Made by a program: the position numbers and the translations under genes
NCBI GenBank assembly: GCA_947627725.1
Contig: CANQXE010000001.1
Coordinates: forward strand, 62,001 to 126,000
Source of the DNA: an uncultured Clostridia bacterium
GTDB lineage: Bacteria; Bacillota; Clostridia; Oscillospirales; Acutalibacteraceae
Length of the DNA: 64,000 nucleotides
Direction: 5' to 3'
Shown: piece by piece, positions 1 to 64,000 of the stretch
Numbering within the stretch: position 1 is the stretch's first letter
How the letters are laid out: the number at the start of each line of letters is the position of its first letter
The notes under the pieces: model-generated
What the model saw: the letters and a program-made list of their open reading frames with translations, nothing else
What the model was told of the DNA's origin: nothing
Databases searched by the model: none

Positions 1-1
1 A

Positions 2-550
2 ATAATCTGCATAGCCGGACTTGTAATTTTTACTATCGGATGTTTGCTTGAAAGGTCTGAATACTTTTCTGTTTCCGGTATTTTTTCATTCTTCAATACT
101 TTCTCAAATATTTTATCCTGCATCAGCATCTGCATATTTTTATTAATGGCATATATAGTCTACAAATATGCGTTAATATCAAGGTGCAGAGTTGTTTTAT
201 TTCTTCAGGGAGCTGTAAGCATCAGCGTATCATCGTATTATATTTATTACGGCATAATAAATTTTTACAACACTGAGCATCCGTCTGACGTCACAAAAAC
301 TGAACAGCTTTTATACTTTTTTACGCCTGTATTTATGATTACCTGCGGAATTTTCTTTTTTATTTACTGCATAATCTGTTTTACCTGTTCGGGTGAAATC
401 ACTTCCCTGATAAAGGGCAAAGCCAACAGTATTATTTTAAAGAGATATGAATATTACGAACGTTTTCTTCTTGTATTTTTAATAATCTGTTCTCTTATTA
501 CAACAGCATTTATCATCAGTTATTTTATATCATTTTTCAGTACTGGATAA
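2..550 (+). CDS. Membrane protein of unknown function, 5' end outside the window
   Basis: The reading frame is open to the left edge (…IAGLVIFTIGCLLERSE), so the start lies upstream and only the C-terminal part is seen. At least four strongly hydrophobic stretches are visible, separated by short polar loops, which makes it an integral membrane protein. I recognise no family motif. A ribosome site (AAGGAG) for the next small membrane protein sits directly after the stop codon, so the two genes are probably co-transcribed. Function unknown; membrane location is a confident reading. Confidence 0.6.
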   Translation: MICIAGLVIFTIGCLLERSEYFSVSGIFSFFNTFSNILSCISICIFLLMAYIVYKYALISRCRVVLFLQGAVSISVSSYYIYYGIINFYNTEHPSDVTKTEQLLYFFTPVFMITCGIFFFIYCIICFTCSGEITSLIKGKANSIILKRYEYYERFLLVFLIICSLITTAFIISYFISFFSTG

Positions 551-560
551 GGAGAAAAAT

Positions 561-827
561 ATGATTTTACTGTATTTATTATTTTGTCTGTATTTTGTCT
601 CGTATGATGGATTATCTTATAAAATTTCTACTCTGTATTTTATTATATGGGCATTATTAAGCATTGCGTGTGTAGCGCACGTTATATTACTGACCTATAC
701 AGTTTATTCAGACGCTAAAGAAAAACAGCTTGCCTCGAAGGGAATATGGGCGCTTTTGACAATCATATTTGACATTCCCTGCGTCGTAGTTTATGTATTC
801 TTCACTTTCAGAGCAGAAAAAGCATAA
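561..827 (+). CDS. Small two- to three-helix membrane protein, hypothetical
   Basis: An 88-residue protein starting at ATG after AAGGAGAAAAAT, 10 bases behind the upstream gene. It has hydrophobic helices at about residues 1-15, 24-48 and 62-83 with a short charged loop (SDAKEKQ) between the last two. No known family is recognised. It is probably in one operon with the flanking genes. The next gene appears to begin inside its last codons in another frame. Confidence 0.5.
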   Translation: MILLYLLFCLYFVSYDGLSYKISTLYFIIWALLSIACVAHVILLTYTVYSDAKEKQLASKGIWALLTIIFDIPCVVVYVFFTFRAEKA

Positions 828-883
828 ACAAAAAAATAAGAAAAAGGAATATTGTTTTAAATGTATTATCAATATTACTAATA

Positions 884-1744
884 ATGGTATTCTTTTACGG
901 AAGTCAAATAACAGATCAATATTATGATGATTATACATACAAGCACTTTGACAACAGCGTCGCAACATATAAAAATGAGAAAAATCAGGATGTTATCTAT
1001 GATAAAATGGGAAATTCCTATACGTTTCTCCAAAGCAGAAATATGACATATTATGACCGCAACGGTAATAAATACACACCGATAATCTATGATGATATAC
1101 GCGACATTAATGGTTACAAATGCACTCAAAACAATAAAGAATATCTGTCAGATGATTACGAATTTTTCATTGATAGGGACGGATATATCGTTATATTACC
1201 TTATGACAACAGTATTAATTATTCGGCTTTAGGAGTATGCTATGATAACAGTGGAAATATTTATTATGATATAATCGACTGCTACTGGACGCCTGACGGG
1301 AAACTCAAATTTTACACTGATTACAATAACGACTATGAAAAAATAACTTATGAACAAATATTATCGTATGAGCAACAGATGAAAAAGGAAGATGCAATAA
1401 TAAAAATCGAAAGATTTTTTTCTGATTTCGAAGACAGTGATTGGGATTCAATCAAATATTGTTGCAGCGCTGATTTTATTAAATGTTATTTTGAAAATAA
1501 CATCCTGTTTGGTTTTAAATCAGCAGAGTTAATCAAAATCACCGAGCAGGGATATATAGACAGTAATGAAAACCAATATTATGCTAAGGTAAAAATCAAG
1601 GGCAGACCTGAAAAAAATTCCGGATTTTACAATTCTGAAAATGAAGTAATCGCCGCTTCACTCACAGTAACTTTAGAATATGTTACAGATGATGAGTACT
1701 ACAAGGAATGGATTGTAACTGATATAAAAATAAAAATTATTTAA
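884..1744 (+). CDS. Exported or membrane-anchored hypothetical protein with uncertain, probably frameshifted start
   Basis: The first in-frame ATG is at 884, but the same frame is open well upstream. It reads a typical signal-anchor there (lysine/arginine cluster, then NIVLNVLSILLIMVFFYG), with no ATG, GTG or TTG to start it. A plausible ATG at 793, overlapping the end of the previous gene, begins MYSSLSEQKKHKQ in a frame that would join this one after a +1 shift in the A-run near 830-836. Residues 20-160 of the called protein are rich in Tyr, Asp and Asn with repeated DxxGN-type segments, like surface repeat proteins. The last 100 residues look like a small alpha/beta domain. Function unknown. 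A leader peptide with stop-restart at 879-886 is the alternative. Confidence 0.45.
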   Translation: MVFFYGSQITDQYYDDYTYKHFDNSVATYKNEKNQDVIYDKMGNSYTFLQSRNMTYYDRNGNKYTPIIYDDIRDINGYKCTQNNKEYLSDDYEFFIDRDGYIVILPYDNSINYSALGVCYDNSGNIYYDIIDCYWTPDGKLKFYTDYNNDYEKITYEQILSYEQQMKKEDAIIKIERFFSDFEDSDWDSIKYCCSADFIKCYFENNILFGFKSAELIKITEQGYIDSNENQYYAKVKIKGRPEKNSGFYNSENEVIAASLTVTLEYVTDDEYYKEWIVTDIKIKII

Positions 1745-1801
1745 AAAACTCAACGGATATTTATCAAGTGTATATAAGGCAGTATTGAATGAAGAGAATG
1801 A

Positions 1802-2026
1802 CGCAGTCCCAAAAATTTAAACGTGCTGTATTTAGAACTCGGAGTGGGATACAACATCCCTGTCATTATAAAATATCCTTTCCGGCAGATGACTGCCGAA
1901 AATCCAAAAGCAACCTATGCCCGTATAAATGTAGGTGAGAAAATTTGCCACGAAGAAATTGAAAATCAGTCAATTTGCATTAATGCAGATATCAAAACTG
2001 TTATTAATAAAATAATTTTGATTTAA
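1802..2026 (+). pseudogene. Remnant of a sirtuin (Sir2-type NAD-dependent deacetylase), C-terminal end only
   Basis: The frame is open after a TGA at 1799-1801 and reads about 74 residues with YLELGVGYNIPVIIKYPF, followed by QMTAENPKATYARIN. This matches the C-terminal segment of gut Firmicute Sir2-family proteins as I know them. The Rossmann core, the catalytic histidine and the zinc cysteines are all absent upstream, so the gene is decayed. No ribosome site precedes the only possible start (GTG 1823). It is unlikely to make a functional protein. Confidence 0.6.
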
Positions 2027-2081
2027 ATACTCTTGTTTATTGATAATTTGTAGTGTAAAATATAACCAAAAGGAGGATTAT

Positions 2082-3023
2082 ATGGATATTCAGTATTTAT
2101 TGTTTTTACAGGAAGTAAGAGAGGCAATCAGCGGGGTTTTTAATGATTTCTTTCTGCAAATCAGCGATTTGTCATATGGTATTTTTATATGGATGCTTGC
2201 AAGCATAATGTTCTGGGCAGTTGATAAGAAAAGCGGCAGCTTTCTTTTTTTGAATATCGGCTTTTCAAGATTTTTTATGCAATTATTAAAGCTTACATTC
2301 TGCGTTTACAGACCGTGGATAAAATCCGATAAAATCGTCCCTGTTGAAACGGCTTCAGGTTATTCTTTTCCAAGCGGTCACAGTGTGACTGCAACGGCAA
2401 ATTACGGAACAATCATTGAACGCAACAGAAAGCATAAAATGCTGTGCGTTTTTATGATTATTATGATTTTGCTTACAATGTTTTCAAGAAATTACATAGG
2501 CGTTCATACTCCGCAGGACGTGTTGGTAGGTGCTCTGCTCGGAGCTGTTGTAGTAATATTAGGCTCAAAGGCTTGGGAATGGATTGATAAAAACAAAAAA
2601 AGAGATTATATAATCCCTTGTGTTGGCTTGGTTTTCACCGCTTTATTTTTGGTATATATATCTCTCAAGACATATCCTATGGATTATGTTGACGGGGAGC
2701 TCCTTGTTGACCCGAGTAAGATGATGAAAGACGGCTTTAAAGATGCAGGCAGATTTCTCGGTGTTACAATAGGATGGTTTTTGGAAAGAAAGTTTGTAAG
2801 ATTTACTCTTAATGTAACGGCAATTCAAAAGGTGACAAGATGCTGCTTTGGCGTTTTGCTGATTATATTCTACGAAAATGCCTTTATGCCGATGATAACG
2901 GAAGCAATAAGTTCCTCGTGGGTAAGCTTTGCTTTAACGTTTTTTGAATTGATACTTCTTATGGTAATCTATCCGCTATGTTTCTCAAAAATCGAATCCA
3001 TGAGGAGAATAAAAAAAGCCTAA
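2082..3023 (+). CDS. PAP2-family membrane phosphatase
   Basis: A lipid-phosphate phosphatase of the PAP2/PgpB superfamily, which removes phosphate from lipid-linked substrates in the membrane. The start is set by AGGAGG at 2071-2076, six bases before ATG 2082. All three signature motifs are present: K70 to RP77-78, PSGH97-100, and SRNYIGVHTPQD at 135-146 with the catalytic histidine. The protein has about 313 residues and 6 or more hydrophobic segments, longer than the minimal family because of an extra C-terminal membrane region. Undecaprenyl-pyrophosphate recycling is one option, but the exact substrate cannot be told. The gene ends in a strong shared terminator. Confidence 0.85.
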   Translation: MDIQYLLFLQEVREAISGVFNDFFLQISDLSYGIFIWMLASIMFWAVDKKSGSFLFLNIGFSRFFMQLLKLTFCVYRPWIKSDKIVPVETASGYSFPSGHSVTATANYGTIIERNRKHKMLCVFMIIMILLTMFSRNYIGVHTPQDVLVGALLGAVVVILGSKAWEWIDKNKKRDYIIPCVGLVFTALFLVYISLKTYPMDYVDGELLVDPSKMMKDGFKDAGRFLGVTIGWFLERKFVRFTLNVTAIQKVTRCCFGVLLIIFYENAFMPMITEAISSSWVSFALTFFELILLMVIYPLCFSKIESMRRIKKA

Positions 3024-3046
3024 GCATTTAAACAATTCATAATACA

Positions 3047-3093
3047 AAAAAATCATAACCATCAGTTGATTAAACTGGTGGTTATGATTTTTT
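3047..3093. terminator. Bidirectional intrinsic terminator between converging genes
   Basis: An inverted repeat (ATAACCATCAGT / ACTGGTGGTTAT, one G-T pair) is flanked by an A-run on the left and a T-run on the right, so it can terminate both the PAP2 gene and the nitroreductase gene. Confidence 0.85.
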
Positions 3094-3106
3094 ATCCATT
3101 TGACTT

Positions 3107-3922
3107 TTATGATTTAAGCTGATATGACGCAATATATTCCACATCATTCTCCGTTACGATTTTCGGATCGCTGATTAAAAAGCTGATATTCAAGCCCTTT
3201 TCCTTTGCCGTGAGAGCAAAATGGCAGAGTGCTATTCCCAAGTCAATTTTCTGCATATCGAATGATTTACCGCTAAAGCCCTTGCTCCTCTTCAGATAAA
3301 AATGAGCCGCGCTTTCACTCACCACAACACGCCACGGCTGCTTATTAACTGCCGACGGCGCCAAACGTACCATTTCAAGAGCTTCCTTAAGCTTACCGGT
3401 CTTTTCCTCCTTCAGCGGTACATCAAATGAGCAGTCGTAAAACAGCTTTTCAAACGGCAGTCTGCTGTCAGCTTTAATAGCCTTGCGCATCATACTTTCG
3501 CGTACAGACATTTTATTTGCCGTATATCCAAGAGGACTGACGCAAGGCATTATCTCATGATCCTTAAGCGACATCGCGCGCTCAAACGAGGAGCGGTCCA
3601 TTGTTCCGCCAATCCAAACCGTACCGATACCAAGCGACTGTGCGCAAAGAACGAGCATTTCAAATGAATATCCGAATGCCTCCTCTATATGGGGTACACG
3701 TTGCGCCTTGCCTCCGACATAAAGATTTGTTCCGCTGACAACGGGACAGGTCAATCCCTGCTTCTTTGCGTCGAGCAGTTTAAACTCAATCGGTATTTCA
3801 TATGGATTTTCTATTTTTTCCATAAATTCGGACAGCTTATTGATATCCTCCTCGTCAATTTCTCTTCCGTCAAATGTACGGACGCTTCTTCTGCTTTGAA
3901 TAAGCTCTTCAATATGCTCCAC
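3107..3922 (-). CDS. Nitroreductase-family flavoprotein (TM1586 type)
   Basis: An FMN-dependent nitroreductase-like oxidoreductase. Reading begins at GTG 3922 because a perfect AAGGAG lies seven bases before it; the longer open frame has no ribosome site. The protein opens with SRRSVRTFDGREI, the usual first motif of the family. It has a central LCAQSLGIGTVWIGG segment (phosphate/flavin side) and a later LAPSAVNKQPWRVVV, typical of the duplicated-domain TM1586 type. Length is about 271 residues. The physiological electron acceptor is unknown. It stands alone and converges with the PAP2 gene. Confidence 0.75.
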   Translation of the reverse strand: MEHIEELIQSRRSVRTFDGREIDEEDINKLSEFMEKIENPYEIPIEFKLLDAKKQGLTCPVVSGTNLYVGGKAQRVPHIEEAFGYSFEMLVLCAQSLGIGTVWIGGTMDRSSFERAMSLKDHEIMPCVSPLGYTANKMSVRESMMRKAIKADSRLPFEKLFYDCSFDVPLKEEKTGKLKEALEMVRLAPSAVNKQPWRVVVSESAAHFYLKRSKGFSGKSFDMQKIDLGIALCHFALTAKEKGLNISFLISDPKIVTENDVEYIASYQLKS

Positions 3923-4072
3923 AGCAATCTCCTTTTTGGTATTAGGCTTTAATGATATACTATAATAACGGGTACAAGTCATCATATTTTAATGGTTATT
4001 CGTTTAAAAAAGCAATAAAAAGTTTAAAGGATTATCGCAGGAATAAATCACAAAAATATAAAACTAATCATT

Positions 4073-6763
4073 CTACTTAATATTATCCATTTTAAACGTA
4101 AGCGTTTTGGTTTCTCCCGTTTTGAACTCAATCTCTTGCATATCGTTTGACAGACCGCAGGAGACATTTATTTTTTGGTCAGTATCAGATTTGATTTCAA
4201 CAACCGCAGTTCCTGCCGTGATATCCCATTCAAGCTTTTCAATGGTTGCGCGTGTGCGTGCCTTTATTCCTGTTACGGTTCCCTTATCAAAGCCGCTGTT
4301 TAAAAGCGCGGGCAAAATCTCAATTTCACCTGTGTTTGAATAAACAAGGCTTTCATTGATTATTCCGAGATATCCGATTGCGAAATCCGTACAGTAACAG
4401 CTACCTCTGTCATAATCATGGTTTGTCATAAGTGAATCATAACGTATCTTATGATTCATCAGCTTTGTCAATGCGTCTGTCAGACTGTTTCTGTCCTTAA
4501 GCCTTGCCGCGATAAGAGAACGGTGTACAAGTGCGTGGCTCGCCTCGTTTTCACTCTCACGGTTATCAATTGCCTGAATACAAGCCTTTGTAAGCTCCTC
4601 ATTATCCTGTGTTTCAAACAAGGGCCATACGCAGTAGAGATGGCTAAGATGCCTGTGCTCGTTATTTTCCTCAAAGGCTGTCGTTGCCCATTCTTTTAAC
4701 GCGCCCGTTTCATCATAAAGATAAGGAGGTAAATTTTCAAGCAAAGCCTGCCATTTTGATGTATCCGCATTTGGTGTTACATTTGCCATAACATCAAGCA
4801 ACATATTAAGATTATCCCTGCACGCGGCAATATCAATAGCGCAGTTAGCATCGGACGGGCTTGGATAGTTGGAGGGATTATTCTCGGGGGAGTAGCTTGG
4901 GAGAATGCAGTAGCTTTCCCCGTCCTTAAGCTCGGTCTTTCCCTGCTCATAATGAATACCGCCGTCTTTATCGGTATAATATTCAGGCGTCATAAGCTGC
5001 TGCCAGTAATTAGCCGATTTAGTCAGCAGAGGAAGAAGAATATCCTCCTGAAGTCTTAAATAACCCCTGTCGGTAATTACTTTAAGCTGAGCGTCTGTCA
5101 AATCCTTTTCTGTCGTAGAAAGAACAGATTTTAGCTTATTCAAATCAAATTCGTCACTGAGAGGAATATTGATATTTCCGTAGCATTGCAGAGTTTCATA
5201 TAACGGCTGGAGCATCCATGAAGTTCCGGCGTTCCAATATCTGAAAGGATAAGGATAACAGGTTTCCGTTATTACTGCCTTATCGCCGTCGGAATTTACA
5301 GGCGCTTGTATCGCGTCCTTAAAGCCGTGCGTTGCGTATGCGTTCTCCTCCCAGTCAGGCAACTGACGGAGTATAAAATAAGTATAACCGACAGGTGTTG
5401 AAGACATATTGCCTGTATTCATAGACGAGGTTTGCAGATTAACATTTGCGTCCATTGTATATTTGCTTCCCCAGCCGGTATTCCACTCACCTGTCCACAT
5501 ACCGTAAAGACGGCTTGTGGAATATCCGCTGCAACAAAGATAAGCATATCTGCCCGCATAATACGTTCTCTGTGCGAGGGCGGAATTAATTTCGTCCTTG
5601 CCCTTCTGTGATTTCAGCATACTTTCATTTGAAGAGGTATCCGCGTCACCAAGCGTTAATGTAACAGCGTCAAACTGAGGCTTGTAAATCGCCAGATGAT
5701 TTTCAAGCGCCTTGTCATAATCAAAGCCGCCGTCCGCAGAATACTTATCCGCAACCGCCTTAGTCTGTTTGAAAAGCTCTTCAGTCAGCGCATAGCTTTC
5801 CTGCTTTTCAAACTCATCATATGCACCCATATCATAAGTACGGTCGGAAATTGTAATTAAATAAACCGCATCGGCGTCAGTAATTTTAATACCGTTGTTA
5901 TCACCGCAAAATTGTGTTTCTTCTGTATTTTTATCAAGTATAACCCTTTCCTTAGAGCCTCCTTGTATAACAACATATGTGAGCGTCGCATAGCCTCCGT
6001 TTTTAAGCTCGCTGTTCTCATAATTCGGATAATGAGCGACAAAAGCTATGGAGTTGGCATTATCGTCCGCAAGCTTTTTATATTTAAGATTTTTCTCGTC
6101 GCTGTCGCCGAAATTAGCAAGGGTTGAAATATCATCAAAGGAAAGCGTCATATTAATCTTTTCGCCCTTGTCAGACGAATTAAGCTGTGTAATTACAGCG
6201 CCGTCAGCCATTGATGTAAAGGATTTTCTCTGCCATACTCCGCCTTTGCTTTCATAATATACGCCAACCTGTGACGTTTCGTAATCAGTGTAGCGGGCAT
6301 AATTCGACTCGCCCTTTCCGTCAATATCAAGCCTTAACTGACCGCCGGGATGATAACGGTAAACATCGTCATAGCTTGCGTTATCAACAATATCCTCACC
6401 CTTGACTATTGACTGCTTAACGGTTTCAAGCTCGTCAAAGGTTTCAGGGCAGTAGCGCACATTTTCATTCGGCATAATAAAATGCATATTCTGGAAAATG
6501 AAAGTATCCGAGTACGGCGAACCGCTTTCGACAAAGCCCTGCAGTCCGTTGCCCGATACCATACCGTGTCTCCATTTATCGGTATTGTTTTTCTTTGACG
6601 CTGAAAGCTCCTTATAATCACTGCTGTAAGAAATCTTGCTTAAATCGGTAAAAAGACCTTCAATCTCCGCATTTGTATTCTTACCGCCCGAACAGGCGGA
6701 GAGAGAAAAAACAAACGCTGAGCATAAGCCTAAACAAAGTGCTTTTTTAATTAATTTATTCAT
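4073..6763 (-). CDS. GH95-type glycoside hydrolase lipoprotein (alpha-L-fucosidase or alpha-L-galactosidase class)
   Basis: A surface lipoprotein of 896 residues; the signal peptide ends in LSAC with the lipid-accepting Cys24. Family GH95 is suggested by an N-terminal WRHGMVSGNGLQGFVESG, a central WTGEWNTGWGSKYTMDANVN at the start of the (alpha/alpha) barrel, a late ENNEHRHLSHLYCVWP, and the C-terminal beta domain NTGEIEILPALL followed by GIKARTRA. GH95 enzymes remove terminal alpha-1,2-fucose or L-galactose by inversion. AGGTGATAGT precedes the ATG. It stands alone, divergent from the hydrogenase operon; a 27-bp inverted repeat lies upstream. Substitutions relative to classical GH95 make the exact substrate uncertain. 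Confidence 0.75.
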   Translation of the reverse strand: MNKLIKKALCLGLCSAFVFSLSACSGGKNTNAEIEGLFTDLSKISYSSDYKELSASKKNNTDKWRHGMVSGNGLQGFVESGSPYSDTFIFQNMHFIMPNENVRYCPETFDELETVKQSIVKGEDIVDNASYDDVYRYHPGGQLRLDIDGKGESNYARYTDYETSQVGVYYESKGGVWQRKSFTSMADGAVITQLNSSDKGEKINMTLSFDDISTLANFGDSDEKNLKYKKLADDNANSIAFVAHYPNYENSELKNGGYATLTYVVIQGGSKERVILDKNTEETQFCGDNNGIKITDADAVYLITISDRTYDMGAYDEFEKQESYALTEELFKQTKAVADKYSADGGFDYDKALENHLAIYKPQFDAVTLTLGDADTSSNESMLKSQKGKDEINSALAQRTYYAGRYAYLCCSGYSTSRLYGMWTGEWNTGWGSKYTMDANVNLQTSSMNTGNMSSTPVGYTYFILRQLPDWEENAYATHGFKDAIQAPVNSDGDKAVITETCYPYPFRYWNAGTSWMLQPLYETLQCYGNINIPLSDEFDLNKLKSVLSTTEKDLTDAQLKVITDRGYLRLQEDILLPLLTKSANYWQQLMTPEYYTDKDGGIHYEQGKTELKDGESYCILPSYSPENNPSNYPSPSDANCAIDIAACRDNLNMLLDVMANVTPNADTSKWQALLENLPPYLYDETGALKEWATTAFEENNEHRHLSHLYCVWPLFETQDNEELTKACIQAIDNRESENEASHALVHRSLIAARLKDRNSLTDALTKLMNHKIRYDSLMTNHDYDRGSCYCTDFAIGYLGIINESLVYSNTGEIEILPALLNSGFDKGTVTGIKARTRATIEKLEWDITAGTAVVEIKSDTDQKINVSCGLSNDMQEIEFKTGETKTLTFKMDNIK

Positions 6764-6780
6764 ACTATCACCTCATAAAA

Positions 6781-6834
6781 ATTATAGCATAACAGCTTAT
6801 AAAAAACACGACATTATAATCATAATGATGTCGT
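6781..6834 (-). promoter_or_regulatory. Promoter -10 and candidate operator of the GH95 gene
   Basis: On the minus strand TATAAT (6781-6786) lies just before the leader, without a good -35 hexamer. Upstream, an imperfect 27-bp inverted repeat at 6808-6834 has perfect outer arms ACGACAT/ATGTCGT. The weak -35 plus a palindrome suggests a regulated promoter; the regulator is not known. Confidence 0.45.
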
Positions 6835-7062
6835 ATTAATAGCTTTATACCTGATTTCTTTATAGTAATTTATATCTATGTCTGCCGGTGTGTTAAATTT
6901 TTGGTATAGCGGTAAACAAACACTATACACACATTACATTATAATTCTATAACATACAGCAATCTTTTTCAAGCATTTTGAAATAAATCAGGTCTACGCA
7001 CAAAGTCTTTTTTCGCAATATTTATATTACAAAATTTTAATTGTAATGGTAAAAATTATTTA

Positions 7063-7091
7063 TTGACTTTGTGACTGCTATACAATATTAT
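7063..7091 (+). promoter_or_regulatory. Sigma-A promoter of the hydrogenase operon
   Basis: TTGACT (7063-7068), a 17-base spacer and TATTAT (7086-7091) form a near-consensus promoter. It gives a leader of about 160 bases that runs through the two Rex-like sites to hydC. A second TTGACA (7175-7180) inside the downstream Rex-like site, with the AT-rich 7193-7202 segment as a -10 region, is a possible second promoter. Confidence 0.6.
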
Positions 7092-7141
7092 ATTAGTGCA
7101 ATTCGCAATAATTTTTTATATTTTGAGTACAAATAAAAAAA

Positions 7142-7181
7142 TTGTTTATTTTTTGACAATTAATTGTTTATTTTTTGACAA
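7142..7181. promoter_or_regulatory. Two tandem Rex-like operators upstream of the hydrogenase operon
   Basis: An exact 22-bp tandem duplication (7141-7162 and 7163-7184) carries two 18-bp elements reading TTGTTTA-TTTT-TTGACAA at 7142-7159 and 7164-7181. These match the known Clostridial Rex consensus TTGTTAA-N4-TTAACAA at 12 of 14 fixed positions. Rex senses NADH/NAD+ and represses redox genes. Here it would couple hydrogenase synthesis to NADH level. No rex gene is in the window, so binding is inferred. Confidence 0.6.
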
Positions 7182-7257
7182 TTATATGTTAATATATATC
7201 TACTCATATAGAAATACAGTTTAATAAATGAAATAATTTTTGGGAGGAATAAATTTA

Positions 7258-7755
7258 ATGCAAAAGAAAAAAAGCACACTTCCTTTTAAAGGCACAGACG
7301 AGCAGAAAAAAAAGCTTGACGCCGTTATTGACGCAAACAAGCACGATAAAAGCCGTTTGATGGCTGTTATGCAGGAGGCACAGGAAATCTACGGATATCT
7401 TCCGATAGAGGTGCAGGAAATGATTGCTGAGGGTATGGACGTCCCGCTTGAAAAGGTATACGGTGTCGCAACCTTTTACGCTCAGTTCTCATTAGCTCCA
7501 AAGGGAAAGTATAATATATCGGTATGTATGGGTACTGCCTGCTATGTAAAGGGTTCTCAAACTCTTCTTGACGCTCTTACCGAAAAATTAGGCATAGGCA
7601 TTGATGAATGTACTCCTGACGGAAAATTTTCACTGACAGCCTGCCGCTGTATCGGCGCGTGCGGCTTAGGTCCCGTGTTGACCGTTAATGACGAAGTTTA
7701 CGGTAAGCTTACGGCTGATGATATTGACGGTATTCTCGCAAAATATCAGGATTAA
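7258..7755 (+). CDS. hydC: NuoE-like [2Fe-2S] subunit of electron-bifurcating [FeFe]-hydrogenase
   Basis: The 24-kDa-type subunit (NuoE/HydC) of a trimeric NADH- and ferredoxin-linked hydrogenase in the cytoplasm. Start ATG 7258 follows GGGAGGAATAAATTTA. The N-terminal helical part (IYGYLPIEVQEMIA) is followed by a thioredoxin-like domain with the expected [2Fe-2S] ligands Cys90, Cys95, Cys131 and Cys135 (CMGTAC and CRCIGAC). Length 165 is normal. It is the first gene of a run of four, with short gaps, behind the Rex-like sites. Confidence 0.92.
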   Translation: MQKKKSTLPFKGTDEQKKKLDAVIDANKHDKSRLMAVMQEAQEIYGYLPIEVQEMIAEGMDVPLEKVYGVATFYAQFSLAPKGKYNISVCMGTACYVKGSQTLLDALTEKLGIGIDECTPDGKFSLTACRCIGACGLGPVLTVNDEVYGKLTADDIDGILAKYQD

Positions 7756-7785
7756 CTTACTAATATAATTGAAAGGAGAAGCGAA

Positions 7786-8166
7786 ATGAAGTCAATTGAT
7801 GAGCTTAATGCTATTAAGCAGGAATACAGAAGTGCGGTAACAATACGCACAAGCGATTATGAAACAAGAATTATTGTCGGAATGGGCAACAGCGGTATTG
7901 TTGCCGGTGCGCGCGATATACTCAAGACACTCGTTAAGCTGATTGAAGACGAGGGTCTCAGCGGAAAGGTTATTGTTACACAGGAGGCAAGAGTCAGCAA
8001 GGTCGGTCACAATCCTGTTGTAAAGATAGTTGAGGACGGCGTAAAAACCGCCGTATATTCAAATGTTACGAAAGATATGGCAAAACGTATTGTTGAGGAG
8101 CATATCAAAGGCGGAAAAATTATTGAAGAATATCTATTGATTGATGATACAAGCAAGGAGGAATAA
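7786..8166 (+). CDS. Thioredoxin-fold ferredoxin-like protein lacking all cysteines
   Basis: The protein is similar in outline to the small (2Fe-2S) ferredoxin-domain proteins often encoded between hydC and hydB in Clostridia (IRTSDYETRIIVGMGNSGIVAGARDIL, then NVTKDMAKRIVEEHI). No cysteine occurs in its 126 residues. The usual MGTCG motif reads MGNSG, and the second cysteine pair region reads TQEARVSKV. It therefore cannot bind a cysteine-ligated cluster. It keeps its place in the operon (30 bases after hydC, 3 bases before hydB, AAAGGAG ribosome site), so it is probably made and may be structural. Family assignment is from memory of the motif layout. Confidence 0.7.
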   Translation: MKSIDELNAIKQEYRSAVTIRTSDYETRIIVGMGNSGIVAGARDILKTLVKLIEDEGLSGKVIVTQEARVSKVGHNPVVKIVEDGVKTAVYSNVTKDMAKRIVEEHIKGGKIIEEYLLIDDTSKEE

Positions 8167-8169
8167 AGT

Positions 8170-9990
8170 ATGATACGTTCACATGTAATGATTTGTGGAG
8201 GTACAGGCTGTACTTCCTCAGGCAGTTTAAAGATTCAGCAGGAATTTGCGAGACTTATAAAATCATATGGTTTGCAGGATGAGGTCCAGATTGTTAAAAC
8301 AGGATGCTTTGGTCTGTGCGCTCTCGGTCCTGTTGTAATTGTTTATCCCGAAGGTACATTTTACAGCCAGGTAAAACCAGAGGATGTTGAGGAAATCGTT
8401 GAGTCTCACCTTTTAAAAGGACATATTGTTGAAAGACTTGTTTATAACGATACAGGAAATGTTAAGCCTAAAAATCCAAAGTACGTAACTTTAAAAGAAA
8501 CAGCGTTCTATCGTTCTCAGGACCGTATTGTTCTCAGAAACTGCGGTGTTATAGACCCTGAAAACATAAATGAGTACATAGCAAGAGACGGTTATCAGGC
8601 GCTTCATAAGGCTCTTAAAACAATGTCACCTGACGATGTTATCAAATGCGTATCCGACTCAGGTCTCAGAGGACGCGGAGGCGGCGGATTCCCGACAGGC
8701 TTTAAGTGGGCGTTATGCGCGCCAAACAAGGCTCCGCAAAAATACGTTGTATGTAATGCCGACGAGGGCGACCCCGGCGCATTTATGGACCGTTCGGTTC
8801 TTGAAGGCGACCCGCACTGCGTTATTGAGGCAATGGCTATTGCGGGCTATGCTATCGGCGCTACAAAGGGCTTTGTATATGTACGTGCTGAATATCCCAT
8901 CGCCGTTCACCGCCTGCAGGTTGCTATTGATCAGGCAAGAGAGCAGGGTCTGCTCGGTAAGAACATATTTGATTCAGGCTTTGATTTTGATATTGAAATA
9001 AGACTTGGCGCAGGCGCATTTGTATGCGGTGAGGAAACTGCTCTTATGACCTCGATTGAGGGCAACAGAGGCGAGCCCCGTCCGCGTCCGCCGTACCCTG
9101 CTGTCAAGGGTTTATATAATTCACCGACAGTAGAAAACAATGTTGAAACCTTTGCAAATATTCCTCAGATTATTCTTAAGGGCGCAGAATGGTTCTCTTC
9201 AATCGGTACAGAAAAATCAAAGGGTACAAAGGTATTCGCGCTCGGCGGTAAGATTAAGCATACGGGACTTGTTGAGGTTCCTATGGGAACTACGCTCCGC
9301 CAAATCATTGAGGATATCGGCGGCGGTATACCAAACGGCAAAAAGTTTAAGGCGGCACAGACAGGCGGACCTTCGGGCGGATGTATTCCCGCTTCGCTTA
9401 TTGATACCGAGATTGATTATGACAACCTTACGGCAATCGGCTGTATGATGGGCTCCGGCGGTCTTATCGTTATGGATGAGGATACCTGTATGGTTGATAT
9501 CGCCAAGTTCTTCCTTGAATTTACAGTTGACGAATCCTGCGGAAAATGTACTCCGTGCCGTGTAGGAACAAAAAGACTCCTTGAAATGCTTGAAAAGATT
9601 ACATCGGGCAAGGGCACAATGGAGGATATTGACAAACTTGAAGAGCTCTGCTATTACATTAAGGCTAACTCACAGTGCGGTCTCGGACAGACGGCTCCGA
9701 ACCCTGTTCTCGCAACTCTTAAATTTTATCGTGATGAATATATTTCTCACGTTAAGGATAAGAAGTGTCCGGCAGGAGTATGCAAGGATCTCCTTACATA
9801 TGTGATTGATAAGGATAAATGCATCGGCTGCGGTATGTGCGCTAGAAACTGTCCTGCCGAAACTATTCTTAAAACAGATTATACCGCACCGGGACACAAG
9901 CTCCCGTCATACGAAATCATTCCTGATAAATGCGTTAAATGCGGCGCTTGTATTTCAAACTGCCGATTGAAAGCAATCAGCAAGCAATAA
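8170..9990 (+). CDS. hydB: NuoF-like NADH-binding flavoprotein subunit of bifurcating [FeFe]-hydrogenase
   Basis: The flavin subunit that takes hydride from NADH and splits electrons between cluster chains. Domains in order are an N-terminal [2Fe-2S] thioredoxin-like domain (CGGTGCTSSGS and KTGCFGLCALGP, about residues 9-55), the NuoF core with the NADH/FMN glycine loop GRGGGGFPTGFKWA near residue 168, and a [4Fe-4S] site SCGKCTPCRVG near 457 with a later Cys. A C-terminal 2x[4Fe-4S] ferredoxin domain (CIGCGMCARNC and CVKCGACISNC) completes it. Length 606 is full for the fused HydB type. It lies in one operon with hydC and hydA. Confidence 0.93.
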   Translation: MIRSHVMICGGTGCTSSGSLKIQQEFARLIKSYGLQDEVQIVKTGCFGLCALGPVVIVYPEGTFYSQVKPEDVEEIVESHLLKGHIVERLVYNDTGNVKPKNPKYVTLKETAFYRSQDRIVLRNCGVIDPENINEYIARDGYQALHKALKTMSPDDVIKCVSDSGLRGRGGGGFPTGFKWALCAPNKAPQKYVVCNADEGDPGAFMDRSVLEGDPHCVIEAMAIAGYAIGATKGFVYVRAEYPIAVHRLQVAIDQAREQGLLGKNIFDSGFDFDIEIRLGAGAFVCGEETALMTSIEGNRGEPRPRPPYPAVKGLYNSPTVENNVETFANIPQIILKGAEWFSSIGTEKSKGTKVFALGGKIKHTGLVEVPMGTTLRQIIEDIGGGIPNGKKFKAAQTGGPSGGCIPASLIDTEIDYDNLTAIGCMMGSGGLIVMDEDTCMVDIAKFFLEFTVDESCGKCTPCRVGTKRLLEMLEKITSGKGTMEDIDKLEELCYYIKANSQCGLGQTAPNPVLATLKFYRDEYISHVKDKKCPAGVCKDLLTYVIDKDKCIGCGMCARNCPAETILKTDYTAPGHKLPSYEIIPDKCVKCGACISNCRLKAISKQ

Positions 9991-10007
9991 ATAAGGAGGG
10001 CCTAAAA

Positions 10008-11756
10008 ATGGAAATGGTAAATTTAAAAATTAACGGCATTGCCGTAAGCGCACCTAAGGGCTCAACTATTTTAGATGCTGCCCGTCAAACAGGTATTGAA
10101 ATTCCCACACTCTGCTATATGAAAGATATAAATGAAATCGGCGCCTGCCGTATTTGTATAGTCGAGGCTAACGAGGGAAGAGGATTTAAAATTGTCACCT
10201 CCTGCGTATACCCTGTATCAGAGGGTATGGAGGTTCTTACAAATACAGAAAAAATACAGAAATACAGGAAAACAACACTTGAGCTTATTTTATCGGTTCA
10301 TGATAAAAACTGTCTTTCCTGCATACGTTCAACTAACTGCGAGCTTCAGAAGCTCTGCCGTGACTACGGTGTTGACAGTTCAGGCTTTGAGGGCGAGAAA
10401 CCGCATTACGAAAAGGATACAAGCACCGCTCATCTTGTAAGAGATAATAACAAATGTATTCTTTGCAGAAGATGCGTTGCTGCCTGCAAACAGCAGTATG
10501 TCAGCGTAATCGGGGCTAACGACCGCGGTATGGATACTTCAATCGGTCAGCCGTTTGACTTGCCGCTTAATAATACTCCTTGTATTTCCTGCGGTCAGTG
10601 TACGGCTGTATGTCCTACAGGAGCGCTTACCGAAAGGGACGATACAGACAAGGTTTGGGATGCTCTTGCAGACCCTAAAAAGCACGTTGTTGTTCAGACT
10701 GCACCTTCAATCCGTGCAACAATCGGTGAATGCTTCGGTATGCCGATAGGCACAAATGTTGAGGGTAAAATGGTAGCCGCGCTTCGCAGGCTCGGCTTTG
10801 AAAAGGTATTTGATACCGACTTCGGCGCTGACCTTACCATTGTTGAGGAGGCAAACGAGCTTGTAGAGCGTATTAAAAACGGAGGTACTCTCCCGATGAT
10901 TACCTCCTGCTCACCGGGCTGGGTTAAATTCTGTGAATTTTACTATCCTGATTTACTCCCGCATTTATCAACCTGCAAATCACCGCAGCAGATGGCAGGT
11001 GCGGTAATCAAAACATATTACGCTCAGAAGATGGGCATTGACCCTGAGGATATTGTATGCGTATCTGTTATGCCTTGTACCGCAAAGAAATTTGAAATCG
11101 GAAGAGAGAACCAGTCAGCCGCAGGTGTTCCCGACGTTGATATCGCGTTGACAACGAGAGAAGTCAGCAGAATGTTCAACAGGCTCGGAATTAATTTTGC
11201 AGCCCTTCCCGATGAAGAATTTGACAGTCCTCTCGGCGACGATACAGGAGCTGCCGTCATCTTCGGCGCAACAGGCGGCGTTATGGAGGCAGCGGTAAGA
11301 ACTGCCAACGCATGGCTTAACGGCTCAACCGAGCCGATAGAACTTAAGGCTGTACGAGGTACACAGGGCTTAAAGGAAACGACCGTAAATCTTAACGGAA
11401 CAGAGCTTAAGCTTGCCGTAGCATCGGGAGCCGCTGCCGCAAAGGTTGTTATGGACAGCCTCAAGGCAGGCAACCCTAACGGCTGGGGCTTTATAGAAAT
11501 TATGGGATGCCCGGGCGGATGTGTAAACGGCGGCGGTCAGCCGATTCAGCCGCAGTATGTACGTGATACTGTTGACCTTAAGACTGTAAGGGCAAAGGCA
11601 CTTTACGACCAGGATAAGTCAATGACACTTCGTATGTCACACGAATCCCCTGTCATTAAGAAGCTCTATGAGGAATGGTATGACGGATTCGGAGGTCATA
11701 AGGCTCACCACGATTTGCATACCTCATATACTCCGAGAAAGAAATATAAAATATAG
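10008..11756 (+). CDS. hydA: [FeFe]-hydrogenase catalytic subunit, multi-cluster type
   Basis: Makes or oxidises H2 at the H-cluster. The start is ATG 10008 after AAGGAGGG; the longer open frame overlaps hydB and lacks a ribosome site. Domains are an N-terminal plant-type [2Fe-2S] domain (CYMKDINEIGACRIC), a His/Cys-ligated [4Fe-4S] site (HDKNCLSCIRSTNCELQKLC) and two [4Fe-4S] clusters (CILCRRCVAAC and CISCGQCTAVC). The H-domain follows, with L1 TSCSPGW, L2 MPCTAKKFE and L3 MGCPGGCVNGGGQP. L1 differs from the usual TSCCPGW by a Cys-to-Ser change. Length (582) and partners fit an electron-bifurcating HydABC enzyme. Confidence 0.95.
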   Translation: MEMVNLKINGIAVSAPKGSTILDAARQTGIEIPTLCYMKDINEIGACRICIVEANEGRGFKIVTSCVYPVSEGMEVLTNTEKIQKYRKTTLELILSVHDKNCLSCIRSTNCELQKLCRDYGVDSSGFEGEKPHYEKDTSTAHLVRDNNKCILCRRCVAACKQQYVSVIGANDRGMDTSIGQPFDLPLNNTPCISCGQCTAVCPTGALTERDDTDKVWDALADPKKHVVVQTAPSIRATIGECFGMPIGTNVEGKMVAALRRLGFEKVFDTDFGADLTIVEEANELVERIKNGGTLPMITSCSPGWVKFCEFYYPDLLPHLSTCKSPQQMAGAVIKTYYAQKMGIDPEDIVCVSVMPCTAKKFEIGRENQSAAGVPDVDIALTTREVSRMFNRLGINFAALPDEEFDSPLGDDTGAAVIFGATGGVMEAAVRTANAWLNGSTEPIELKAVRGTQGLKETTVNLNGTELKLAVASGAAAAKVVMDSLKAGNPNGWGFIEIMGCPGGCVNGGGQPIQPQYVRDTVDLKTVRAKALYDQDKSMTLRMSHESPVIKKLYEEWYDGFGGHKAHHDLHTSYTPRKKYKI

Positions 11757-11774
11757 AATAATTTGAAATTAAAA

Positions 11775-11880
11775 TGCTTTCTGACGCAAAGCAGGCGGAT
11801 TAACCGCCCTCTGACCGAAAGAGTGCAAATAGTTTTAAAGCTAAAACTGCACCTTTCAAAGGTGCAGTTTTTTTACTTTA
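11775..11880 (+). ncRNA. Switch-like leader RNA before the hydrogenase maturation genes
   Basis: Three small hairpins follow one another: TGCTTT/AAAGCA (11775-11793), GGCGG/CCGCC (11794-11808) and CTCT/AGAG (11809-11823). Then two mutually exclusive helices share the strand 11843-11852. One is a terminator with GGTGCAGTTTT (11861-11871). The other is an antiterminator in which GTGCA (11823-11827) and GTTTT (11832-11836) pair with AAAAC-TGCAC. The first two hairpins plus the third would be the sensing part. It does not match a riboswitch class I can name. It may equally be a plain terminator of hydA with accidental pairings. Confidence 0.5.
11843..11874 (+). terminator. Intrinsic terminator between hydA and the maturation operon
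   Basis: An 11-bp perfect stem AAAACTGCACC/GGTGCAGTTTT with a seven-base loop is followed by T-run TTTTTTT. It ends only 22 bases before the start of the next gene, so it can also act as an attenuator of that operon. Confidence 0.85.
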
Positions 11881-11896
11881 TAATTGAGGTGATTTT

Positions 11897-12142
11897 ATGG
11901 AAACTCGTGTAGCGGTAATAGGCATAATAATTGAAAACAGGGAAAGCGTTGCCGCTTTAAACGAAATACTTTCAGAATACGCAGATTATATAATAGGCAG
12001 AATGGGCGTTCCATATCATAAAAGGGACATTAATATTATTTCAGTCGCTATTGACGCGCCGCAAAATGATATTAATGCCTTAAGCGGAAAAATAGGAAGG
12101 CTTGATGGTGTTTATGCAAAAGCAGCATACAGCAATGTGTAA
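11897..12142 (+). CDS. TM1266-family putative regulator of the iron-only hydrogenase system
   Basis: An 81-residue ACT/ferredoxin-fold protein. Family hallmarks are METRVAVIGIIIENR, then NEILSEYADYIIGRMGVPYHKRDINIISVAIDAP and a glycine-bearing C-terminus. Members are found almost always with hydEGF; the proposed role is regulatory, by small-ligand binding, and is not proven. GAGGTGATTTT precedes the ATG. The 3' end overlaps the start of hydE by 38 bases in another frame, which implies translational coupling. Confidence 0.85.
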   Translation: METRVAVIGIIIENRESVAALNEILSEYADYIIGRMGVPYHKRDINIISVAIDAPQNDINALSGKIGRLDGVYAKAAYSNV

Positions 12143-13178
12143 TTCATTAATTGACAGGCTTCGCAAAGAAACCGCTCTCTCATTTGACGAGTATCTGTTC
12201 TTAATTAAAAACAGAGATAAATGCGCCGACTATCTTTATAAAAATGCCTCTCAGGTGCGTGAAAGTATTTACGGAAACAAAATTTATATCAGAGGTCTGA
12301 TTGAATTTACGAATTACTGCAAAAACAACTGCTTTTACTGCGGAATACGCAGGGATAATAAAAAAGCCGACAGGTACAGGCTGTCGTCAGATGAAATATT
12401 AAGCTGTGCCGATTACGGCTACCATCTCGGCTTTCGCACCTTTGTATTGCAAGGCGGTGAAGACGCATACTATACAGATGAGATGCTTTGCGATATTGTA
12501 CAGCAACTAAAAGAAAAGCATTCCGACTGTGCCGTGACGCTTTCGCTCGGCGAACGAAGCTTTGAAAGCTATAAAGCGCTTAGAAACGCGGGAGCGGACA
12601 GATACCTGCTTCGCCACGAAACTGCCGACCCTGAGCATTACGGCAAACTGCATCCACCCGAAATGAGCCACAAGAACAGGCTCGAATGTCTTGAAAATCT
12701 AAAAAAGCTCGGCTATCAGGTCGGTGCGGGCTTTATGGTCGGCTCACCGTTTCAGACTGAGGAAAATCTTGCTCGGGAAATGTTATTTTTAAAAAAACTT
12801 AATCCTCATATGGTAGGCATAGGACCGTTCATTTCCCATAAGGACACCCCTTTTTGCAATCAGACCTCAGGCACGGCGGAGCTTACACTCTTTATGCTCG
12901 GGCTTGTACGGCTGACACTTCCGTATGCTCTTTTGCCTGCCACAACCGCTTTGGGAACTATTGATGATTCAGGCAGGGAAAAAGGGATTTTGGCAGGCGC
13001 AAATGTTCTTATGCCTAACCTTTCACCTGTTAACGTCAGAAAAAAGTATATGCTTTACGACAATAAAATCTGCACCGGCGACGAGGCGGCGCAGTGTATC
13101 GAATGTTTAAAAAGAAGAATAAGCGCCACAGGCTGTGAAATTGAAATCAGCCGAGGTGACTATAAAGGAGAAAAATGA
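12105..13178 (+). CDS. hydE: [FeFe]-hydrogenase H-cluster maturase HydE (radical SAM)
   Basis: A radical SAM enzyme that helps build the organometallic/dithiolate part of the H-cluster. The cluster motif CKNNCFYCGI (CX3CX2C) lies near residue 66, followed by FRTFVLQGGEDAYY, the HydE/BioB-type SAM-binding region, and later GAGFMVGSPFQTEENL. Length is about 357. The start could be ATG 12105 (AGGAAGG just upstream), 12114 or 12132; I give the first. It overlaps the TM1266-like gene and shares an ATGA-type junction with hydG. Confidence 0.9.
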   Translation: MVFMQKQHTAMCNSLIDRLRKETALSFDEYLFLIKNRDKCADYLYKNASQVRESIYGNKIYIRGLIEFTNYCKNNCFYCGIRRDNKKADRYRLSSDEILSCADYGYHLGFRTFVLQGGEDAYYTDEMLCDIVQQLKEKHSDCAVTLSLGERSFESYKALRNAGADRYLLRHETADPEHYGKLHPPEMSHKNRLECLENLKKLGYQVGAGFMVGSPFQTEENLAREMLFLKKLNPHMVGIGPFISHKDTPFCNQTSGTAELTLFMLGLVRLTLPYALLPATTALGTIDDSGREKGILAGANVLMPNLSPVNVRKKYMLYDNKICTGDEAAQCIECLKRRISATGCEIEISRGDYKGEK

Positions 13179-14599
13179 TGGCTGAATATAATCCGAAATC
13201 ACTTGTTGCGGAGGAATTCATCAATGATGAAGAAATCAAAGCAACTCTAAAATACGCAGATAAAAATAAGGACAATATTGCACTTATTGATGAAATAATC
13301 GCGAAAGCAAAGCTTCGCAAAGGGCTTAATCACAGGGAGGCAAGTGTTCTCCTTGCCTGTGAAAACAAGGATAAAATCAACGAAATATACGATTTGGCTG
13401 AGCAGATAAAAAAGGATTTTTACGGCAACAGAATAGTTATGTTTGCTCCGCTCTACCTTTCAAACTACTGCGTTAACGGCTGTCTGTACTGCCCGTACCA
13501 TCTGAAAAACAAGCACATCGCGCGTAAAAAGCTTACTCAGGAGGAGGTAGCCAAAGAGGTTATCGCTCTTCAGGATATGGGACATAAGCGCCTTGCAATC
13601 GAGGCAGGAGAAGATCCTGTAAATAACCCTATTGAATATATACTGGAGTGCATAAAAACTATTTATTCAATAAAGCACAAAAACGGAGCTATAAGAAGAG
13701 TTAATGTCAATATTGCCGCTACAACTGTTGAAAATTATAAAAAGCTTAAAGACGCGGGCATCGGCACATACATTCTGTTTCAGGAAACATATCACAAGGA
13801 AAGCTACGAATATCTGCACCCGACAGGTCCTAAGCACAATTACGCTTATCATACAGAGGCGATGGACAGGGCTATGGAAGGCGGTATTGACGATGTCGGT
13901 ATCGGCGTGCTTTTCGGACTTGACAAATACCGTTATGAGTTTGCGGGGCTTTTGATGCATGCGGAGCATCTTGAAGCTGTTCACGGCGTAGGTCCGCACA
14001 CTATCAGCGTCCCCCGTGTTAAAAGGGCGGACGATATTGACCCCTCGGATTTTGACAACTCCCTCAGCGATGAAATATTCTGCAAAATTGCGGCGTGCAT
14101 AAGAATAGCCGTTCCGTACACGGGTATGATTATATCCACCCGTGAAACACCGCAGGTGCGCGAAGAGATTATACGTCTCGGCGTAAGTCAGATAAGCGGC
14201 GGCTCACGTACATCCGTCGGCGGATACTGCGAGGAGGAAAGACCCCACGATACGGAACAATTTGATGTTTCCGACAACAGAACACTTGACGAGGTTGTAA
14301 ACTGGCTTATGAGAGCAGGATATATTCCTTCATTCTGCACGGCGTGCTACAGAGAGGGAAGAACGGGCGACAGGTTTATGAGCCTATGCAAATCAGGTCA
14401 GATTCAGAACTGCTGCCACCCTAACGCGCTTATGACGCTCAAGGAATTCCTTATGGATTACGCAAGCGAGGATACACGCAAAATAGGCGAAGCTCTTATT
14501 GAAAAGGAAATTGACAATATCGGTAAGGATAAAGTTAAGGACATTGTCAGGGAAAGACTTATTAAAATAGAAAACGGCGAAAGAGATTTTCGCTTTTAA
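13175..14599 (+). CDS. hydG: [FeFe]-hydrogenase maturase HydG (tyrosine lyase, radical SAM)
   Basis: Cleaves tyrosine to give the CO and CN- ligands of the H-cluster. The radical SAM motif CVNGCLYCPY is near residue 96. The C-terminal auxiliary cluster region FCTACYREGRTGDRFMSL followed by CKSGQIQNCCHPNA is intact, which distinguishes HydG from ThiH. Length 474 is standard. AAAGGAG precedes the tandem ATGATG, so the start is 13175 or 13178; both overlap or abut the hydE stop. Confidence 0.95.
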   Translation: MMAEYNPKSLVAEEFINDEEIKATLKYADKNKDNIALIDEIIAKAKLRKGLNHREASVLLACENKDKINEIYDLAEQIKKDFYGNRIVMFAPLYLSNYCVNGCLYCPYHLKNKHIARKKLTQEEVAKEVIALQDMGHKRLAIEAGEDPVNNPIEYILECIKTIYSIKHKNGAIRRVNVNIAATTVENYKKLKDAGIGTYILFQETYHKESYEYLHPTGPKHNYAYHTEAMDRAMEGGIDDVGIGVLFGLDKYRYEFAGLLMHAEHLEAVHGVGPHTISVPRVKRADDIDPSDFDNSLSDEIFCKIAACIRIAVPYTGMIISTRETPQVREEIIRLGVSQISGGSRTSVGGYCEEERPHDTEQFDVSDNRTLDEVVNWLMRAGYIPSFCTACYREGRTGDRFMSLCKSGQIQNCCHPNALMTLKEFLMDYASEDTRKIGEALIEKEIDNIGKDKVKDIVRERLIKIENGERDFRF

Positions 14600-14617
14600 C
14601 TTTAAAGAGGTGAATTT

Positions 14618-15811
14618 ATGGGATTAAACGATACCCCCTCGGCTGAAAGACTGCATATAGGCTTTTTCGGATGCAGAAACGCGGGAAAAAGCAGTCTTGT
14701 AAACGCTGTTACGGGGCAGGATTTATCAGTTGTCAGCGATGTTAAGGGAACAACTACGGACCCTGTTAAAAAGACTATGGAGCTTTTACCTCTCGGACCT
14801 GTTCTGATTATTGATACACCGGGCTATGATGACGAGGGCGCTTTAGGTAAAAAAAGAGTTGATTCCACAAAAAAAGTTTTGCGAAGCTGCGATATAGCTG
14901 TTCTTGTGTCCGAAGCTGACCGAGAACTGAACAAAACAGAACGTGAGCTTATCTCACTTTTTGAGGAAAGAAATATACCATTTTTGATTGTAAAAAATAA
15001 GGTTGACATTTCGGTTTCCCCCGCCGTCAATGAAAAGAATACGATATACACAAGCGCTTTGAATAAAACGGGCATAGAGGAACTGAAAAACGCTATCGGC
15101 GCAAGCGTTAAGGATAAATCAAAAGCCGTAAATTATGTGGGAGATTTAATCAGCCCGAACGACATTGTTGTACTTGTAACGCCGATTGACTCGGCAGCGC
15201 CGAAGGGCAGAATGATTCTTCCTCAGCAGCAGGCAATTCGTGATATACTTGATTTCGGTGCCGTATCGGTAGTTACAAAGGAAACAGAGCTTAAATATAC
15301 GCTCAAGTCGCTTTCCAAATCCCCTGCCCTTGTTATTACGGATTCGCAGGCGTTCAAGCAGGTCGGCAAAATCGTACCTGATGAAATTCCGTTGACATCA
15401 TTTTCAATTTTAATGGCACGGTACAAAGGATTTCTCAACACGGCTGTACAGGGCGTCAAAACGCTTGACAACTTAAAGGACGGCTCACGTATTTTGATAA
15501 GCGAGGGCTGTACGCACCACCGGCAGTGTAACGATATCGGAACGGTTAAGCTGCCGAAATGGCTGAAGAATTATACCAAAGCGGATTTAAGCCTTGAATG
15601 GAGCAGCGGAACCGGATTCCCTGAAAATATTAAGGATTATGATATGGTCATCCACTGCGGCGGCTGTATGCTTAATGATAATGAAATGAAATACAGAATG
15701 GAAACAGCGCAAAAGCAGGGAGTTCCTTTTACAAATTACGGAACTGTCATTGCATATATGCAGGGTATACTCAAGCGAAGCCTTGCGCCGATTCCGGATA
15801 TAGATTTCTAA
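14618..15811 (+). CDS. hydF: [FeFe]-hydrogenase maturation GTPase HydF
   Basis: Scaffold GTPase that carries the 2Fe precursor to HydA. The GTPase motifs are G1 GCRNAGKSSLVNA (residues 18-30), G3 DTPG and G4 NKVD. The C-terminal cluster-binding site shows CTHHRQC and HCGGC. Length 397 is normal. It is the last gene of the maturation operon, 18 bases after hydG with AAAGAGGTG as ribosome site, and is followed by a perfect hairpin. Confidence 0.94.
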   Translation: MGLNDTPSAERLHIGFFGCRNAGKSSLVNAVTGQDLSVVSDVKGTTTDPVKKTMELLPLGPVLIIDTPGYDDEGALGKKRVDSTKKVLRSCDIAVLVSEADRELNKTERELISLFEERNIPFLIVKNKVDISVSPAVNEKNTIYTSALNKTGIEELKNAIGASVKDKSKAVNYVGDLISPNDIVVLVTPIDSAAPKGRMILPQQQAIRDILDFGAVSVVTKETELKYTLKSLSKSPALVITDSQAFKQVGKIVPDEIPLTSFSILMARYKGFLNTAVQGVKTLDNLKDGSRILISEGCTHHRQCNDIGTVKLPKWLKNYTKADLSLEWSSGTGFPENIKDYDMVIHCGGCMLNDNEMKYRMETAQKQGVPFTNYGTVIAYMQGILKRSLAPIPDIDF

Positions 15812-15812
15812 T

Positions 15813-15846
15813 AGCAAAGAGCAGGTTAAAAAACCTGCTCTTTGCT
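15813..15846. terminator. Hairpin terminator after hydF, shared with the converging GH4 gene
   Basis: A perfect 15-bp inverted repeat AGCAAAGAGCAGGTT / AACCTGCTCTTTGCT closes around a short A-loop directly after the hydF stop codon. The downstream T-run is poor (TTATTGTGTTT). Confidence 0.75.
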
Positions 15847-15877
15847 TATTGTGTTTAGCGTTATTTATAGTTTTTTA

Positions 15878-17200
15878 TTATATAAATTCAGGAAGATAAT
15901 CGCCGTGGGCGTCAATCAGCTCGTCACACATTCTGATGATTGTATCTATATCAAGCTCGCTTGATGTATGGGGGTCAAGCATTGCCGCAAGATAAACGTC
16001 GTTCTTCTTGCGGCTTCTTGCCGCCTCAATGGTCATTAACTGACAATTTATATTTGTCATATTAAGCGCGGCACACGCTGTCGGCAAAGCGCCTACCGTT
16101 GTCGGATGAATACCTACGCCGTCGACAAGACACGGTACCTCCACGCAAGCCTCTTCGGGGAAATTTGTAATCAAATGATTTGTATTTAGCACATTGCCGC
16201 CGATTTTATACGGCGTATTTGTTACAACCGCCTCCATAATTCTTGAGGCATATTCCTTAGAACGTGAAAACTCCTTTATTCCGCTTACTTTTAAATTTTC
16301 AAATTCCTCTTTCCAGCTTTTTATTTGATTGACGCACCGTCTCGGATATTCGTCAAGCGGGATATTATGCCTTTCAATCAGTTCGGGATATTTGCTCTTG
16401 ATAAAGTAAGGGTTATATTCCGCGTTATGCTCACTGCTCTCGGTGCAGTAATATCCGAAACGCTCAATATAAATATTCCTTACCTGATCGTCAAATTCCT
16501 TATCATCAATAAGACGCTGATGAACTCTTCTTCTGATTTCCGGATAAAGGTCATTCCCCTGCCCGTCCTCTATTTTAAGGAGCCAAGCCTGATGATTTAT
16601 CCCCGCGATAAGCTCCTTGCGGTTTTCTATATATTTCTCCATACCAACGCCCTTTAAAATTGAGGACGCACAGGTCTGGACAGAATGGCAGAGACCCACC
16701 GTATTTTTAAAGGAATATCGCTGTATGTAACCTGTTATCATTGCCATAGGATTGACATAGTTCAAAAACATTGCGTTTGGGCAGACCTCTTTCATATCTT
16801 CACAAAAATCCTCAACAACGACAATTGTACGAAGCGCCCTCATAATTCCGCCTATGCCGAGAGTATCGCCTATCGTTTGCCTTAGCCCGTATTTTTTGGG
16901 AATTTCAAAATCAATAATCGTGCAGGGATCATAACCGCCCACCTGAATTGCGTTTATTACAAAAGACGCATCCTTAAGCGCTGATTTTCTGTTTTCAACA
17001 CCGAGATATGTTGTTATTAACGCAGGATTGCCAAGGTAATTGTTCATTGCCTCAACGATAATTTTGCTCTCATTCAGTCTCGCTTCGTCAATATCGTAAA
17101 GAGCAAACTCACTGTTTTTCAGGCAGTCTGTCAAAAGACAGTCGCCGATAATATTTCTTACAAAAACAGTACTGCCGGCACCCATAAAAGTAATTTTCAT
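15878..17200 (-). CDS. GH4-family glycosidase, probable alpha-galactosidase (MelA-like)
   Basis: An NAD- and metal-dependent glycosidase of family GH4 that works by redox elimination in the cytoplasm. The N-terminal Rossmann motif is MKITFMGAGSTVF (residues 1-13). The metal/substrate motif LCHSVQ (about residue 171) and GINHQAW (about 200) are typical of the alpha-galactosidase branch; phospho-glycosidases carry other residues here. Length 440 is full. It is divergent from the GH29 fucosidase across a 150-base promoter region. It is a single cistron ending at the hydF terminator. Confidence 0.85.
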   Translation of the reverse strand: MKITFMGAGSTVFVRNIIGDCLLTDCLKNSEFALYDIDEARLNESKIIVEAMNNYLGNPALITTYLGVENRKSALKDASFVINAIQVGGYDPCTIIDFEIPKKYGLRQTIGDTLGIGGIMRALRTIVVVEDFCEDMKEVCPNAMFLNYVNPMAMITGYIQRYSFKNTVGLCHSVQTCASSILKGVGMEKYIENRKELIAGINHQAWLLKIEDGQGNDLYPEIRRRVHQRLIDDKEFDDQVRNIYIERFGYYCTESSEHNAEYNPYFIKSKYPELIERHNIPLDEYPRRCVNQIKSWKEEFENLKVSGIKEFSRSKEYASRIMEAVVTNTPYKIGGNVLNTNHLITNFPEEACVEVPCLVDGVGIHPTTVGALPTACAALNMTNINCQLMTIEAARSRKKNDVYLAAMLDPHTSSELDIDTIIRMCDELIDAHGDYLPEFI

Positions 17201-17286
17201 TATATCGTCACCCCGTATTTTTTAAATTTTGTAGATTAATTTTAATTTTAATATTCAATTCATTTCATTAATATGATATTATGAGG

Positions 17287-17328
17287 TTGTCAATATGAAG
17301 TTTACCATATAATCCTGATTATGTAAAC
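17287..17328 (+). promoter_or_regulatory. Promoter and overlapping inverted repeat before the GH29 gene
   Basis: TATAAT (17308-17313) has TTGTCA (17287-17292) upstream with a short 15-base spacer. An imperfect palindrome with arms GTTTAC (17300-17305) and GTAAAC (17323-17328), extended inward by AT-rich matching bases, overlaps the -10 exactly. It fits a repressor site. TTGACA on the other strand (17288-17293) may serve the divergent GH4 gene. Confidence 0.45.
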
Positions 17329-17354
17329 ATATATTGTTTAAAAAGGAGACTCTT

Positions 17355-18833
17355 ATGACAAAGCAGAAATATTTAAAGCAGATAAATAATGTAATAAAAA
17401 ACGGTAAATACAAGGATAACTGGGAATCCTTATCTCATCATAAAACACCAAAATGGTTTGTTGATGGTAAATTCGGAATTTTCATTCATTTCGGCATTTA
17501 CAGTGTGCCCGCGTTTGGAAACGAATGGTATTCAAGAGCAATGTATGATAAAAACGAGAGAGAATTTGAACATCATATCAAAACCTACGGTCCTCAAAAT
17601 GAGTTTGGTTACAAGGACTTTATCCCTATGTTCAGGGCTGAACGATTTAATGCTGATGAGTGGGTGGAATTGTTCAAAAAATCAGGCGCAAGATATGTTA
17701 TGCCTGTTGCCGAACACCACGACGGCTTTGCTATGTATGAAACGGAATTTAACCGCTGGAACGCAAAAAATATGGGTCCCTGCCGGGATATTGTCGCTGA
17801 TTTGAAAAAAGCCTGTGATAAAAGCAATCTTGTATTCTGTGCATCATCACACAGAGCGGAGCACTACTTCTTTATGAATATGGGCAGAACCTTTGACAGT
17901 GATGTAAACCGTGAAGAGTATGCCGATTTCTACGGTCCCGCGTACTACTGCCCTGAATTTGACAGCGGTACAATCCACAGGACAACGGCAGACACATACT
18001 CTCGCGGTGCAAGCAAAGAATGGCTTGAGGACTGGCTTGTACGCACCTGTGAAATTATAGACAAATATCAGCCGAAAATATTATATTTTGACTGGTGGAT
18101 TCATAATCATTCATTTAAACCGTATCTTAAAATGCTCGCCGCTTACTATTACAACAGAGCGGCTGAACGGGGTGAGGAAGTAACAATCCATTATAAACAC
18201 GAAGCCTTTCCCCCGACTGTGGCAACCTTTGATGTTGAGCGCGGAGCGCTTACAGATATTTCGCCTGTCCCATGGCAGACAGATACCGCAATCGGCAAAA
18301 AATCGTGGGGTTATATTAAAGATAACGAATATAAGCCTGCCCGTCAGATAATCTGCGATTTGATTGATATAGTCAGCAAGAACGGCAATCTCCTGCTCAA
18401 CGTGGGTCCAAAGCCTGACGGCACGATTACAGAGGAGGAAACAAAAGTCCTGCTTGAAATCGGCGAATGGCTCAAAGCAAACGGAGAGGGAATCTACGGC
18501 ACTACTTTCTGGAAACGGTTCGGAGAAGGAAATGTCAACGCGGAAGAAGGATTTTTCAAGGATTATAACGAGAAAGAATATACTTTTGAAGATTTCAGAT
18601 TTACATATAAAAACGGCTGTGTCTACGCGTTTCAGATGAGACCTGACGGAAACGACGTGAAAATTAAGACCTTTGCAAAGCATATCCCCCACGACTTCTT
18701 GGTTACTTGCGTTACCCTGCTCTCAACAGGTGAATCCATGCGCTTTGAAAGAACAGAAAACGAAATGATTATAAAAGCAAATACGCACTTCAAATCAGAT
18801 ACACCTATTTGCTTTAAAATAGAAATAGATTAG
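17355..18833 (+). CDS. GH29 alpha-L-fucosidase, cytoplasmic
   Basis: A retaining alpha-L-fucosidase. AAAAGGAG seven bases before ATG 17355 sets the start. Family signatures are FGIFIHFGIYSVPAFGNEWY near residue 45, PVAEHHDGFAMY near residue 118, KILYFDWW with the nucleophile aspartate near residue 242, and NGNLLLNVGPKPDGTI near residue 350. No signal peptide is visible, so it acts on imported oligosaccharides. Length about 492. It is followed 70 bases later by a GH31 gene in the same direction. Confidence 0.9.
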   Translation: MTKQKYLKQINNVIKNGKYKDNWESLSHHKTPKWFVDGKFGIFIHFGIYSVPAFGNEWYSRAMYDKNEREFEHHIKTYGPQNEFGYKDFIPMFRAERFNADEWVELFKKSGARYVMPVAEHHDGFAMYETEFNRWNAKNMGPCRDIVADLKKACDKSNLVFCASSHRAEHYFFMNMGRTFDSDVNREEYADFYGPAYYCPEFDSGTIHRTTADTYSRGASKEWLEDWLVRTCEIIDKYQPKILYFDWWIHNHSFKPYLKMLAAYYYNRAAERGEEVTIHYKHEAFPPTVATFDVERGALTDISPVPWQTDTAIGKKSWGYIKDNEYKPARQIICDLIDIVSKNGNLLLNVGPKPDGTITEEETKVLLEIGEWLKANGEGIYGTTFWKRFGEGNVNAEEGFFKDYNEKEYTFEDFRFTYKNGCVYAFQMRPDGNDVKIKTFAKHIPHDFLVTCVTLLSTGESMRFERTENEMIIKANTHFKSDTPICFKIEID

Positions 18834-18903
18834 CCTAATTTACCGCAAACTTACAGCCTGTACACAATCATAAAAAGCAAGGAAATCAAACTGGTGATGA
18901 AAA

Positions 18904-20850
18904 ATGAGAAATACTGTTATAAATCAAAATGAGATTTTATTTTCACGGAGCGGGGAGCTTGTGCGTATAACCCCTTGTTATAACAATTCCATACGCTTTC
19001 AGGCTTTCCCCGACTGCAAAATAATTGACGAGGACTTCACTTTAATGCCGCAAAAAGCCGATGCCGAAATTGTTGAAGATGAGAACGAAGTTTCAATGAC
19101 TGTCGGCAGTCTTACAATTAAGCTGGAAGGGAACGGCAAGATTACATATTATCGTGATGATAAAGTAATTTTAGAGGAAAAGCCTGAGCTTACCTTTAAC
19201 GGCGGGTTTCGACACTATGAAAACAAATCAAGCGGTCTTTGGTCCGCCCGTGTTACGTTTGAAAGCGTTGACGGCGAGCATTTCTACGGACTCGGTCACG
19301 AGGCAAGCAACTGTTTTGATTTAAAGGGCTGTTCCTTTGATATCCGCCATGTCAATGCAAAATGCACAATACCGTTTGTCTATTCCTCTCTCGGATACGG
19401 TTTTTTATGGAACAATCCCGCTGTCGGCAATGTTGAACTGTCGTACAACAGAACACGCTGGAGTGTACATTCCACACAAAAAATTGATTTTGCAGTCATA
19501 GGAGGAACTCCAAAAGAGGTAGCCGGGGCGCTCGCGGATTTGACGGGACACGCTCCGATTATGCCGCACTGGGCAACAGGCTTTTGGCAAAGCCGTTTGA
19601 GATACGAAACGCAGGAGGAACTCCTTGAGGTTGCACGAAGATATAAAAAAGAGAATATTCCCCTCTCCGCAATTGTCGCGGATTATTTCCACTGGACAGA
19701 GCAGGGAGACTATAAATTCGACCCTTCTTATTGGCAGGACGTAAAAGCTATGACGGACGAACTGCATAAGATGAATACAAAGCTTGTAGTTTCAATGTGG
19801 CCCACAATTAACGGAAACAGCGAAAACTATTCCTATATGCGTGATAACAATATGCTTATCCGAACCGCCGCAGGCTCAGACAGAGTATTCAGCTTTTACG
19901 GCTGGCAGGCTGAAATTGATGTTACAAATCCCGCAACACGTGAATTTGTCTGGAGCAGACTTAAAGAGAATTACATAGATAACGGCGTTGACGCTCTCTG
20001 GTTTGACGAGGCTGAGCCTGAAATTCATCCGGAAAATTTTGACTATTTAATTTTTCATAAAGGAGGGGGCGGTGAGACTGCCCTGCTTTATCCGTACTAT
20101 TATGCAAAATTGGCTTATGACGGTTTCAAATCAATCGGAATTGACAATCCGGTAACGCTTACCCGCTGTGCTTATCTCGGCAGTCAAAAATTCGGCGCTT
20201 TGGTATGGTCGGGCGATATTCCGTCAACCTTTGAAAGTCTAAGGGCTCAGGTAAAGGCGGGGCTTAATATGGCTATGTGCGGTATTCCATGGTGGAACAC
20301 GGATATCGGCGGTTTTTACGGAGGAGATACTCGGAGTGACGAATTCAGAGAGCTTATGGTCAGGTGGTTTCAGTACGGCGTATTTTCACCGGTTATGCGT
20401 CTGCACGGAAACCGAAACCGCCACGGTGAGAAGCATAATGTAAAAGAGCCGTCGGGTGATCCGAACGAGCTTTGGAGCTTTGGCGAGAAAAACTTTAAAA
20501 TTCTGAAAGAGCTTGTATTTTTGAGGGAAAGACTGAGACCGTATATTGAATATCATATGAAAATCGCCTCGGAAAAAGGCTATCCTGTTATGCGCCCGAT
20601 GTTTTTTGATTATCCCGATGATGAAATTTGTTATACACTCGGTGAGCAGTATATGTTTGGAAATGACATTTTATTTGCTCCGATTGTAAACCGAGGACAA
20701 ACAAATAAGAAGGTTTATCTTCCCAAAGGAGAATGGGTACTGACTAAAAACAAGAAGACATACACAGAGGGCTGGCACGAAATATCAGCGAATATTGATG
20801 AATATATTGCCTTTGTAAAACAAGGCTCGGATGTAATAAAGTGCTTTTGA
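18904..20850 (+). CDS. GH31-family alpha-glycosidase, cytoplasmic
   Basis: A retaining alpha-glycosidase (648 residues) with an N-terminal beta-sandwich, a TIM barrel and C-terminal beta domains. The nucleophile aspartate lies in DALWFDEAEPEI near residue 367, and the acid/base aspartate in LVWSGDIPSTFESL near residue 440. The catalytic pocket continues with CGIPWWNTDIGGFYGG. The WFDEAEPE form resembles the broad GH31 group around alpha-xylosidases and related enzymes, so alpha-xylose or alpha-galactose are both possible. It probably belongs to the same operon as GH29. Confidence 0.82.
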   Translation: MRNTVINQNEILFSRSGELVRITPCYNNSIRFQAFPDCKIIDEDFTLMPQKADAEIVEDENEVSMTVGSLTIKLEGNGKITYYRDDKVILEEKPELTFNGGFRHYENKSSGLWSARVTFESVDGEHFYGLGHEASNCFDLKGCSFDIRHVNAKCTIPFVYSSLGYGFLWNNPAVGNVELSYNRTRWSVHSTQKIDFAVIGGTPKEVAGALADLTGHAPIMPHWATGFWQSRLRYETQEELLEVARRYKKENIPLSAIVADYFHWTEQGDYKFDPSYWQDVKAMTDELHKMNTKLVVSMWPTINGNSENYSYMRDNNMLIRTAAGSDRVFSFYGWQAEIDVTNPATREFVWSRLKENYIDNGVDALWFDEAEPEIHPENFDYLIFHKGGGGETALLYPYYYAKLAYDGFKSIGIDNPVTLTRCAYLGSQKFGALVWSGDIPSTFESLRAQVKAGLNMAMCGIPWWNTDIGGFYGGDTRSDEFRELMVRWFQYGVFSPVMRLHGNRNRHGEKHNVKEPSGDPNELWSFGEKNFKILKELVFLRERLRPYIEYHMKIASEKGYPVMRPMFFDYPDDEICYTLGEQYMFGNDILFAPIVNRGQTNKKVYLPKGEWVLTKNKKTYTEGWHEISANIDEYIAFVKQGSDVIKCF

Positions 20851-20883
20851 TTTGCCTTTTATTTATCTTTTAAGTAATTATTG

Positions 20884-20913
20884 TTGTTTTAAATAATATA
20901 TCTATGATAAAAT
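20884..20913 (+). promoter_or_regulatory. Candidate promoter of the GH51 lipoprotein gene
   Basis: TTGTTT (20884-20889), an 18-base spacer and TAAAAT (20908-20913) precede the gene by a short leader. Confidence 0.4.
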
Positions 20914-20946
20914 AAAGTATAAAATTTATTGAGAGGGATTTTGATT

Positions 20947-23676
20947 ATGAAGCATTTTCTGCAATCAGTATTTAAGCCTTTACTTGCCGTGCTGCTTGCC
21001 TTTTCGGTTATCTGTCTGAACAGCTGCGGCTCCGGCGCAAAAAGTCCGAATAACAACAAAATCAGTGAGTACAACGCACAGCTTGCGGACTATACACTCA
21101 ATATTGACTCCTCAAATGAGATACACGATATAAGCGACCTGCTTTTCGGCATTTTCTTTGAGGACATCAATTTTGCGGCAGACGGGGGTCTTTATGCCGA
21201 AAAAATAGTTAACCGCTCGTTTGAGTTTACCGAGCTTGCTGAAAACGACCAACTTTACGGCTGGAGAACTGTCGGTAACGCAGGAGCGGAGGTTAAAATA
21301 AACGACACCGAAAACTGCCTGAATGAGAACAATACTAATTATCTTGTTCTTACAAACGATGAAAATAAGCAGGCAGGTATTGAAAACGTAGGCTTTCTTG
21401 ACGGATTATCGGTCAAAAAAGACGAGAATTATAATTTTTCGCTTTACGCAAAAGGTATAGACGGTTATACAGGTCCTGTGAGCGTCCGCATTATGGCCGG
21501 CAAATCTGTAGCTGCCGAAGCACAGATTGACCGCATTACTGACAAATGGGATAAATATGAGCTTTCATTCACCTCATCTGTTGACGCAAATGAGGACGTA
21601 AGGCTGCAAGTCCTAATAGACAATGGCTCAGCCGCATTTGATATGATATCTCTCTTTCCAAAAGATACATATAAAGGCAGGGAAAACGGTTTAAGAAACG
21701 ACCTTGCCACTATGCTTGAAGAGCTTCAGCCGAAATTCCTCCGTTTCCCCGGCGGCTGCGTGATTGAAGGCTGCGATGAGGGTACTGCCTATCACTGGAA
21801 GGATTCTATCGGCGTCGGAAGCGACGGTCTGCCTCTTAAATTCAACGGCAGATACGGCGACGTTGCCGCAAGAAAGCAGGGTGAAAATATATGGACGGAT
21901 CACGCCGCAACGGACGACAAGTGGCCGAGCTTTATGTCATACGGTCTCGGTTTTTACGAATATTTCCAGCTTGCTGAAGATATCGGCGCTGTCGGCGTTC
22001 CCGTTCTCAACTGCGGACTTTACTGCCAGATGAGAGGTATGGGTCCCGTTGATATGAATACAGAGCTGTTTAAATCATATATTCAGGATATGCTTGACCT
22101 TGTTGAATTCTGCCGCGGAGACGCCTCATCAACCTGGGGAAAGGTGAGAGCGGACCTTGGGCATAAAGAGCCCTTTGAGCTTAAATACATATGTATAGGA
22201 AACGAGAATGAGGGCAAGGATTATTTTGTACGTTACAAGGCTTTCCTCGACGCGCTCAATGCTGCAAAGGCAAAAAATCCGGATTTGTACGAGGGAATTG
22301 AGCTGATTTATTCATCGGGTGCATCTGCTGCCGGAGGAGAAAATTATTCAGCCTCCTACGAATACGCAAAGAAACAGCTTGGAAACAGCGAAAGCGCTTC
22401 CGATTTTGCGGCAGCTACCGACCACCACTACTATAACGAGCCTGAATGGTTTTTGAAAAATACAAATTATTATGATGAAAATAATTATCCGAGAGACGTT
22501 GACAGTATGACCGATACGCCCTACGGCGGAGGACTTAATGTCTTTCTCGGCGAATATGCATCAAAGTCAAACACACTTAACTCCGCACTTGCGGAGGCCG
22601 CGTATATGACAGGTCTTGAGAGAAACGGTGATATAGTCCGCATGGCGGCATACGCTCCGCTTTTCGGCAACAATACCGCAAAGCATTGGGAGCCCGACCT
22701 CATTTGGTTCAATAACAGCACAAGTACGGGCTCAGTAAACTATTACATACAAAAGCTGTTTTCAACAAACACGGGTTCAAAGCTCCTTTCATCAACGCTT
22801 GAGGGCGCGTCACTATCCGGCAAGGATATCAGCGGTAAGGTAGGAGTCGGTACCTGGTACACCTCGGCGGAATTTGATAATGTTAAAATAGTCAATAACG
22901 ATACGGGTGAAATACTTGCTGAGGACGATTTTTCATCAGGTGGCAAAGGCTTTAAAAAGAACTGGGAAAAGGTTACCGACGGAGAATTCGGCATTGTCGA
23001 CGGCAGGCTGCGCCAGGCAACAACCGAAATGGAATACAGCGAAAACGGCTCAGTTGTTTATTTCGGTGACACCGATTGGTCAAATTACACATTTACCGTT
23101 GAAGCAACTAAGCTCGACGGAGCGGAGGGCTTTATTATTCCCTTCGCCGTAAAGGACAGCAAAACAAATTACTTCTGGAATCTCGGAGGTTGGGAAAACA
23201 CTGTTTCCTGCCTGCAGCATATGCAGGACGGTGTTAAAACGGGTCAGATTCTCGGCACTGTAAAACCGTTTGAGGCTGAAACAGGCAAAACCTATACCTT
23301 AAAGATTACAGTTGACGGTACAAATATTAAGTGCTATGTTGACGATAAGCTCTATGTTGATTATGACGCGGGAAGCTCTTCGGAAGCAGAGGCGTATCAG
23401 GTAGTAAGCACAGATGAAAACGGCGACATTATTATTAAGCTTGTTAATGTGACTGATTCCGAGCGCACATTTGCAGTTGATATTTCCGGAGCTGAAAGCA
23501 TTGCCGATAACGCTACAGTTTATCAGGTTTCAGGCGAAAGCCTTGACGATGAAAATATTCTCGGCGACAAGGATACCTGCACTATGGAGAAATTCAACGT
23601 TTCGGGAATTAAAAAAAGCTTTAATTACACAGTTTCTCAATACTCCGCGACGGTTATACGTATTCCAAGAAAATAA
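20947..23676 (+). CDS. GH51-type alpha-L-arabinofuranosidase lipoprotein with an inserted beta-sandwich domain
   Basis: A cell-surface arabinofuranosidase. The start ATG 20947 follows GAGAGGGA; the signal peptide ends LNSC, a lipobox. An N-terminal carbohydrate-binding-like domain (about residues 80-220) precedes the GH51 barrel with RFPGGC, the acid/base glutamate in CIGNENEG and the nucleophile glutamate in VFLGEYASKS. Between the barrel and the last GH51 beta strands sits an extra domain of about 180 residues, from IVNNDTGEILAEDDFSS to KCYVDDKLYVDYD, of LamG/concanavalin type. The GH51 C-terminal strand set (IIIKLVNVTDSERTF) resumes after it. Total 909 residues. Confidence 0.85.
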   Translation: MKHFLQSVFKPLLAVLLAFSVICLNSCGSGAKSPNNNKISEYNAQLADYTLNIDSSNEIHDISDLLFGIFFEDINFAADGGLYAEKIVNRSFEFTELAENDQLYGWRTVGNAGAEVKINDTENCLNENNTNYLVLTNDENKQAGIENVGFLDGLSVKKDENYNFSLYAKGIDGYTGPVSVRIMAGKSVAAEAQIDRITDKWDKYELSFTSSVDANEDVRLQVLIDNGSAAFDMISLFPKDTYKGRENGLRNDLATMLEELQPKFLRFPGGCVIEGCDEGTAYHWKDSIGVGSDGLPLKFNGRYGDVAARKQGENIWTDHAATDDKWPSFMSYGLGFYEYFQLAEDIGAVGVPVLNCGLYCQMRGMGPVDMNTELFKSYIQDMLDLVEFCRGDASSTWGKVRADLGHKEPFELKYICIGNENEGKDYFVRYKAFLDALNAAKAKNPDLYEGIELIYSSGASAAGGENYSASYEYAKKQLGNSESASDFAAATDHHYYNEPEWFLKNTNYYDENNYPRDVDSMTDTPYGGGLNVFLGEYASKSNTLNSALAEAAYMTGLERNGDIVRMAAYAPLFGNNTAKHWEPDLIWFNNSTSTGSVNYYIQKLFSTNTGSKLLSSTLEGASLSGKDISGKVGVGTWYTSAEFDNVKIVNNDTGEILAEDDFSSGGKGFKKNWEKVTDGEFGIVDGRLRQATTEMEYSENGSVVYFGDTDWSNYTFTVEATKLDGAEGFIIPFAVKDSKTNYFWNLGGWENTVSCLQHMQDGVKTGQILGTVKPFEAETGKTYTLKITVDGTNIKCYVDDKLYVDYDAGSSSEAEAYQVVSTDENGDIIIKLVNVTDSERTFAVDISGAESIADNATVYQVSGESLDDENILGDKDTCTMEKFNVSGIKKSFNYTVSQYSATVIRIPRK

Positions 23677-23689
23677 TCAGTATATTCTA

Positions 23690-23726
23690 ATAAAGTGAGC
23701 AGTTTAGTTTAAACTGCTCGCTTTAT
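23690..23726 (+). terminator. Terminator after the GH51 gene
   Basis: The inverted repeat GAGCAGTTTA/TAAACTGCTC, extended by AAAG/CTTT around a wobble pair, is followed by TGCTTTTCTG. The T-run is short. Confidence 0.65.
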
Positions 23727-23796
23727 GCTTTTCTGTATTTATGTGAATATATAGAAAAAAGGTATAAAATATGATATAATCATTTCGGTGATAATT

Positions 23797-24471
23797 ATGA
23801 TTAGCCTTACCTGGAACAAGGTTTTGTTTGACATAACGGATATAGGCGGGGGCTTGCTTGGTACCGATATACCGAGGCACGCGCATTCAAAAAACAGCTA
23901 TGAGCTTCATTTTATTACCGGCGGAAAAGGCAGACTTGTTACCGATACAAAGCAATATGAATTAAAATCGGGTGACTTTTTCATAACGGGACCTAATATT
24001 TATCACGAACAAATCGCCGATAAGAACAGTCCCGTACAGGATGTTTTTATTATGCTTCAGGCAGTCAATACAAATAAGGCAAACGCAATTTCACTTGCTC
24101 TTTTAGAAACACATTTTTATTATTGCGAGGGTTATGATTTCACTTCGGCTCAGGAAATATTAAAGGAATATAAGAATAAAAAAACAGATTATACGAGTGC
24201 GGTCAGTGGTCTTACGATGAAGCTGCTAACAGATATAATCAGATTGATTCTGCCCGATGATTTTAATGAAATTATCATTTCAAAAAGCCTTAACGACAGG
24301 CGGTTTGTTATAATTGAGCAGGCATTTTTGTACACACCCGATTTAACCTTGGCTGAGCTTTCCGGCAAAATCGGATTGTGTGAAAGGCAAACACAGCGGC
24401 TTTTAAAAAAATACTACGGAAAAAGCTTTAGAGAAAAGAAAAAAGAACAAAATAAAAAAACGGCGGTGTAA
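23797..24471 (+). CDS. AraC-type regulator with cupin domain and only one DNA-binding helix-turn-helix
   Basis: A transcription factor with an N-terminal cupin sugar-sensing domain (HAHSKNSYELHFITGGKGRLVTD, then LKSGDFFITGPNIYHE). Its C-terminal helix-turn-helix is TLAELSGKIGLCERQTQRLLKKYYG. AraC proteins normally carry two such motifs in about 100 residues; here the protein ends (KKKEQNKKTAV) about 15 residues after the first. TATAAT at 23775-23780 and GGTGA before ATG 23797 support the start. Stop and next start are 2 bases apart, so it is co-transcribed with the transporter it probably controls. Confidence 0.75.
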   Translation: MISLTWNKVLFDITDIGGGLLGTDIPRHAHSKNSYELHFITGGKGRLVTDTKQYELKSGDFFITGPNIYHEQIADKNSPVQDVFIMLQAVNTNKANAISLALLETHFYYCEGYDFTSAQEILKEYKNKKTDYTSAVSGLTMKLLTDIIRLILPDDFNEIIISKSLNDRRFVIIEQAFLYTPDLTLAELSGKIGLCERQTQRLLKKYYGKSFREKKKEQNKKTAV

Positions 24472-24473
24472 AA

Positions 24474-25982
24474 ATGGCAGACGATATAATAACAGCATAT
24501 GAGGAAATAACTGCTGCGTCCGAGATTGACAGGCTCGCGTACACAAAAAAGCGTTACCTGTCCCCTAAGGAAATTGCGGCATACGTTCTTGTAAACTTTG
24601 GGCAGAAAAATCTCAGTCAGTATGTAAGTGTTTATAAGGAATTTTTTATGATTCAGTTTTTAAAGCTGAATTCAACGGCATATGCCCACATAAATCTCTT
24701 CGCGTCTATTTACGACGCCCTTGACGATACGCTGTCAGGCTTGATAATAGACAGAACCAGAACACGCTGGGGAAGAATCAGACCGTTTTTTATACTCCCT
24801 CTTCCTCTTTGGGTTATGGGCGGATTTATGATGTTTACCGCTCCCGAGTTTTCATCTGTTCAGAAAGTAATCTGGTCCGCAACAGCGATACTTATTTACG
24901 GGCTTGGAATGAGCTATTTTAACGCCTGGAATTTGATGATGTATAACATCACTCCAAACACCGACGAGCGGAACAATCTCATAACCACAACAAAATTCTT
25001 TGAGCTTTTCGGGGACTGGATACCCTCTTTTGTTCCGATATTTGTTGAAATTCTGCCGAGAATAAGCAGCAAATTTACAATGCAGGGAATTTACTCCTTC
25101 TTTGCGTATTTCATTCTTATCCTTGCCGCGGCATTTTCAATTTTCGGCTTTTTCAATATGAGGGAAAGAATACCGCTTCAGTCAAGAGAGAAAATGAACG
25201 AAACCTCTGTCTTTGAATCCATTAAGCAGATATTTACAAACCGACCGCTTTTCGCCATTATTTCTGCTGATTTTTTTAATGGGTTCAAAGCAGTAGGCGG
25301 CTCAACTGAATCATATTTCTGGCTCAATAATACCGGCTCGGTCGCAAACGCGTCAATCTGCGGTCTGTTCACAGGCGCGCCGAATTACATAATGGTACCG
25401 ATTGCGGCAAAGATAATAAAAAAATTCGGTGCGAGAACAACGGCAATCGGATGCGGACTGTTCGCCGGAACGGCTTACATAACAATGTTTTTTGTCGGTT
25501 TTCGCCCGTTCGGTCAAACCATTTACGATAATTACATTTTAAATTTAGCATGGATATTCTTTGCACTGACGGTCTGCGGACTTCCAAATAAGATTATGCT
25601 TGTTGTCGGTCCAATTTTAAGCGCGGAGGCATTTGACTATATGGAATGGAAGCACGGTGCCAGAAACGAAGCACTCGTCACAACAGTTCAGGGATATTTC
25701 GGCAAGCTCTCAGGCTCTATAACAGGCTGGCTGTCAGGTATGGTTTTAACGTGGATTAACTATGTTCCTCTGACAGATTCACTCGGTAATGCACTGCCGC
25801 AGAGCAATCCTGAAATATTAAGCGGTATCTGGGCGGTTTTCTGTCTGCTTCCCGGCTTCGCGCGTCTGCTTTACGGTATTTCCTATATTTTCTATCCAAT
25901 ACACGGACGACTTAAGGATCAGATGATTGTTGAGCTTGCTGATTTGCGTGCAGACCGGCTTGAAGAACAGAGTAATAAATAG
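24474..25982 (+). CDS. GPH-family sugar:cation symporter (MFS superfamily)
   Basis: A polytopic membrane transporter of 502 residues with about 12 hydrophobic segments. The signature is in the first cytoplasmic loop (YDALDDTLSGLIIDRTRTRWGRIRPFF), the conserved D/R-rich motif of glycoside-pentoside-hexuronide:cation symporters such as MelB and XynB-associated porters. It likely imports the oligosaccharides cut by the surface lipoproteins for the cytoplasmic GH4, GH29 and GH31 enzymes. The exact substrate cannot be read. Coupled to the AraC-type gene; ends at a strong terminator. Confidence 0.85.
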   Translation: MADDIITAYEEITAASEIDRLAYTKKRYLSPKEIAAYVLVNFGQKNLSQYVSVYKEFFMIQFLKLNSTAYAHINLFASIYDALDDTLSGLIIDRTRTRWGRIRPFFILPLPLWVMGGFMMFTAPEFSSVQKVIWSATAILIYGLGMSYFNAWNLMMYNITPNTDERNNLITTTKFFELFGDWIPSFVPIFVEILPRISSKFTMQGIYSFFAYFILILAAAFSIFGFFNMRERIPLQSREKMNETSVFESIKQIFTNRPLFAIISADFFNGFKAVGGSTESYFWLNNTGSVANASICGLFTGAPNYIMVPIAAKIIKKFGARTTAIGCGLFAGTAYITMFFVGFRPFGQTIYDNYILNLAWIFFALTVCGLPNKIMLVVGPILSAEAFDYMEWKHGARNEALVTTVQGYFGKLSGSITGWLSGMVLTWINYVPLTDSLGNALPQSNPEILSGIWAVFCLLPGFARLLYGISYIFYPIHGRLKDQMIVELADLRADRLEEQSNK

Positions 25983-26003
25983 CGTGTTTTCTTTATTTAT
26001 GCA

Positions 26004-26040
26004 AAAAAGCTGATTGACATTATACTTCAATCAGCTTTTT
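26004..26040. terminator. Bidirectional intrinsic terminator
   Basis: The perfect 13-bp repeat AAAAAGCTGATTG/CAATCAGCTTTTT serves both the GPH transporter and the converging exporter operon. Confidence 0.9.
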
Positions 26041-26049
26041 GATATTATT

Positions 26050-27015
26050 CTATAATCTTAACTCATCCTCTTTGCGCTGTTTTCCTGCATTTATGATTAA
26101 CGGGATTGCACAGCCGATTCCGCCGCCGACCGCTAAGCCCGCAAGTGCAAATACCCACCAAAGAGGATTTTTCTTTTCCTCCTCTTCGTCCTCATCTGTG
26201 TCCTCAACAATCTTCTCCTCTATTTTTGTTGAAAGATCAATTGTTTTTGTATATTCCTTTGCAAATTCGTCCTCATAGGTAATGACAGCCTTGCCTTTAG
26301 TCTCGCCGGTAATTTCTGAGCCGACACGGAGATTAGCGCTTCCCGAAGCGCTTTCACCTGCCTCAATCTCACCTACAAATACACAGCCGCCGCTTTCAAG
26401 CCCTTTTATATCAAAATCTATTTTACTGTTTCTTATCTTGCTTTTACCTGTATTAATAAAAGTAAAATCAACTGTAACAGTATCCTCCTGATATGTTTTT
26501 TTCGGAAGCTGAATACCGCTGTAATCAAAGCCGATACGCTGTTTTACATTGATACGGATAATATCCGACGATGAATAAGGATTATACAGTTTGTCCTCGT
26601 ATTCACTTGATACAGTAACCGCATGCTCCCCTATCTGAGCGTTCGCGGACGCGGTCAGGTTAACTGTCCATGTATATGTGCCGCCCGCATATATTGTATC
26701 TACATACTTTGTGCCTGTACCGACAGGCTTTATATCCCCGCTCTCCTCCGTCAGTGTCAGCTTGATATTTTTAACCGCCTTTGTGCCGCTGTAATTTTTA
26801 AAGGTAATAGTAACCTTTGAGGTTTTATCGGGTGTAAGACTTCCGCCCTCAACCTTAAAATCGCTTACCATTAATCTCGGCTGTGACATATTCTCCGTAA
26901 CCGCCACAGCTTCATTAGCGCTGTCCTGTTCAGTCTCACCGCTTGCATAGGCGGTGAAACCGAAAGAAAAATAAATAACCAATGTTAATAAAATTATAAA
27001 TAACCTTTTCATCAT
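26050..27015 (-). CDS. Exported, membrane-anchored CARDB/COG1361-like protein of the ABC exporter operon
   Basis: An N-terminal signal peptide (LFIILLTLVIYFSFGFTAYAS) is followed by two Ig-like beta domains (LMVSDFKVEGGSLTPDKTSKVTITF and IGFDYSGIQLPKKTYQEDTVTVDF) of the CARDB/S-layer-like type. An acidic linker (EDTDEDEEEEKK) and one C-terminal membrane helix (WWVFALAGLAVGGGIGCAIPLII) follow. It is the last gene of the operon, overlapping the permease stop by 4 bases. The layout suggests an outward-facing accessory protein of the ABC transporter. Function is inferred from position only. Confidence 0.7.
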   Translation of the reverse strand: MMKRLFIILLTLVIYFSFGFTAYASGETEQDSANEAVAVTENMSQPRLMVSDFKVEGGSLTPDKTSKVTITFKNYSGTKAVKNIKLTLTEESGDIKPVGTGTKYVDTIYAGGTYTWTVNLTASANAQIGEHAVTVSSEYEDKLYNPYSSSDIIRINVKQRIGFDYSGIQLPKKTYQEDTVTVDFTFINTGKSKIRNSKIDFDIKGLESGGCVFVGEIEAGESASGSANLRVGSEITGETKGKAVITYEDEFAKEYTKTIDLSTKIEEKIVEDTDEDEEEEKKNPLWWVFALAGLAVGGGIGCAIPLIINAGKQRKEDELRL

Positions 27016-29783
27016 AATTCCCTTATATTCTCAACAATACTGTTTTTCATTTCCTTACGGATTTTTGACCATAGGTTGACTGAGCATACCGCTAATACGA
27101 TGACGCAAAACAGCACGGCGCCTAATGGATTAAAAATCATATCCATTGTAGTTTGATGAGCCTTGTGAACGATATCAATAATAATATAGCTTGCAAAGAA
27201 GCCTGTAAAGCCTATTCCCATACCCCAAAGAAGCATTGAAACAAGCTGTTTGATATATGTTAAAACAAGCTCACTTTCGCCTGCTCCCACAGCCCTGAGC
27301 GTTCCTATTTTCTGCTTACTGTTTCTTATATTTGAGGTAATCGAATTATTGATTATTGACAGGCAGATTGCCAAAAACAGAATAATAAGCGCAAGCATTG
27401 CGATAAGTGTTTTGTTGTTGTCAACCTTCTGCTGCTCTTGAAAACTGAAATCAGAGATGAAATCAGCATTTTCAACATTATCGGTTATGGATTTAATAGC
27501 TGTTGTTACCTCGTCATCCATTTCCTTTGTACACTTTCTGTCAAGAGAGGCGGTTATATTATTATACTTTATACCGCTTATAAAGCCGTTTAATCCCGAA
27601 TTTGTTGTTAAAATATAAAATTGCGATTTATACGCAGAACTAAACTCGCTATAGGGTATTTCATCAATTATCGCGCCGATTTTCACGGTTTTTCTTCTGC
27701 TTTTAATATCAGCCGGAATAGAAGCGGAATCGGTATCATCTTCGTTTGGAGGCTGTGATGATGACAATACTGACAAATCAATTTTATCGCCGACGTGAAA
27801 ATCACGCTCATCGGAAAAAATACAGTCTTGCTTATCAACATCATCATTATACATCGTACGTATTCCGCCGTATTTTTCATCTTCAAAATACATTCCGACC
27901 TTTTTCGGCGCAACAAGGATAATTTCCTCTCCCGAATTTAATTGGTCAGTATTGATTTCACCCTCTGAAACATATTTTTGCAGACTTTTTATATAATCCG
28001 CGTCGGCAGAATTTAACGCTGTGTTTACGTATTCTGTGCAGTTTAAATATTTTTGAAATTCGGGATTAAGTGAGTTACCCTTTTCGGGGAACAGAATATC
28101 CTCATAATTGTCCTTATTTACCTTCCTTTCCGCCTCTAATTCTTCCTCCGGAGAATCAGAATCCCAATATGACGGTAAATAATTACCTAATACGGTTTTT
28201 CGGTAATCAGATGTTGAATACGGCTCAATCATTGCGACTACCGCCGATTTTACTCCGACAGTATTTTTAATGTACGGAATATTTTCAATCATCTGCTTAT
28301 CCTCTTGTGAAAAGCCTATATTGTTGCTCATATAATTAATATTATAATTTGTACCTCCTGATAAATACATCTCATAATCGCTGTTATTGTGATAAAAATT
28401 ATCCTTACTGTATGAGTACCATGAAAAGACGTAGCCCGACGCGATAATGGAAACAACAAGAATTATGCTGACTATTGCCTGCTTTCCCCTTCCGAAAGTG
28501 ATGCTTCGAGTTGAAATCAGGCTTGAAACATTAAAATCTTTTTTCGATTTAATTTTACGGTTATTCATCTTTCTGTTGTTTTCAATATTCCGGATTGCCT
28601 GAATAGGAGTGATTTTTGACGCTGCGATCAAAGGTATCAGCGCCGCGAGAATAACGCAGATTATACTGAATATTCCGCATAAAATCAGCACGCCGAAATT
28701 AGGAACAAATATGAAATTATCACCCAAAAGCTTAACTATTCCCAAAACCGCCAGATATGACAGAACTATACTCAGCGGCGCCGCAATCAGGCTGATTATA
28801 AATGCCTCCCTGCCGAATATTTTTATGATCTGTCTTTTTGTGGCGCCTACCGCGCGGAGCATTCCTATCTGCTTTTTGCGTTCCTTCAGGTTTGAATTGA
28901 AAGAATTTACTATACCCGTACAGGAAACAAGCGTCAAAACCGCCGCCATAATTACGGCAAAACTAACTGTTTGTTGAACACTGAAAGATTCGTTTGTGCC
29001 CATATAAAGAATATCATATTCGTTGAACCAAATTATGTCTGCGTTATAACCCGAAGGATTATCACAGTATTCCTTGCGAAAGGTCTCTCTTACCGCGTCG
29101 CTGTTATTATACAAATCAAGATACGCCGCAAGCGTTTCCTTTCCGCCTAAATCAACCTTTGTGTTTTTTGCAACATACGCCGCGGGTATTAAATCATTAT
29201 TGCCTCCGTGTGCATTCTTTAAATAATTGCGCCTGTTTTTTAAGATACCCACAAGCTTATAGCTTTTTTCGGCGTAATCATCATAGGTTTGCCTGCCGTT
29301 CTGATTATTGACCTTTAATGTAATGGTATCGCCTATTCCGGCATCTATACCCAATTTCACAAGAGCAAGACTTTCCATAGCGATTTCATTTTCGGAGCTG
29401 GGAAATTCGCCCTCTGACAAAACGGGGTACGCAAGCTCCATAGCGATATCGTCAAGCCATGCAATATAGGTACCGTTGTACTTTTCCTCTTCATTTGAAA
29501 AGCCGTATCCGATAATGTGTGAATATCCCGCCTTGCCTATCAGCTTTTCTTTCTCAGCCTCGTTTATCTTTTTTTCATCGACGTCTGACCATATAAGGTC
29601 CTGCCTGCCGTACATTTCGGCGTTCATCTGCTTGATTGACGAATCAAAAGATGAAATTAAAAATAATATGCTTGATGAAAACACCATTGCGAGAATAATT
29701 CCCACAATCATTATGACATATTGCCTTTTTCTATGTTTAAGGTTACCAAACGCAAGGGTGTTTACAGTTAATTTTCTTTTCAT
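27012..29783 (-). CDS. FtsX-type ABC transporter permease (MacB/BceB-like), large
   Basis: A 923-residue permease with an N-terminal membrane helix, a large extracellular region, and two FtsX-type membrane blocks. The first is around VSFAVIMAAVLTLVSCTGIVNSFNSNLKERKKQIGMLRAVGATKRQI, the second near the C-terminus with NSKQKIGTLRAVGAGESELV. The LRAVGAT motifs are typical of the family. Such permeases do not move substrates across the bilayer in the usual way; they extract or signal, for example peptide antibiotics or lipoproteins. It overlaps both neighbours by 1-4 bases. Confidence 0.85.
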   Translation of the reverse strand: MKRKLTVNTLAFGNLKHRKRQYVIMIVGIILAMVFSSSILFLISSFDSSIKQMNAEMYGRQDLIWSDVDEKKINEAEKEKLIGKAGYSHIIGYGFSNEEEKYNGTYIAWLDDIAMELAYPVLSEGEFPSSENEIAMESLALVKLGIDAGIGDTITLKVNNQNGRQTYDDYAEKSYKLVGILKNRRNYLKNAHGGNNDLIPAAYVAKNTKVDLGGKETLAAYLDLYNNSDAVRETFRKEYCDNPSGYNADIIWFNEYDILYMGTNESFSVQQTVSFAVIMAAVLTLVSCTGIVNSFNSNLKERKKQIGMLRAVGATKRQIIKIFGREAFIISLIAAPLSIVLSYLAVLGIVKLLGDNFIFVPNFGVLILCGIFSIICVILAALIPLIAASKITPIQAIRNIENNRKMNNRKIKSKKDFNVSSLISTRSITFGRGKQAIVSIILVVSIIASGYVFSWYSYSKDNFYHNNSDYEMYLSGGTNYNINYMSNNIGFSQEDKQMIENIPYIKNTVGVKSAVVAMIEPYSTSDYRKTVLGNYLPSYWDSDSPEEELEAERKVNKDNYEDILFPEKGNSLNPEFQKYLNCTEYVNTALNSADADYIKSLQKYVSEGEINTDQLNSGEEIILVAPKKVGMYFEDEKYGGIRTMYNDDVDKQDCIFSDERDFHVGDKIDLSVLSSSQPPNEDDTDSASIPADIKSRRKTVKIGAIIDEIPYSEFSSAYKSQFYILTTNSGLNGFISGIKYNNITASLDRKCTKEMDDEVTTAIKSITDNVENADFISDFSFQEQQKVDNNKTLIAMLALIILFLAICLSIINNSITSNIRNSKQKIGTLRAVGAGESELVLTYIKQLVSMLLWGMGIGFTGFFASYIIIDIVHKAHQTTMDMIFNPLGAVLFCVIVLAVCSVNLWSKIRKEMKNSIVENIREL

Positions 29784-30469
29784 TACCGCACCTCTTGCTT
29801 TGTGTCCTTAACTATTTTTCCGTCCTCTATTGATATAATCCTCTCCGCCTGTTCGGCAACGTGCAAATCGTGGGTCACAAGAATAAGAGAAATACCGAAT
29901 TTCTTACCCGCATATTTAAGGAGCGACAGCACCTCACGTCCGCTTTTGCCGTCAAGATTACCTGTAGGCTCATCGGCAAAAAGGATTGACGGCTTGTTTG
30001 CGAGCGCTCTTGCGATTGCGATTCTCTGCTGCTGACCGCCTGAAAGCGCGGACGGCAAATGCTCAAGTCTGTTCTCAATACCGAGCATTTTTATTATTTT
30101 CTTCAAATATTCTTCATCAGGCTTTTTCTTATCAAGCATAACAGGCAGTAAAATATTTTCATAGCCCGTAAGCTCCTGAACCAGATTATAGGACTGAAAT
30201 ACAAAGCCGAAACGGCGGCGGCGAAGAATAGAAAGCTGATTGTCATTATAATCGCTCATTTTCCTTTCACCGTATTTAACATAGCCCGAAGTCGGATTTT
30301 CAAGGCTGCTCAGCACATGAAGAAAGGTCGATTTGCCTGAACCCGACGGTCCGGTTATCGCACAGAACTCTCCCTGCTCAAATCCTACTGTGATATTGTC
30401 AACGGCTCTGACTACATTATCTCCGCTTAAATATTCCTTCGTCAGATCAGTACATTCAATTACGTTCAT
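29783..30469 (-). CDS. ABC transporter ATPase of the FtsX-permease exporter
   Basis: Start ATG 30469 follows AAAGGAGCAG; the longer frame has no ribosome site. All ATPase motifs are intact: Walker A GPSGSGKST, Q-loop FQSYNLV, signature LSGGQQQR, Walker B ILFADEPTGNLDG and H-loop VTHD. The LolD/MacB-like form matches the adjacent FtsX permease. About 228 residues. The pair, next to a two-component system, resembles BceAB-type antimicrobial peptide detoxification modules, though substrate is unknown. Confidence 0.92.
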   Translation of the reverse strand: MNVIECTDLTKEYLSGDNVVRAVDNITVGFEQGEFCAITGPSGSGKSTFLHVLSSLENPTSGYVKYGERKMSDYNDNQLSILRRRRFGFVFQSYNLVQELTGYENILLPVMLDKKKPDEEYLKKIIKMLGIENRLEHLPSALSGGQQQRIAIARALANKPSILFADEPTGNLDGKSGREVLSLLKYAGKKFGISLILVTHDLHVAEQAERIISIEDGKIVKDTKQEVR

Positions 30470-30499
30470 TTTTCTGCTCCTTTCCTTTTTTATAATCTC

Positions 30500-30546
30500 A
30501 TTATACCCTGTCAATCTTAAATAAAGGTGACTTTAATCTTAAGATT
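30500..30546 (-). promoter_or_regulatory. Promoter and candidate response-regulator site of the ABC operon
   Basis: On the minus strand TATAAT (30500-30505) has no recognisable -35. Two TTAAGATT direct repeats occupy 30535-30542 and 30513-30520, exactly 22 bp apart, so on one face of the helix. OmpR-type regulators bind such repeats next to weak -35 regions. The regulator encoded just upstream is the obvious candidate. Confidence 0.5.
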
Positions 30547-30574
30547 TCGTAAGAATTCTTTATTCATTAAAACA

Positions 30575-30594
30575 GCCCTGTCAAAAGACAGGGC
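30575..30594 (-). terminator. Terminator after the two-component genes
   Basis: The 8-bp repeat GCCCTGTC/GACAGGGC with a four-base loop is followed on the minus strand by TGTTTTAATG. It separates the two-component genes from the ABC operon. Confidence 0.65.
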
Positions 30595-30598
30595 GTAA

Positions 30599-31519
30599 TT
30601 ATATTGATATATATCCGTCAATATGGGGAAAGCACATAGTAACCGATAATCCGCCTTCCCTGTTTTCGGCGCTTATTGTACCGTGATGCTTTTCAACAAT
30701 CGCCTTTGTGATTGCCAGCCCGATACCTGCGCTGTCCGGAAGCGCGTTTTCCGTTTTATGAAAACGGGTAAAAAGCTTAGTGAGTTCGTCGTCGGGTACT
30801 CCTCCTCCGTTATCCTGCACGGTAATAATAGTCGATTTTTCGCTGCTTTCTATAAGGACTGAAACGGTACCGTCATCAGCGGTATGCTCGCTTGCATTTT
30901 TTATCAGGTTCCCGACAGCCTCACTGAGCCACTCCTTATCGCACCTCATTTTTCCGCCGCCCGAAACAAAATACTGCTTGTTCCTGAACAATGGACGAAA
31001 TTCCTCTATAAGCTCATTAATTATATTGTCGACATCGTAAAGCTGAAAATTCATAATATAAGAATCCGACCTGATTTTCTCAAGCCTTAAAAGCCTATGT
31101 ATCAAATTCTCCATTTTTTCAATAAGATAAAGCTCCTTTTGGTTATGCTGTGACGGATTAACTGAATTTTCCATTTCACAGTAAAGTCTGATTCCCGCAA
31201 GCGGAGTCTTTAACTGATGGGATATATCCGAGATAAATTCCGTATTCTTTTTTGCCTCAACAGCAGTATTATGCTTTTCAAGCTCCAGGAGATTTTCCAA
31301 ATCGGAAATACTGTTTTGCAGCGGCGCAAAGCAGTCGTCCTTTGTACTGAAATCGGTGCGCTTACCGTTATTAATGTACGCCTCAACACTTTGCGCTAAT
31401 AAAGCTATGTCTCTTTTCCGCCTGCGATAAAGGTGAGCGGCAATGATTGCCGTTATAAATGAAATTAAAGCAATTATAACAAGTATGATTTCAGAATAAC
31501 TCAAGAGCCTCCCTCCCAT
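30599..31519 (-). CDS. Sensor histidine kinase with a single N-terminal membrane helix
   Basis: The protein of about 306 residues has one hydrophobic helix (IILVIIALISFITAIIAAHLY), no extracellular sensor domain, then the HisKA domain with SDISHQLKTPLAGI (phosphorylated His) and the ATPase domain with NLIKNASEHT, QDNGGGVPDDEL and DSAGIGLAI. A kinase with no sensor of its own suggests that the ABC permease does the sensing, as in Bce-type systems. Start is ATG 31519, inside the regulator gene, or TTG 31504 after GGGAGG. Confidence 0.88.
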   Translation of the reverse strand: MGGRLLSYSEIILVIIALISFITAIIAAHLYRRRKRDIALLAQSVEAYINNGKRTDFSTKDDCFAPLQNSISDLENLLELEKHNTAVEAKKNTEFISDISHQLKTPLAGIRLYCEMENSVNPSQHNQKELYLIEKMENLIHRLLRLEKIRSDSYIMNFQLYDVDNIINELIEEFRPLFRNKQYFVSGGGKMRCDKEWLSEAVGNLIKNASEHTADDGTVSVLIESSEKSTIITVQDNGGGVPDDELTKLFTRFHKTENALPDSAGIGLAITKAIVEKHHGTISAENREGGLSVTMCFPHIDGYISI

Positions 31520-32163
31520 CTGTAGCCGACTCCCCTTACCGTTACAATATGCTGTGCGCCTATCTTTTCACGCAGACGGCTGATATGTACTGACAGGGTA
31601 TTATCGTCAATAAAGCTTCCGTTATCATCCCATATATTTTGAAGGAGAACCGAACGTGTTACAATAACACCGTTATTGCGGATAAGTAATGATATTATCT
31701 GAAATTCAGTAGGTGTAACAAAAATACTTTCGCCGTTTTTCTTGACCGTCATATTATTTACGTCAATCACTATATCGCTGCTTTTGTAAACGGAATGGTT
31801 ATTCCTCCTTAAAAGCGCGCTTACACGTGAAAGAAGCTCAAGCAGCTTAAACGGCTTTGTTACATAATCATCTGCGCCTGAATCCAGTCCGCGTACAATT
31901 TGTATCTCGTCGTCACAAGCGGTTAAAAATAAAATCGGAACATTATTCCCGCTGTTTCTGATTGAGGTACATAAATCCAAGCCATTCCCGTCAGGCAGCA
32001 TAACGTCAAGTATTACAAGACTGAAGCTCTCTGTTTTCAGCAAAGCTGCCGCCTCGTTATACGTACTTGCGCTTTGAACATCATAGCCCTTATCTTCAAG
32101 AATTTCACAAAGTCCGTCACGTAGAAATTCATCATCTTCCACTGTCAATATTTTTATACTCAT
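31501..32163 (-). CDS. OmpR/PhoB-family response regulator
   Basis: The receiver domain shows VEDDEFL, the phospho-acceptor Asp in LVILDVMLPDGNGLDL, FLTACDD and the conserved Lys in DDYVTKPF. The C-terminal winged-helix domain includes VTPTEFQIISLLIRN and DDNTLSVHISRLREKIG. Start ATG 32163 is chosen over upstream in-frame ATGs because a good promoter (32194-32222) begins transcription between them. It probably binds the TTAAGATT repeats before the ABC operon. Confidence 0.92.
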   Translation of the reverse strand: MSIKILTVEDDEFLRDGLCEILEDKGYDVQSASTYNEAAALLKTESFSLVILDVMLPDGNGLDLCTSIRNSGNNVPILFLTACDDEIQIVRGLDSGADDYVTKPFKLLELLSRVSALLRRNNHSVYKSSDIVIDVNNMTVKKNGESIFVTPTEFQIISLLIRNNGVIVTRSVLLQNIWDDNGSFIDDNTLSVHISRLREKIGAQHIVTVRGVGYRWEGGS

Positions 32164-32193
32164 ATCAAACACCCGTAAATTCATCTTACTTAA

Positions 32194-32222
32194 AGAATAA
32201 CACAATCTGATAAATCATTCAA
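32194..32222 (-). promoter_or_regulatory. Promoter of the two-component operon
   Basis: On the minus strand TTGAAT, a 17-base spacer and TATTCT are followed by a leader of about 25 bases before ATG 32163. Confidence 0.6.
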
Positions 32223-32279
32223 TAAACAAGTATCATTTTTTGAAATCATCAAAGCTAACGTTGTTATAATTGCCTCTGC

Positions 32280-32307
32280 TTGACAAACCGATGTGAGATG
32301 ATATAAT
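32280..32307 (+). promoter_or_regulatory. Promoter of the TtcA-like gene
   Basis: TTGACA, a 16-base spacer and TATAAT form a near-perfect sigma-A promoter. The leader to 32425 is about 110 bases and contains a T-run near 32330-32337 and a short ATGCATGG-rich end, with no clear structured element. Confidence 0.75.
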
Positions 32308-32424
32308 ATTACTGCTGAAATAAGTCATATTTTTTTAGATATTATAACTGCTGTGCCGATGCTGTTTTTGCGGTATTGGCATTTTTTATATCACATCAGT
32401 AAGCTGATGCATGGAGTTGATTGA

Positions 32425-33264
32425 ATGAGCAGAGAATTGGAGCCGTATCAGTTAATTGAACGGAGCATTATAAAAAAATACAGAAAAGTAATATGGAATC
32501 CGTTTATCAGCGCTGTAAAGGAATACAATCTGATAAACGCGGGAGATAAGATAGCCGTTTGCATATCGGGCGGTAAGGATTCAATGCTGCTTGCAAAGCT
32601 CATGCAGATGCTTCAAAGAATAAGTGATGTTCCGTTTGATTTGGTATTTCTCGTAATGGACCCGGGATACAGCGAAAAAAACCGGCAGAAGATTGAAAAA
32701 AACGCATCGTTAATGCATATTCCGATTACCGTATTCGAGTCGGATATTTTCGCTGTTGCGAACAGCACTGACAAAAATCCCTGCTACCTTTGCGCAAGGA
32801 TGCGAAGAGGTCACCTTTACAATAAAGCAAAGGAGCTTGGCTGTAATAAGATTGCGCTTGGACATCACCTGAGCGACGTAATTGAAACGACATTAATGGG
32901 TATGTTCTACGGCTCTCAGCTTCAGGCAATGATGCCAAAGCTGCACAGCCGGAATTTTGAGGGTATGGAGCTTATCCGCCCTTTGTACTGCGTAAACGAG
33001 GAGGATATCCTCGCCTGGAAAAGATATAACAATCTTGACTTTTTACAGTGCGCCTGCCGTTTTACGGAAAGCTATACAATGCATGATAACATTGATGGAA
33101 GCTCAAAACGGCAAGAGGTTAAAACACTTATTAAGCGTTTGAAACAGGATAACCCCAATATTGAAAAAAATATTTTCAAAAGTATTCATTCAGTATGTCT
33201 TGACACCTTCCCCGCATACAAAACAGGCGGTAAAAAGCATTCTTTTTTAGATGATTATGAATAA
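32425..33264 (+). CDS. TtcA-like PP-loop ATP pyrophosphatase (tRNA 2-thiocytidine synthesis type)
   Basis: A PP-loop enzyme that would activate a tRNA base with ATP before sulfur transfer. The PP motif is VCISGGKDSMLLAKLM near residue 45. Cluster-type cysteines are CYLCARMRRG (CXXC) and a later CACR, as in TtcA, and the Mg site region is ALGHHLSDVIETTLMGMFYG. Length 279 fits. Several Clostridia carry more than one TtcA-like paralogue, so the exact tRNA position is not certain. Confidence 0.82.
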   Translation: MSRELEPYQLIERSIIKKYRKVIWNPFISAVKEYNLINAGDKIAVCISGGKDSMLLAKLMQMLQRISDVPFDLVFLVMDPGYSEKNRQKIEKNASLMHIPITVFESDIFAVANSTDKNPCYLCARMRRGHLYNKAKELGCNKIALGHHLSDVIETTLMGMFYGSQLQAMMPKLHSRNFEGMELIRPLYCVNEEDILAWKRYNNLDFLQCACRFTESYTMHDNIDGSSKRQEVKTLIKRLKQDNPNIEKNIFKSIHSVCLDTFPAYKTGGKKHSFLDDYE

Positions 33265-33275
33265 ATTTCCGCATA

Positions 33276-33312
33276 AAAAAACAGATTGAAGCAAATGCTT
33301 CAATCTGTTTTT
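33276..33312. terminator. Bidirectional intrinsic terminator
   Basis: The perfect repeat AAAAACAGATTGAAGCA/TGCTTCAATCTGTTTTT lies between converging genes and serves both. Confidence 0.92.
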
Positions 33313-33892
33313 ATCCGTCTTTAAGCTGTTTTATAGTGAAATCGACCTGAATATCCGCCTGAATATAATCAATCATTGAATCTAAATCGGAAAAATAACT
33401 ATAAAGCAATTTACAGTTTTCCTTAACAAATCGCTCTTCTATTGAATGTTCAAGCATTGCCGCCATTGAGTCATAATAGCCGTCAATGTTATAAATTGCA
33501 ATCGCCTTTTTATGCCTGCCGAGCTGTTTTAAGGTCATCACTTCAAAAAGCTCCTCAAAGGTACCGATACCGCCCGGAGCAATTATAAAAGCGTCCGCCA
33601 AATCCTCCATTTTCGCCTTGCGCTCGTGCATCGTTTCAGTAAATATTAATTCATCACAGTCATCATAAATAACCTCAACATCAGCCTCTTTAAAGAAGGT
33701 CGGAATAACTCCCGTTATTTTGGCTCCTCCTTTTTTAAATCCGCGTGCCGCGGCGCCCATCAGACCCTGCGCTCCTGCGCCGAAAACAAGATTATGACCT
33801 TTTTTCGCAAGCTTTTCGCCCATATGCTCAACAGCGTCTATATATTTTTTGTCGATTTCACTGCTTGCAGCGCCAAATACACATATATTCAT
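33311..33892 (-). CDS. LOG/TIGR00730-family nucleotide 5'-monophosphate phosphoribohydrolase
   Basis: A Rossmann-fold enzyme of the LOG (lysine decarboxylase-like, YvdD) family, which releases bases from nucleoside 5'-monophosphates. Signature residues are FGAGAQGLMGAAARG near the start, the MHERKAKM loop (R and K of the active site) and PGGIGTFEELFEVMT with the catalytic glutamates. Length 193 is typical. Older annotations call it lysine decarboxylase, which is wrong for this motif. Promoter at 33955-33983. Confidence 0.88.
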   Translation of the reverse strand: MNICVFGAASSEIDKKYIDAVEHMGEKLAKKGHNLVFGAGAQGLMGAAARGFKKGGAKITGVIPTFFKEADVEVIYDDCDELIFTETMHERKAKMEDLADAFIIAPGGIGTFEELFEVMTLKQLGRHKKAIAIYNIDGYYDSMAAMLEHSIEERFVKENCKLLYSYFSDLDSMIDYIQADIQVDFTIKQLKDG

Positions 33893-33954
33893 AGCTACTC
33901 CTTAAAAAGTTCATAATATCAATATATGATTTTAGAGAAAATTTATTACTGATT

Positions 33955-33983
33955 ATTTTAACACAGTGTGAATTTTGTGTCAA
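33955..33983 (-). promoter_or_regulatory. Promoter of the LOG-family gene
   Basis: On the minus strand TTGACA, a 17-base spacer and TAAAAT. It is back to back with the promoter of the plus-strand YmdB-like gene; the two -35 elements are four bases apart. Confidence 0.7.
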
Positions 33984-33987
33984 TTTA

Positions 33988-34016
33988 TTGTTTTTGGTTC
34001 CTGATTATAGTATAAT
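33988..34016 (+). promoter_or_regulatory. Promoter of the YmdB-like gene
   Basis: TTGTTT, a 17-base spacer and TATAAT. Transcription would begin near 34023, inside the longest open frame, which supports the later TTG start at 34051. Confidence 0.65.
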
Positions 34017-34050
34017 TATTAATAACTGTTTTATAGAAATAGGTGTAACT

Positions 34051-34824
34051 TTGAAAATATTAACTATCGGTGACATTGTCTCACGGCAGGGATGCGACTA
34101 TTTAAGGCAGGAATTGCCAAAGCTCAAAAAAGAACTTGGTGCGGACATCGTTATTGCAAACGGGGAAAATTCCGCCGTCGGAAACGGTATTCTGCCGCAA
34201 AGCGCAAGACACATTTTAGACAGCGGTGTTGACGCAATAACTCTCGGCAATCACAGCTTAAAAAGAAAAGAAATCTATGAATTTCTCGACAGGAACAATC
34301 CTATTGTAAGACCTGCGAATTATCATTCCTCCGCACCGGGACGCGGATATATGATTATTGATAAGGGTTACTGTCAGGCGGCAATTATAAATCTTCAGGG
34401 GCAAATGTATTTGGATCCCATTGAAAATCCTTTCTCGGTCGTCGACAAAATTGTAGATAAAATTAAAGAACAGGGTATTAAAATAATACTTATTGATTTT
34501 CACGCTGAAGCGACGTCTGAAAAAAAGGCAATGGGATTTTATCTTGACGGCAGAATTTCAGCACTGTACGGCACACACACCCACGTTCAGACGAGCGATA
34601 ATCAGTTACTGCCAAACGGTACGGGATATATTACGGATATCGGTATGACAGGTCCGTATTACAGCGTTTTAGGCATTACACCCGAATGCGTCATTGAAAA
34701 ATTCAGGACTTCCCTGCCTGTAAAATTTACAAATCCCGGAGGTCCATGCGTTTTAGAGGGATGCCTGTTTGAAATTGATAACGACAGCGGAAAAACTGTA
34801 AGCACGTCTTTAATCAGGAGGTAG
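34051..34824 (+). CDS. ymdB: YmdB-family (TIGR00282) metallophosphoesterase
   Basis: A dinuclear-metal phosphodiesterase; family members hydrolyse 2',3'-cyclic nucleotides and affect RNA turnover. Start TTG 34051 follows AGGTG and is supported by the promoter position. Motifs in order are KILTIGDIVSRQGC, NGENSAVGNGI, DAITLGNHSLKRKEI, DFHAEATSEKKAMG and the metal-binding YGTHTHVQT. Length about 257. TTG starts are rare in this window, so the start is the least certain part. Two bases separate it from the following gene. Confidence 0.88.
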   Translation: MKILTIGDIVSRQGCDYLRQELPKLKKELGADIVIANGENSAVGNGILPQSARHILDSGVDAITLGNHSLKRKEIYEFLDRNNPIVRPANYHSSAPGRGYMIIDKGYCQAAIINLQGQMYLDPIENPFSVVDKIVDKIKEQGIKIILIDFHAEATSEKKAMGFYLDGRISALYGTHTHVQTSDNQLLPNGTGYITDIGMTGPYYSVLGITPECVIEKFRTSLPVKFTNPGGPCVLEGCLFEIDNDSGKTVSTSLIRR

Positions 34825-34826
34825 AA

Positions 34827-36314
34827 ATGCGAAAAAAATATATCGCCTTATTTTCGGCAATCGCTATACTTATCTCCTGCCTTGCCGGCTGCAATGCAAA
34901 TAACAACACAGATAATACCGCCACTACCGTATCCACTACCGCAAAGGAAAGAGACAATTCCACCTTTAAGCTGAGCTACACTCAGTCGGACAGTCTTGAC
35001 CCGTTCAAAGCCGAAACACAGAACAATCAGGTGCTCGCGTCGCTTGTTTTCGAGTCGCTTTTTGACCTTGATGAAAGCTATGAGCCTGTTACCAATATCG
35101 CAACAGGATATGCGTTTACTGATGAGAAAACTCTGAGAGTTGACATCAATCCCCGACTTAAATTTTCAGACGGCAGTGATTTGAATGTTGATGACGTTAT
35201 TTTTTCAATAAATGCGGCTAAAAAATCGCCTGCATACGGCAGTGCGCTGAGCTGTATCAGATTAGCAGAGGCACAGGGCAATTCGGTAATAATATATCTC
35301 CGCTACGCAAATCCTTACGCAGTAAACCTTTTAACCTTCCCCATAACATCAATAAAGGACGATAAAAACGGCTTTCCGATAGGAAACGGCAGGTACTATT
35401 ATGAAAATTCTGACGGCACGGTCGTGCTGAAAGCTAATACCGAAAACGGATTTGACCCATATCTTACTACAATAACGCTCGTTAATATCGCGGCGGCAGA
35501 CTCAATAGACAATGCCGTTAATATCGGCAATATTTCATATGCTTTCAGAGATATGAGCGCGGATACATCAAAGCGCTTATCCTGCGCTAAAAAGCCTGTG
35601 TCAATGAACAATCTGGTTTTCATAGGTATTAACACAATGGGCAGTGTAACGTCTAATGCTCAGATAAGACGTGCGATTTCGCTTGCCGTTGACAGAACCG
35701 TTCTCGCGGAGAGCGCATATGCGGGATACGCGAGCGTTGCATCATCACCGTTTCACCCCGATTTCAAGGCAGTCGGAGACGTAAATTTATTTTCCGTCTC
35801 TGCCGATTCGGCAACTGCCCGGCAGGCAGTCAATCAGTGCGGATATTCTGACAGGGAGCTATCACTCTCCATTCTTGTTGATACAAACGAAAACAAGCTC
35901 GCCTGTGCAAATCTTTTGAAGTCCCAGCTTGAAAGCGCGGGCTTTAACATAACTATTGAAAAGAAAAACGTTAAGGAATACAGACGAAAAGTTAGAAATC
36001 TTGAATTTGATTTATATATCGGGGAAATCAAGCTTTCAGACGATATGAATCTTTATCCCTTTTTTAATTCAGCAGGCGGTGCGAAATACGGAATTGACCT
36101 TGACGAATTCACCTGCGACGATATATACAAAAAATATCTTTCAGGTGACGAAGAACTTGGAAAATTCATACTTGCTTTCAATGATGAAATGCCTTATATC
36201 CCTCTTCTTTATAAAAAGGGTATGATTTGTTACAGCAAAGCGCTCAAAGGTGATATGCAGGGATATTACGGCAACTTTTTCTCAAATATTGACAGCTGGA
36301 ATTTTATTTCTTGA
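34827..36314 (+). CDS. Extracellular solute-binding lipoprotein, family 5 (oligopeptide/dipeptide type)
   Basis: The signal peptide ends ILISCLAGC with a lipobox cysteine at about residue 22, followed by a Thr/Asn linker. The body has the SBP_bac_5 pattern: DSLDPFKAETQNNQVLASLVFESLF, then RLKFSDGSDLNVDDVIFSINAAK, and RRAISLAVDRTVLAESAYAG. It would bind peptides or similar solutes for an ABC importer whose permease genes are not in the window. AGGAGGT precedes the ATG. Likely co-transcribed with ymdB. Confidence 0.85.
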   Translation: MRKKYIALFSAIAILISCLAGCNANNNTDNTATTVSTTAKERDNSTFKLSYTQSDSLDPFKAETQNNQVLASLVFESLFDLDESYEPVTNIATGYAFTDEKTLRVDINPRLKFSDGSDLNVDDVIFSINAAKKSPAYGSALSCIRLAEAQGNSVIIYLRYANPYAVNLLTFPITSIKDDKNGFPIGNGRYYYENSDGTVVLKANTENGFDPYLTTITLVNIAAADSIDNAVNIGNISYAFRDMSADTSKRLSCAKKPVSMNNLVFIGINTMGSVTSNAQIRRAISLAVDRTVLAESAYAGYASVASSPFHPDFKAVGDVNLFSVSADSATARQAVNQCGYSDRELSLSILVDTNENKLACANLLKSQLESAGFNITIEKKNVKEYRRKVRNLEFDLYIGEIKLSDDMNLYPFFNSAGGAKYGIDLDEFTCDDIYKKYLSGDEELGKFILAFNDEMPYIPLLYKKGMICYSKALKGDMQGYYGNFFSNIDSWNFIS

Positions 36315-36339
36315 TTTACATCGCTGTAAGACATATAAT
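36311..36339 (+). promoter_or_regulatory. Promoter of the yloU-fakA-recG operon
   Basis: TTGATT, a 17-base spacer and TATAAT start within the last codons of the solute-binding gene. AGGAGG follows at 36362. Confidence 0.7.
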
Positions 36340-36374
36340 AGTTATAACATATGTGATAATTAGGAGGTATTCTT

Positions 36375-36731
36375 ATGATAAAGCTGGAAAACCCGAACGG
36401 ATATATAGAAATAACCAATAACTATTTTGCAAACCTTGTAGGCAGGGCGGCACAAAGCTGCTTTGGCGTAACAGGTATGGTAAACAGCAACGCATACCAG
36501 AATATTAAATCCGCGATAAAAAATAAGACATCCCGCGAGCATTATGACCAGGGTGTTTCCGTTAAAAGCATAAACGGTAATCTTACGATTGATTTACACA
36601 TTTCCGTTTCATATGGTGTAAATATCAGCGCCATTGTTGAAAGCATTGTCAATAAGGTAAGATATACTGTTGAAGAGGCTACCGATTTAAAGGTATCAAA
36701 AGTAAATGTGTATGTTGACGCACTTAACTGA
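36375..36731 (+). CDS. yloU: Asp23/Gls24-family protein (YloU)
   Basis: A 118-residue cytoplasmic protein of the Asp23/Gls24 family, linked to envelope stress and fatty-acid metabolism. Recognisable features are GYIEITNNYFANLVGRAAQSCFGVTGM at the start and DLHISVSYGVNISAIVESIVNKV in the second half. It is immediately followed by fakA and recG, the conserved Firmicute order, which supports the call. Confidence 0.9.
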   Translation: MIKLENPNGYIEITNNYFANLVGRAAQSCFGVTGMVNSNAYQNIKSAIKNKTSREHYDQGVSVKSINGNLTIDLHISVSYGVNISAIVESIVNKVRYTVEEATDLKVSKVNVYVDALN

Positions 36732-36744
36732 TTGGAGATAAAAT

Positions 36745-38406
36745 ATGATAACCGGTTTAATGTTTCGTGATTCTATAATTTCCGCTGCAAACAACATTGC
36801 TAACAGCAGACAAGCTGTTGACGCATTGAATGTTTTTCCTGTTCCCGACGGCGATACAGGCACAAATATGAGTATGACCATCAGTGCCGCCGCGAAAGAA
36901 ATGATGACACTTGATGATAGCTGCACTATTGACGAAGCATCGTCAAAATGCGCCTCCGCTCTTTTAAGGGGCGCAAGAGGTAATTCAGGCGTTATTCTTT
37001 CGCTTATTTTCAGAGGATTTTCCAAAGGCTTTAAAGGACTTAAAGAGGCAGGCTCAAGGGATATAGCGAACGCATTTAAAGAGGGTGTTGAAGCCGCATA
37101 CAAGGCTGTTATGAAGCCGACCGAGGGTACAATTCTGACTGTTGTCAGAGAAGCAAAGGACGCTGCCGTTGAAATGGCAGATATACAAGATGACCCGCTC
37201 GAGGTAGCATTTGCGGCTCTTCAGGCTGCGAAAGCGGCGCTTGCAAAAACCCCCGAGCTTTTACCCGTACTTAAAAAAGCTGGCGTTGTAGACGCCGGCG
37301 GACAGGGACTTATCCTTATCTTTGAGGGCATGGAGAGCGTATGGCACAACGGAGTTATCGTTCAGCCGCTTGAAGGCTCGGGCGTCAATCCTGTCGCACC
37401 TGTTTCAAAATCAACTGTCGCTAATGCGTCGGACGATATAAAATTCGGCTACTGCTCTGAATTTTTAATTGAAAAATCAGAAACCGCAAAAGAAAAGGAC
37501 CCTCTAAAACTGCGCGCGTTTTTAGAATCAATCGGGGACTGCGTTGTAGTTGTTGACGACAGCGATATTATCAAGGTACACGTTCATTCAAACGAGCCCG
37601 GAAATGTAATTCAGGCTGCGCTCAAATACGGTCAGCTTATCAACATAAAAATTGATAATATGCGTTATCAGCACGCCAATGCCGAGGTCGGTGTCAAAGA
37701 GGGTGAAAAGGTCATTGAGCCTACCGTATCCGCTCCCGAAAATGACTACGGCTTTGTTGCCGTATGCGCCGGAGAGGGGCTTGAGGAGCTTTTCAGTGAT
37801 ATAGGCGCTGACGTTATTGTCAGCGGCGGTCAGACGATGAATCCGTCGACAGATGATATTTTAAACGCCGTTATGAACACACCCGCGAAAACAGTATTTG
37901 TTTTACCTAACAATAAAAATATAATTATGGCTGCCGAACAGACGATTCCTCTCGCGTCGGACAGAGAGGTAAGAGTTCTTCAGACAAAGACAATTCCGCA
38001 GGGTATTTCCGCAATGCTCGCATTTGATGATACGTCAAGTGCGGACGAAAACCAGATGGCAATGATGGCTGCCGCGGATGGCGTTGAAACAGCACAGATT
38101 ACATTTGCCGCGAGAGACAGTGAGGTTGACGGCAAAGAGGTACACAAGGGTGAGATTATGGGTCTGTGCAACGGTAAAATCAGATTTATCGGCGACAGCA
38201 TAACTGACATTGCATATAAATCGGCAGATAAGCTCTTTAAAAGAAACGAGCATTCTCTTATCACTATCATTTACGGTGAGGGCGTAAGCGAGGAGGATGC
38301 GGCAAAGGTTGAGGAAAAGCTTGATAAAAAATACGGCTCTGACGCTGAAATCAGTATTGTAAACGGTGGTCAGCCTATTTATTACTTTATTATTTCCGTG
38401 GAGTAA
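36745..38406 (+). CDS. fakA: Fatty acid kinase catalytic subunit FakA (DAK2 domain, YloV)
   Basis: Phosphorylates fatty acids held by FakB/DegV proteins. The N-terminal DAK2 kinase domain has NVFPVPDGDTGTNMSMT (metal/ATP aspartates) and GARGNSGVILS. A central domain (EFLIEKSE … VVDDSDIIKVHVHSNEPG) and a C-terminal DegV-like domain (VSGGQTMNPSTDDIL) complete the standard layout. Length 553 is normal. It has a 13-base gap to yloU and a 3-base gap to recG. Confidence 0.93.
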   Translation: MITGLMFRDSIISAANNIANSRQAVDALNVFPVPDGDTGTNMSMTISAAAKEMMTLDDSCTIDEASSKCASALLRGARGNSGVILSLIFRGFSKGFKGLKEAGSRDIANAFKEGVEAAYKAVMKPTEGTILTVVREAKDAAVEMADIQDDPLEVAFAALQAAKAALAKTPELLPVLKKAGVVDAGGQGLILIFEGMESVWHNGVIVQPLEGSGVNPVAPVSKSTVANASDDIKFGYCSEFLIEKSETAKEKDPLKLRAFLESIGDCVVVVDDSDIIKVHVHSNEPGNVIQAALKYGQLINIKIDNMRYQHANAEVGVKEGEKVIEPTVSAPENDYGFVAVCAGEGLEELFSDIGADVIVSGGQTMNPSTDDILNAVMNTPAKTVFVLPNNKNIIMAAEQTIPLASDREVRVLQTKTIPQGISAMLAFDDTSSADENQMAMMAAADGVETAQITFAARDSEVDGKEVHKGEIMGLCNGKIRFIGDSITDIAYKSADKLFKRNEHSLITIIYGEGVSEEDAAKVEEKLDKKYGSDAEISIVNGGQPIYYFIISVE

Positions 38407-38409
38407 ACC

Positions 38410-40440
38410 ATGTTAAATCCTGAAAGCAATATAAAATTTATTAAGGGTGTCGGCGAAAAAAGAGCCGAGATGTTTTACACTCTCGGCATTTTTGATGTTG
38501 ACTCCCTTATTCGCTTTTTTCCGAGAAAATATGAGGACTGGACTAAAGCAAAAACTGTTGCTGAGGCTGAAAACGGTGAAAGCATTACCATAAGAGCCAC
38601 TATGATTACCCCTGTCAGAGAGCATATGGTAAGACGCGGAATGACGCTTTATAAGTGCAGATTTTCAGACGGTGACAGTATTATTAACGTAACGATATTC
38701 AACAATAAATATCTTGCGCAGGCGCTTAGAATTTATGAGGATTACGTCCTCTTTGGTAAAATTGAAAAAAATCTTACGTCAGCGTCAATGTCCTCTCCTA
38801 AAATTGAAAAGCTTGATACAGGCATACGTATTCATCCCATATATCCGACAACAGGAAAACTGACATCAAATGCAATTGCAAAGGTCATAAAAACCGCACT
38901 TGAAAATCTCGACAAAATACCGGAAACTCTGAATGATAATATCAGAAAAAAATACAATTTAATTTCACTTGACAGCGCAATAAGGAATATCCATTTTCCT
39001 AAAAATAAGGATAACATTACTGAGGCACGCAAGCGTTTGATATTTGAAGAACTGCTTACACTTCAGCTTGGGCTTCTCAAGCTGAAAAGCAATAAAAAAA
39101 GTGCAACCCCTTTAAAAATTGCAACGGACTATACTGACGATTTCACCTCTCTTCTCCCCTTTACGCTGACAAACGCACAGAAAAGAGCCATTGCGGAATG
39201 TATCAAGGATATGCGGGGAAAATATCCTATGAACAGACTTTTGCAGGGTGATGTGGGATCGGGAAAAACCGCGGTCGGAGCCGGAATAATCTATACCGCT
39301 GTTAAAAACGGTTATCAAGCCGCGCTTATGGCGCCGACCGAAATACTTGCGCTCCAGCACTTTGAAAGCCTTTCAAAGATGCTTGACGGTCAGGAAATCA
39401 CAATACGCCTTTTAACAGGCTCAACAAAGCCTAAAGAAAAGCGGGAAATAAAGTCTGATTTGACGGACGGTAAAATTGATTTGCTTATCGGAACGCACGC
39501 CATAATCCAAAATGACGTTGAATTTAAAAATCTCGGCTTGGTTATTACTGACGAACAGCACCGTTTCGGCGTTAAACAGAGAGCAAGCCTTGCAAATAAG
39601 GGACAGGGCATACACACTCTTGTTATGAGCGCTACCCCGATACCGAGAACACTCGGGCTTATTCTTTATGGTGACCTCGACATCAGTATACTTGACGAGC
39701 TTCCGCCCGGCAGACAGGAGATAAGGACAGACGTTGTCGACTCAAGGTATCATCAAAGGCTTTATAAATTCATACGTGACGCGGCTGACAGAGGCGAGCA
39801 AAGCTACATAATCTGCCCTATGGTTGAGGAAAGCGATGATATGGAAAGCGTCAAATCCGCCGAACAGCTTGCGCGGGAGCTTTCGGAAACTGCCTTTAAG
39901 GGCTGCAATCTCGGTCTGCTTCACGGCAAGATGAAGTCAAAGGAAAAGGAAAATGTAATGAAAGCCTTTGCGGACGGTGATGTTAAGATACTTATAGCAA
40001 CAACCGTAGTTGAAGTCGGTGTTGACGTGCCGAACGCCACGATTATGGTAATTGAAAATGCTGAGCGATTCGGTCTTTCACAGCTTCATCAGTTAAGGGG
40101 GCGAATCGGCAGGGGCAGTAAGAAAAGCTATTGCGTGCTTGTGTCCGACAGTAAGAGCGAGGTGTCACGCAACCGCCTTAGGACAATGAAAAATTACAGC
40201 GACGGTTTTAAAATAGCTGACGAGGATTTAAAACAGCGCGGTCCGGGCGACTTTTTCGGTGAAAGACAACACGGTCTCCCAAAGCTGAAAATAGCCGATA
40301 TGCTTGAAAATATCGACATTCTTCATCTTGCACAGGACTGTGCCTTTGACATCATCAAAGAGGATTACAATCTTGATTCGGAAAAGAACAAACCGCTCTG
40401 TAACGCTGTCACAAAAATGTTCAGGGAGATTGAGTATTAG
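38410..40440 (+). CDS. recG: ATP-dependent DNA helicase RecG
   Basis: Branch-migrating helicase for stalled forks and Holliday junctions. An N-terminal wedge/OB domain (about 1-230) is followed by the helicase core with Walker A QGDVGSGKTAVGA, DEQHRF (DEAH-type box), SATPIPRT, TTVVEVGVDVPNA and QLRGRIGRG. The RecG-type C-terminus (DEDLKQRGPGDFFGERQHG) is present. Length 676 is typical. Confidence 0.96.
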   Translation: MLNPESNIKFIKGVGEKRAEMFYTLGIFDVDSLIRFFPRKYEDWTKAKTVAEAENGESITIRATMITPVREHMVRRGMTLYKCRFSDGDSIINVTIFNNKYLAQALRIYEDYVLFGKIEKNLTSASMSSPKIEKLDTGIRIHPIYPTTGKLTSNAIAKVIKTALENLDKIPETLNDNIRKKYNLISLDSAIRNIHFPKNKDNITEARKRLIFEELLTLQLGLLKLKSNKKSATPLKIATDYTDDFTSLLPFTLTNAQKRAIAECIKDMRGKYPMNRLLQGDVGSGKTAVGAGIIYTAVKNGYQAALMAPTEILALQHFESLSKMLDGQEITIRLLTGSTKPKEKREIKSDLTDGKIDLLIGTHAIIQNDVEFKNLGLVITDEQHRFGVKQRASLANKGQGIHTLVMSATPIPRTLGLILYGDLDISILDELPPGRQEIRTDVVDSRYHQRLYKFIRDAADRGEQSYIICPMVEESDDMESVKSAEQLARELSETAFKGCNLGLLHGKMKSKEKENVMKAFADGDVKILIATTVVEVGVDVPNATIMVIENAERFGLSQLHQLRGRIGRGSKKSYCVLVSDSKSEVSRNRLRTMKNYSDGFKIADEDLKQRGPGDFFGERQHGLPKLKIADMLENIDILHLAQDCAFDIIKEDYNLDSEKNKPLCNAVTKMFREIEY

Positions 40441-40486
40441 CTGAATTTTATAGAAACCAGCAATCAAAAAGGCTATGTGAATTAAT

Positions 40487-41347
40487 ATGAAAAACCTAAA
40501 AATAGCACTGATACAGGCAGAGCAAATTCAATGGAATATAGATCTGGCTTTAAAAAAGGGAATTGAATATTGTAATCAATCAAAGGAAATGGGTGCGGAC
40601 ATAGTATTATTTCCTGAGATGTACAGCATAGGTTATCAGCCTCCGTTTGAAAGAGCGTTCGACTATCCCGACGAAGCGGGACATAACGACGAAATAATGC
40701 GCTGGAAAAGCCTTTCAATCGACGAGGACTCTGATTTTATATACAAATTCAGGAAATGCGCCAAGGAGCTTGACATTGCAATTGTAATTACCTATCTGAA
40801 AAAAGGCGTACATAAGCCAAGCAACAGTCTTTCGGTTATTGACAGAAACGGAGATATTGTTCTAAACTATTCAAAAGTACACACCTGTGATTTTTCATTT
40901 GAAAAATTTTTGGAATGCGGTAAAAAATTCAGTGTTGCCGAACTTAATACGCATATAGGCAAGGTCAATATCGGAACTATGATATGCTTTGACAGAGAAT
41001 TTCCCGAAAGCGCGAGGACGCTTGCCGTTATGGGAGCTGAACTTATACTTGTTCCAAACTGCTGTCCCTTTGACGATAACAGAAAATCACAGCTTAAGGC
41101 TCGGGCGTTTGAAAATATGACCGCAATTTCAATGGCAAATTACGCAGGCAAAAACTTAGGTCACTCCATGACCTTTGACGGTATGGCATATACGGAAAAC
41201 GGAGAATACCGTAATATGCTTGTCACGGAGCTTGATAATAAAGAGCAGATAGCAATATCCTCTATCGACCTTAACAAGCTCAGAGCATACAGAAAGAGAG
41301 AGCCTTGGGGTAATAATTACAGAAAGCCGAATGCATACAAATCATAA
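40487..41347 (+). CDS. Carbon-nitrogen hydrolase (nitrilase superfamily)
   Basis: Hydrolyses a C-N bond of an amide or carbamoyl substrate. The Glu-Lys-Cys triad is visible: VLFPEMYSIG, NYSKVHTCDF and GTMICFDREFPESARTLAVMGAELI. Length 286 fits the superfamily. The exact substrate cannot be read; N-carbamoyl-putrescine-type or omega-amidase-type activity are both possible. It stands alone behind recG and converges with rtcB across a large hairpin. Confidence 0.85.
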   Translation: MKNLKIALIQAEQIQWNIDLALKKGIEYCNQSKEMGADIVLFPEMYSIGYQPPFERAFDYPDEAGHNDEIMRWKSLSIDEDSDFIYKFRKCAKELDIAIVITYLKKGVHKPSNSLSVIDRNGDIVLNYSKVHTCDFSFEKFLECGKKFSVAELNTHIGKVNIGTMICFDREFPESARTLAVMGAELILVPNCCPFDDNRKSQLKARAFENMTAISMANYAGKNLGHSMTFDGMAYTENGEYRNMLVTELDNKEQIAISSIDLNKLRAYRKREPWGNNYRKPNAYKS

Positions 41348-41395
41348 TTGCCCTGCACAAAGAAACGGTTTTTAAGACCGTCCCGTGCAGGGCAA
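41348..41395. terminator. Large hairpin between the nitrilase gene and rtcB
   Basis: Outer arms TTGCCCTGCAC/GTGCAGGGCAA with an inner ACGGT/ACCGT stem. It has no strong T-run on either side, so it may be a Rho-aided or bidirectional stop for the converging transcripts. Confidence 0.65.
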
Positions 41396-41426
41396 TCGCT
41401 GATTAAGAGGCAAGCTACCATAATAC

Positions 41427-42647
41427 CTAATTAGCTTTAAAGTTATATATCGGTTTAATTTGCTTCAGAATATCCGCTGTAGGAGCAATACCTTCCACTA
41501 TTTCATCCTTGTTCTTGTACGCCATAGGCGATTCATCAAGGGTGTATTCGTTAATACAGGTTGTGAAAATACCCTCCATTTCGGATTGGTATTCATCTAT
41601 GGACAGCTTATCCTTTGCATCGGTTCTTGAAAGCAGTCTGCCGGCGCCGTGAGGGGCGGAGCAGTTCCAGTCCTCATTGCCTTTGCCTATACAGATTAAT
41701 GAGCCGTCGCGCATATTTATGGGAATTAAGAGCATTTCTCCCTTTTCCGCTGACACTGCACCCTTGCGGACCATGTTGTTTTTTAAATCAATGTAATTGT
41801 GGATTGTTTCAAAGTACTCAAAGTCGGAAAGAGATTTGCTGAAGGAATTTGTCAGAATCAGTTCTGCAATCAATTCACGGTTGAGCGTTGCGAATTCCTG
41901 GCAGATTGCCATATCGTCAAGATACATCTTACGGTATTCTCCGGTAAGGTAGCATAAATCCTTCGGAATTAAGGATCCCTGATATTTGAATTCCTTTTTC
42001 ATCCGGATAATAGCTGTCTGAATTTCGGTGCGTCTGCCTTGTGCTTTATATTCATCAATTAAGGTTTTCTGCTTTTCAAACAGCTTATCTGCCCCTCTTG
42101 CAATGTCATAAGCCATTGCCTGATAATGCTCTGCCACCTGTTTGCCGAGATTTCGGGAACCGGTATGTATAACAAGGTAGATACAACCGTCATCATCCTT
42201 ATCCATTTCAATAAAGTGGTTGCCGCCGCCGAGTGAACCGAGAGAACGGACAACACGCTTTGTATCTTTAAGATTGCGATAACAATTCATTTCCTGAAGC
42301 TTTGGAAATTTTGTGATTCTGCCTGCGTGAACATCGCGTCCGTAAGGAACATTCTTTCTTATGATTTCATCTAACTTATTAAAATCAACTTCAATATCGC
42401 CAAGCTTTACGCAAAGCATACCGCAGCCGATATCTACACCGACGATATTCGGAATAACCATTTCGCTGAGATTTGCGGTGAAGCCGATGGTGCAGCCATT
42501 ACCGGCGTGTACATCGGGCATAATTCTAATCTTTGCGCCTTTGGTGAATTCCTGGGAGCAGAGTAATTCAATTTGTTCAATGGCGGTGTCGTCCACCGTC
42601 TTGGCAAATACCTTCGCCGTGGCGAATGTGCCTTTTATTTCTAACAT
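41427..42647 (-). CDS. rtcB: RNA-splicing ligase RtcB
   Basis: GTP- and manganese-dependent ligase that joins 2',3'-cyclic-phosphate or 3'-phosphate RNA ends to 5'-OH ends. Motifs include PDVHAGNGCTIGFTANL, IVGVDIGCGMLCVKL (metal Cys), LGGGNHFIEMDKD, HTGSRNLGKQVAEHY and APHGAGRLLSRTDA with the guanylated histidine. Length 406 marks the shorter bacterial type. It follows the Ro-like gene by a 35-base gap filled by a perfect hairpin; GGAAAGGA is its ribosome site. Its context of RNA-binding protein, tRNA-like RNAs and WYL regulators points to RNA repair. Confidence 0.95.
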   Translation of the reverse strand: MLEIKGTFATAKVFAKTVDDTAIEQIELLCSQEFTKGAKIRIMPDVHAGNGCTIGFTANLSEMVIPNIVGVDIGCGMLCVKLGDIEVDFNKLDEIIRKNVPYGRDVHAGRITKFPKLQEMNCYRNLKDTKRVVRSLGSLGGGNHFIEMDKDDDGCIYLVIHTGSRNLGKQVAEHYQAMAYDIARGADKLFEKQKTLIDEYKAQGRRTEIQTAIIRMKKEFKYQGSLIPKDLCYLTGEYRKMYLDDMAICQEFATLNRELIAELILTNSFSKSLSDFEYFETIHNYIDLKNNMVRKGAVSAEKGEMLLIPINMRDGSLICIGKGNEDWNCSAPHGAGRLLSRTDAKDKLSIDEYQSEMEGIFTTCINEYTLDESPMAYKNKDEIVEGIAPTADILKQIKPIYNFKAN

Positions 42648-42661
42648 AACTTATCCTTTCC

Positions 42662-42688
42662 GCATAGAAAGGACAAGCCTTTCTATGC
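42662..42688 (-). other. Perfect intercistronic hairpin between the Ro-like gene and rtcB
   Basis: An 11-bp perfect inverted repeat (GCATAGAAAGG/CCTTTCTATGC) with a five-base loop spans the stop codon of the Ro-like gene and ends just before the rtcB ribosome site. There is no T-run, so it is a processing, stability or attenuation element rather than a terminator. Confidence 0.7.
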
Positions 42689-44161
42689 TGCTATTTTATC
42701 ATAACGCTGTGTGCATACTGCTTCAAGCATAAATTTATACGGGTTGAGCTCGCCGCTCATCACCATATCAAACAGCCTCGGTGTACAGCCCGATACAAGA
42801 GCAACGCCCTGCTCGTTTTTCGTTACAGGTTGCTGAGTATTTCGGCTCTGGACATTCCAGAAAACAATATTCGGGAGCATGTAGCCATTATCTTCATACA
42901 GCTTTTTTGCGTATTCAAAATTAGTTTGGTCTGCATTCTCTGTGCAATAATCAAATTCCATATCGGAAATGATATACAGAGTTTTCGGCAACTCCTCATT
43001 CGGTACATTGTTCTTTACCGCCGCATTCAGTATCAGCTCAAACACCTTCTGAAGGTCTGTATTTCCAACTTCGTTAAATGTTTCAATAAAACGTACCTTA
43101 TCAACAAATGTTTTACCCTTAATCTCAATTAGTTGAGGGTTACTTGAAAACTCTATGAAGCAGTTTGCAAATGCACCCTTGTTATTCTCGGCAAAATAGA
43201 TACCGAGTGATAGCGCAACACTGGCAGGAAGCGGATTGCCCTCCCAGTACATTGAGCCGGAAGTGTCAATTACTGCAAGAGCGTTCTCACAGTTTTCGCT
43301 TCTTTCAAGCGCGTTCCAGGTGGCATTGATTACTTCTGCCTGCTCCTTGGATATTACTCTGCGCCGCCAGCTATAATCGAGCTCGCAAAGCGGTCGTATC
43401 AGTTCATACGGAGCAAGCGTACCCGTATTCATTTTTGCTTTGCCGATGTTGACTCTTTCAAGGAATTTTCTGTAGCGCTCACCGTCATTGTTGATAAATG
43501 CCTGACGGTACTTAAAGAGCGCCTTGCTCGGTTGCTTTTCGTAGTTAAAGGTATAATCCTTTTCACGAAGATTGTTTTCAATAATGTTTATGTACTTACG
43601 AAGGGCGGAAAGTGTTTTACGGTACTCTACCTGTTCCATGCCCAGCCTCTTTGCAAGATGCTTTGCCTGCTTAACGGTTTCGGTATTGCTCGCGTTAACA
43701 GAGGGCAACCACTTGGCAAGAAGAGTAACCTCCTTGTTTTCGTTCATTGCCTTAACATCTGCCTTGAGAGTTTTTGCAATAAAACCAAGCGCTTCGTTTT
43801 CGCAGAGTGTACCAAAAAGCACCATGAGGTCGTCGTATCTGCCATACTCGGCAATATATTCTATATTCTTTTTAGCAGAGGATACCTTGTTAACGGCAAG
43901 CCATCTGAAAATGATTCTGAAAACCCGCCGTTCACCGAGACCGCCTCGAATATCTCTCGCAAAAAAGAGAATTTTCATCGCAAGATCGGGATTTTCTGTA
44001 TAAGCTCTGATAAAACGGTTTATAATATCTGCATCATTTGCGTTGCGGAGCGCACCGATTGTCGCAAACAAATCAACACAGCAGTCCAGAGAGCTTGTAA
44101 AAGAAAGAGCCCCGTTTTCGGTCCTCGTCTTATTTGCTTCGTTCTTAATTGCATTCAACAT
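42683..44161 (-). CDS. Ro60/TROVE-like vWA-domain RNA-binding protein (DUF2828 type)
   Basis: A protein of about 492 residues with an N-terminal alpha-helical repeat region (DLAMKILFFARDIRGGLGERRVFRIIFRWLA, then WLPSVNASN) like the TROVE/DUF2828 module that binds Y RNA and misfolded RNA ends. A C-terminal von Willebrand A domain carries a complete metal site DTSGSMYW and later YIISDMEFD. Start ATG 44161 follows AAGGAGGATAG. It lies directly after the tRNA-like RNA array and before rtcB, the arrangement known for Ro-Y RNA-RtcB modules. TROVE and DUF2828 are hard to tell apart by eye. Confidence 0.78.
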   Translation of the reverse strand: MLNAIKNEANKTRTENGALSFTSSLDCCVDLFATIGALRNANDADIINRFIRAYTENPDLAMKILFFARDIRGGLGERRVFRIIFRWLAVNKVSSAKKNIEYIAEYGRYDDLMVLFGTLCENEALGFIAKTLKADVKAMNENKEVTLLAKWLPSVNASNTETVKQAKHLAKRLGMEQVEYRKTLSALRKYINIIENNLREKDYTFNYEKQPSKALFKYRQAFINNDGERYRKFLERVNIGKAKMNTGTLAPYELIRPLCELDYSWRRRVISKEQAEVINATWNALERSENCENALAVIDTSGSMYWEGNPLPASVALSLGIYFAENNKGAFANCFIEFSSNPQLIEIKGKTFVDKVRFIETFNEVGNTDLQKVFELILNAAVKNNVPNEELPKTLYIISDMEFDYCTENADQTNFEYAKKLYEDNGYMLPNIVFWNVQSRNTQQPVTKNEQGVALVSGCTPRLFDMVMSGELNPYKFMLEAVCTQRYDKIAA

Positions 44162-44194
44162 ATTTCTATCCTCCTTAAAATGTTTTAAAACGAC

Positions 44195-44281
44195 AAGGCG
44201 CTCTGCGGGTCGCATATCCGCATAAATGGCTTGAAGATTAACACTCTTATCTTAGTGAACTGATGTTGCTGTAAGCGCCTT
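44195..44281 (-). ncRNA. Y-RNA-like unit A
   Basis: The 5' strand AAGGCGCT pairs with the 3' strand AGCGCCTT (8 bp). The 5' arm continues TACAGCAA, the motif shared by all units. The enclosed 70 bases are a loose tRNA-like fold with a stem TGCGG/CCGCA where a T arm would be and AAGAT/ATCTT where an anticodon stem would be. It is the unit closest to the Ro-like gene and ends 34 bases before its start codon. Confidence 0.6.
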
Positions 44282-44336
44282 TTATCTTTTACAAGATGCC
44301 TTGTTATGCCTGCCGTTGTGCCTATGCCGAAGATTC

Positions 44337-44397
44337 AAGACACTTAATTATGATAATCCGTTTTCAGGACTGTCTCATTAATTGCTGTTAGTGCCTT
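44337..44397 (-). ncRNA. Y-RNA-like unit B with a plain hairpin head
   Basis: The 5' strand AAGGCACT pairs with AGTGTCTT (one G-T pair) and is followed by the shared AACAGCAA. The head is a short hairpin (GTCC/GGAT plus AT-rich flanking pairs), not a cloverleaf. Total 61 bases. Confidence 0.55.
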
Positions 44398-44469
44398 TCA
44401 ATCAGCTTAAGGCGGGACAATAGCCTATTCTTAGTATACTGTTGTCAGCATCTATATTATTAACAGTTT

Positions 44470-44509
44470 GAACAGACAGTTAATGGACTATAACTGCCGT
44501 TGCTTGTTC
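44470..44509 (-). ncRNA. Small structured unit D
   Basis: A short element with outer stem GAACA/TGTTC, a one-sided bulge AGCAAC resembling the shared CAGCAA motif, and an 8-bp hairpin GGCAGTTA/TAACTGTC. It may be a minimal or decayed member of the array. Confidence 0.4.
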
Positions 44510-44544
44510 TTATAGCTCTTGCTGCGCTGTTCGTATTAAAACAC

Positions 44545-44642
44545 AAGGCACATTGTTTCGGGCAGGATTCGGACCTGCATCACGAGGATTTTCAATCCTC
44601 CGCTTTACCATTTAGCTACCAAATCGTTGCTGTATGTGCCTT
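44545..44642 (-). ncRNA. Y-RNA-like unit C with tRNA-Phe-like body
   Basis: A 9-bp perfect terminal stem AAGGCACAT/ATGTGCCTT carries the motif ACAGCAAC on the 5' side only. It encloses a 71-base tRNA-like body at 44555-44625. The body has acceptor-like strands GATTTGG/CCGAAAC (one mismatch, one wobble), a D arm TAGCTAAATGGTAAAGC, anticodon stem GAGGA/TCCTC with loop TTGAAAA (anticodon GAA), and T arm GCAGG-TCCGAAT-CCTGC. The 3' side runs into the terminal stem instead of CCA. It is a tRNA mimic rather than a tRNA gene. Confidence 0.75.
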
Positions 44643-44647
44643 TCTGC

Positions 44648-44757
44648 AAGGTGCCGTAAAATATCATACGGGAGTCGAACCCGACACTCCTTGCCTCTAA
44701 AGCAAGTGTTCTCCATTAGAACTAATGGTACTTTTACTGTTTTGCTGCAAGCACCTT
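44648..44757 (-). ncRNA. Y-RNA-like unit E with tRNA-like body, anticodon UAG
   Basis: A terminal stem AAGGTGC/GCACCTT with the motif TTGCAGCAA on the 5' side is followed by a GTAAAA/TTTTAC helix and a 71-base tRNA-like body at 44661-44731. The body has strands GTACCAT/ATGATAT (one mismatch), D arm TAGTTCTAATGGAGAAC, anticodon stem CTTGC/GCAAG with loop TTTAGAG (anticodon UAG), and a T arm CGGG-TTCGACT-CCCG. A UAG anticodon would mean leucine, but the long variable arm of tRNA-Leu is absent and there is no CCA. Confidence 0.75.
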
Positions 44758-44759
44758 TT

Positions 44760-45415
44760 ATGTTACTGAATAACATTGCAAATCTCTGTATCGCCCCTTC
44801 GGGCTGCCGCCAATTAATTTCCTGTATATTCTGCCAATACTCAAACAATCCTGTGCTGAAGGGCGCTACCCCGCAGCAAATTGCCCGACCGTAAGGTTAA
44901 AAGTATAGGAGATTGGTTACCCCTGATTTTCACCCGTCTTTCAGTAATTGTATTTTACATTACACTCTCAACAGTGATGCAGTATAAGGATTTACAGTCC
45001 TCATCCGCTTACAGCCTTGGGCTACTCATACCGTAAACTTCTCTTATAGTTCATTTCTGAACCTCATGGCTAAACAGCTTATGATTCTTCTGTGATGTAT
45101 AAGGCTATCACCTCTTATACAGAGCACAGATTCAGCGATGGTATTAACAACGCCTCTATTATGCTGCCGAGAAGAACCGTGCATTTACAGGCACTAACCG
45201 CAGTACCGTTGCTTAGGTGTTGCGTTTTTAACGCTTCGTTCACTATGTCACCATAGCAAAACAGTAAGAATATATAAGTATCCCAATATATTGCCTCTGA
45301 CCTTTCCGCAGCATCTCAGCAGGATGATACCCCTCTTCACTGAGTTGATACAGCGATTTGCAATGCTATTCAGTTGTGATCCGGCGATATCTCTTCGCTG
45401 TGATTACACGATACC
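44760..45415 (-). ncRNA. Upstream part of the structured RNA array, less resolved
   Basis: No reading frame of note, but many local helices. They include GCGCCCTTC/GAAGGGGCG enclosing 44792-44866, a tRNA-Tyr-like anticodon arm (AGGA-CTGTAAA-TCCT, anticodon GUA) near 44985-45002 next to a D-arm-like segment, and a nested hairpin with GCAT/ATGC and CTCAG/CTGAG at about 45307-45367. AAGCAACGG near 45205 again resembles the array motif. I cannot draw unit borders here with confidence. Confidence 0.4.
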
Positions 45416-45421
45416 ATAATC

Positions 45422-45440
45422 TTCCAGAATAATCTTGGAA
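45422..45440. promoter_or_regulatory. Inverted repeat at the head of the RNA array, candidate WYL-regulator site
   Basis: On the minus strand TTCCA and TGGAA arms flank nine bases, placed between the terminator of the WYL genes and the first array structures, where a promoter is expected. No consensus -35 is seen, which fits activator-dependent expression. The assignment to the WYL proteins is inference. Confidence 0.4.
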
Positions 45441-45454
45441 AAAAAGTTGCGAAA

Positions 45455-45480
45455 AGAAAAAGCCCCGCATTTGCAAGGCT
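45455..45480 (-). terminator. Terminator of the WYL regulator operon
   Basis: On the minus strand GCCTTGC pairs with GCGGGGC around AAAT (two G-U pairs) and is followed by TTTTTCTTTTC. It separates the regulator genes from the RNA array. Confidence 0.7.
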
Positions 45481-45732
45481 GAATCTTACTTCAATATAAT
45501 GTTTTTTCTTTTTCAGTGAGAAATTCACGATTTTAGGAACAATCTGCAAAATATACAGCTATGGCACTTTTCAAGAACATAGCATAGGTGAATTTTGAAT
45601 AGTACTTCAGCGCTATTTAAAATTCGTTGAAGCTGTGTTCGCAAGCTGCCTTTAATTCAGAAATACCGAATGGCAACTTGCCAACCAACCTTAACCTCTG
45701 TTAAAGTAATCTCTGCCATAACTGTATTGTTA
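45481..45732 (-). other. Non-coding tail behind the WYL genes
   Basis: About 250 bases without a convincing gene. A short frame from ATG 45719 reads MAEITLTEVKVGWQVAIRYF and stops; continuing frames on both sides of the stop remain open for about 45 codons, as in a decayed small gene. There is no ribosome site. Confidence 0.3.
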
Positions 45733-46680
45733 TTATAACTCTTTTTGTTTGTCTTGCAGAAAAACATTTAACTTCTCTTGCTTTTCAAGCCGTTCTTTTA
45801 TCAGACTAATAAACCTGTCCGGTGATAATACTTTTACTTTTGCGCCAAAGGAAATGATACGAATAAGGATTTCTGTTTCATCATCCCTCTCATATTTTAA
45901 ACGAACAAGGTAATGCGTATTATCAAGCTTTTCCGCCTCCTTTTCAAAGTGGGAAAAATGAAGCATAAATCGTTCAAGACAATTGCGCTCATTTACAAGC
46001 TCAACGGTTAATTCCCTCATAACGGGCTCCGGCGGTCGGTATTCCCCGCTCGGATATTGTCCAAGGAGTTTAACCGTCTTCAGTCGGGATAGGTTAATTG
46101 TTAGGAAATGATTACCGCCTCGGCTGTCAACAATACCGATTAATCGGAACTTATCGTCTTTCGAGGAGTATTCCAATTTATAAGGAATACACACGCGATA
46201 AATTTTCTGTCCCGTATGACCTGTGAATTTTACAGAGATTTTTCTGTATTCACAAAACGCCTGTAATATTAATTGAAAATTTTCAATATACCTTTCATCG
46301 TCATAATGGTCTCCGTCGCTGTAGCGGTCAAAGTATTCAATCCATTCCTGCTTATAAAGTGGTTCAACATCCTCTAAACCTTGAAGTGATGGATTGAAAA
46401 GCTTTATTCTCGGATTCTCCAGCAATGCTTTCATCCATTGCTTTTGCAGTTTGGTCAGCGGCATCGTCGGAGACGAAAGTAACGGAGTTTCCATATCTTT
46501 TGACAGCAGCTTCCACTCTTGGCTTTTCAGTGCAGACGGAATGTTCAGAACGCTCTCGCCAAATGCCTTTTTGGTAATGATATCGTTGATATCTTTTTCA
46601 TGTAAATTGCCTTCGCACGCTCTCGAAAGTATATCGGCAACAACATTGAAATAGCTTGAGTAAATCTCATTAAACAGCAT
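45733..46680 (-). CDS. WYL-domain regulator, second gene of the pair
   Basis: A protein of about 315 residues whose middle part carries a WYL-type ligand domain (KIYRVCIPYKLEYSSKDDKFRLIGIVDSRGG … INLSRLKTVKLL), a fold that senses nucleic-acid or nucleotide ligands. A C-terminal WCX-like region (LTVELVNERNCLERFMLHFSHF) follows. No classical helix-turn-helix is obvious at the N-terminus. GGAGG eight bases before ATG 46680 sets the start, overlapping the upstream gene by 11 bases, so the two are translated together. Probably controls the RNA array and repair genes. Confidence 0.75.
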   Translation of the reverse strand: MLFNEIYSSYFNVVADILSRACEGNLHEKDINDIITKKAFGESVLNIPSALKSQEWKLLSKDMETPLLSSPTMPLTKLQKQWMKALLENPRIKLFNPSLQGLEDVEPLYKQEWIEYFDRYSDGDHYDDERYIENFQLILQAFCEYRKISVKFTGHTGQKIYRVCIPYKLEYSSKDDKFRLIGIVDSRGGNHFLTINLSRLKTVKLLGQYPSGEYRPPEPVMRELTVELVNERNCLERFMLHFSHFEKEAEKLDNTHYLVRLKYERDDETEILIRIISFGAKVKVLSPDRFISLIKERLEKQEKLNVFLQDKQKEL

Positions 46681-47911
46681 TGTCATCACCTCCGTACATT
46701 TTTACCATATCGGCAAAATCGCCATAGAAGGTATCGACCACAGACTGATTGGAACATTCCAACTTAGATATTCTGCCGGTGAAGGTACGAATCCAAGGCA
46801 TCATTTCCATAGCGTCATATACATCAGCAGCAAAGCGATAATGGTGCGAATCAATTGCGTATATCCTGCCGTAACGCTTTTCACGTTCAAGACGGTTAAT
46901 AATGAACTCCTCATTTTCGTCAACAAACACCGTCATCTCAATATGATCAAGACCTCCGTGAGAACTGGAAGATACACCCCAGACATTACATTTAAACTTC
47001 TCCGCATTATCAAAATGCTTGTTAAAATCAATATCAATTGCGCATATTTTTACCTTTTTAATATTATCAAGGCGGAAAAATACCATTCGTTTGAATGAAT
47101 AATGATAACCGAGAACATAACGTCTGCCGCTTTGTGTAGAACAGTATATTTTAAGCGGTAACAAGGTATGTTCTCTGATATTGTCCTGACGGGGAATATA
47201 AATTGAAAGCTGTGTTGCCCTATGATCACGCATTGCCTCAAACAATTGCTCAAGTACTTCACTTTCAAGCGCGTGGAGGATGTAGTGATGCTTGAAGGTG
47301 AAATCATCCGGAGCACGGTCATATTTATCAAGAATAAATGAGCCGACAACACCAAGCGGGTCCTCTTCAGAGAAAAAAGCAACAGCCTCTTTCCAATTCT
47401 CTAAATCAACGCAGTCATCGTTTCTTGAATAAATCAGCTCTCTGCCTTGTTTTCTGCTTTTGATTAAGCCAAGCTTTTCATACTCCTTCAGCTTTTTTCG
47501 TACTGTAGACTCATCAAGCTCACTTGCGTTTTCAAACATAGACAGATAATCATCGGTAATGCTGTCAAGGATTTCTTTAAATGATTTTTCTTCTCCTTCG
47601 GCAAGAATGTCAAGAATATAAAAGTGTAAGTTAATGTCGTTTTCCGTAAAGCTTTTTGCCTTAAAAGCATTATATAAAGGATTGTGAGAAATGGCACGGG
47701 AATTCATCGCTAAAAATGAGTATTTTTCATTGCCGTCCTTGCGAAACTGCATATACTCACCCAGCCAGCTTTCAATGCGTCGTCGTTCGTTATCATAGCT
47801 TCTCGCGCTCTTTGCGGTATATTCATTTCTGGTCTTTAAGCCATAGATATAAAATTGACTCACATATTCTCGGATTTTAGAGAAATTTTTAATCAGTTCG
47901 CTGTATGCCAT
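46670..47911 (-). CDS. WYL-domain transcriptional regulator with helix-turn-helix, first gene of the pair
   Basis: A protein of about 413 residues. The N-terminal part includes a winged-helix-like segment (LDESTVRKKLKEYEKLGLIKSRKQGRELIYS). The C-terminal half has the WYL domain (LLPLKIYCSTQSGRRYVLGYHYSFKRMVFFRLDNIKKVKI) and a WCX-like end. Start ATG 47911 follows AGGAGG; promoter at 47941-47969. WYL regulators are commonly linked to defence and RNA-repair loci and are thought to sense damage-derived nucleotides. With its partner it flanks the tRNA-like RNA array, Ro-like gene and rtcB. Confidence 0.82.
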   Translation of the reverse strand: MAYSELIKNFSKIREYVSQFYIYGLKTRNEYTAKSARSYDNERRRIESWLGEYMQFRKDGNEKYSFLAMNSRAISHNPLYNAFKAKSFTENDINLHFYILDILAEGEEKSFKEILDSITDDYLSMFENASELDESTVRKKLKEYEKLGLIKSRKQGRELIYSRNDDCVDLENWKEAVAFFSEEDPLGVVGSFILDKYDRAPDDFTFKHHYILHALESEVLEQLFEAMRDHRATQLSIYIPRQDNIREHTLLPLKIYCSTQSGRRYVLGYHYSFKRMVFFRLDNIKKVKICAIDIDFNKHFDNAEKFKCNVWGVSSSSHGGLDHIEMTVFVDENEEFIINRLEREKRYGRIYAIDSHHYRFAADVYDAMEMMPWIRTFTGRISKLECSNQSVVDTFYGDFADMVKMYGGDDNAV

Positions 47912-47940
47912 AATCACACCTCCTCATATTTCATAATATT

Positions 47941-47969
47941 AATATACCAAATCATCTGTTTTGTTTCAA
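47941..47969 (-). promoter_or_regulatory. Promoter of the WYL pair
   Basis: On the minus strand TTGAAA, a 17-base spacer and TATATT, with the ribosome site AGGAGG following. Confidence 0.7.
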
Positions 47970-48077
47970 CCGTGTCATTCTTAACGAAAAAATTTATTTT
48001 TCGTATTTTTCCTGTCCGCTTAATCGAATACAGACCATTTGCAAGTATTATTAATAAATTAAATAATGTAAAAAGCC

Positions 48078-48106
48078 TTTCAAAAATAATGGCGGTATGT
48101 TAAAAT
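48078..48106 (+). promoter_or_regulatory. Promoter of the kinase-isomerase operon
   Basis: TTTCAA, a 17-base spacer and TAAAAT, 20 bases before the kinase start. Confidence 0.6.
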
Positions 48107-48126
48107 AATGCCAAGTGGGTGGTTGA

Positions 48127-49557
48127 ATGAATTTTATAGGTATTGATTTGGGAACGTCGGCTGTTAAAATGATTCTGACTGATGAAAAAATGAATAGTAT
48201 AAGGCAGGTTTCAAAAGCATATCCGCTTGACTTTTCCGCAGACGGCAAAAGCGAGCAAAATCCTGCCGACTGGTGGAATGCCGTTAAAGAAGGAATTGAC
48301 GAATTAACTTCCGAAAATGTCGGAAACGGCATCGCGGGTATCGGCGTCGGCGGTCAAATGCACGGACTTGTTATGCTTGATGAAAATGATAATGTTATCC
48401 GTCCCGCTATTCTCTGGAACGATACGAGAACAAGCAGGGAGACCGATTATCTCAACAACGTAATCGGCAAAGAAAAACTGCAAAAATTAACAGGCAATAT
48501 TGCCTTTGCAGGCTTTACCGCCACTAAAATTCTTTGGGTAAAAGAAAACGAACCCGAAAATTTTGCGAAATGCGCTAAAATATGCTTGCCGAAGGATTAC
48601 ATAAATTATATGCTTACAGGTGTTTTTTCAACAGATGTGAGTGATGCCTCGGGTATGTTACTCTTTGATGTTGAGAATAAATGCTGGTCAACTGAAATGC
48701 TTGAAATCTGTGGTATAACAGAGGATATGTTGCCGACAGTTTATGAAAGCTATGAGGTAATCGGCAAGGTAAAAGCAGAACTCAGCTTTGGCAACAATAT
48801 CACAGTTTGTGCCGGTGCAGGAGATAATGCCGCCGCTGCTATCGGTACAAATACAATTTTGAACGGACAATGTAATATTTCTCTCGGCACAAGCGGAACG
48901 GTATTTATCCCGACTGATAAATATGTTAAAACTGATAATCCTGCGCTACACTCTTTTTGCCACGCAAACGGGAAATACCATTTAATGGGCTGTATTCTTT
49001 CTGCCGCAAGCGCAAACAAATGGCTTGTCGAAACTATTTTTGATACAGATGATTACAGTAAGAATACTGCCGAGTTAAATGTCGATACAGCAAGCAAACA
49101 GATTTATTTTATGCCTTATCTTTCGGGCGAAAGATGCCCGCATAATGACTCTGATATTCGAGGCGCTTTTATCGGCTTGTCGCAGGATACCGGGAGAGCG
49201 GATTTGCAGACCGCGCTTTTTGAGGGTGTGTCATTTGCAATTAAGGATTGCGTGGAACTTATACCGAACGGGATTAAAAAAGCCACCGTTTGCGGCGGCG
49301 GAACAAAAAGCAGGCTGTGGATGGAAATTCTTTCAAATGTTCTCGCAATGGAAATAAGCGTTATCAAAAATGAAGGACCTGCGCTCGGCGGAGCAATTCT
49401 TGCGGCGCGGGCAACCGGATTGAATCCGCAGGTCAAAAACGATATTTTATATACGGTTAAACCCGATACTCGGTTAACGGAAATTTACAAGAGCAAATAT
49501 GAAAAATTTAAAAAATTATATCCTGCATTAAAGAAGTTTTATAAGGAGGAAAAATAA
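48127..49557 (+). CDS. xylB: FGGY-family sugar kinase, xylulokinase type
   Basis: ATP-dependent kinase for a ketose in the cytoplasm. The N-terminal phosphate loop is MNFIGIDLGTSAVKMILTDE. GVGGQMHGLVMLDENDNVIRPAILWNDTRT is the xylulokinase-type substrate loop with the conserved MHG. The catalytic aspartate is in AGAGDNAAAAIGT, and the ATP site is CGGGTKSRLW. Length 476 is typical of XylB. Its stop abuts the start of an L-fucose/L-arabinose-type isomerase, so the true substrate could be another ketopentose. Confidence 0.85.
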   Translation: MNFIGIDLGTSAVKMILTDEKMNSIRQVSKAYPLDFSADGKSEQNPADWWNAVKEGIDELTSENVGNGIAGIGVGGQMHGLVMLDENDNVIRPAILWNDTRTSRETDYLNNVIGKEKLQKLTGNIAFAGFTATKILWVKENEPENFAKCAKICLPKDYINYMLTGVFSTDVSDASGMLLFDVENKCWSTEMLEICGITEDMLPTVYESYEVIGKVKAELSFGNNITVCAGAGDNAAAAIGTNTILNGQCNISLGTSGTVFIPTDKYVKTDNPALHSFCHANGKYHLMGCILSAASANKWLVETIFDTDDYSKNTAELNVDTASKQIYFMPYLSGERCPHNDSDIRGAFIGLSQDTGRADLQTALFEGVSFAIKDCVELIPNGIKKATVCGGGTKSRLWMEILSNVLAMEISVIKNEGPALGGAILAARATGLNPQVKNDILYTVKPDTRLTEIYKSKYEKFKKLYPALKKFYKEEK

Positions 49558-51036
49558 ATGAATATTCCAAATGTTAAGCTTGGCATTATTGCCGTATCAC
49601 GCGACTGTTTTCCTATTGAATTAAGCGAAAAACGCCGCAAAGCAATGGTTGAGGCCTATAACGGAGAGCTTTACGAATGCCCCGTCACAGTTGAAAATGA
49701 AATGAATATGCAAAAGGCAGTTGAAGATGTTAACAGAGCAGGCTGTAACGCGCTTGTTGTATTTTTAGGCAACTTCGGACCCGAAACACCCGAAACCCTT
49801 ATTGCAAAGCGCTTTAACGGACCTTGTATGTTCGTTGCCGCCGCTGAGGAAAGCGAAAACGACTTGATAAACGGCAGAGGCGACGCATATTGCGGTATGC
49901 TCAACTGCTCATATAATTTGGGTATGCGTCATCTTAACGCATATATACCCGATTATCCCGTAGGCACGGCAGATGAAATCGCAGATATGATAAGGAATTT
50001 TGTTCCGATTGCAAGAGCTGTTATCGGCGTTAAAAATCTTAAAATTATCACCTTCGGTCCGAGACCGCAGGACTTCTTTGCCTGCAACGCGCCCATAAAA
50101 GGACTTTATGAATTAGGCGTTGAGATTGAGGAAAACAGCGAGCTGGATTTGCTTGTATCCTATAAAGAGCATAAGGGAGATCCGAGAATCCCCGATGTTA
50201 TGAAAGAAATGGCAGAGGAAATGGGCGACGGAAATTTCTACCCCGACCTTAACGAAAGAATGGCACAATATGAGCTGACATTGCTCGACTGGGCTAATCA
50301 GCACAAGGGCAGCAGAAAATATGTTGCCTTTGCAAATAAGTGCTGGCCTGCATTTCCGAGTCAGTTCGGCTTTGAGCCTTGCTATGTTAATTCCCGCCTT
50401 GCTTCAAAGGGCATTCCTGTTGCCTGCGAGGTTGATATTTACGGTGCTTTGAGCGAATACATAGGCGCTTGCGCAAGTCTTGACGCTGTTACAATTCTCG
50501 ACATCAACAACTCTGTTCCAAAGGATATGTACGAAAAATACATTAAGCCGTCAACCGATTATAAACTGACAGACACATTTATGGGCTTCCACTGCGGCAA
50601 CACACCAAGCTGTAAAATGTGCGACGGCAGAGCAATAAAATATCAGCTTATTCAGCACAGAGTTCTTGAACCCGAAGGCAGTGAGCCCGATATAAGCCGC
50701 GGCACACTCGAGGGAGATATTGCCCCAAGTGATATTACATTTTTCAGATTGCAGTGCGACAGCGAGGGTACATTGCGTTCATATATCGCACAGGGCGAAG
50801 TGCTTGACGTTCGCACAAAATCATTCGGCGGTATCGGTGTTTTCGCCATACCCGAAATGGGCAGATTTTACCGAAATGTGCTTATTGCAAAGCGTTATCC
50901 TCATCACGGTGCGGTTGCATTCGGTCATTACGGCAAAATACTTTCAGAGGTGTTCAAATATTTAGGCGTTAAGGATATTGCATATAATCATCCTGCAACC
51001 ATCCCTTATCCAAACGAATTTCCGTTCGAGTTTTAA
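49558..51036 (+). CDS. L-fucose/L-arabinose isomerase-family protein
   Basis: A manganese-dependent aldose-ketose isomerase-like protein of 492 residues. The fold is recognised from the N-terminal KLGIIAVSRDCFPIE and NALVVFLGNFGPETPE, the metal-site glutamate in ACEVDIYGALSEYIGA, an aspartate in LDINNS and the histidines of the C-terminal domain (YPHHGAVAFGHYGK). It follows the kinase without a gap, so isomerase and kinase form one pathway. Family members act on L-fucose, D-arabinose or L-arabinose; the sugar here is undecided. Confidence 0.75.
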   Translation: MNIPNVKLGIIAVSRDCFPIELSEKRRKAMVEAYNGELYECPVTVENEMNMQKAVEDVNRAGCNALVVFLGNFGPETPETLIAKRFNGPCMFVAAAEESENDLINGRGDAYCGMLNCSYNLGMRHLNAYIPDYPVGTADEIADMIRNFVPIARAVIGVKNLKIITFGPRPQDFFACNAPIKGLYELGVEIEENSELDLLVSYKEHKGDPRIPDVMKEMAEEMGDGNFYPDLNERMAQYELTLLDWANQHKGSRKYVAFANKCWPAFPSQFGFEPCYVNSRLASKGIPVACEVDIYGALSEYIGACASLDAVTILDINNSVPKDMYEKYIKPSTDYKLTDTFMGFHCGNTPSCKMCDGRAIKYQLIQHRVLEPEGSEPDISRGTLEGDIAPSDITFFRLQCDSEGTLRSYIAQGEVLDVRTKSFGGIGVFAIPEMGRFYRNVLIAKRYPHHGAVAFGHYGKILSEVFKYLGVKDIAYNHPATIPYPNEFPFEF

Positions 51037-51153
51037 GTTTGCATAATTAAATATATTTAAGATTACTCAAAGCAATATAATTTATATAATCGGACGTTCA
51101 AATCCAATGAATGAGCAAATATTCGGTAATACCATCGGAAGATGAAATATCAA

Positions 51154-51182
51154 TTGACAAGTTATTGCGATGTTGATATAGT
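51154..51182 (+). promoter_or_regulatory. Promoter of the DUF1349 gene
   Basis: TTGACA, a 17-base spacer and TATAGT. The remainder of 51037-51229 holds no gene or clear structure. Confidence 0.75.
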
Positions 51183-51229
51183 GTACTCGTAAAATTATAA
51201 TAATAAATTCCGATAATGGAGAGTATAAT

Positions 51230-51844
51230 ATGGATTTTGATGTTAATAAATCAGAATGGATAAGACAGCCTGAGAATTACTTTGTATCTGCTGATAAAAT
51301 TGAAATTATAACGGATCCGCATACAGATTTATGGCAGAGAACTTATTATCATTTTCAGAATGATAATGCGCCTGTTTTTCAGATGAAAACGACTGAAAAG
51401 TTTTTCAGTTTTACTGTTAAAACAGATTTCAGTGAAGGACACCATCGCTTTGACCAATGCGGAATTGTTATGTACCTTGACAGTGAAAATTGGCTGAAGG
51501 CTTCCGTTGAATATGAAAATGAGGAATTTCAGCATCTTGGCAGTGTTGTAACAAACAACGGCTATTCAGATTGGGCAACAACTGCAATTGATACAAGTGT
51601 TAAATCTATGTGGTACCGATTAAGCCGCCGGGAGGATGATTACTGCATTGAGTGTTCACGTGACGGTATTAATTTCAGTCAGATGCGCATATGCCATATG
51701 CACAAAGGCGCAGGTGAAATTCAGTTTGGAATTTACGCTTGCTCACCTGAAAATTCATCTTTTAAAGCGGTTTTCACTAATATGCAGTTAACCGACTGCA
51801 AGTGGCTTGCGCATGACGGCCAGGCACCAGATAAAAAAGATTAA
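51230..51844 (+). CDS. DUF1349 domain protein (concanavalin-like beta-sandwich)
   Basis: A 204-residue cytoplasmic protein of the DUF1349/YesU type. Recognisable are the TDLWQRTYYHFQNDNAPVF opening, the FDQCGIVMYLDSENWLKASVEYENEEF core and the SDWATTAID and YRLSRREDDYCIECSRDG strands. The fold resembles glycan-binding lectin-like proteins; no enzyme activity is established. It has its own strong promoter. Confidence 0.8.
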   Translation: MDFDVNKSEWIRQPENYFVSADKIEIITDPHTDLWQRTYYHFQNDNAPVFQMKTTEKFFSFTVKTDFSEGHHRFDQCGIVMYLDSENWLKASVEYENEEFQHLGSVVTNNGYSDWATTAIDTSVKSMWYRLSRREDDYCIECSRDGINFSQMRICHMHKGAGEIQFGIYACSPENSSFKAVFTNMQLTDCKWLAHDGQAPDKKD

Positions 51845-51934
51845 AATTAAAGCCCGCCAATAAGCATTAAATAGGTTTAATTCAGATTTAAGCGTTTAGT
51901 TTAAAAAATGAGATGTATGTAAACCTCTTGCAAA

Positions 51935-52084
51935 AAATTGAATTATTTCAGTATGGATGTTGAAGATTATTATTTTATTGAAGACGACATACCATAGTCA
52001 AAATTTAGAATTAAATGCTGAACTTTTCCTATGCGAAATTGTAAATACTATTTATGAAAAATATAAGCGGGAAATAAACAGTTA
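51935..52084 (+). pseudogene. Decayed small coding fragment
   Basis: One frame reads KLNYFSMDVEDYYFIEDDIP and stops at a TAG. Directly after, another frame continues SQNLELNAELFLCEIVNTIYEKYKRE to a stop. A single-base change would join them into one C-terminal fragment. No start signal and no recognised family. Confidence 0.35.
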
Positions 52085-52099
52085 AAATTTTTTAATAAA

Positions 52100-52852
52100 T
52101 TATATTTGTGTTTTTCTGTATAATAGCGGACTAATGTCATATTCCTTTTTAAACACCTCGTTAAAATTCCTTATACTTGTAAAACCGGATTCAAAAGCGA
52201 TTTGAGTTATTGACTTATCGGTTTTCTTTAACATTCCGACCGCTTCTTCAAGTCTGAATTTATTTACATAATCCGCATAACCGCAGCCAAACTGCGTTTT
52301 GAAATACGCTGATAAATAATTATAGCTATAACCGAATTCCTTAGCCATTTGTTTCAATGAAATATTATTCTTAAAATTATTTTGAATATATATTACTATT
52401 TTAGTGGATAAATCATTATTAGATTTATCCGCTTTTTTTATACCGTTTTTCATTAATCTTGAGCAGTACTTATATAAAATTGATTTTATTTCAAATTTAT
52501 CATTTGATATTTTCAGTATTTCAGTATCAGTTATATCGTAATCGGCAATAGGATTTTCAAACTCCTTGTCCTTTGTTTCATTATAAAAATCAGAAATATA
52601 ATCTTTGGAAAATATTGATATTTCCACTTTGCTGTTCTCAACGGTATTGTATGAATGTATTTGCATCGGTAAAATCATAATACACTCTCCGCTTGAAACA
52701 GTATGCTCCCTGCCATTAACATTTGCCGTAATTCGTCCGTCAGTAACGAATAAAAGCTCATAGCTTGTATGGCAATGAGAAACACATAGAACATTATCAA
52801 TAGCAACTGCTTCATAATGATTATTATTGCTGTGCTTGATTTCAAAAATCAT
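52100..52852 (-). CDS. AraC-family transcriptional regulator with cupin domain
   Basis: The N-terminal cupin domain (VSHCHTSYELLFVTDGRITANVNGREH, then GECIMILPMQIHSY) is followed by a full two-motif AraC DNA-binding domain (ISLKQMAKEFGYSYNYLSAYFKTQFG and KSITQIAFESGFTSIRNFNEVFKKEYDISPLLYR). Length 250 is standard. Divergent from the alpha-xylosidase gene with interlocked promoters, so it most likely activates that gene in response to a sugar. Confidence 0.88.
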   Translation of the reverse strand: MIFEIKHSNNNHYEAVAIDNVLCVSHCHTSYELLFVTDGRITANVNGREHTVSSGECIMILPMQIHSYNTVENSKVEISIFSKDYISDFYNETKDKEFENPIADYDITDTEILKISNDKFEIKSILYKYCSRLMKNGIKKADKSNNDLSTKIVIYIQNNFKNNISLKQMAKEFGYSYNYLSAYFKTQFGCGYADYVNKFRLEEAVGMLKKTDKSITQIAFESGFTSIRNFNEVFKKEYDISPLLYRKTQI

Positions 52853-52877
52853 ATTATCACCTTAACTTTCCGCCATT

Positions 52878-52922
52878 ATTCTATAACATATTTCTTGTTT
52901 ATTCAAGACCATATAGTAAAAT
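52878..52922. promoter_or_regulatory. Back-to-back divergent promoters of the AraC regulator and the alpha-xylosidase gene
   Basis: Plus strand: TTGTTT (52895-52900), 16 bases, TAAAAT (52917-52922). Minus strand: TTGAAT (complement of 52901-52906), 17 bases, TAGAAT (complement of 52878-52883). The two -35 hexamers touch, so the promoters compete. Confidence 0.65.
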
Positions 52923-52942
52923 AATGCTATGAGGTGATCATT

Positions 52943-55165
52943 ATGAATATTCCGAATGATAAGGAATTTCCGCAATTCAAAACAGCGGAAAGCGGAGAAG
53001 CAGAAAAAAATTCTATCAATAAATACTCTGTTGTTCACAACAGACCGGATAAAATTTTGGACGTTGAAGAAACTGGTTTGGGAATTATTTTAACCCTTTC
53101 AACATCTGCTAAAAAGGCAAATCTATCATATACACACGAAACAGCGATATATTTATTAAAACCATGCGACACTGCAATAGACAGGCTTTATGTTCATATT
53201 GAAATCTGGAGTGAAACAATCTTCAAGGTATTGATTTCTAACGAAAAAAATCCCGAAAGCCCCTTCAAAAACATTCCGAATGAAATGAGAATGCTGACAG
53301 CAAAACCTGAAAAGGTTAAATTTAATGTTTCGGACAATGACAGCGAGATCATCGTTAAAACCTCAAAAACGGAAATACATATTGATAAAACACAATTTAA
53401 AATATCCGCCTATGACAATAACGGCAGAATGTTTTATTCACAGCGTAAAAATGATTTCCGAACTCCTGATACCTGTGATATGGCGGTAGGTACTTTTAAC
53501 AGTGAATACCAAACCTATGAGGCTTTGGAGCTTGACAGCGATGAAATAATTTATGGACTCGGTGAACGCTGGGACAGTATTGTCAGAAATGGCAGGACAG
53601 TTGATTTTTATAACAAGGACGCGGTCGGAACAACAAGCAAAAGAGCTTATGTAAATATTCCGTTTTACATTTCCACCAGAGGTTACGGCTTATTCCTCAA
53701 CAGCGGCGCTGAAACGACCTGGGATATAGCGACAGACGATTGCTCAAGTCTTCAGTTTTCTGTTTCGGACAATCAAATGGAATACTTTATTATGCATGGA
53801 AATCCTAAAGAAATAATAAAATCATACTGTTCACTTACCGGATTTGCACCGCTCCCTCCGCTTTGGTCATTCGGACTTTGGATGAGCAGAAACAGCTATG
53901 TTTCTTGGGATGTAGTCGATGATATTGCTGACAAAGTTCGTGAAAATGATATACCCTGTGATGTTTTGCATTTAGACACGGCTTGGTTTAAAACAGACTG
54001 GGATTGTGATTTAAAATTTTCCGACGAGCGTTTTCCGCATCCGACCGAGCATATGGCAAAATTAAAGGAACAGGGCTTTCACACATCGCTTTGGCAGTAT
54101 AATTTTATTCCGCCTAACGCAGACAATACGCATTATCAGGAGGCAGTAAAAAACGGATATCTTGCAAAGAATGAGAGCGGCAAGCCTTATCAGCTTCCTG
54201 AAAAATGTAAGGGCAGTTGGGTAAAAGATGTTATCATTGATTTTTCAAATCCAAGCGCAAGAAAATGGTATGGTGATAAAATCTATAATCTTATTAAAAT
54301 GGGCGCGGGCGCAATAAAAACAGATTTTGGCGAGGGTATTCCGGAAGAAGCTGTTTACCAAAATATCAGTGGCAGGCATTTTCATAATCTTTATTCTCTG
54401 GTATATAATCATACTGTTTTTAATGCAACAAAAAAAGCAAGCGGCGAAAGCATAGTCTGGGCAAGAAGCGGTACGGCAGGCAGTCAGCGTTATCCTTTGC
54501 ATTGGGGCGGCGACAGCCAATGCAGCTTTGAGGCGCTCGCAAGTACACTTAGAGGCGCATTGTCACTTGGACTTAGCGGTATTCCGTTTTTCTCCCACGA
54601 TATCGGCGGTTTTTTAGGGTTGCCGAGTGATGAATTATATATCCGTTGGTCACAGCTTGGATTATTCTCTTCACACGCCCGCTGCCATGGTGCCGGCGAT
54701 ACAACACACAGAGAGCCTTGGTCATTTTCAAAAGAGGCTTGTGATATTTTCAGATATTATGACAAGTTACGATATTCATTAATGCCTTATATTTACAAGG
54801 AAGCGGAAAAATGCACAAAAACAGGGCTTCCTATGATGAGAGCCTTGTATCTTGAATATCCTAAAGACAGAAACGTTTATCATATTGACGACGAATATAT
54901 GTTCGGCGACAGCATTCTTATTGCTCCTGTTTTGGTGCCTATGTCAAGAACTGACGTCAGAAGTATCTATCTTCCGCAGGGTGTTTGGTTTGATTTCTTT
55001 ACGAAAGAGAGAATAGAATCAACAGGTATGTGGACAGAACGAAAAATTGACCTGAAAACAATGCCGATGTATATTAAAGAAGGAACTAAATTAGAATATT
55101 GTTCAGCAGATAAAACATTAATTAACGGTTACGGGGAAATTACAGAAACGCAAATTTGGAAATAG
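52943..55165 (+). CDS. yicI: GH31 alpha-xylosidase, YicI type
   Basis: A retaining alpha-xylosidase, cytoplasmic, about 740 residues. GAGGTGA before ATG 52943 sets the start. The YicI pattern is clear: DVLHLDTAWFKTDWDCDLKFS, then MGAGAIKTDFGEGIPEEA with the nucleophile aspartate, WARSGTAGSQRYPLHWGGDSQCSFEAL with the acid/base aspartate, and SGIPFFSHDIGGF. KTDFGE is the branch signature that favours xylose at the -1 site. It would remove alpha-1,6-xylose from xyloglucan oligosaccharides. Confidence 0.9.
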   Translation: MNIPNDKEFPQFKTAESGEAEKNSINKYSVVHNRPDKILDVEETGLGIILTLSTSAKKANLSYTHETAIYLLKPCDTAIDRLYVHIEIWSETIFKVLISNEKNPESPFKNIPNEMRMLTAKPEKVKFNVSDNDSEIIVKTSKTEIHIDKTQFKISAYDNNGRMFYSQRKNDFRTPDTCDMAVGTFNSEYQTYEALELDSDEIIYGLGERWDSIVRNGRTVDFYNKDAVGTTSKRAYVNIPFYISTRGYGLFLNSGAETTWDIATDDCSSLQFSVSDNQMEYFIMHGNPKEIIKSYCSLTGFAPLPPLWSFGLWMSRNSYVSWDVVDDIADKVRENDIPCDVLHLDTAWFKTDWDCDLKFSDERFPHPTEHMAKLKEQGFHTSLWQYNFIPPNADNTHYQEAVKNGYLAKNESGKPYQLPEKCKGSWVKDVIIDFSNPSARKWYGDKIYNLIKMGAGAIKTDFGEGIPEEAVYQNISGRHFHNLYSLVYNHTVFNATKKASGESIVWARSGTAGSQRYPLHWGGDSQCSFEALASTLRGALSLGLSGIPFFSHDIGGFLGLPSDELYIRWSQLGLFSSHARCHGAGDTTHREPWSFSKEACDIFRYYDKLRYSLMPYIYKEAEKCTKTGLPMMRALYLEYPKDRNVYHIDDEYMFGDSILIAPVLVPMSRTDVRSIYLPQGVWFDFFTKERIESTGMWTERKIDLKTMPMYIKEGTKLEYCSADKTLINGYGEITETQIWK

Positions 55166-55186
55166 GTATTATAGTGGAAAAACGCT

Positions 55187-55221
55187 GAAAGCCGCTTGAA
55201 CATTAAATTCAAGCGGCTTTC
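55187..55221. terminator. Hairpin terminator between the alpha-xylosidase and hsp20 genes
   Basis: Perfect 14-bp repeat GAAAGCCGCTTGAA/TTCAAGCGGCTTTC without a clear T-run. Confidence 0.65.
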
Positions 55222-55318
55222 GCAATATTAAAATAAATTTAATTATAAATCGGCTAACAGTTTTTAATAAATATTATCGGCAGTCCAAAACAGTACGCAA
55301 AAGTACAATGCCGTATAT

Positions 55319-55777
55319 TTATTCAATTTCCAAATGCTTGGCTTCGGGAAGCACTTCATGCTTTTTAGGCAAGGTCAGGCTCAATACACCGTTTTCATAC
55401 TTTGCCTTTATAGATTCAGTATCAACTGTTGAAACATCAAAATGCCTGCTGTATTTTCCGTATGAGCGTTCCACACGGACATACTTATGCTCTTTGTCCT
55501 TTTCCTCGTGCGCCGAGTGACGTTCCGCGTTAATTGTCAGCATATTATCGGAGAGGTCGATATGAATATCTTTCTTATCGAAACCGGGAAGATCCGCTTC
55601 CAGAACATAGTGGTCGCCTTCATCGGTAATATCCGTCTTGAATTCAGCAATATCCCCGCTTTGGAAGAAAGAGCCGAACGGTCCGTCAAAGAATCTTCTC
55701 TCAAATTCTTCCATCTCACGGAAAGGATTGTAAGTCATTTCATGGTTGTGCCTGTGATAAGGTCTAAGTTCAAACAT
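55319..55777 (-). CDS. hsp20: Small heat-shock protein, Hsp20/alpha-crystallin family
   Basis: ATP-independent holdase chaperone of about 152 residues. The alpha-crystallin domain runs from AEFKTDITDEGDHYVLEADLPGFDKKDIHIDLSDNML to the signature YENGVLSLTLPKK near the C-terminus, with the EIE tail. TTGGAGGT places the start at ATG 55777. No CIRCE element is seen upstream; TACCCTATAGGTA, a near palindrome at about 55831-55843, is the only candidate control site. Confidence 0.93.
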   Translation of the reverse strand: MFELRPYHRHNHEMTYNPFREMEEFERRFFDGPFGSFFQSGDIAEFKTDITDEGDHYVLEADLPGFDKKDIHIDLSDNMLTINAERHSAHEEKDKEHKYVRVERSYGKYSRHFDVSTVDTESIKAKYENGVLSLTLPKKHEVLPEAKHLEIE

Positions 55778-56006
55778 AATAAATACCTCCAAATTATTTG
55801 TATTATATTATGCCTGCCCTTTTTGAATATATACCTATAGGGTAGACAGGAAATCGCTTTAAGCGGTAAATTTAACTATAAATCATTTTATTGATTCACA
55901 TATACCGCTGTAAATAACTGACCCATTGGATTTACCTTCTTTCCTGTTCTTTCAATTATAGTATATACAAATCTTTCCTTTAGCAGAACGATATAAACAG
56001 ATTTTT

Positions 56007-56873
56007 TTATGCCCATATTGCCATTATAAGTGTACCGATAATCATAAGACACAAGCCTATAAAGGCGCTTTTTGTCAGCCTTTCCCTGAATACTATGTAT
56101 GAAAAGGTTATTGAAACTATTATACTCAGCTTATCAATCGGAACAACAACACTTACTACACCGTTTTGTATTGCGTAATAATAGCAAAGCCATGACGCTC
56201 CTGTTGCCGCACCTGAAAGGCAGATAAAAGCCAACTCTTTTTTGTTAATTTTTTTAACTTGTTTCTGTTTTCCTTTCGCAAAAACAATTATCCAAGCCAT
56301 TATAAGTACAATAAAAGTTCTTATTGCCGTGCCGAGATTTGATTCAATATCCTCCATTCCTATTTTAGCAAGAATTGAGGTTAAAGCGGCAAAAACGGCA
56401 GACAAAACCGCATGAATAATCCAGCGCGGTTTTTCCTGAATACCGCTTTCTTCCCTCCTCTCAACCATCAGAAATATACCGGCGGTGAGCAATGCTGTTC
56501 CGATAAGCTTTACAGCAAGATGGTTAGTTTCGTTGAATATAATTATCGCAAGAATAATGGACAAAACGGTGCTTGATTTATCAACAGAAACGACCTTATG
56601 GACATCACCGACAGACAATGCCTTGAAATAGCATATCCAGGAAGCGCCTGTTGAAATTCCCGAAAGTATAAGAAAAACAAATGATTTGCTGCTGATTGCG
56701 GTTAAATCCTTGAATGAACCCGCAATGAATGTCATCGCCAACGAGAAAAACAAAACAACGAATGTCCTTATTGCGATTGCGATATCCGAATCTGTTTTTT
56801 TAATACCGCATTTTGCAAGTATCGTGGTTATGCCTGCAAAAAACGCAGATAATACTGCCGCTGAAATCCACAT
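56007..56873 (-). CDS. EamA/DMT-family transporter with duplicated halves
   Basis: A ten-helix membrane protein of 288 residues. Two EamA repeats are visible: SAVLSAFFAGITTILAKCGI and HAVLSAVFAALTSILAKIGM open each half, and ISTGASWICYFKALSVGDVHKVVSVDKSS parallels AATGASWLCYYYAIQNGVVSVVVPIDKLS. Such proteins export or import small metabolites. Substrate unknown. Confidence 0.88.
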   Translation of the reverse strand: MWISAAVLSAFFAGITTILAKCGIKKTDSDIAIAIRTFVVLFFSLAMTFIAGSFKDLTAISSKSFVFLILSGISTGASWICYFKALSVGDVHKVVSVDKSSTVLSIILAIIIFNETNHLAVKLIGTALLTAGIFLMVERREESGIQEKPRWIIHAVLSAVFAALTSILAKIGMEDIESNLGTAIRTFIVLIMAWIIVFAKGKQKQVKKINKKELAFICLSGAATGASWLCYYYAIQNGVVSVVVPIDKLSIIVSITFSYIVFRERLTKSAFIGLCLMIIGTLIMAIWA

Positions 56874-56985
56874 TTTATTACCCTCCCACGCAGCTTATTT
56901 TAGCACAGCATATATGTTATCAGTTGAGTAACCGGTTCAAAATGCAATATGCGCCTATCAAAGTCGTCCGCTGAAAAATATGAGA

Positions 56986-57016
56986 CAGAGGTACAACAAA
57001 TTATACGGTACCTCTG
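56986..57016. terminator. Hairpin after the GntR/LacI-hybrid regulator gene
   Basis: CAGAGGTAC/GTACCTCTG repeat with a 13-base loop, 27 bases beyond the regulator stop codon. The T-run is better on the plus side (GCTTTTTATTT) than on the minus side. Confidence 0.55.
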
Positions 57017-57042
57017 CTTTTTATTTATCGTACTTATTATAA

Positions 57043-58110
57043 TCACTCTTTTGTAGAATTGCCTATTATAAGCTTTGATTCTATAACGCTCCGCATGGAG
57101 ATATCCTCTTTATTGATTTTTTTAATTAACTGCTCAATACATATTCTTCCCATTTCTTCTTCATTTTGCAGTATATGCGTGTAATCGCTCCGAGATAAAA
57201 ATAAGTCCTCATAATCAAAGCAAATCATTTCACAGTCATTCGGAAATTCTTTTCCGTTTTCTTGAACTGCTTTTGCGCAAAGGTCTGCTACAAAGCGTTC
57301 CGTTGCAATTATCGCGGTAATATTGTTTTCACTGATATGGTTTTTGATTTTTAAAACATCTGTTTCTATATCAGCAGCTTTTTTCGATATCGGGCTTTTT
57401 AAATCATTAATAAAATTGCTTACGGATAATGAAATTCCGTAATTTATATGCGCCTGTTTAAAGCCCTCGGCTCTTTCTGTCAAGGTTGATGTACTTTTAG
57501 GATTTACAGACGCAAGCAGTATTTTTTTATGTCCCCTTTTCAGCAACCGTTCAGTAGCGCTTACACAGGCTGAAAAATTATTAGAAGTTACCGAAGGAAT
57601 AAGCAACCCCTTCGCATAACGGTCTACGGAAATCAACGGAAAATTTTTGACAGCCAGTTCAATCAGATTTTTTGTAAAATTCCCGTGGCAATTCTGGATA
57701 ATGATTCCGTCAATACCCGTTTCAATCAACTCATTCAGCACACGGCTTTCTGTTTCGTGATTATCAAAGCTTCGTTTCAATACTATACTGTAACCGTACT
57801 TTCGGGCGTTTCCCTCAATACTTTTAATAAGTCTTTCTCCGAATGCCGAATCGAAATCGCAAAGAACAAGACCTATTAATCCGTTCCTTTTATCAGTCGC
57901 GCTTTTCTCAGCAAGCATAGTACCTTTTCCGGCGGTTCTCGTTATAAGTCCTTCCTCGCTTAACTTACTGTATGCCTGCTTTACTGTTATCCTACTGACA
58001 TTATATTCCTCCTGCAAGCTCTTTTCCGTAGGTAAAAGCTTGCCGTTATCAAATTCTCCCGAGTTTATTCGTTTCTTTAATTGAGTATATATTATCTCAT
58101 ATAATTTCAT
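57043..58110 (-). CDS. AraR-like transcriptional regulator: GntR DNA-binding domain fused to a LacI-type sugar-binding domain
   Basis: An N-terminal GntR winged helix (LPTEKSLQEEYNVSRITVKQAYSKLSEEGLITRTAGKGT, residues 26-65) is followed by a periplasmic-binding-protein-like effector domain (GLIGLVLCDFDSAFGERLIKSIEGNARKYGYSIVLKRS). This fusion is the AraR type, a repressor released by a sugar. AGGTGACAAT precedes ATG 58110. Perfect palindromes flank the intergenic region, one over its own -10, so it is probably self-repressed and controls the divergent transporter. Confidence 0.88.
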   Translation of the reverse strand: MKLYEIIYTQLKKRINSGEFDNGKLLPTEKSLQEEYNVSRITVKQAYSKLSEEGLITRTAGKGTMLAEKSATDKRNGLIGLVLCDFDSAFGERLIKSIEGNARKYGYSIVLKRSFDNHETESRVLNELIETGIDGIIIQNCHGNFTKNLIELAVKNFPLISVDRYAKGLLIPSVTSNNFSACVSATERLLKRGHKKILLASVNPKSTSTLTERAEGFKQAHINYGISLSVSNFINDLKSPISKKAADIETDVLKIKNHISENNITAIIATERFVADLCAKAVQENGKEFPNDCEMICFDYEDLFLSRSDYTHILQNEEEMGRICIEQLIKKINKEDISMRSVIESKLIIGNSTKE

Positions 58111-58122
58111 ATTGTCACCTCA

Positions 58123-58142
58123 TTAAATGATATATCATTTAA
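58123..58142. promoter_or_regulatory. Palindromic operator 1 and promoter of the regulator gene
   Basis: The perfect 20-bp palindrome TTAAATGATATATCATTTAA overlaps the minus-strand -10 TATCAT (58127-58132), whose -35 TTGACA lies at 58150-58155 with a 17-base spacer. Binding here would shut off the regulator gene. Confidence 0.75.
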
Positions 58143-58190
58143 TTTGAATTGTCAACAACAGAGAAACAATATTTTTGTAAATCCTGTCAA

Positions 58191-58220
58191 TTGACATATA
58201 AAGGCGAAAAATGCTATTAT
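58191..58220 (+). promoter_or_regulatory. Promoter of the transporter operon
   Basis: TTGACA, an 18-base spacer and TATTAT. The start point would be about 58227, upstream of operator 2. Confidence 0.7.
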
Positions 58221-58244
58221 AAATTAATGGGTATACATTAAAAT

Positions 58245-58262
58245 AAAATGATATATCATTTT
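58245..58262. promoter_or_regulatory. Palindromic operator 2, downstream of the transporter promoter
   Basis: AAAATGATATATCATTTT is a perfect 18-bp palindrome sharing ATGATATATCAT with operator 1. Its place about 20-35 bases after the start point fits a roadblock. Confidence 0.75.
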
Positions 58263-58305
58263 GCGGATGTTGTACCATTAAACGGCAGCAGACTATTTGG
58301 CGATG

Positions 58306-58372
58306 CCGAAGGAGAAAGAGTACAGCGCCTTTTAAAGAGCTAAAGCTCTTCTGTCACTCTTCACATCTTCGG
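58306..58372 (+). ncRNA. Rod-like hairpin in the leader of the transporter mRNA
   Basis: Nested stems CCGAAG/CTTCGG, AAGAGT/ACTCTT, ACAG/CTGT and AAGAGCT/AGCTCTT form one long hairpin in the leader of about 190 bases. No T-run follows. It matches no riboswitch I can name; it may protect the mRNA or control translation. Confidence 0.5.
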
Positions 58373-58418
58373 ACTGACTAATTTAAAATTTACAAAATAT
58401 TTAAAGGGGTAGAAAATT

Positions 58419-59888
58419 ATGCCGGAATCCGTTTTAACACAAAAAGAACAAAAAAATATTAAAGGAAAAGAGTTTATTCTGTATCTTATCGCCGTGTTCT
58501 TTTATACGATGATGACAGGCACGGTCGGCTCCTACAGAAGTGACTATTTAATCAACGTGTTATCATTGCCTGACAGCTCTGTAAGCCTGTTCAACACCTT
58601 AACCTCAGTTATTCCGTTTATACTCAACTTCTTCATTGCTATGTATATTGACACAAGAAAAACGGGCAAAGGCGGAAAATTCAGACCTTTGGCGTTACTC
58701 GTCGCAATTCCGACGGGAATTTTCTTGGTGCTTTCCTTCTGGGCTCCGAAAGGAATTACGGGTTCAACACTTATGATTTATCTTGTAACAGTTGCCGTCG
58801 CGTGGGCTGTATGTACAAACTTCGGCGACTGCGTCAACAAGGTTGCGATTGTTATGACGCCTAATATGAAAGAGCGTGATACCGTAATATCCTTCAGATC
58901 TATTGTATCCGCTGTCGGAAACTCGGCTCCGCTTGTTGTTGAGCTTGTAATTGCAATATTTGTTAAGGATAAGGGACTGCGCTATATCTGCGTTGCGTCA
59001 CTTTGCGGTGTTTTCGGAATTATAACAATGCTTCTCGGAATGAAAACGGTTCGGGAAAGAATAACATACAATAACGAAAAGAAAAATCCCATTGTCGGCT
59101 ATGCCGATGTCATTAAAAATAAATACGCGTGGACGATAATTATATCCGAATTTTTAAAGAACTTCAGAGGTATATCTACATATATGGGCATTTTCCTTGC
59201 CGAGGCTCTTTTGGGACCGGGCAAATTCCTCCTTTTCGGTTTACCGACAGGTATCGGAACTGCGGTGGGAATGCTAATCATCAACTTCCTGCTCAACAAA
59301 TTTAATTCCAAACAGCTTTATATTGCAAGCGGTATATATTCTGTTATTGCCAATTGTGTTGCTTTTGCAGTAGGTTATACGTATTTCAAAAGTCCAAGCA
59401 GTATTCTTCAGATTGTATTTGTTTTAACCCTGTTTCTCATAGGCTTACAGTTCGGCGCATCAAATCTTCTTCCCACAATGTTTCAGGCTGATGTTCTTGA
59501 GACGATTGAGCTTAAAACAGGTAAGCGTCTTGACGCGTCGCTCCCGTTTGTTATCGGTATCGGCACAATGATTTCGGGTACAATCGCATCCGCCTTTGCG
59601 CCCACAATTCTTTACGGCACAAAGGTTCCTATCATTGAATATGTTCAGGCGGTTAATGGCGTAACTCAGGAGCAGAGCCTGCATACAAAAATTATGCTTT
59701 TGTTCTTCTACACTATTGTTCACGGTCTTATGATGTTCCTTGCAGGTGTGCCGTTTTTCTTCTATAAGCTGACGGGCAAAACCAAAGAGGATATACACAA
59801 TGCAGTACTTGCTCAGCGTGAAAAACTTGCGGCACAGAAAAATTACGGTGACGGGGCAGACGCTGATAATACAGAACAGGCAGAATGA
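58419..59888 (+). CDS. MFS/GPH-type transporter
   Basis: A polytopic membrane protein of 489 residues with about 12 hydrophobic segments. The first-loop motif AMYIDTRKTGKGGKFRPLALL is a variant of the GPH cation-symporter motif. AAAGGGGTAG precedes the ATG. Its promoter is flanked by the AraR-like operators, so it is expected to import the inducing sugar or glycoside. The metallophosphoesterase gene follows with overlap. Confidence 0.78.
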   Translation: MPESVLTQKEQKNIKGKEFILYLIAVFFYTMMTGTVGSYRSDYLINVLSLPDSSVSLFNTLTSVIPFILNFFIAMYIDTRKTGKGGKFRPLALLVAIPTGIFLVLSFWAPKGITGSTLMIYLVTVAVAWAVCTNFGDCVNKVAIVMTPNMKERDTVISFRSIVSAVGNSAPLVVELVIAIFVKDKGLRYICVASLCGVFGIITMLLGMKTVRERITYNNEKKNPIVGYADVIKNKYAWTIIISEFLKNFRGISTYMGIFLAEALLGPGKFLLFGLPTGIGTAVGMLIINFLLNKFNSKQLYIASGIYSVIANCVAFAVGYTYFKSPSSILQIVFVLTLFLIGLQFGASNLLPTMFQADVLETIELKTGKRLDASLPFVIGIGTMISGTIASAFAPTILYGTKVPIIEYVQAVNGVTQEQSLHTKIMLLFFYTIVHGLMMFLAGVPFFFYKLTGKTKEDIHNAVLAQREKLAAQKNYGDGADADNTEQAE

Positions 59889-59920
59889 TGATATGCAATA
59901 AAAATATTTGTGGTGAAACT

Positions 59921-61285
59921 ATGGAAAATTTAAAATTTTACTTAATAACCGACACTCATTTTTTCAAGAATTCCTTAGGCGCAAGGGGAAAAGAATATGA
60001 TGAATTTATGCGCTTTGAACAGAAATGCTTTGCCGAAACGGAATCTATCAACCGTTCTGTTTTTAATTGGCTGAAAAAAGCGGATGAGGCAGATATTGTT
60101 CTTATTGCGGGCGATTTATCCTTTAACGGAGAAAAGGAAAGTCATCTTGAATTCATAAAGCTGCTTAATGAGCTTAAAGATGCGGGCAAAAAGATCTATG
60201 TGATAACCGCCGACCATGATTTTAAAAATAAAAATGACAACTGCTTTGCCTTTGACGAAAACGGACGGCTTACGCCCGAAAGCACAAAGCGTGAGGAATT
60301 ATATGATTTATATTTTGATTTCGGATTTAAGGACGCTATTGCCGTAGACAAAAAACATTTATCCTATGTAGCCCAACTCAGCGAAGGGGTAAGACTGCTG
60401 GCGCTTAACAACGACGGTGCCGATGACGGAAAAAGGCGTTTTGATGAGGCGCATATCAAATGGATTAAGAAGCAGACCAAAAAAGCCCGTGAGGACGGTC
60501 AGATTATGTTCGCGATGAATCATTATCCCCTGCTTCCCGGACAGCCGATTTTCTCTATTGTTCCGTCAGCAGTACAAAGGGAAAGCGACACGGTTACAAC
60601 CATGCTTGCAGATGAGGGCGTACACCTTGCGTTTACAGGTCATATGCACAATCAGAGCATTAATTTAAAGGTTACTGAAAACGGCAATAAATTTTATGAT
60701 GTGTGTACAGGCTCGATTATAGCGGACCCTGCCGTTATCCGCCATGTGACGATTACCGGAGATAATAAGGCAATAATAAAAAGTATTGAGACTCCCGATT
60801 TTGAATGGGATACAAACGGCAAGGACTGCAAGCGGTATCTCTCCGATTTATTCGATTCCATGATACTGAATATGCTGGACGATATGCAGTACAATCCCGC
60901 AAGAATTTTATCAAGATTCGGCGCGGGCAATAAAAAAGCTCTGTTCAGCACTGTTAAGATGATAGGCAGAACAATAAACAAAATAACAATGGGCGGCGTA
61001 TGCAGACTGCTGTGGATAAAATGCGATAAATCAATTAAGCATATGCTTTTAAAGAATTATATAACAGAGCTTGTACGTGGTGTATTTGAAGGCAACCAGA
61101 CCTTTAAAGAAGGCACGCCGAAGGGTGATGTTTTCATAAGATTTTTAAAACGAATGAATCCGATTTTCAAAAAAATCAATATTAAAACTATTGACGGTAA
61201 AAAAGCGGATTTGTTTGAAATACTCAAAAATTCTGCGGGTAATTATGATATGGACGACTATAACGAGGCACTTGATTTATTATAA
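59921..61285 (+). CDS. Calcineurin-like metallophosphoesterase
   Basis: A cytoplasmic phosphoesterase of about 454 residues. Metal-binding motifs in order are LITDTHF, LIAGDLSFNGE, ITADHDF (in place of the usual GNHD), MNHYPLLPG and FTGHMHNQS. The C-terminal 150 residues are not recognised. ATG 59921 after GTGGTGA is preferred; ATG 59885 overlapping the transporter stop is the alternative. Co-transcribed with the transporter; substrate unknown. Confidence 0.8.
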   Translation: MENLKFYLITDTHFFKNSLGARGKEYDEFMRFEQKCFAETESINRSVFNWLKKADEADIVLIAGDLSFNGEKESHLEFIKLLNELKDAGKKIYVITADHDFKNKNDNCFAFDENGRLTPESTKREELYDLYFDFGFKDAIAVDKKHLSYVAQLSEGVRLLALNNDGADDGKRRFDEAHIKWIKKQTKKAREDGQIMFAMNHYPLLPGQPIFSIVPSAVQRESDTVTTMLADEGVHLAFTGHMHNQSINLKVTENGNKFYDVCTGSIIADPAVIRHVTITGDNKAIIKSIETPDFEWDTNGKDCKRYLSDLFDSMILNMLDDMQYNPARILSRFGAGNKKALFSTVKMIGRTINKITMGGVCRLLWIKCDKSIKHMLLKNYITELVRGVFEGNQTFKEGTPKGDVFIRFLKRMNPIFKKINIKTIDGKKADLFEILKNSAGNYDMDDYNEALDLL

Positions 61286-61415
61286 AATAAACTGTAAAAA
61301 ATACAGATCGGGACTTTCAAAAGTCAGGTATACCGAAGTTCGCCATAACGCCGATATCAGATTTAATTGCATCAAACAAAAGTGTGCCAACAATTGTTTT
61401 TAGTAAATCCAAATA

Positions 61416-61450
61416 AAAAATCAGGCAGATTTATTTTCTGCCTGATTTTT
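61416..61450. terminator. Bidirectional intrinsic terminator
   Basis: AAAAATCAGGCAG/CTGCCTGATTTTT repeat between converging genes, ending two bases from the GH2 stop. Confidence 0.9.
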
Positions 61451-61451
61451 A

Positions 61452-63056
61452 TTACTCCTGTAATTCACAAAGCAATCTGTATGACGGCTTTTCGTTGCCG
61501 TATAAGTCTGTTGAGCCGTGTACACGGCGGCGCATTTTATCACTGCCCTCCTCACCGCAGTGGGTGCGGTAGTCATTTAGTGAAAACCACATATAGCCTT
61601 TGATATTGTCTATCTTTGCGTACATTTCCAACCGCTCTTTCAGTATCCGCGCTCTCTCTTTGTCACCGCCTTTAAAGTGCGGCTCGCAAAGTCCGAATTC
61701 AGATACAACAAGCGGCATACCCTCCGCCTTTTTACAGGTCCTTATCATATGATTTTTAATATCATCGCTCGGCTCCCACAGACCGAGATAGTCATTCCAC
61801 ATTGCTATGTCACCGTATAAGGTTGCGTCGTCCTTATCAGCGTTCTCAACTCTGCTCAATGTATTTGAAACATAATTTACAAGACGTCTGCCGTCAAGTG
61901 ATTTAAAATATTTTACCATATCTCTTACGTACTGAATAGTAGGCTCACTCTCCGCTCCGAGCTCGTTACCGACGCCCCAGAATACTATTGACGGATGATA
62001 AGAGTGAAAATAAACCATTTCATCTGCCTGCTGCTTTGCTATATCAAGCTGCAACGGCGTCGCCTGCTTGGGATATCCCCAATACGGTATTTCCTCTTGT
62101 ACAAGAAGACCGTTTTCATCGCACCAATCAAAAATGCCGTCATCCTGCTGCCAGTGAAAGCGTGTGAACACACAGCCCGCGTTTTTAAGCTGTCTTAAGC
62201 ATTTAATACTGTGTTCAAGCGACTCTGCCATACCGTAATCGGGGTGAGAGCCCGGCATCCATTCACAGCCTTTGAGATATATTTCCCTGCCGTTGAGAAG
62301 TATCTTTTCTCTCTGAACTTCAATTTTCCGCAGCCCTGTTCTGATTTCATAACAGTCGTTCTCAGTTTCAAGCACAATTCTGTAAAGATTCGGAGAATAA
62401 CAGCTCCAGAGCTTTAGATTTTTAAAATCAAGAGCAATAACATTTCTAACGCTGTCAAAATATCTTTTAATAATTGTTTCGCTGTTTGAATAATCAATGA
62501 TCTTAACCGTACCGCTGTGTGATTTTCCGTCAAGAAACGCGGTCATTATATTCAGTGTACCGTTGCACAGCCCATTATCTATGGTGTTGATTTCTTCCTC
62601 GACACGCAAATATTCAATCGCATTTTGTTCGGTGAACTGAAGCTCGGCTTTTCTGATTATACCACCGTCATCCGCCCAGTCAAAATCATCCTTATGCGGC
62701 AGCATTTCATCAATATGGGTATTATCGACAATCACCTTGATTTTGTTATCATCACCGAAAATTACCTTGTCAGTAATATCAAATTTGAAAGGGGTAAAGC
62801 CCGAACGGCTGTGACAGCCCGCAAGGTCGCCGTTTATGTAAACCTTTGCTGTGTGATAGACCGCGTTGAATGAAATAAATACTTTTTTATTTTTTAACGC
62901 CTTGTCTATTGAAACAGTCGTCTCATATTCCGCTAATCCCCTGTGTTTCATAACATTGTCGTCCACATTCCAGGTGTGCGGAACAGTAACATCTGCCGAA
63001 TAGTTTAGTTCCTTAATTGAAAAATTCCATTTATTTAACGAAATACTGTATCTCAT
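61452..63056 (-). CDS. GH2-family beta-galactosidase or beta-glucuronidase
   Basis: A cytoplasmic GH2 enzyme of 534 residues, shorter than LacZ and lacking its C-terminal domains. The N-terminal jelly roll (VPHTWNVDDNVMKHRGLAEYETTV), the immunoglobulin-like domain and the TIM barrel follow. The barrel has LKGCEWMPGSHPDYGMAE, the acid/base in VFWGVGNELG and the nucleophile glutamate in LVVSEFGLCEPHF. The ATG overlaps the stop of the upstream TPR gene, so they form one operon. Sugar specificity is not decidable from these motifs. Confidence 0.87.
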   Translation of the reverse strand: MRYSISLNKWNFSIKELNYSADVTVPHTWNVDDNVMKHRGLAEYETTVSIDKALKNKKVFISFNAVYHTAKVYINGDLAGCHSRSGFTPFKFDITDKVIFGDDNKIKVIVDNTHIDEMLPHKDDFDWADDGGIIRKAELQFTEQNAIEYLRVEEEINTIDNGLCNGTLNIMTAFLDGKSHSGTVKIIDYSNSETIIKRYFDSVRNVIALDFKNLKLWSCYSPNLYRIVLETENDCYEIRTGLRKIEVQREKILLNGREIYLKGCEWMPGSHPDYGMAESLEHSIKCLRQLKNAGCVFTRFHWQQDDGIFDWCDENGLLVQEEIPYWGYPKQATPLQLDIAKQQADEMVYFHSYHPSIVFWGVGNELGAESEPTIQYVRDMVKYFKSLDGRRLVNYVSNTLSRVENADKDDATLYGDIAMWNDYLGLWEPSDDIKNHMIRTCKKAEGMPLVVSEFGLCEPHFKGGDKERARILKERLEMYAKIDNIKGYMWFSLNDYRTHCGEEGSDKMRRRVHGSTDLYGNEKPSYRLLCELQE

Positions 63057-64000
63057 AATTGTTTCTCCTTAAGATTTGATTCACATTGCCTGAATAATAA
63101 TTGATAATGCGTTGCTATTTGGAAAACATTACTGTTCTCCTTTAATGCCATTTCAAATACTAATTTGCTTTCTTTTTTTCTGCCAAGCCCGTATAACCCA
63201 AGAGCTTTCATAAATAAGCAGTGCAATCTGTTTTTTCTGTTCAAATCCTCTTCAAACACTAACAAATCGGGAAGTGAAACCGCAAAATAATCAATTGTTA
63301 CATCGTCGTTTATATGCTTTTCAGCATAAGAAATCAATTTATTAAAACGGCTCTCTGCGTTTTTGGTATCACCAAGTCTGAGAAGCGCAAGTCCTTGATA
63401 AAAAATAGTTTCGGGAGGCTGGTCATTGTAATACATGGCGGAAACAGGCTCCGATATACCGCTTGACGCTTTTTTAAAATATATTTTTGAAATATCAATC
63501 TTGCCCTGTTTTTCATAAGCACAGCCGAGATAATAGTTCTGCCTGTTCTCCTGTGCGCCGTAAAGCTTGCCCTCTCCTAAATTGTGAGGATATTCAAAGG
63601 TGCTGTTCAGATAATTTATTGCCGTTTGAGTATCCCCTTCCTTCAGACATTCCGACGCGATAGCAATATTTGAAAAAAGATATTGTTCAGGCACCTTACC
63701 CTCTCCCCCTTCCCACGGGTGAAATTTGTGCGAAAGGATAAGCTCCAAAGCCTTATCATACTCACCTGTAAGATTGAGCAGTGTTATGTACTCAAGATAC
63801 AGGTCATCCCGGCTTACGACTGCCTTTAAATGATTTTGCAGAAATTCGAGCCTCTTTTCAGGTGCGGCTCCCATTCTCTTTTTAAGCAAATCAAGCTCAT
63901 AGAGAACTCTCGCATCTGTTTCGTCAATGGAATACGCTTTGCTCATAAGCGCAAGCGCGCTGTCAGCATCATTTTTATAATTGTAATAAAGCAGGGACAA
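63053..64000 (-). CDS. TPR-repeat protein, DUF5107 type, cut by the right edge
   Basis: Only the C-terminal 315 residues are in the window. They form helical TPR-like pairs (for example YDKALELILSHKFHPWEGGEGKVPEQYLFSNIAIASECLKEGDTQTAINYL). The HPWEGGEGK segment is characteristic of the C-terminal half of large DUF5107 proteins found with glycoside hydrolases. Role unknown; probable carbohydrate-related scaffold. Overlaps the GH2 gene start. Confidence 0.6.
   Translation of the reverse strand: MSLLYYNYKNDADSALALMSKAYSIDETDARVLYELDLLKKRMGAAPEKRLEFLQNHLKAVVSRDDLYLEYITLLNLTGEYDKALELILSHKFHPWEGGEGKVPEQYLFSNIAIASECLKEGDTQTAINYLNSTFEYPHNLGEGKLYGAQENRQNYYLGCAYEKQGKIDISKIYFKKASSGISEPVSAMYYNDQPPETIFYQGLALLRLGDTKNAESRFNKLISYAEKHINDDVTIDYFAVSLPDLLVFEEDLNRKNRLHCLFMKALGLYGLGRKKESKLVFEMALKENSNVFQIATHYQLLFRQCESNLKEKQL

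What the first reader, a model, noticed from the sequence alone, without database searches (positions are those of the whole stretch)
41427..47969. Candidate RNA-repair system: WYL regulator pair, multi-unit Y-RNA-like array, Ro-like protein and RtcB
Seen: on one strand and in order, two overlapping WYL-domain genes, a terminator, 1.2 kb of non-coding but highly structured DNA with tRNA-like modules, a TROVE/DUF2828-like vWA protein and RtcB. Known: bacterial Ro proteins bind Y RNAs that mimic tRNA, and rsr-Y RNA-rtcBA operons exist in Salmonella, where a sigma-54 regulator (RtcR) controls them. Inference: here WYL proteins replace RtcR, and one or two Y RNAs are replaced by an array of at least four different RNAs. 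Each may present a different tRNA-like bait or substrate.
Basis: partly seen in the sequence, partly recalled or inferred. Interest (0 to 1): 0.92.

Follow-up and report, generated by a model that had tools for sequence, protein, structure and literature searches.

The report
tRNA-mimic RNA array with RNA-repair genes
A gut bacterium carries an operon with a Ro60-shaped protein, the RNA-joining enzyme RtcB, a row of small RNAs of which some imitate tRNAs, and a large cage-forming RNA of unknown purpose, which gives that mysterious RNA a possible role in protecting or repairing tRNAs.

Summary
On the minus strand lie a WYL gene pair, a promoter-like element, about 1.5 kb of non-coding DNA, a DUF2828/vWA gene and rtcB. 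The predicted DUF2828 structure matches Ro60/TROVE over nearly its whole length. Such units occur in 95 of 95 bacterial DUF2828 loci examined (90 distinct) and 63 of 87 viral loci. Their stems covary in a non-circular test (275 of 377 against a control mean of 18, distinct loci). A conserved element sits between WYL genes and array in 63 of 90 distinct loci. ROOL recurs upstream of units in a Mogibacterium-type operon and in 20 of 44 viral ROOL loci (9 of 24 distinct groups), always on the same strand. This looks like a Ro/Y-RNA/RtcB tRNA-care system with modular tRNA-mimic RNAs, into which a ROOL RNA was recruited. The units do not reach Rfam's YrlA threshold. The mechanism is inferred.

The parts
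46670..47917 (-). WYL1: wHTH + WYL regulator gene
   Evidence: ORF; Pfam WYL 7.7e-06; PADLOC WYL 3.6e-12; WYL1 homologue in 73 of 95 related loci, window included, 69 of 90 distinct
45733..46689 (-). WYL2: second WYL/WCX regulator gene, overlaps WYL1 by 20 nt
   Evidence: ORF; Pfam WCX 0.0051 (below cut-off); PADLOC WYL 1e-11
45461..45480 (-). terminator-like hairpin after WYL2
   Evidence: consensus scan (9 found in the region against 5.9 expected, so weak by itself)
45437..45451 (-). conserved element CGCAACTTTTTTTCC between WYL2 and the array, candidate WYL-controlled promoter element
   Evidence: same element in 66 of 95 loci, 62 of the 73 with WYL1, 0 of 80 viral loci; 63 of 90 and 59 of 69 distinct
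45408..45413 (-). -10-like hexamer TATCGT
   Evidence: same relative position in the loci listed and in the nearest relative; inference
44765..45374 (-). ROOL RNA (Rfam match 44774-45368, closing helix to 44765/45374)
   Evidence: cmscan 287.3 bits, model 1-574 of 574; closing inverted repeat, 28 nt; only copy found in the genome
44647..44757 (-). RNA unit 1: stem AAGGTGC/GCACCTT, CAGCAA, insert = tRNA-Leu(UAG)-like
44544..44642 (-). RNA unit 2: stem AAGGCAC/GTGCCTT, CAGCAA, insert = tRNA-Phe(GAA)-like
   Evidence: fold z -3.04
44292..44453 (-). RNA unit 3 (outer, degenerate 5' motif CAACAG): stem AGATGC/GCATCT enclosing unit 4
   Evidence: recognised by comparison with L224, where the outer unit has an intact CAGCAA
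44336..44397 (-). RNA unit 4 (nested): stem AAGGCAC/GTGTCTT, CAGCAA, short hairpin insert
44194..44281 (-). RNA unit 5: stem AAGGCGC/GCGCCTT, CAGCAA, hairpin insert
   Evidence: fold z only -1.63
42683..44161 (-). DUF2828/DUF7788 vWA protein with Ro60/TROVE fold (start corrected)
   Evidence: Pfam; AlphaFold2; Foldseek; VIA-align; PHROG 850 'RNA-binding protein'
41427..42647 (-). RtcB RNA ligase
   Evidence: Pfam RtcB 3.3e-62; PHROG 1075 9.1e-128

Best explanation
The locus is an inducible tRNA-care operon. Shown by computation: a WYL-type regulator pair, a conserved promoter-like element, an array of small structured RNAs, a Ro60-fold protein and the ligase RtcB. Inferred steps: (1) the WYL pair senses RNA or DNA damage and switches on the downstream promoter; (2) the long transcript is cut into units whose common end stem and CAGCAA motif are the binding handle for the Ro-like ring protein, as the end stem of YrlA is for Rsr; (3) the variable inserts, some whole-tRNA mimics and some only anticodon- or T-arm mimics, present different tRNA surfaces, acting as adaptors or decoys for enzymes that cut, modify or degrade tRNA; (4) RtcB reseals cut tRNAs while the Ro RNP holds or sorts the fragments. 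In this genome a ROOL RNA has been gained between promoter and first unit. It most likely works as a multivalent scaffold or container for the same job: unit 1 starts 7 nt after the ROOL closing helix, and cargo RNAs fused to the ROOL 3' end are displayed outward on the octamer (commentary PMC12515178, passages).
Against: No expression, binding or processing data. 218 of 339 inserts show no tRNA arm to my detector. RF02553 (YrlA) exceeds its cut-off in 0 of 23 records. The vWA protein has no TROVE Pfam match at E 0.01 and its profile finds no PDB chain by sequence. RtcB is in 0 of 44 viral ROOL contigs, so viral ROOL associates with units and the Ro-like protein, not with the ligase. ROOL is absent from the nearest relative's operon and from the 14 order relatives' loci, and was not found in 75 of the 80 named genomes (at most 18 candidates scored per genome). 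The ROOL regions of L. salivarius, G093, G363, G397 and G402 have no convincing unit. L046 and L047 are one lineage (ROOL 99% identical), and at 80% identity the viral ROOL loci are 17 groups, 5 with units, so independent recurrences are few. Folding energies of units 1 and 5 are not remarkable (z -1.66 and -1.63).
Confidence: 0.6

Rival explanations
1. Ro/Y-RNA/RtcB operon as above, but ROOL is a passenger: it came with phage-type tRNA islands that also carry Ro-like genes and units, and has no role in the operon.
For: ROOL lies in tRNA islands: tRNA genes in 20 of the 20 viral ROOL loci scanned, of 44; ROOL is absent from the nearest relative and not found in most operons; some ROOL stand alone; the viral recurrences reduce to 9 of 24 groups.
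Against: In the window no ordinary tRNA gene came along (one search finds only the two mimics); ROOL sits exactly between the WYL-type promoter and unit 1. Recurs in L046/L047 and in viral loci with units on the same strand only, 34 to 0.
Confidence: 0.32
2. The units are cis-acting leader elements (attenuators or an autoregulatory Ro-binding leader) that tune expression of the downstream vWA and rtcB genes, not free RNAs acting in trans.
For: Units lie 5' of the vWA gene within 3.5 kb in 92 of 95 loci, 88 of 90 distinct.
Against: In L048 two of three detected units lie 3' of the vWA gene. In viral ROOL contigs units occur without a vWA gene, for example G483, G485 and G491, each over 50 kb. 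Inserts include tRNA mimics.
Confidence: 0.12
3. The units are decayed tRNA genes in a tRNA island with a common processing stem; no Ro binding and no mimicry function.
For: Two window inserts are recognised as tRNAs by ARAGORN and Rfam; the nearest relative has a tRNA-Lys with encoded CCA before unit 1.
Against: End stem, CAGCAA and operon position are conserved in Clostridia, Synergistaceae and phages while inserts vary. The relative with 81% identical protein keeps the stems with compensatory changes.
Confidence: 0.05
4. Anti-phage or anti-toxin defence version: the operon specifically counters anticodon nucleases of phages, toxins or neighbouring bacteria by decoy plus repair.
For: Patchy in the genus, 4 of 60 genomes with the window's own; phages carry the same protein and often units, some among tRNA genes; anticodon loops differ between window and nearest relative: UAG/UAU and GAA/AAA; a tRNA-Lys(UUU) gene heads the relative's array.
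Against: PADLOC has no match for RtcB or the vWA protein; the best matches of the WYL proteins are WYL, Cas3c, Csa3 and CARF models. No nuclease was tested. In Salmonella the YrlA RNA was not cut by the nuclease that cuts tRNAs (PMC7790460, passages).
Confidence: 0.3

Closest known systems
Salmonella rsr-yrlBA-rtcBA RNA-repair operon (PMC7790460, passages read)
   Same: Ro60-type protein, Y-type RNAs with a tRNA-like part, and RtcB in one locus.
   Different: Here a WYL pair instead of RtcR, no rtcA among the adjacent ORFs, a divergent DUF2828 Ro-like protein, five units, and a ROOL RNA.
Bacterial Y RNA YrlA (Rfam RF02553; PMC8394870, passages read)
   Same: Large stem made by the 5' and 3' ends, tRNA-like domain, encoded next to a Ro-type gene; a mycobacteriophage unit beside its Ro-like gene scores 39.8 bits.
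   Different: 0 of 23 records over the 69-bit cut-off; conserved AAGRYRC-N3-CAGCAA...GYRYCTTG ends; inserts include canonical-order tRNAs with an anticodon arm, permuted tRNAs and small hairpins.
ROOL RNA (RF03087; PMC12286853 and PMC12515178, passages read)
   Same: Full-length match, 287 bits, closing helix present.
   Different: Described as a phage and prophage RNA, often near tRNA islands, without known function; here it lies in a chromosomal RNA-repair operon behind a WYL-type promoter element, followed by tRNA-mimic units.
Phage 'Ro-like RNA binding protein' (DUF2828, PHROG 850)
   Same: Same protein family, about 40% identical in the best named phages, 2.8e-131 to PHROG 850; several of these phages carry the same kind of units.
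   Different: Bacterial versions are often in an operon with RtcB and WYL genes; no WYL or RtcB homologue was found in the 80 viral loci fetched, stretches of at most about 15.5 kb.

Membership tests
Ro60/Rsr (TROVE + vWA) proteins | Ro60 fold: HEAT-repeat ring plus vWA | tested here: met
Ro60/Rsr (TROVE + vWA) proteins | MIDAS motif DxSxS in the vWA domain | tested here: met
   D299, S301, S303 invariant in 15 of 15; the motif name is recalled
Ro60/Rsr (TROVE + vWA) proteins | sequence match to the TROVE family | tested here: not met
   no TROVE Pfam match at E 0.01; profile search of PDB sequences gives 0 hits at E 1. So called Ro-like, not TROVE
Ro60/Rsr (TROVE + vWA) proteins | binds a Y RNA | not testable with these tools
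   needs a binding assay
Bacterial Y RNA (YrlA, RF02553) | stem formed by the two ends | tested here: met
   292 of 401 5' motifs have their own reverse complement + G downstream, control mean 19, max 28; distinct loci 275 of 377 against 18, max 29
Bacterial Y RNA (YrlA, RF02553) | tRNA-like domain with D, T and acceptor arms | tested here: inconclusive
   T-arm in 57 of 339 inserts, permuted arrangement in 4 of 339 bacterial (1 of 339 shuffled) and 4 of 140 viral units, no arm detected in 218 of 339
Bacterial Y RNA (YrlA, RF02553) | RF02553 score of 69 bits or more | tested here: not met
   0 of 23 records; best 39.8 bits, mycobacteriophage LeBron. So called Y-RNA-like, not YrlA
Bacterial Y RNA (YrlA, RF02553) | encoded beside a Ro-type gene | tested here: met
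   92 of 95 loci within 3.5 kb 5' of the vWA gene; 88 of 90 distinct
ROOL RNA (RF03087) | Rfam gathering score 99.1 bits over the whole model | tested here: met
   287.3 bits, positions 1-574 of 574
ROOL RNA (RF03087) | assembles into an octameric cage | not testable with these tools
   known for another ROOL RNA (PMC12286853, passages)
RtcB RNA ligase | Pfam RtcB over cut-off | tested here: met
   211.5 bits against 27; HGAGR, GGGNHFIE and VDIGCGM motifs seen in the translation, their catalytic meaning recalled
RtcR-controlled rtcBA operon | rtcA and the sigma-54 regulator rtcR next to rtcB | tested here: not met
   neither is among the six neighbouring proteins scanned by Pfam; regulator genes here are WYL type. 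The rest of the genome was not searched for them

The most novel reading that the evidence does not exclude
ROOL, the octameric RNA cage of unknown function, works together with Ro-like proteins and Y-RNA-like units: it gathers or displays tRNA-mimic units (and perhaps damaged tRNAs) for Ro-mediated protection and, in bacteria, RtcB repair. Each DUF2828 Ro-like protein, in hundreds of phages and many Clostridia, is served by its own array of modular tRNA mimics whose inserts change quickly under attack by tRNA nucleases.
Probability: 0.36. Interest if true: 0.92.

Novelty: new variant of a known kind. Interest (0 to 1): 0.82.

Why it matters
ROOL and related large ornate RNAs have solved structures but no known function. 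Finding one inside a WYL-type, Ro-like/RtcB operon, and finding the same small units mostly within 2 kb downstream of ROOL in viral tRNA islands, turns 'what does ROOL do' into a testable question about tRNA protection. The unit consensus also supplies the likely RNA partner of the DUF2828 Ro-like protein seen in 682 of 50,697 phage records (the records are not independent), among them cultured phages such as FADO and P100, and shows that Y-RNA-like adaptors can be multiplied into arrays with exchangeable tRNA-like heads.

Tried and rejected
Ordinary tRNA genes: rejected for units 1 and 2, because the tRNA-like parts lie inside a conserved 7-bp stem, no CCA follows, and the Leu(UAG) mimic has no long variable arm.

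YrlA membership: tested with RF02553, not met. Weak hits also occur in 7 of 14 control genomes, so they mean little.

Sequence-level TROVE link: none.

ROOL by nucleotide search in named phages: no match for three ROOL queries, so I have no named laboratory phage with ROOL plus the Ro-like gene.

RtcB with ROOL in viruses: 0 of 44, against my expectation.

ROOL in viral contigs with the vWA gene: 4 of 50. The 50 were L115-L163 plus L183, and L183 was added because a local search had already found ROOL there, so the unbiased figure is 3 of 49; the other 30 of the 80 viral loci were not searched this way. In three of the four, ROOL lies about 36-44 kb from the vWA gene.

Background for ROOL and vWA in viruses: my random draw gave only 12 contigs, none over 43 kb, used for units (0 found), too few for a size-matched vWA rate. 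The two ROOL patterns were designed partly from ROOL copies of contigs with the vWA gene, which may bias the 11 of 44.

Shuffles in my scripts only rearrange two-letter blocks or single letters; the opposite strand is the better control. An AACGGCA motif (30 forward, 12 reverse within 2 kb 5' of the vWA gene; forward copies in 25 of 95 loci) stays unexplained.

Literature: searches. No listed paper joins ROOL with RtcB or Ro60 in the terms searched (lists were capped); DUF2828 gave four plant papers. Not readable here: Burroughs and Aravind 2016, Chen 2014, Weinberg 2017, Sim and Wolin 2018, Sim 2020, Wang 2018. So I cannot exclude that the DUF2828-linked RNAs, or the WYL-Ro-RtcB context, are already described there.
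Full report
Observation. The flanking genes on the plus strand, a carbon-nitrogen hydrolase and an FGGY kinase, are ordinary. The non-coding stretch is about 1.5 kb and has two parts. The 5' part is a ROOL RNA over the full 574 positions of the model (287.3 bits, cut-off 99.1), with a 28-nt closing inverted repeat, the only copy found in the genome. The 3' part is a row of short units.

The unit. Comparing the four repeats gives a common plan: 5'-AAGRYRC-N3-CAGCAA, a variable insert, then GYRYCTTG-3', in which the first seven bases pair with the last seven before the G. The window has four units by this rule, at 44647-44757, 44544-44642, 44336-44397 and 44194-44281. A fifth, degenerate in its 5' motif, encloses the third of these; it is recognised because the relative L224 has the same nested pair with both motifs intact. 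The tRNA-Leu(UAG)-like and tRNA-Phe(GAA)-like sequences lie wholly inside units 1 and 2. The last unit overlaps the start of the 510-aa ORF, so the protein most likely starts at 44161; the alignment of 15 proteins begins there. Single-sequence folding energies are remarkable only for unit 2 (z -3.04) and unit 4 (z -2.18), not for units 1 and 5.

Conservation. The vWA protein was found in 15 of 295 genomes of the order, the window's own included; 80 loci from named genomes were kept from one scan (499 relatives were found before the cap); 4 of 60 genomes of the genus have it, own included. In the 14 order relatives WYL1 and WYL2 are present in 12, with RtcB in 9 within the fetched stretch. Over 95 bacterial loci (window, 14 relatives, 80 named) WYL1 is in 73 and RtcB in 68; many loci are cut by contig ends. 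A strict finder gave 339 units on the gene strand, 20 on the other, 12 in shuffled DNA, with at least one in 95 of 95 loci; 92 of 95 have one within 3.5 kb 5' of the vWA gene. In 87 viral loci (80 IMG/VR, 7 from the phage collection) the figures are 140, 7 and 7, in 63 loci. Duplicates matter: five bacterial pairs share 95% or more of the vWA DNA. With one locus each, 90 loci: units 321, 18 and 6, in 90 of 90; within 3.5 kb in 88 of 90; WYL1 69, RtcB 65; viral, 73 distinct loci: 123, 3 and 7, in 54. Among the seven phage-collection loci KVP40 (L212) gave no unit to the finder, and LeBron (L211) none either, although two or three are visible by eye.

Covariation without circularity. The finder itself demands pairing, so I tested pairing separately. 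Taking 401 5' motifs by sequence alone, 292 have the exact reverse complement of their own seven bases followed by G within 200 nt; with stems borrowed from other units the mean is 19 and the maximum 28 in 200 draws. For viral loci: 77 of 194 against 2 and 6. Distinct loci only: 275 of 377 against 18 and 29; viral 68 of 156 against 2 and 7. Between the window and L224 paired changes are seen: unit 4 AAGGCAC/GTGTCTT against AAGGTAC/GTACCTT, and the T-stem of unit 2 GCAGG/CCTGC against GCGGG/CCCGC.

Inserts. A T-arm is recognised in 57 of 339 bacterial inserts against 1 of 339 after shuffling. Anticodon-arm-like hairpins occur in 106 of 323 distinct units against a mean of 8.1, though this detector also counts T-loops. 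Three arrangements are seen: tRNA in normal order with anticodon arm (window units 1 and 2), tRNA opened in the anticodon arm and joined at the acceptor end (permuted: T-arm, acceptor hairpin, D-arm; for example Bacillus phage FADO; also E. coli phage EC6, by eye), and short hairpins only. In 218 of 339 no arm is detected. Between the window and L224 the anticodon of unit 1 reads UAG and UAU, that of unit 2 GAA and AAA.

Regulation. Between WYL2 and the array, CGCARCTTTTTTTCC followed by a -10-like hexamer is found in 66 of 95 loci, 62 of the 73 with WYL1 and 0 of 80 viral loci; distinct loci 63 of 90 and 59 of 69. The first unit begins 35-42 nt after it in 32 of the 62 distinct loci that have both, which fits a start site at or just before the first unit. 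In the window the same element precedes ROOL. That WYL proteins bind it is inferred; CARF and WYL regulators of defence and RNA-repair systems are discussed in PMC4012209 (passages read).

ROOL. In the nearest relative (L224, vWA 80%, RtcB 84% identical) the element is followed by a tRNA-Lys(UUU) gene with encoded CCA and then the units, without ROOL, so ROOL was probably gained in the window's lineage (or lost in the other). Of 80 named genomes with the protein, 5 have ROOL over the cut-off (at most 18 candidates scored per genome), and in 2 of these (L046, L047, one lineage) it lies in the same locus: tRNAs, RtcB, HTH gene, tRNAs, ROOL, more tRNAs, units, vWA, with 27 and 26 tRNA-like genes by ARAGORN, one of them in each case inside a unit. 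Starting from ROOL instead: two DNA patterns gave 44 viral ROOL loci. They hold 34 units on the ROOL strand in 20 loci, none on the other strand, 1 in shuffled DNA; the nearest unit is within 2 kb downstream in 18 of the 20; 12 random viral loci hold none. The 44 are 24 groups at 95% ROOL identity, of which 9 have a unit and 7 a contig with the vWA protein; at 80% identity 17, 5 and 5. Of the 44 contigs 11 encode the vWA protein, 10 of the 23 of at least 50 kb (counted by eye); none encodes RtcB. ROOL without units also exists: L. salivarius pMP118, G093, G363, G397 and G402 (where two isolated long matches far from ROOL were not counted as units).

Mechanism. By analogy with Rsr and YrlA (end stem binds Rsr, tRNA-like domain binds the effector; PMC8394870, passages), the end stem with CAGCAA should bind the Ro-like protein and the insert should face a tRNA-handling partner. 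RtcB joins the kind of ends left by metal-independent RNases (PMC7824862, passages). ROOL forms an octameric cage (PMC12286853, passages), and RNAs fused to its 3' end are displayed outward (PMC12515178, passages); unit 1 begins 7 nt after the ROOL closing helix, so a ROOL-unit read-through RNA would be such a fusion. None of this was tested.

Novelty. Ro, Y RNA and RtcB in one operon is a known kind. New to me, and not found in the searches listed under Tried and rejected, are the unit consensus shared by DUF2828 loci of bacteria and phages, the tRNA mimics with anticodon arms in such units, the WYL-linked element, and the link of ROOL to these units. The most relevant papers could not be read here, so earlier description of part of this is possible.

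Noticed in passing
L046 1678-6889, L047 1789-6892: Large set of tRNA genes (27 and 26 by ARAGORN, one in each inside a unit) together with RtcB, ROOL, units and the Ro-like gene; looks like a portable tRNA backup island.
   Followed up: partly
L214 6377-9642 (E. coli phage EC6): Gene-free 3.3 kb after the Ro-like gene with many tRNAs and four units of the form AGACCRNNTACAGCAA...GGTCTG, one holding a permuted tRNA by eye.
   Followed up: partly
L209 2189-4914 (Bacillus phage FADO): Units lie among tRNA genes upstream of the Ro-like gene; a cultured, tractable phage for tests.
   Followed up: partly
L211 5407-5767 (mycobacteriophage LeBron): Unit-like sequences directly downstream of the Ro-like gene, seen by eye; one gives the best YrlA match seen (39.8 bits, below cut-off).
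   Followed up: partly
window 44450-44510 and 44305-44330: AACGGCA motif outside or between units; 30 forward and 12 reverse copies, forward ones in 25 of 95 loci. Meaning unknown.
   Followed up: partly
L236 1076-1498: ARAGORN reports a tmRNA gene beside ROOL and tRNAs in a viral contig.
   Followed up: no
L296 (Subdoligranulum variabile plasmid OY725878.1): A plasmid carries the Ro-like gene with four units 5' of it.
   Followed up: partly
L224 118-193 (oriented): tRNA-Lys(UUU) with encoded CCA heads the array of the nearest relative, at the place where the window has ROOL.
   Followed up: partly
window 7240-15811: Genes that look like an [FeFe]-hydrogenase with its NAD-linked partner subunits and maturation genes (names recalled from the translations, no call).
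   Followed up: no
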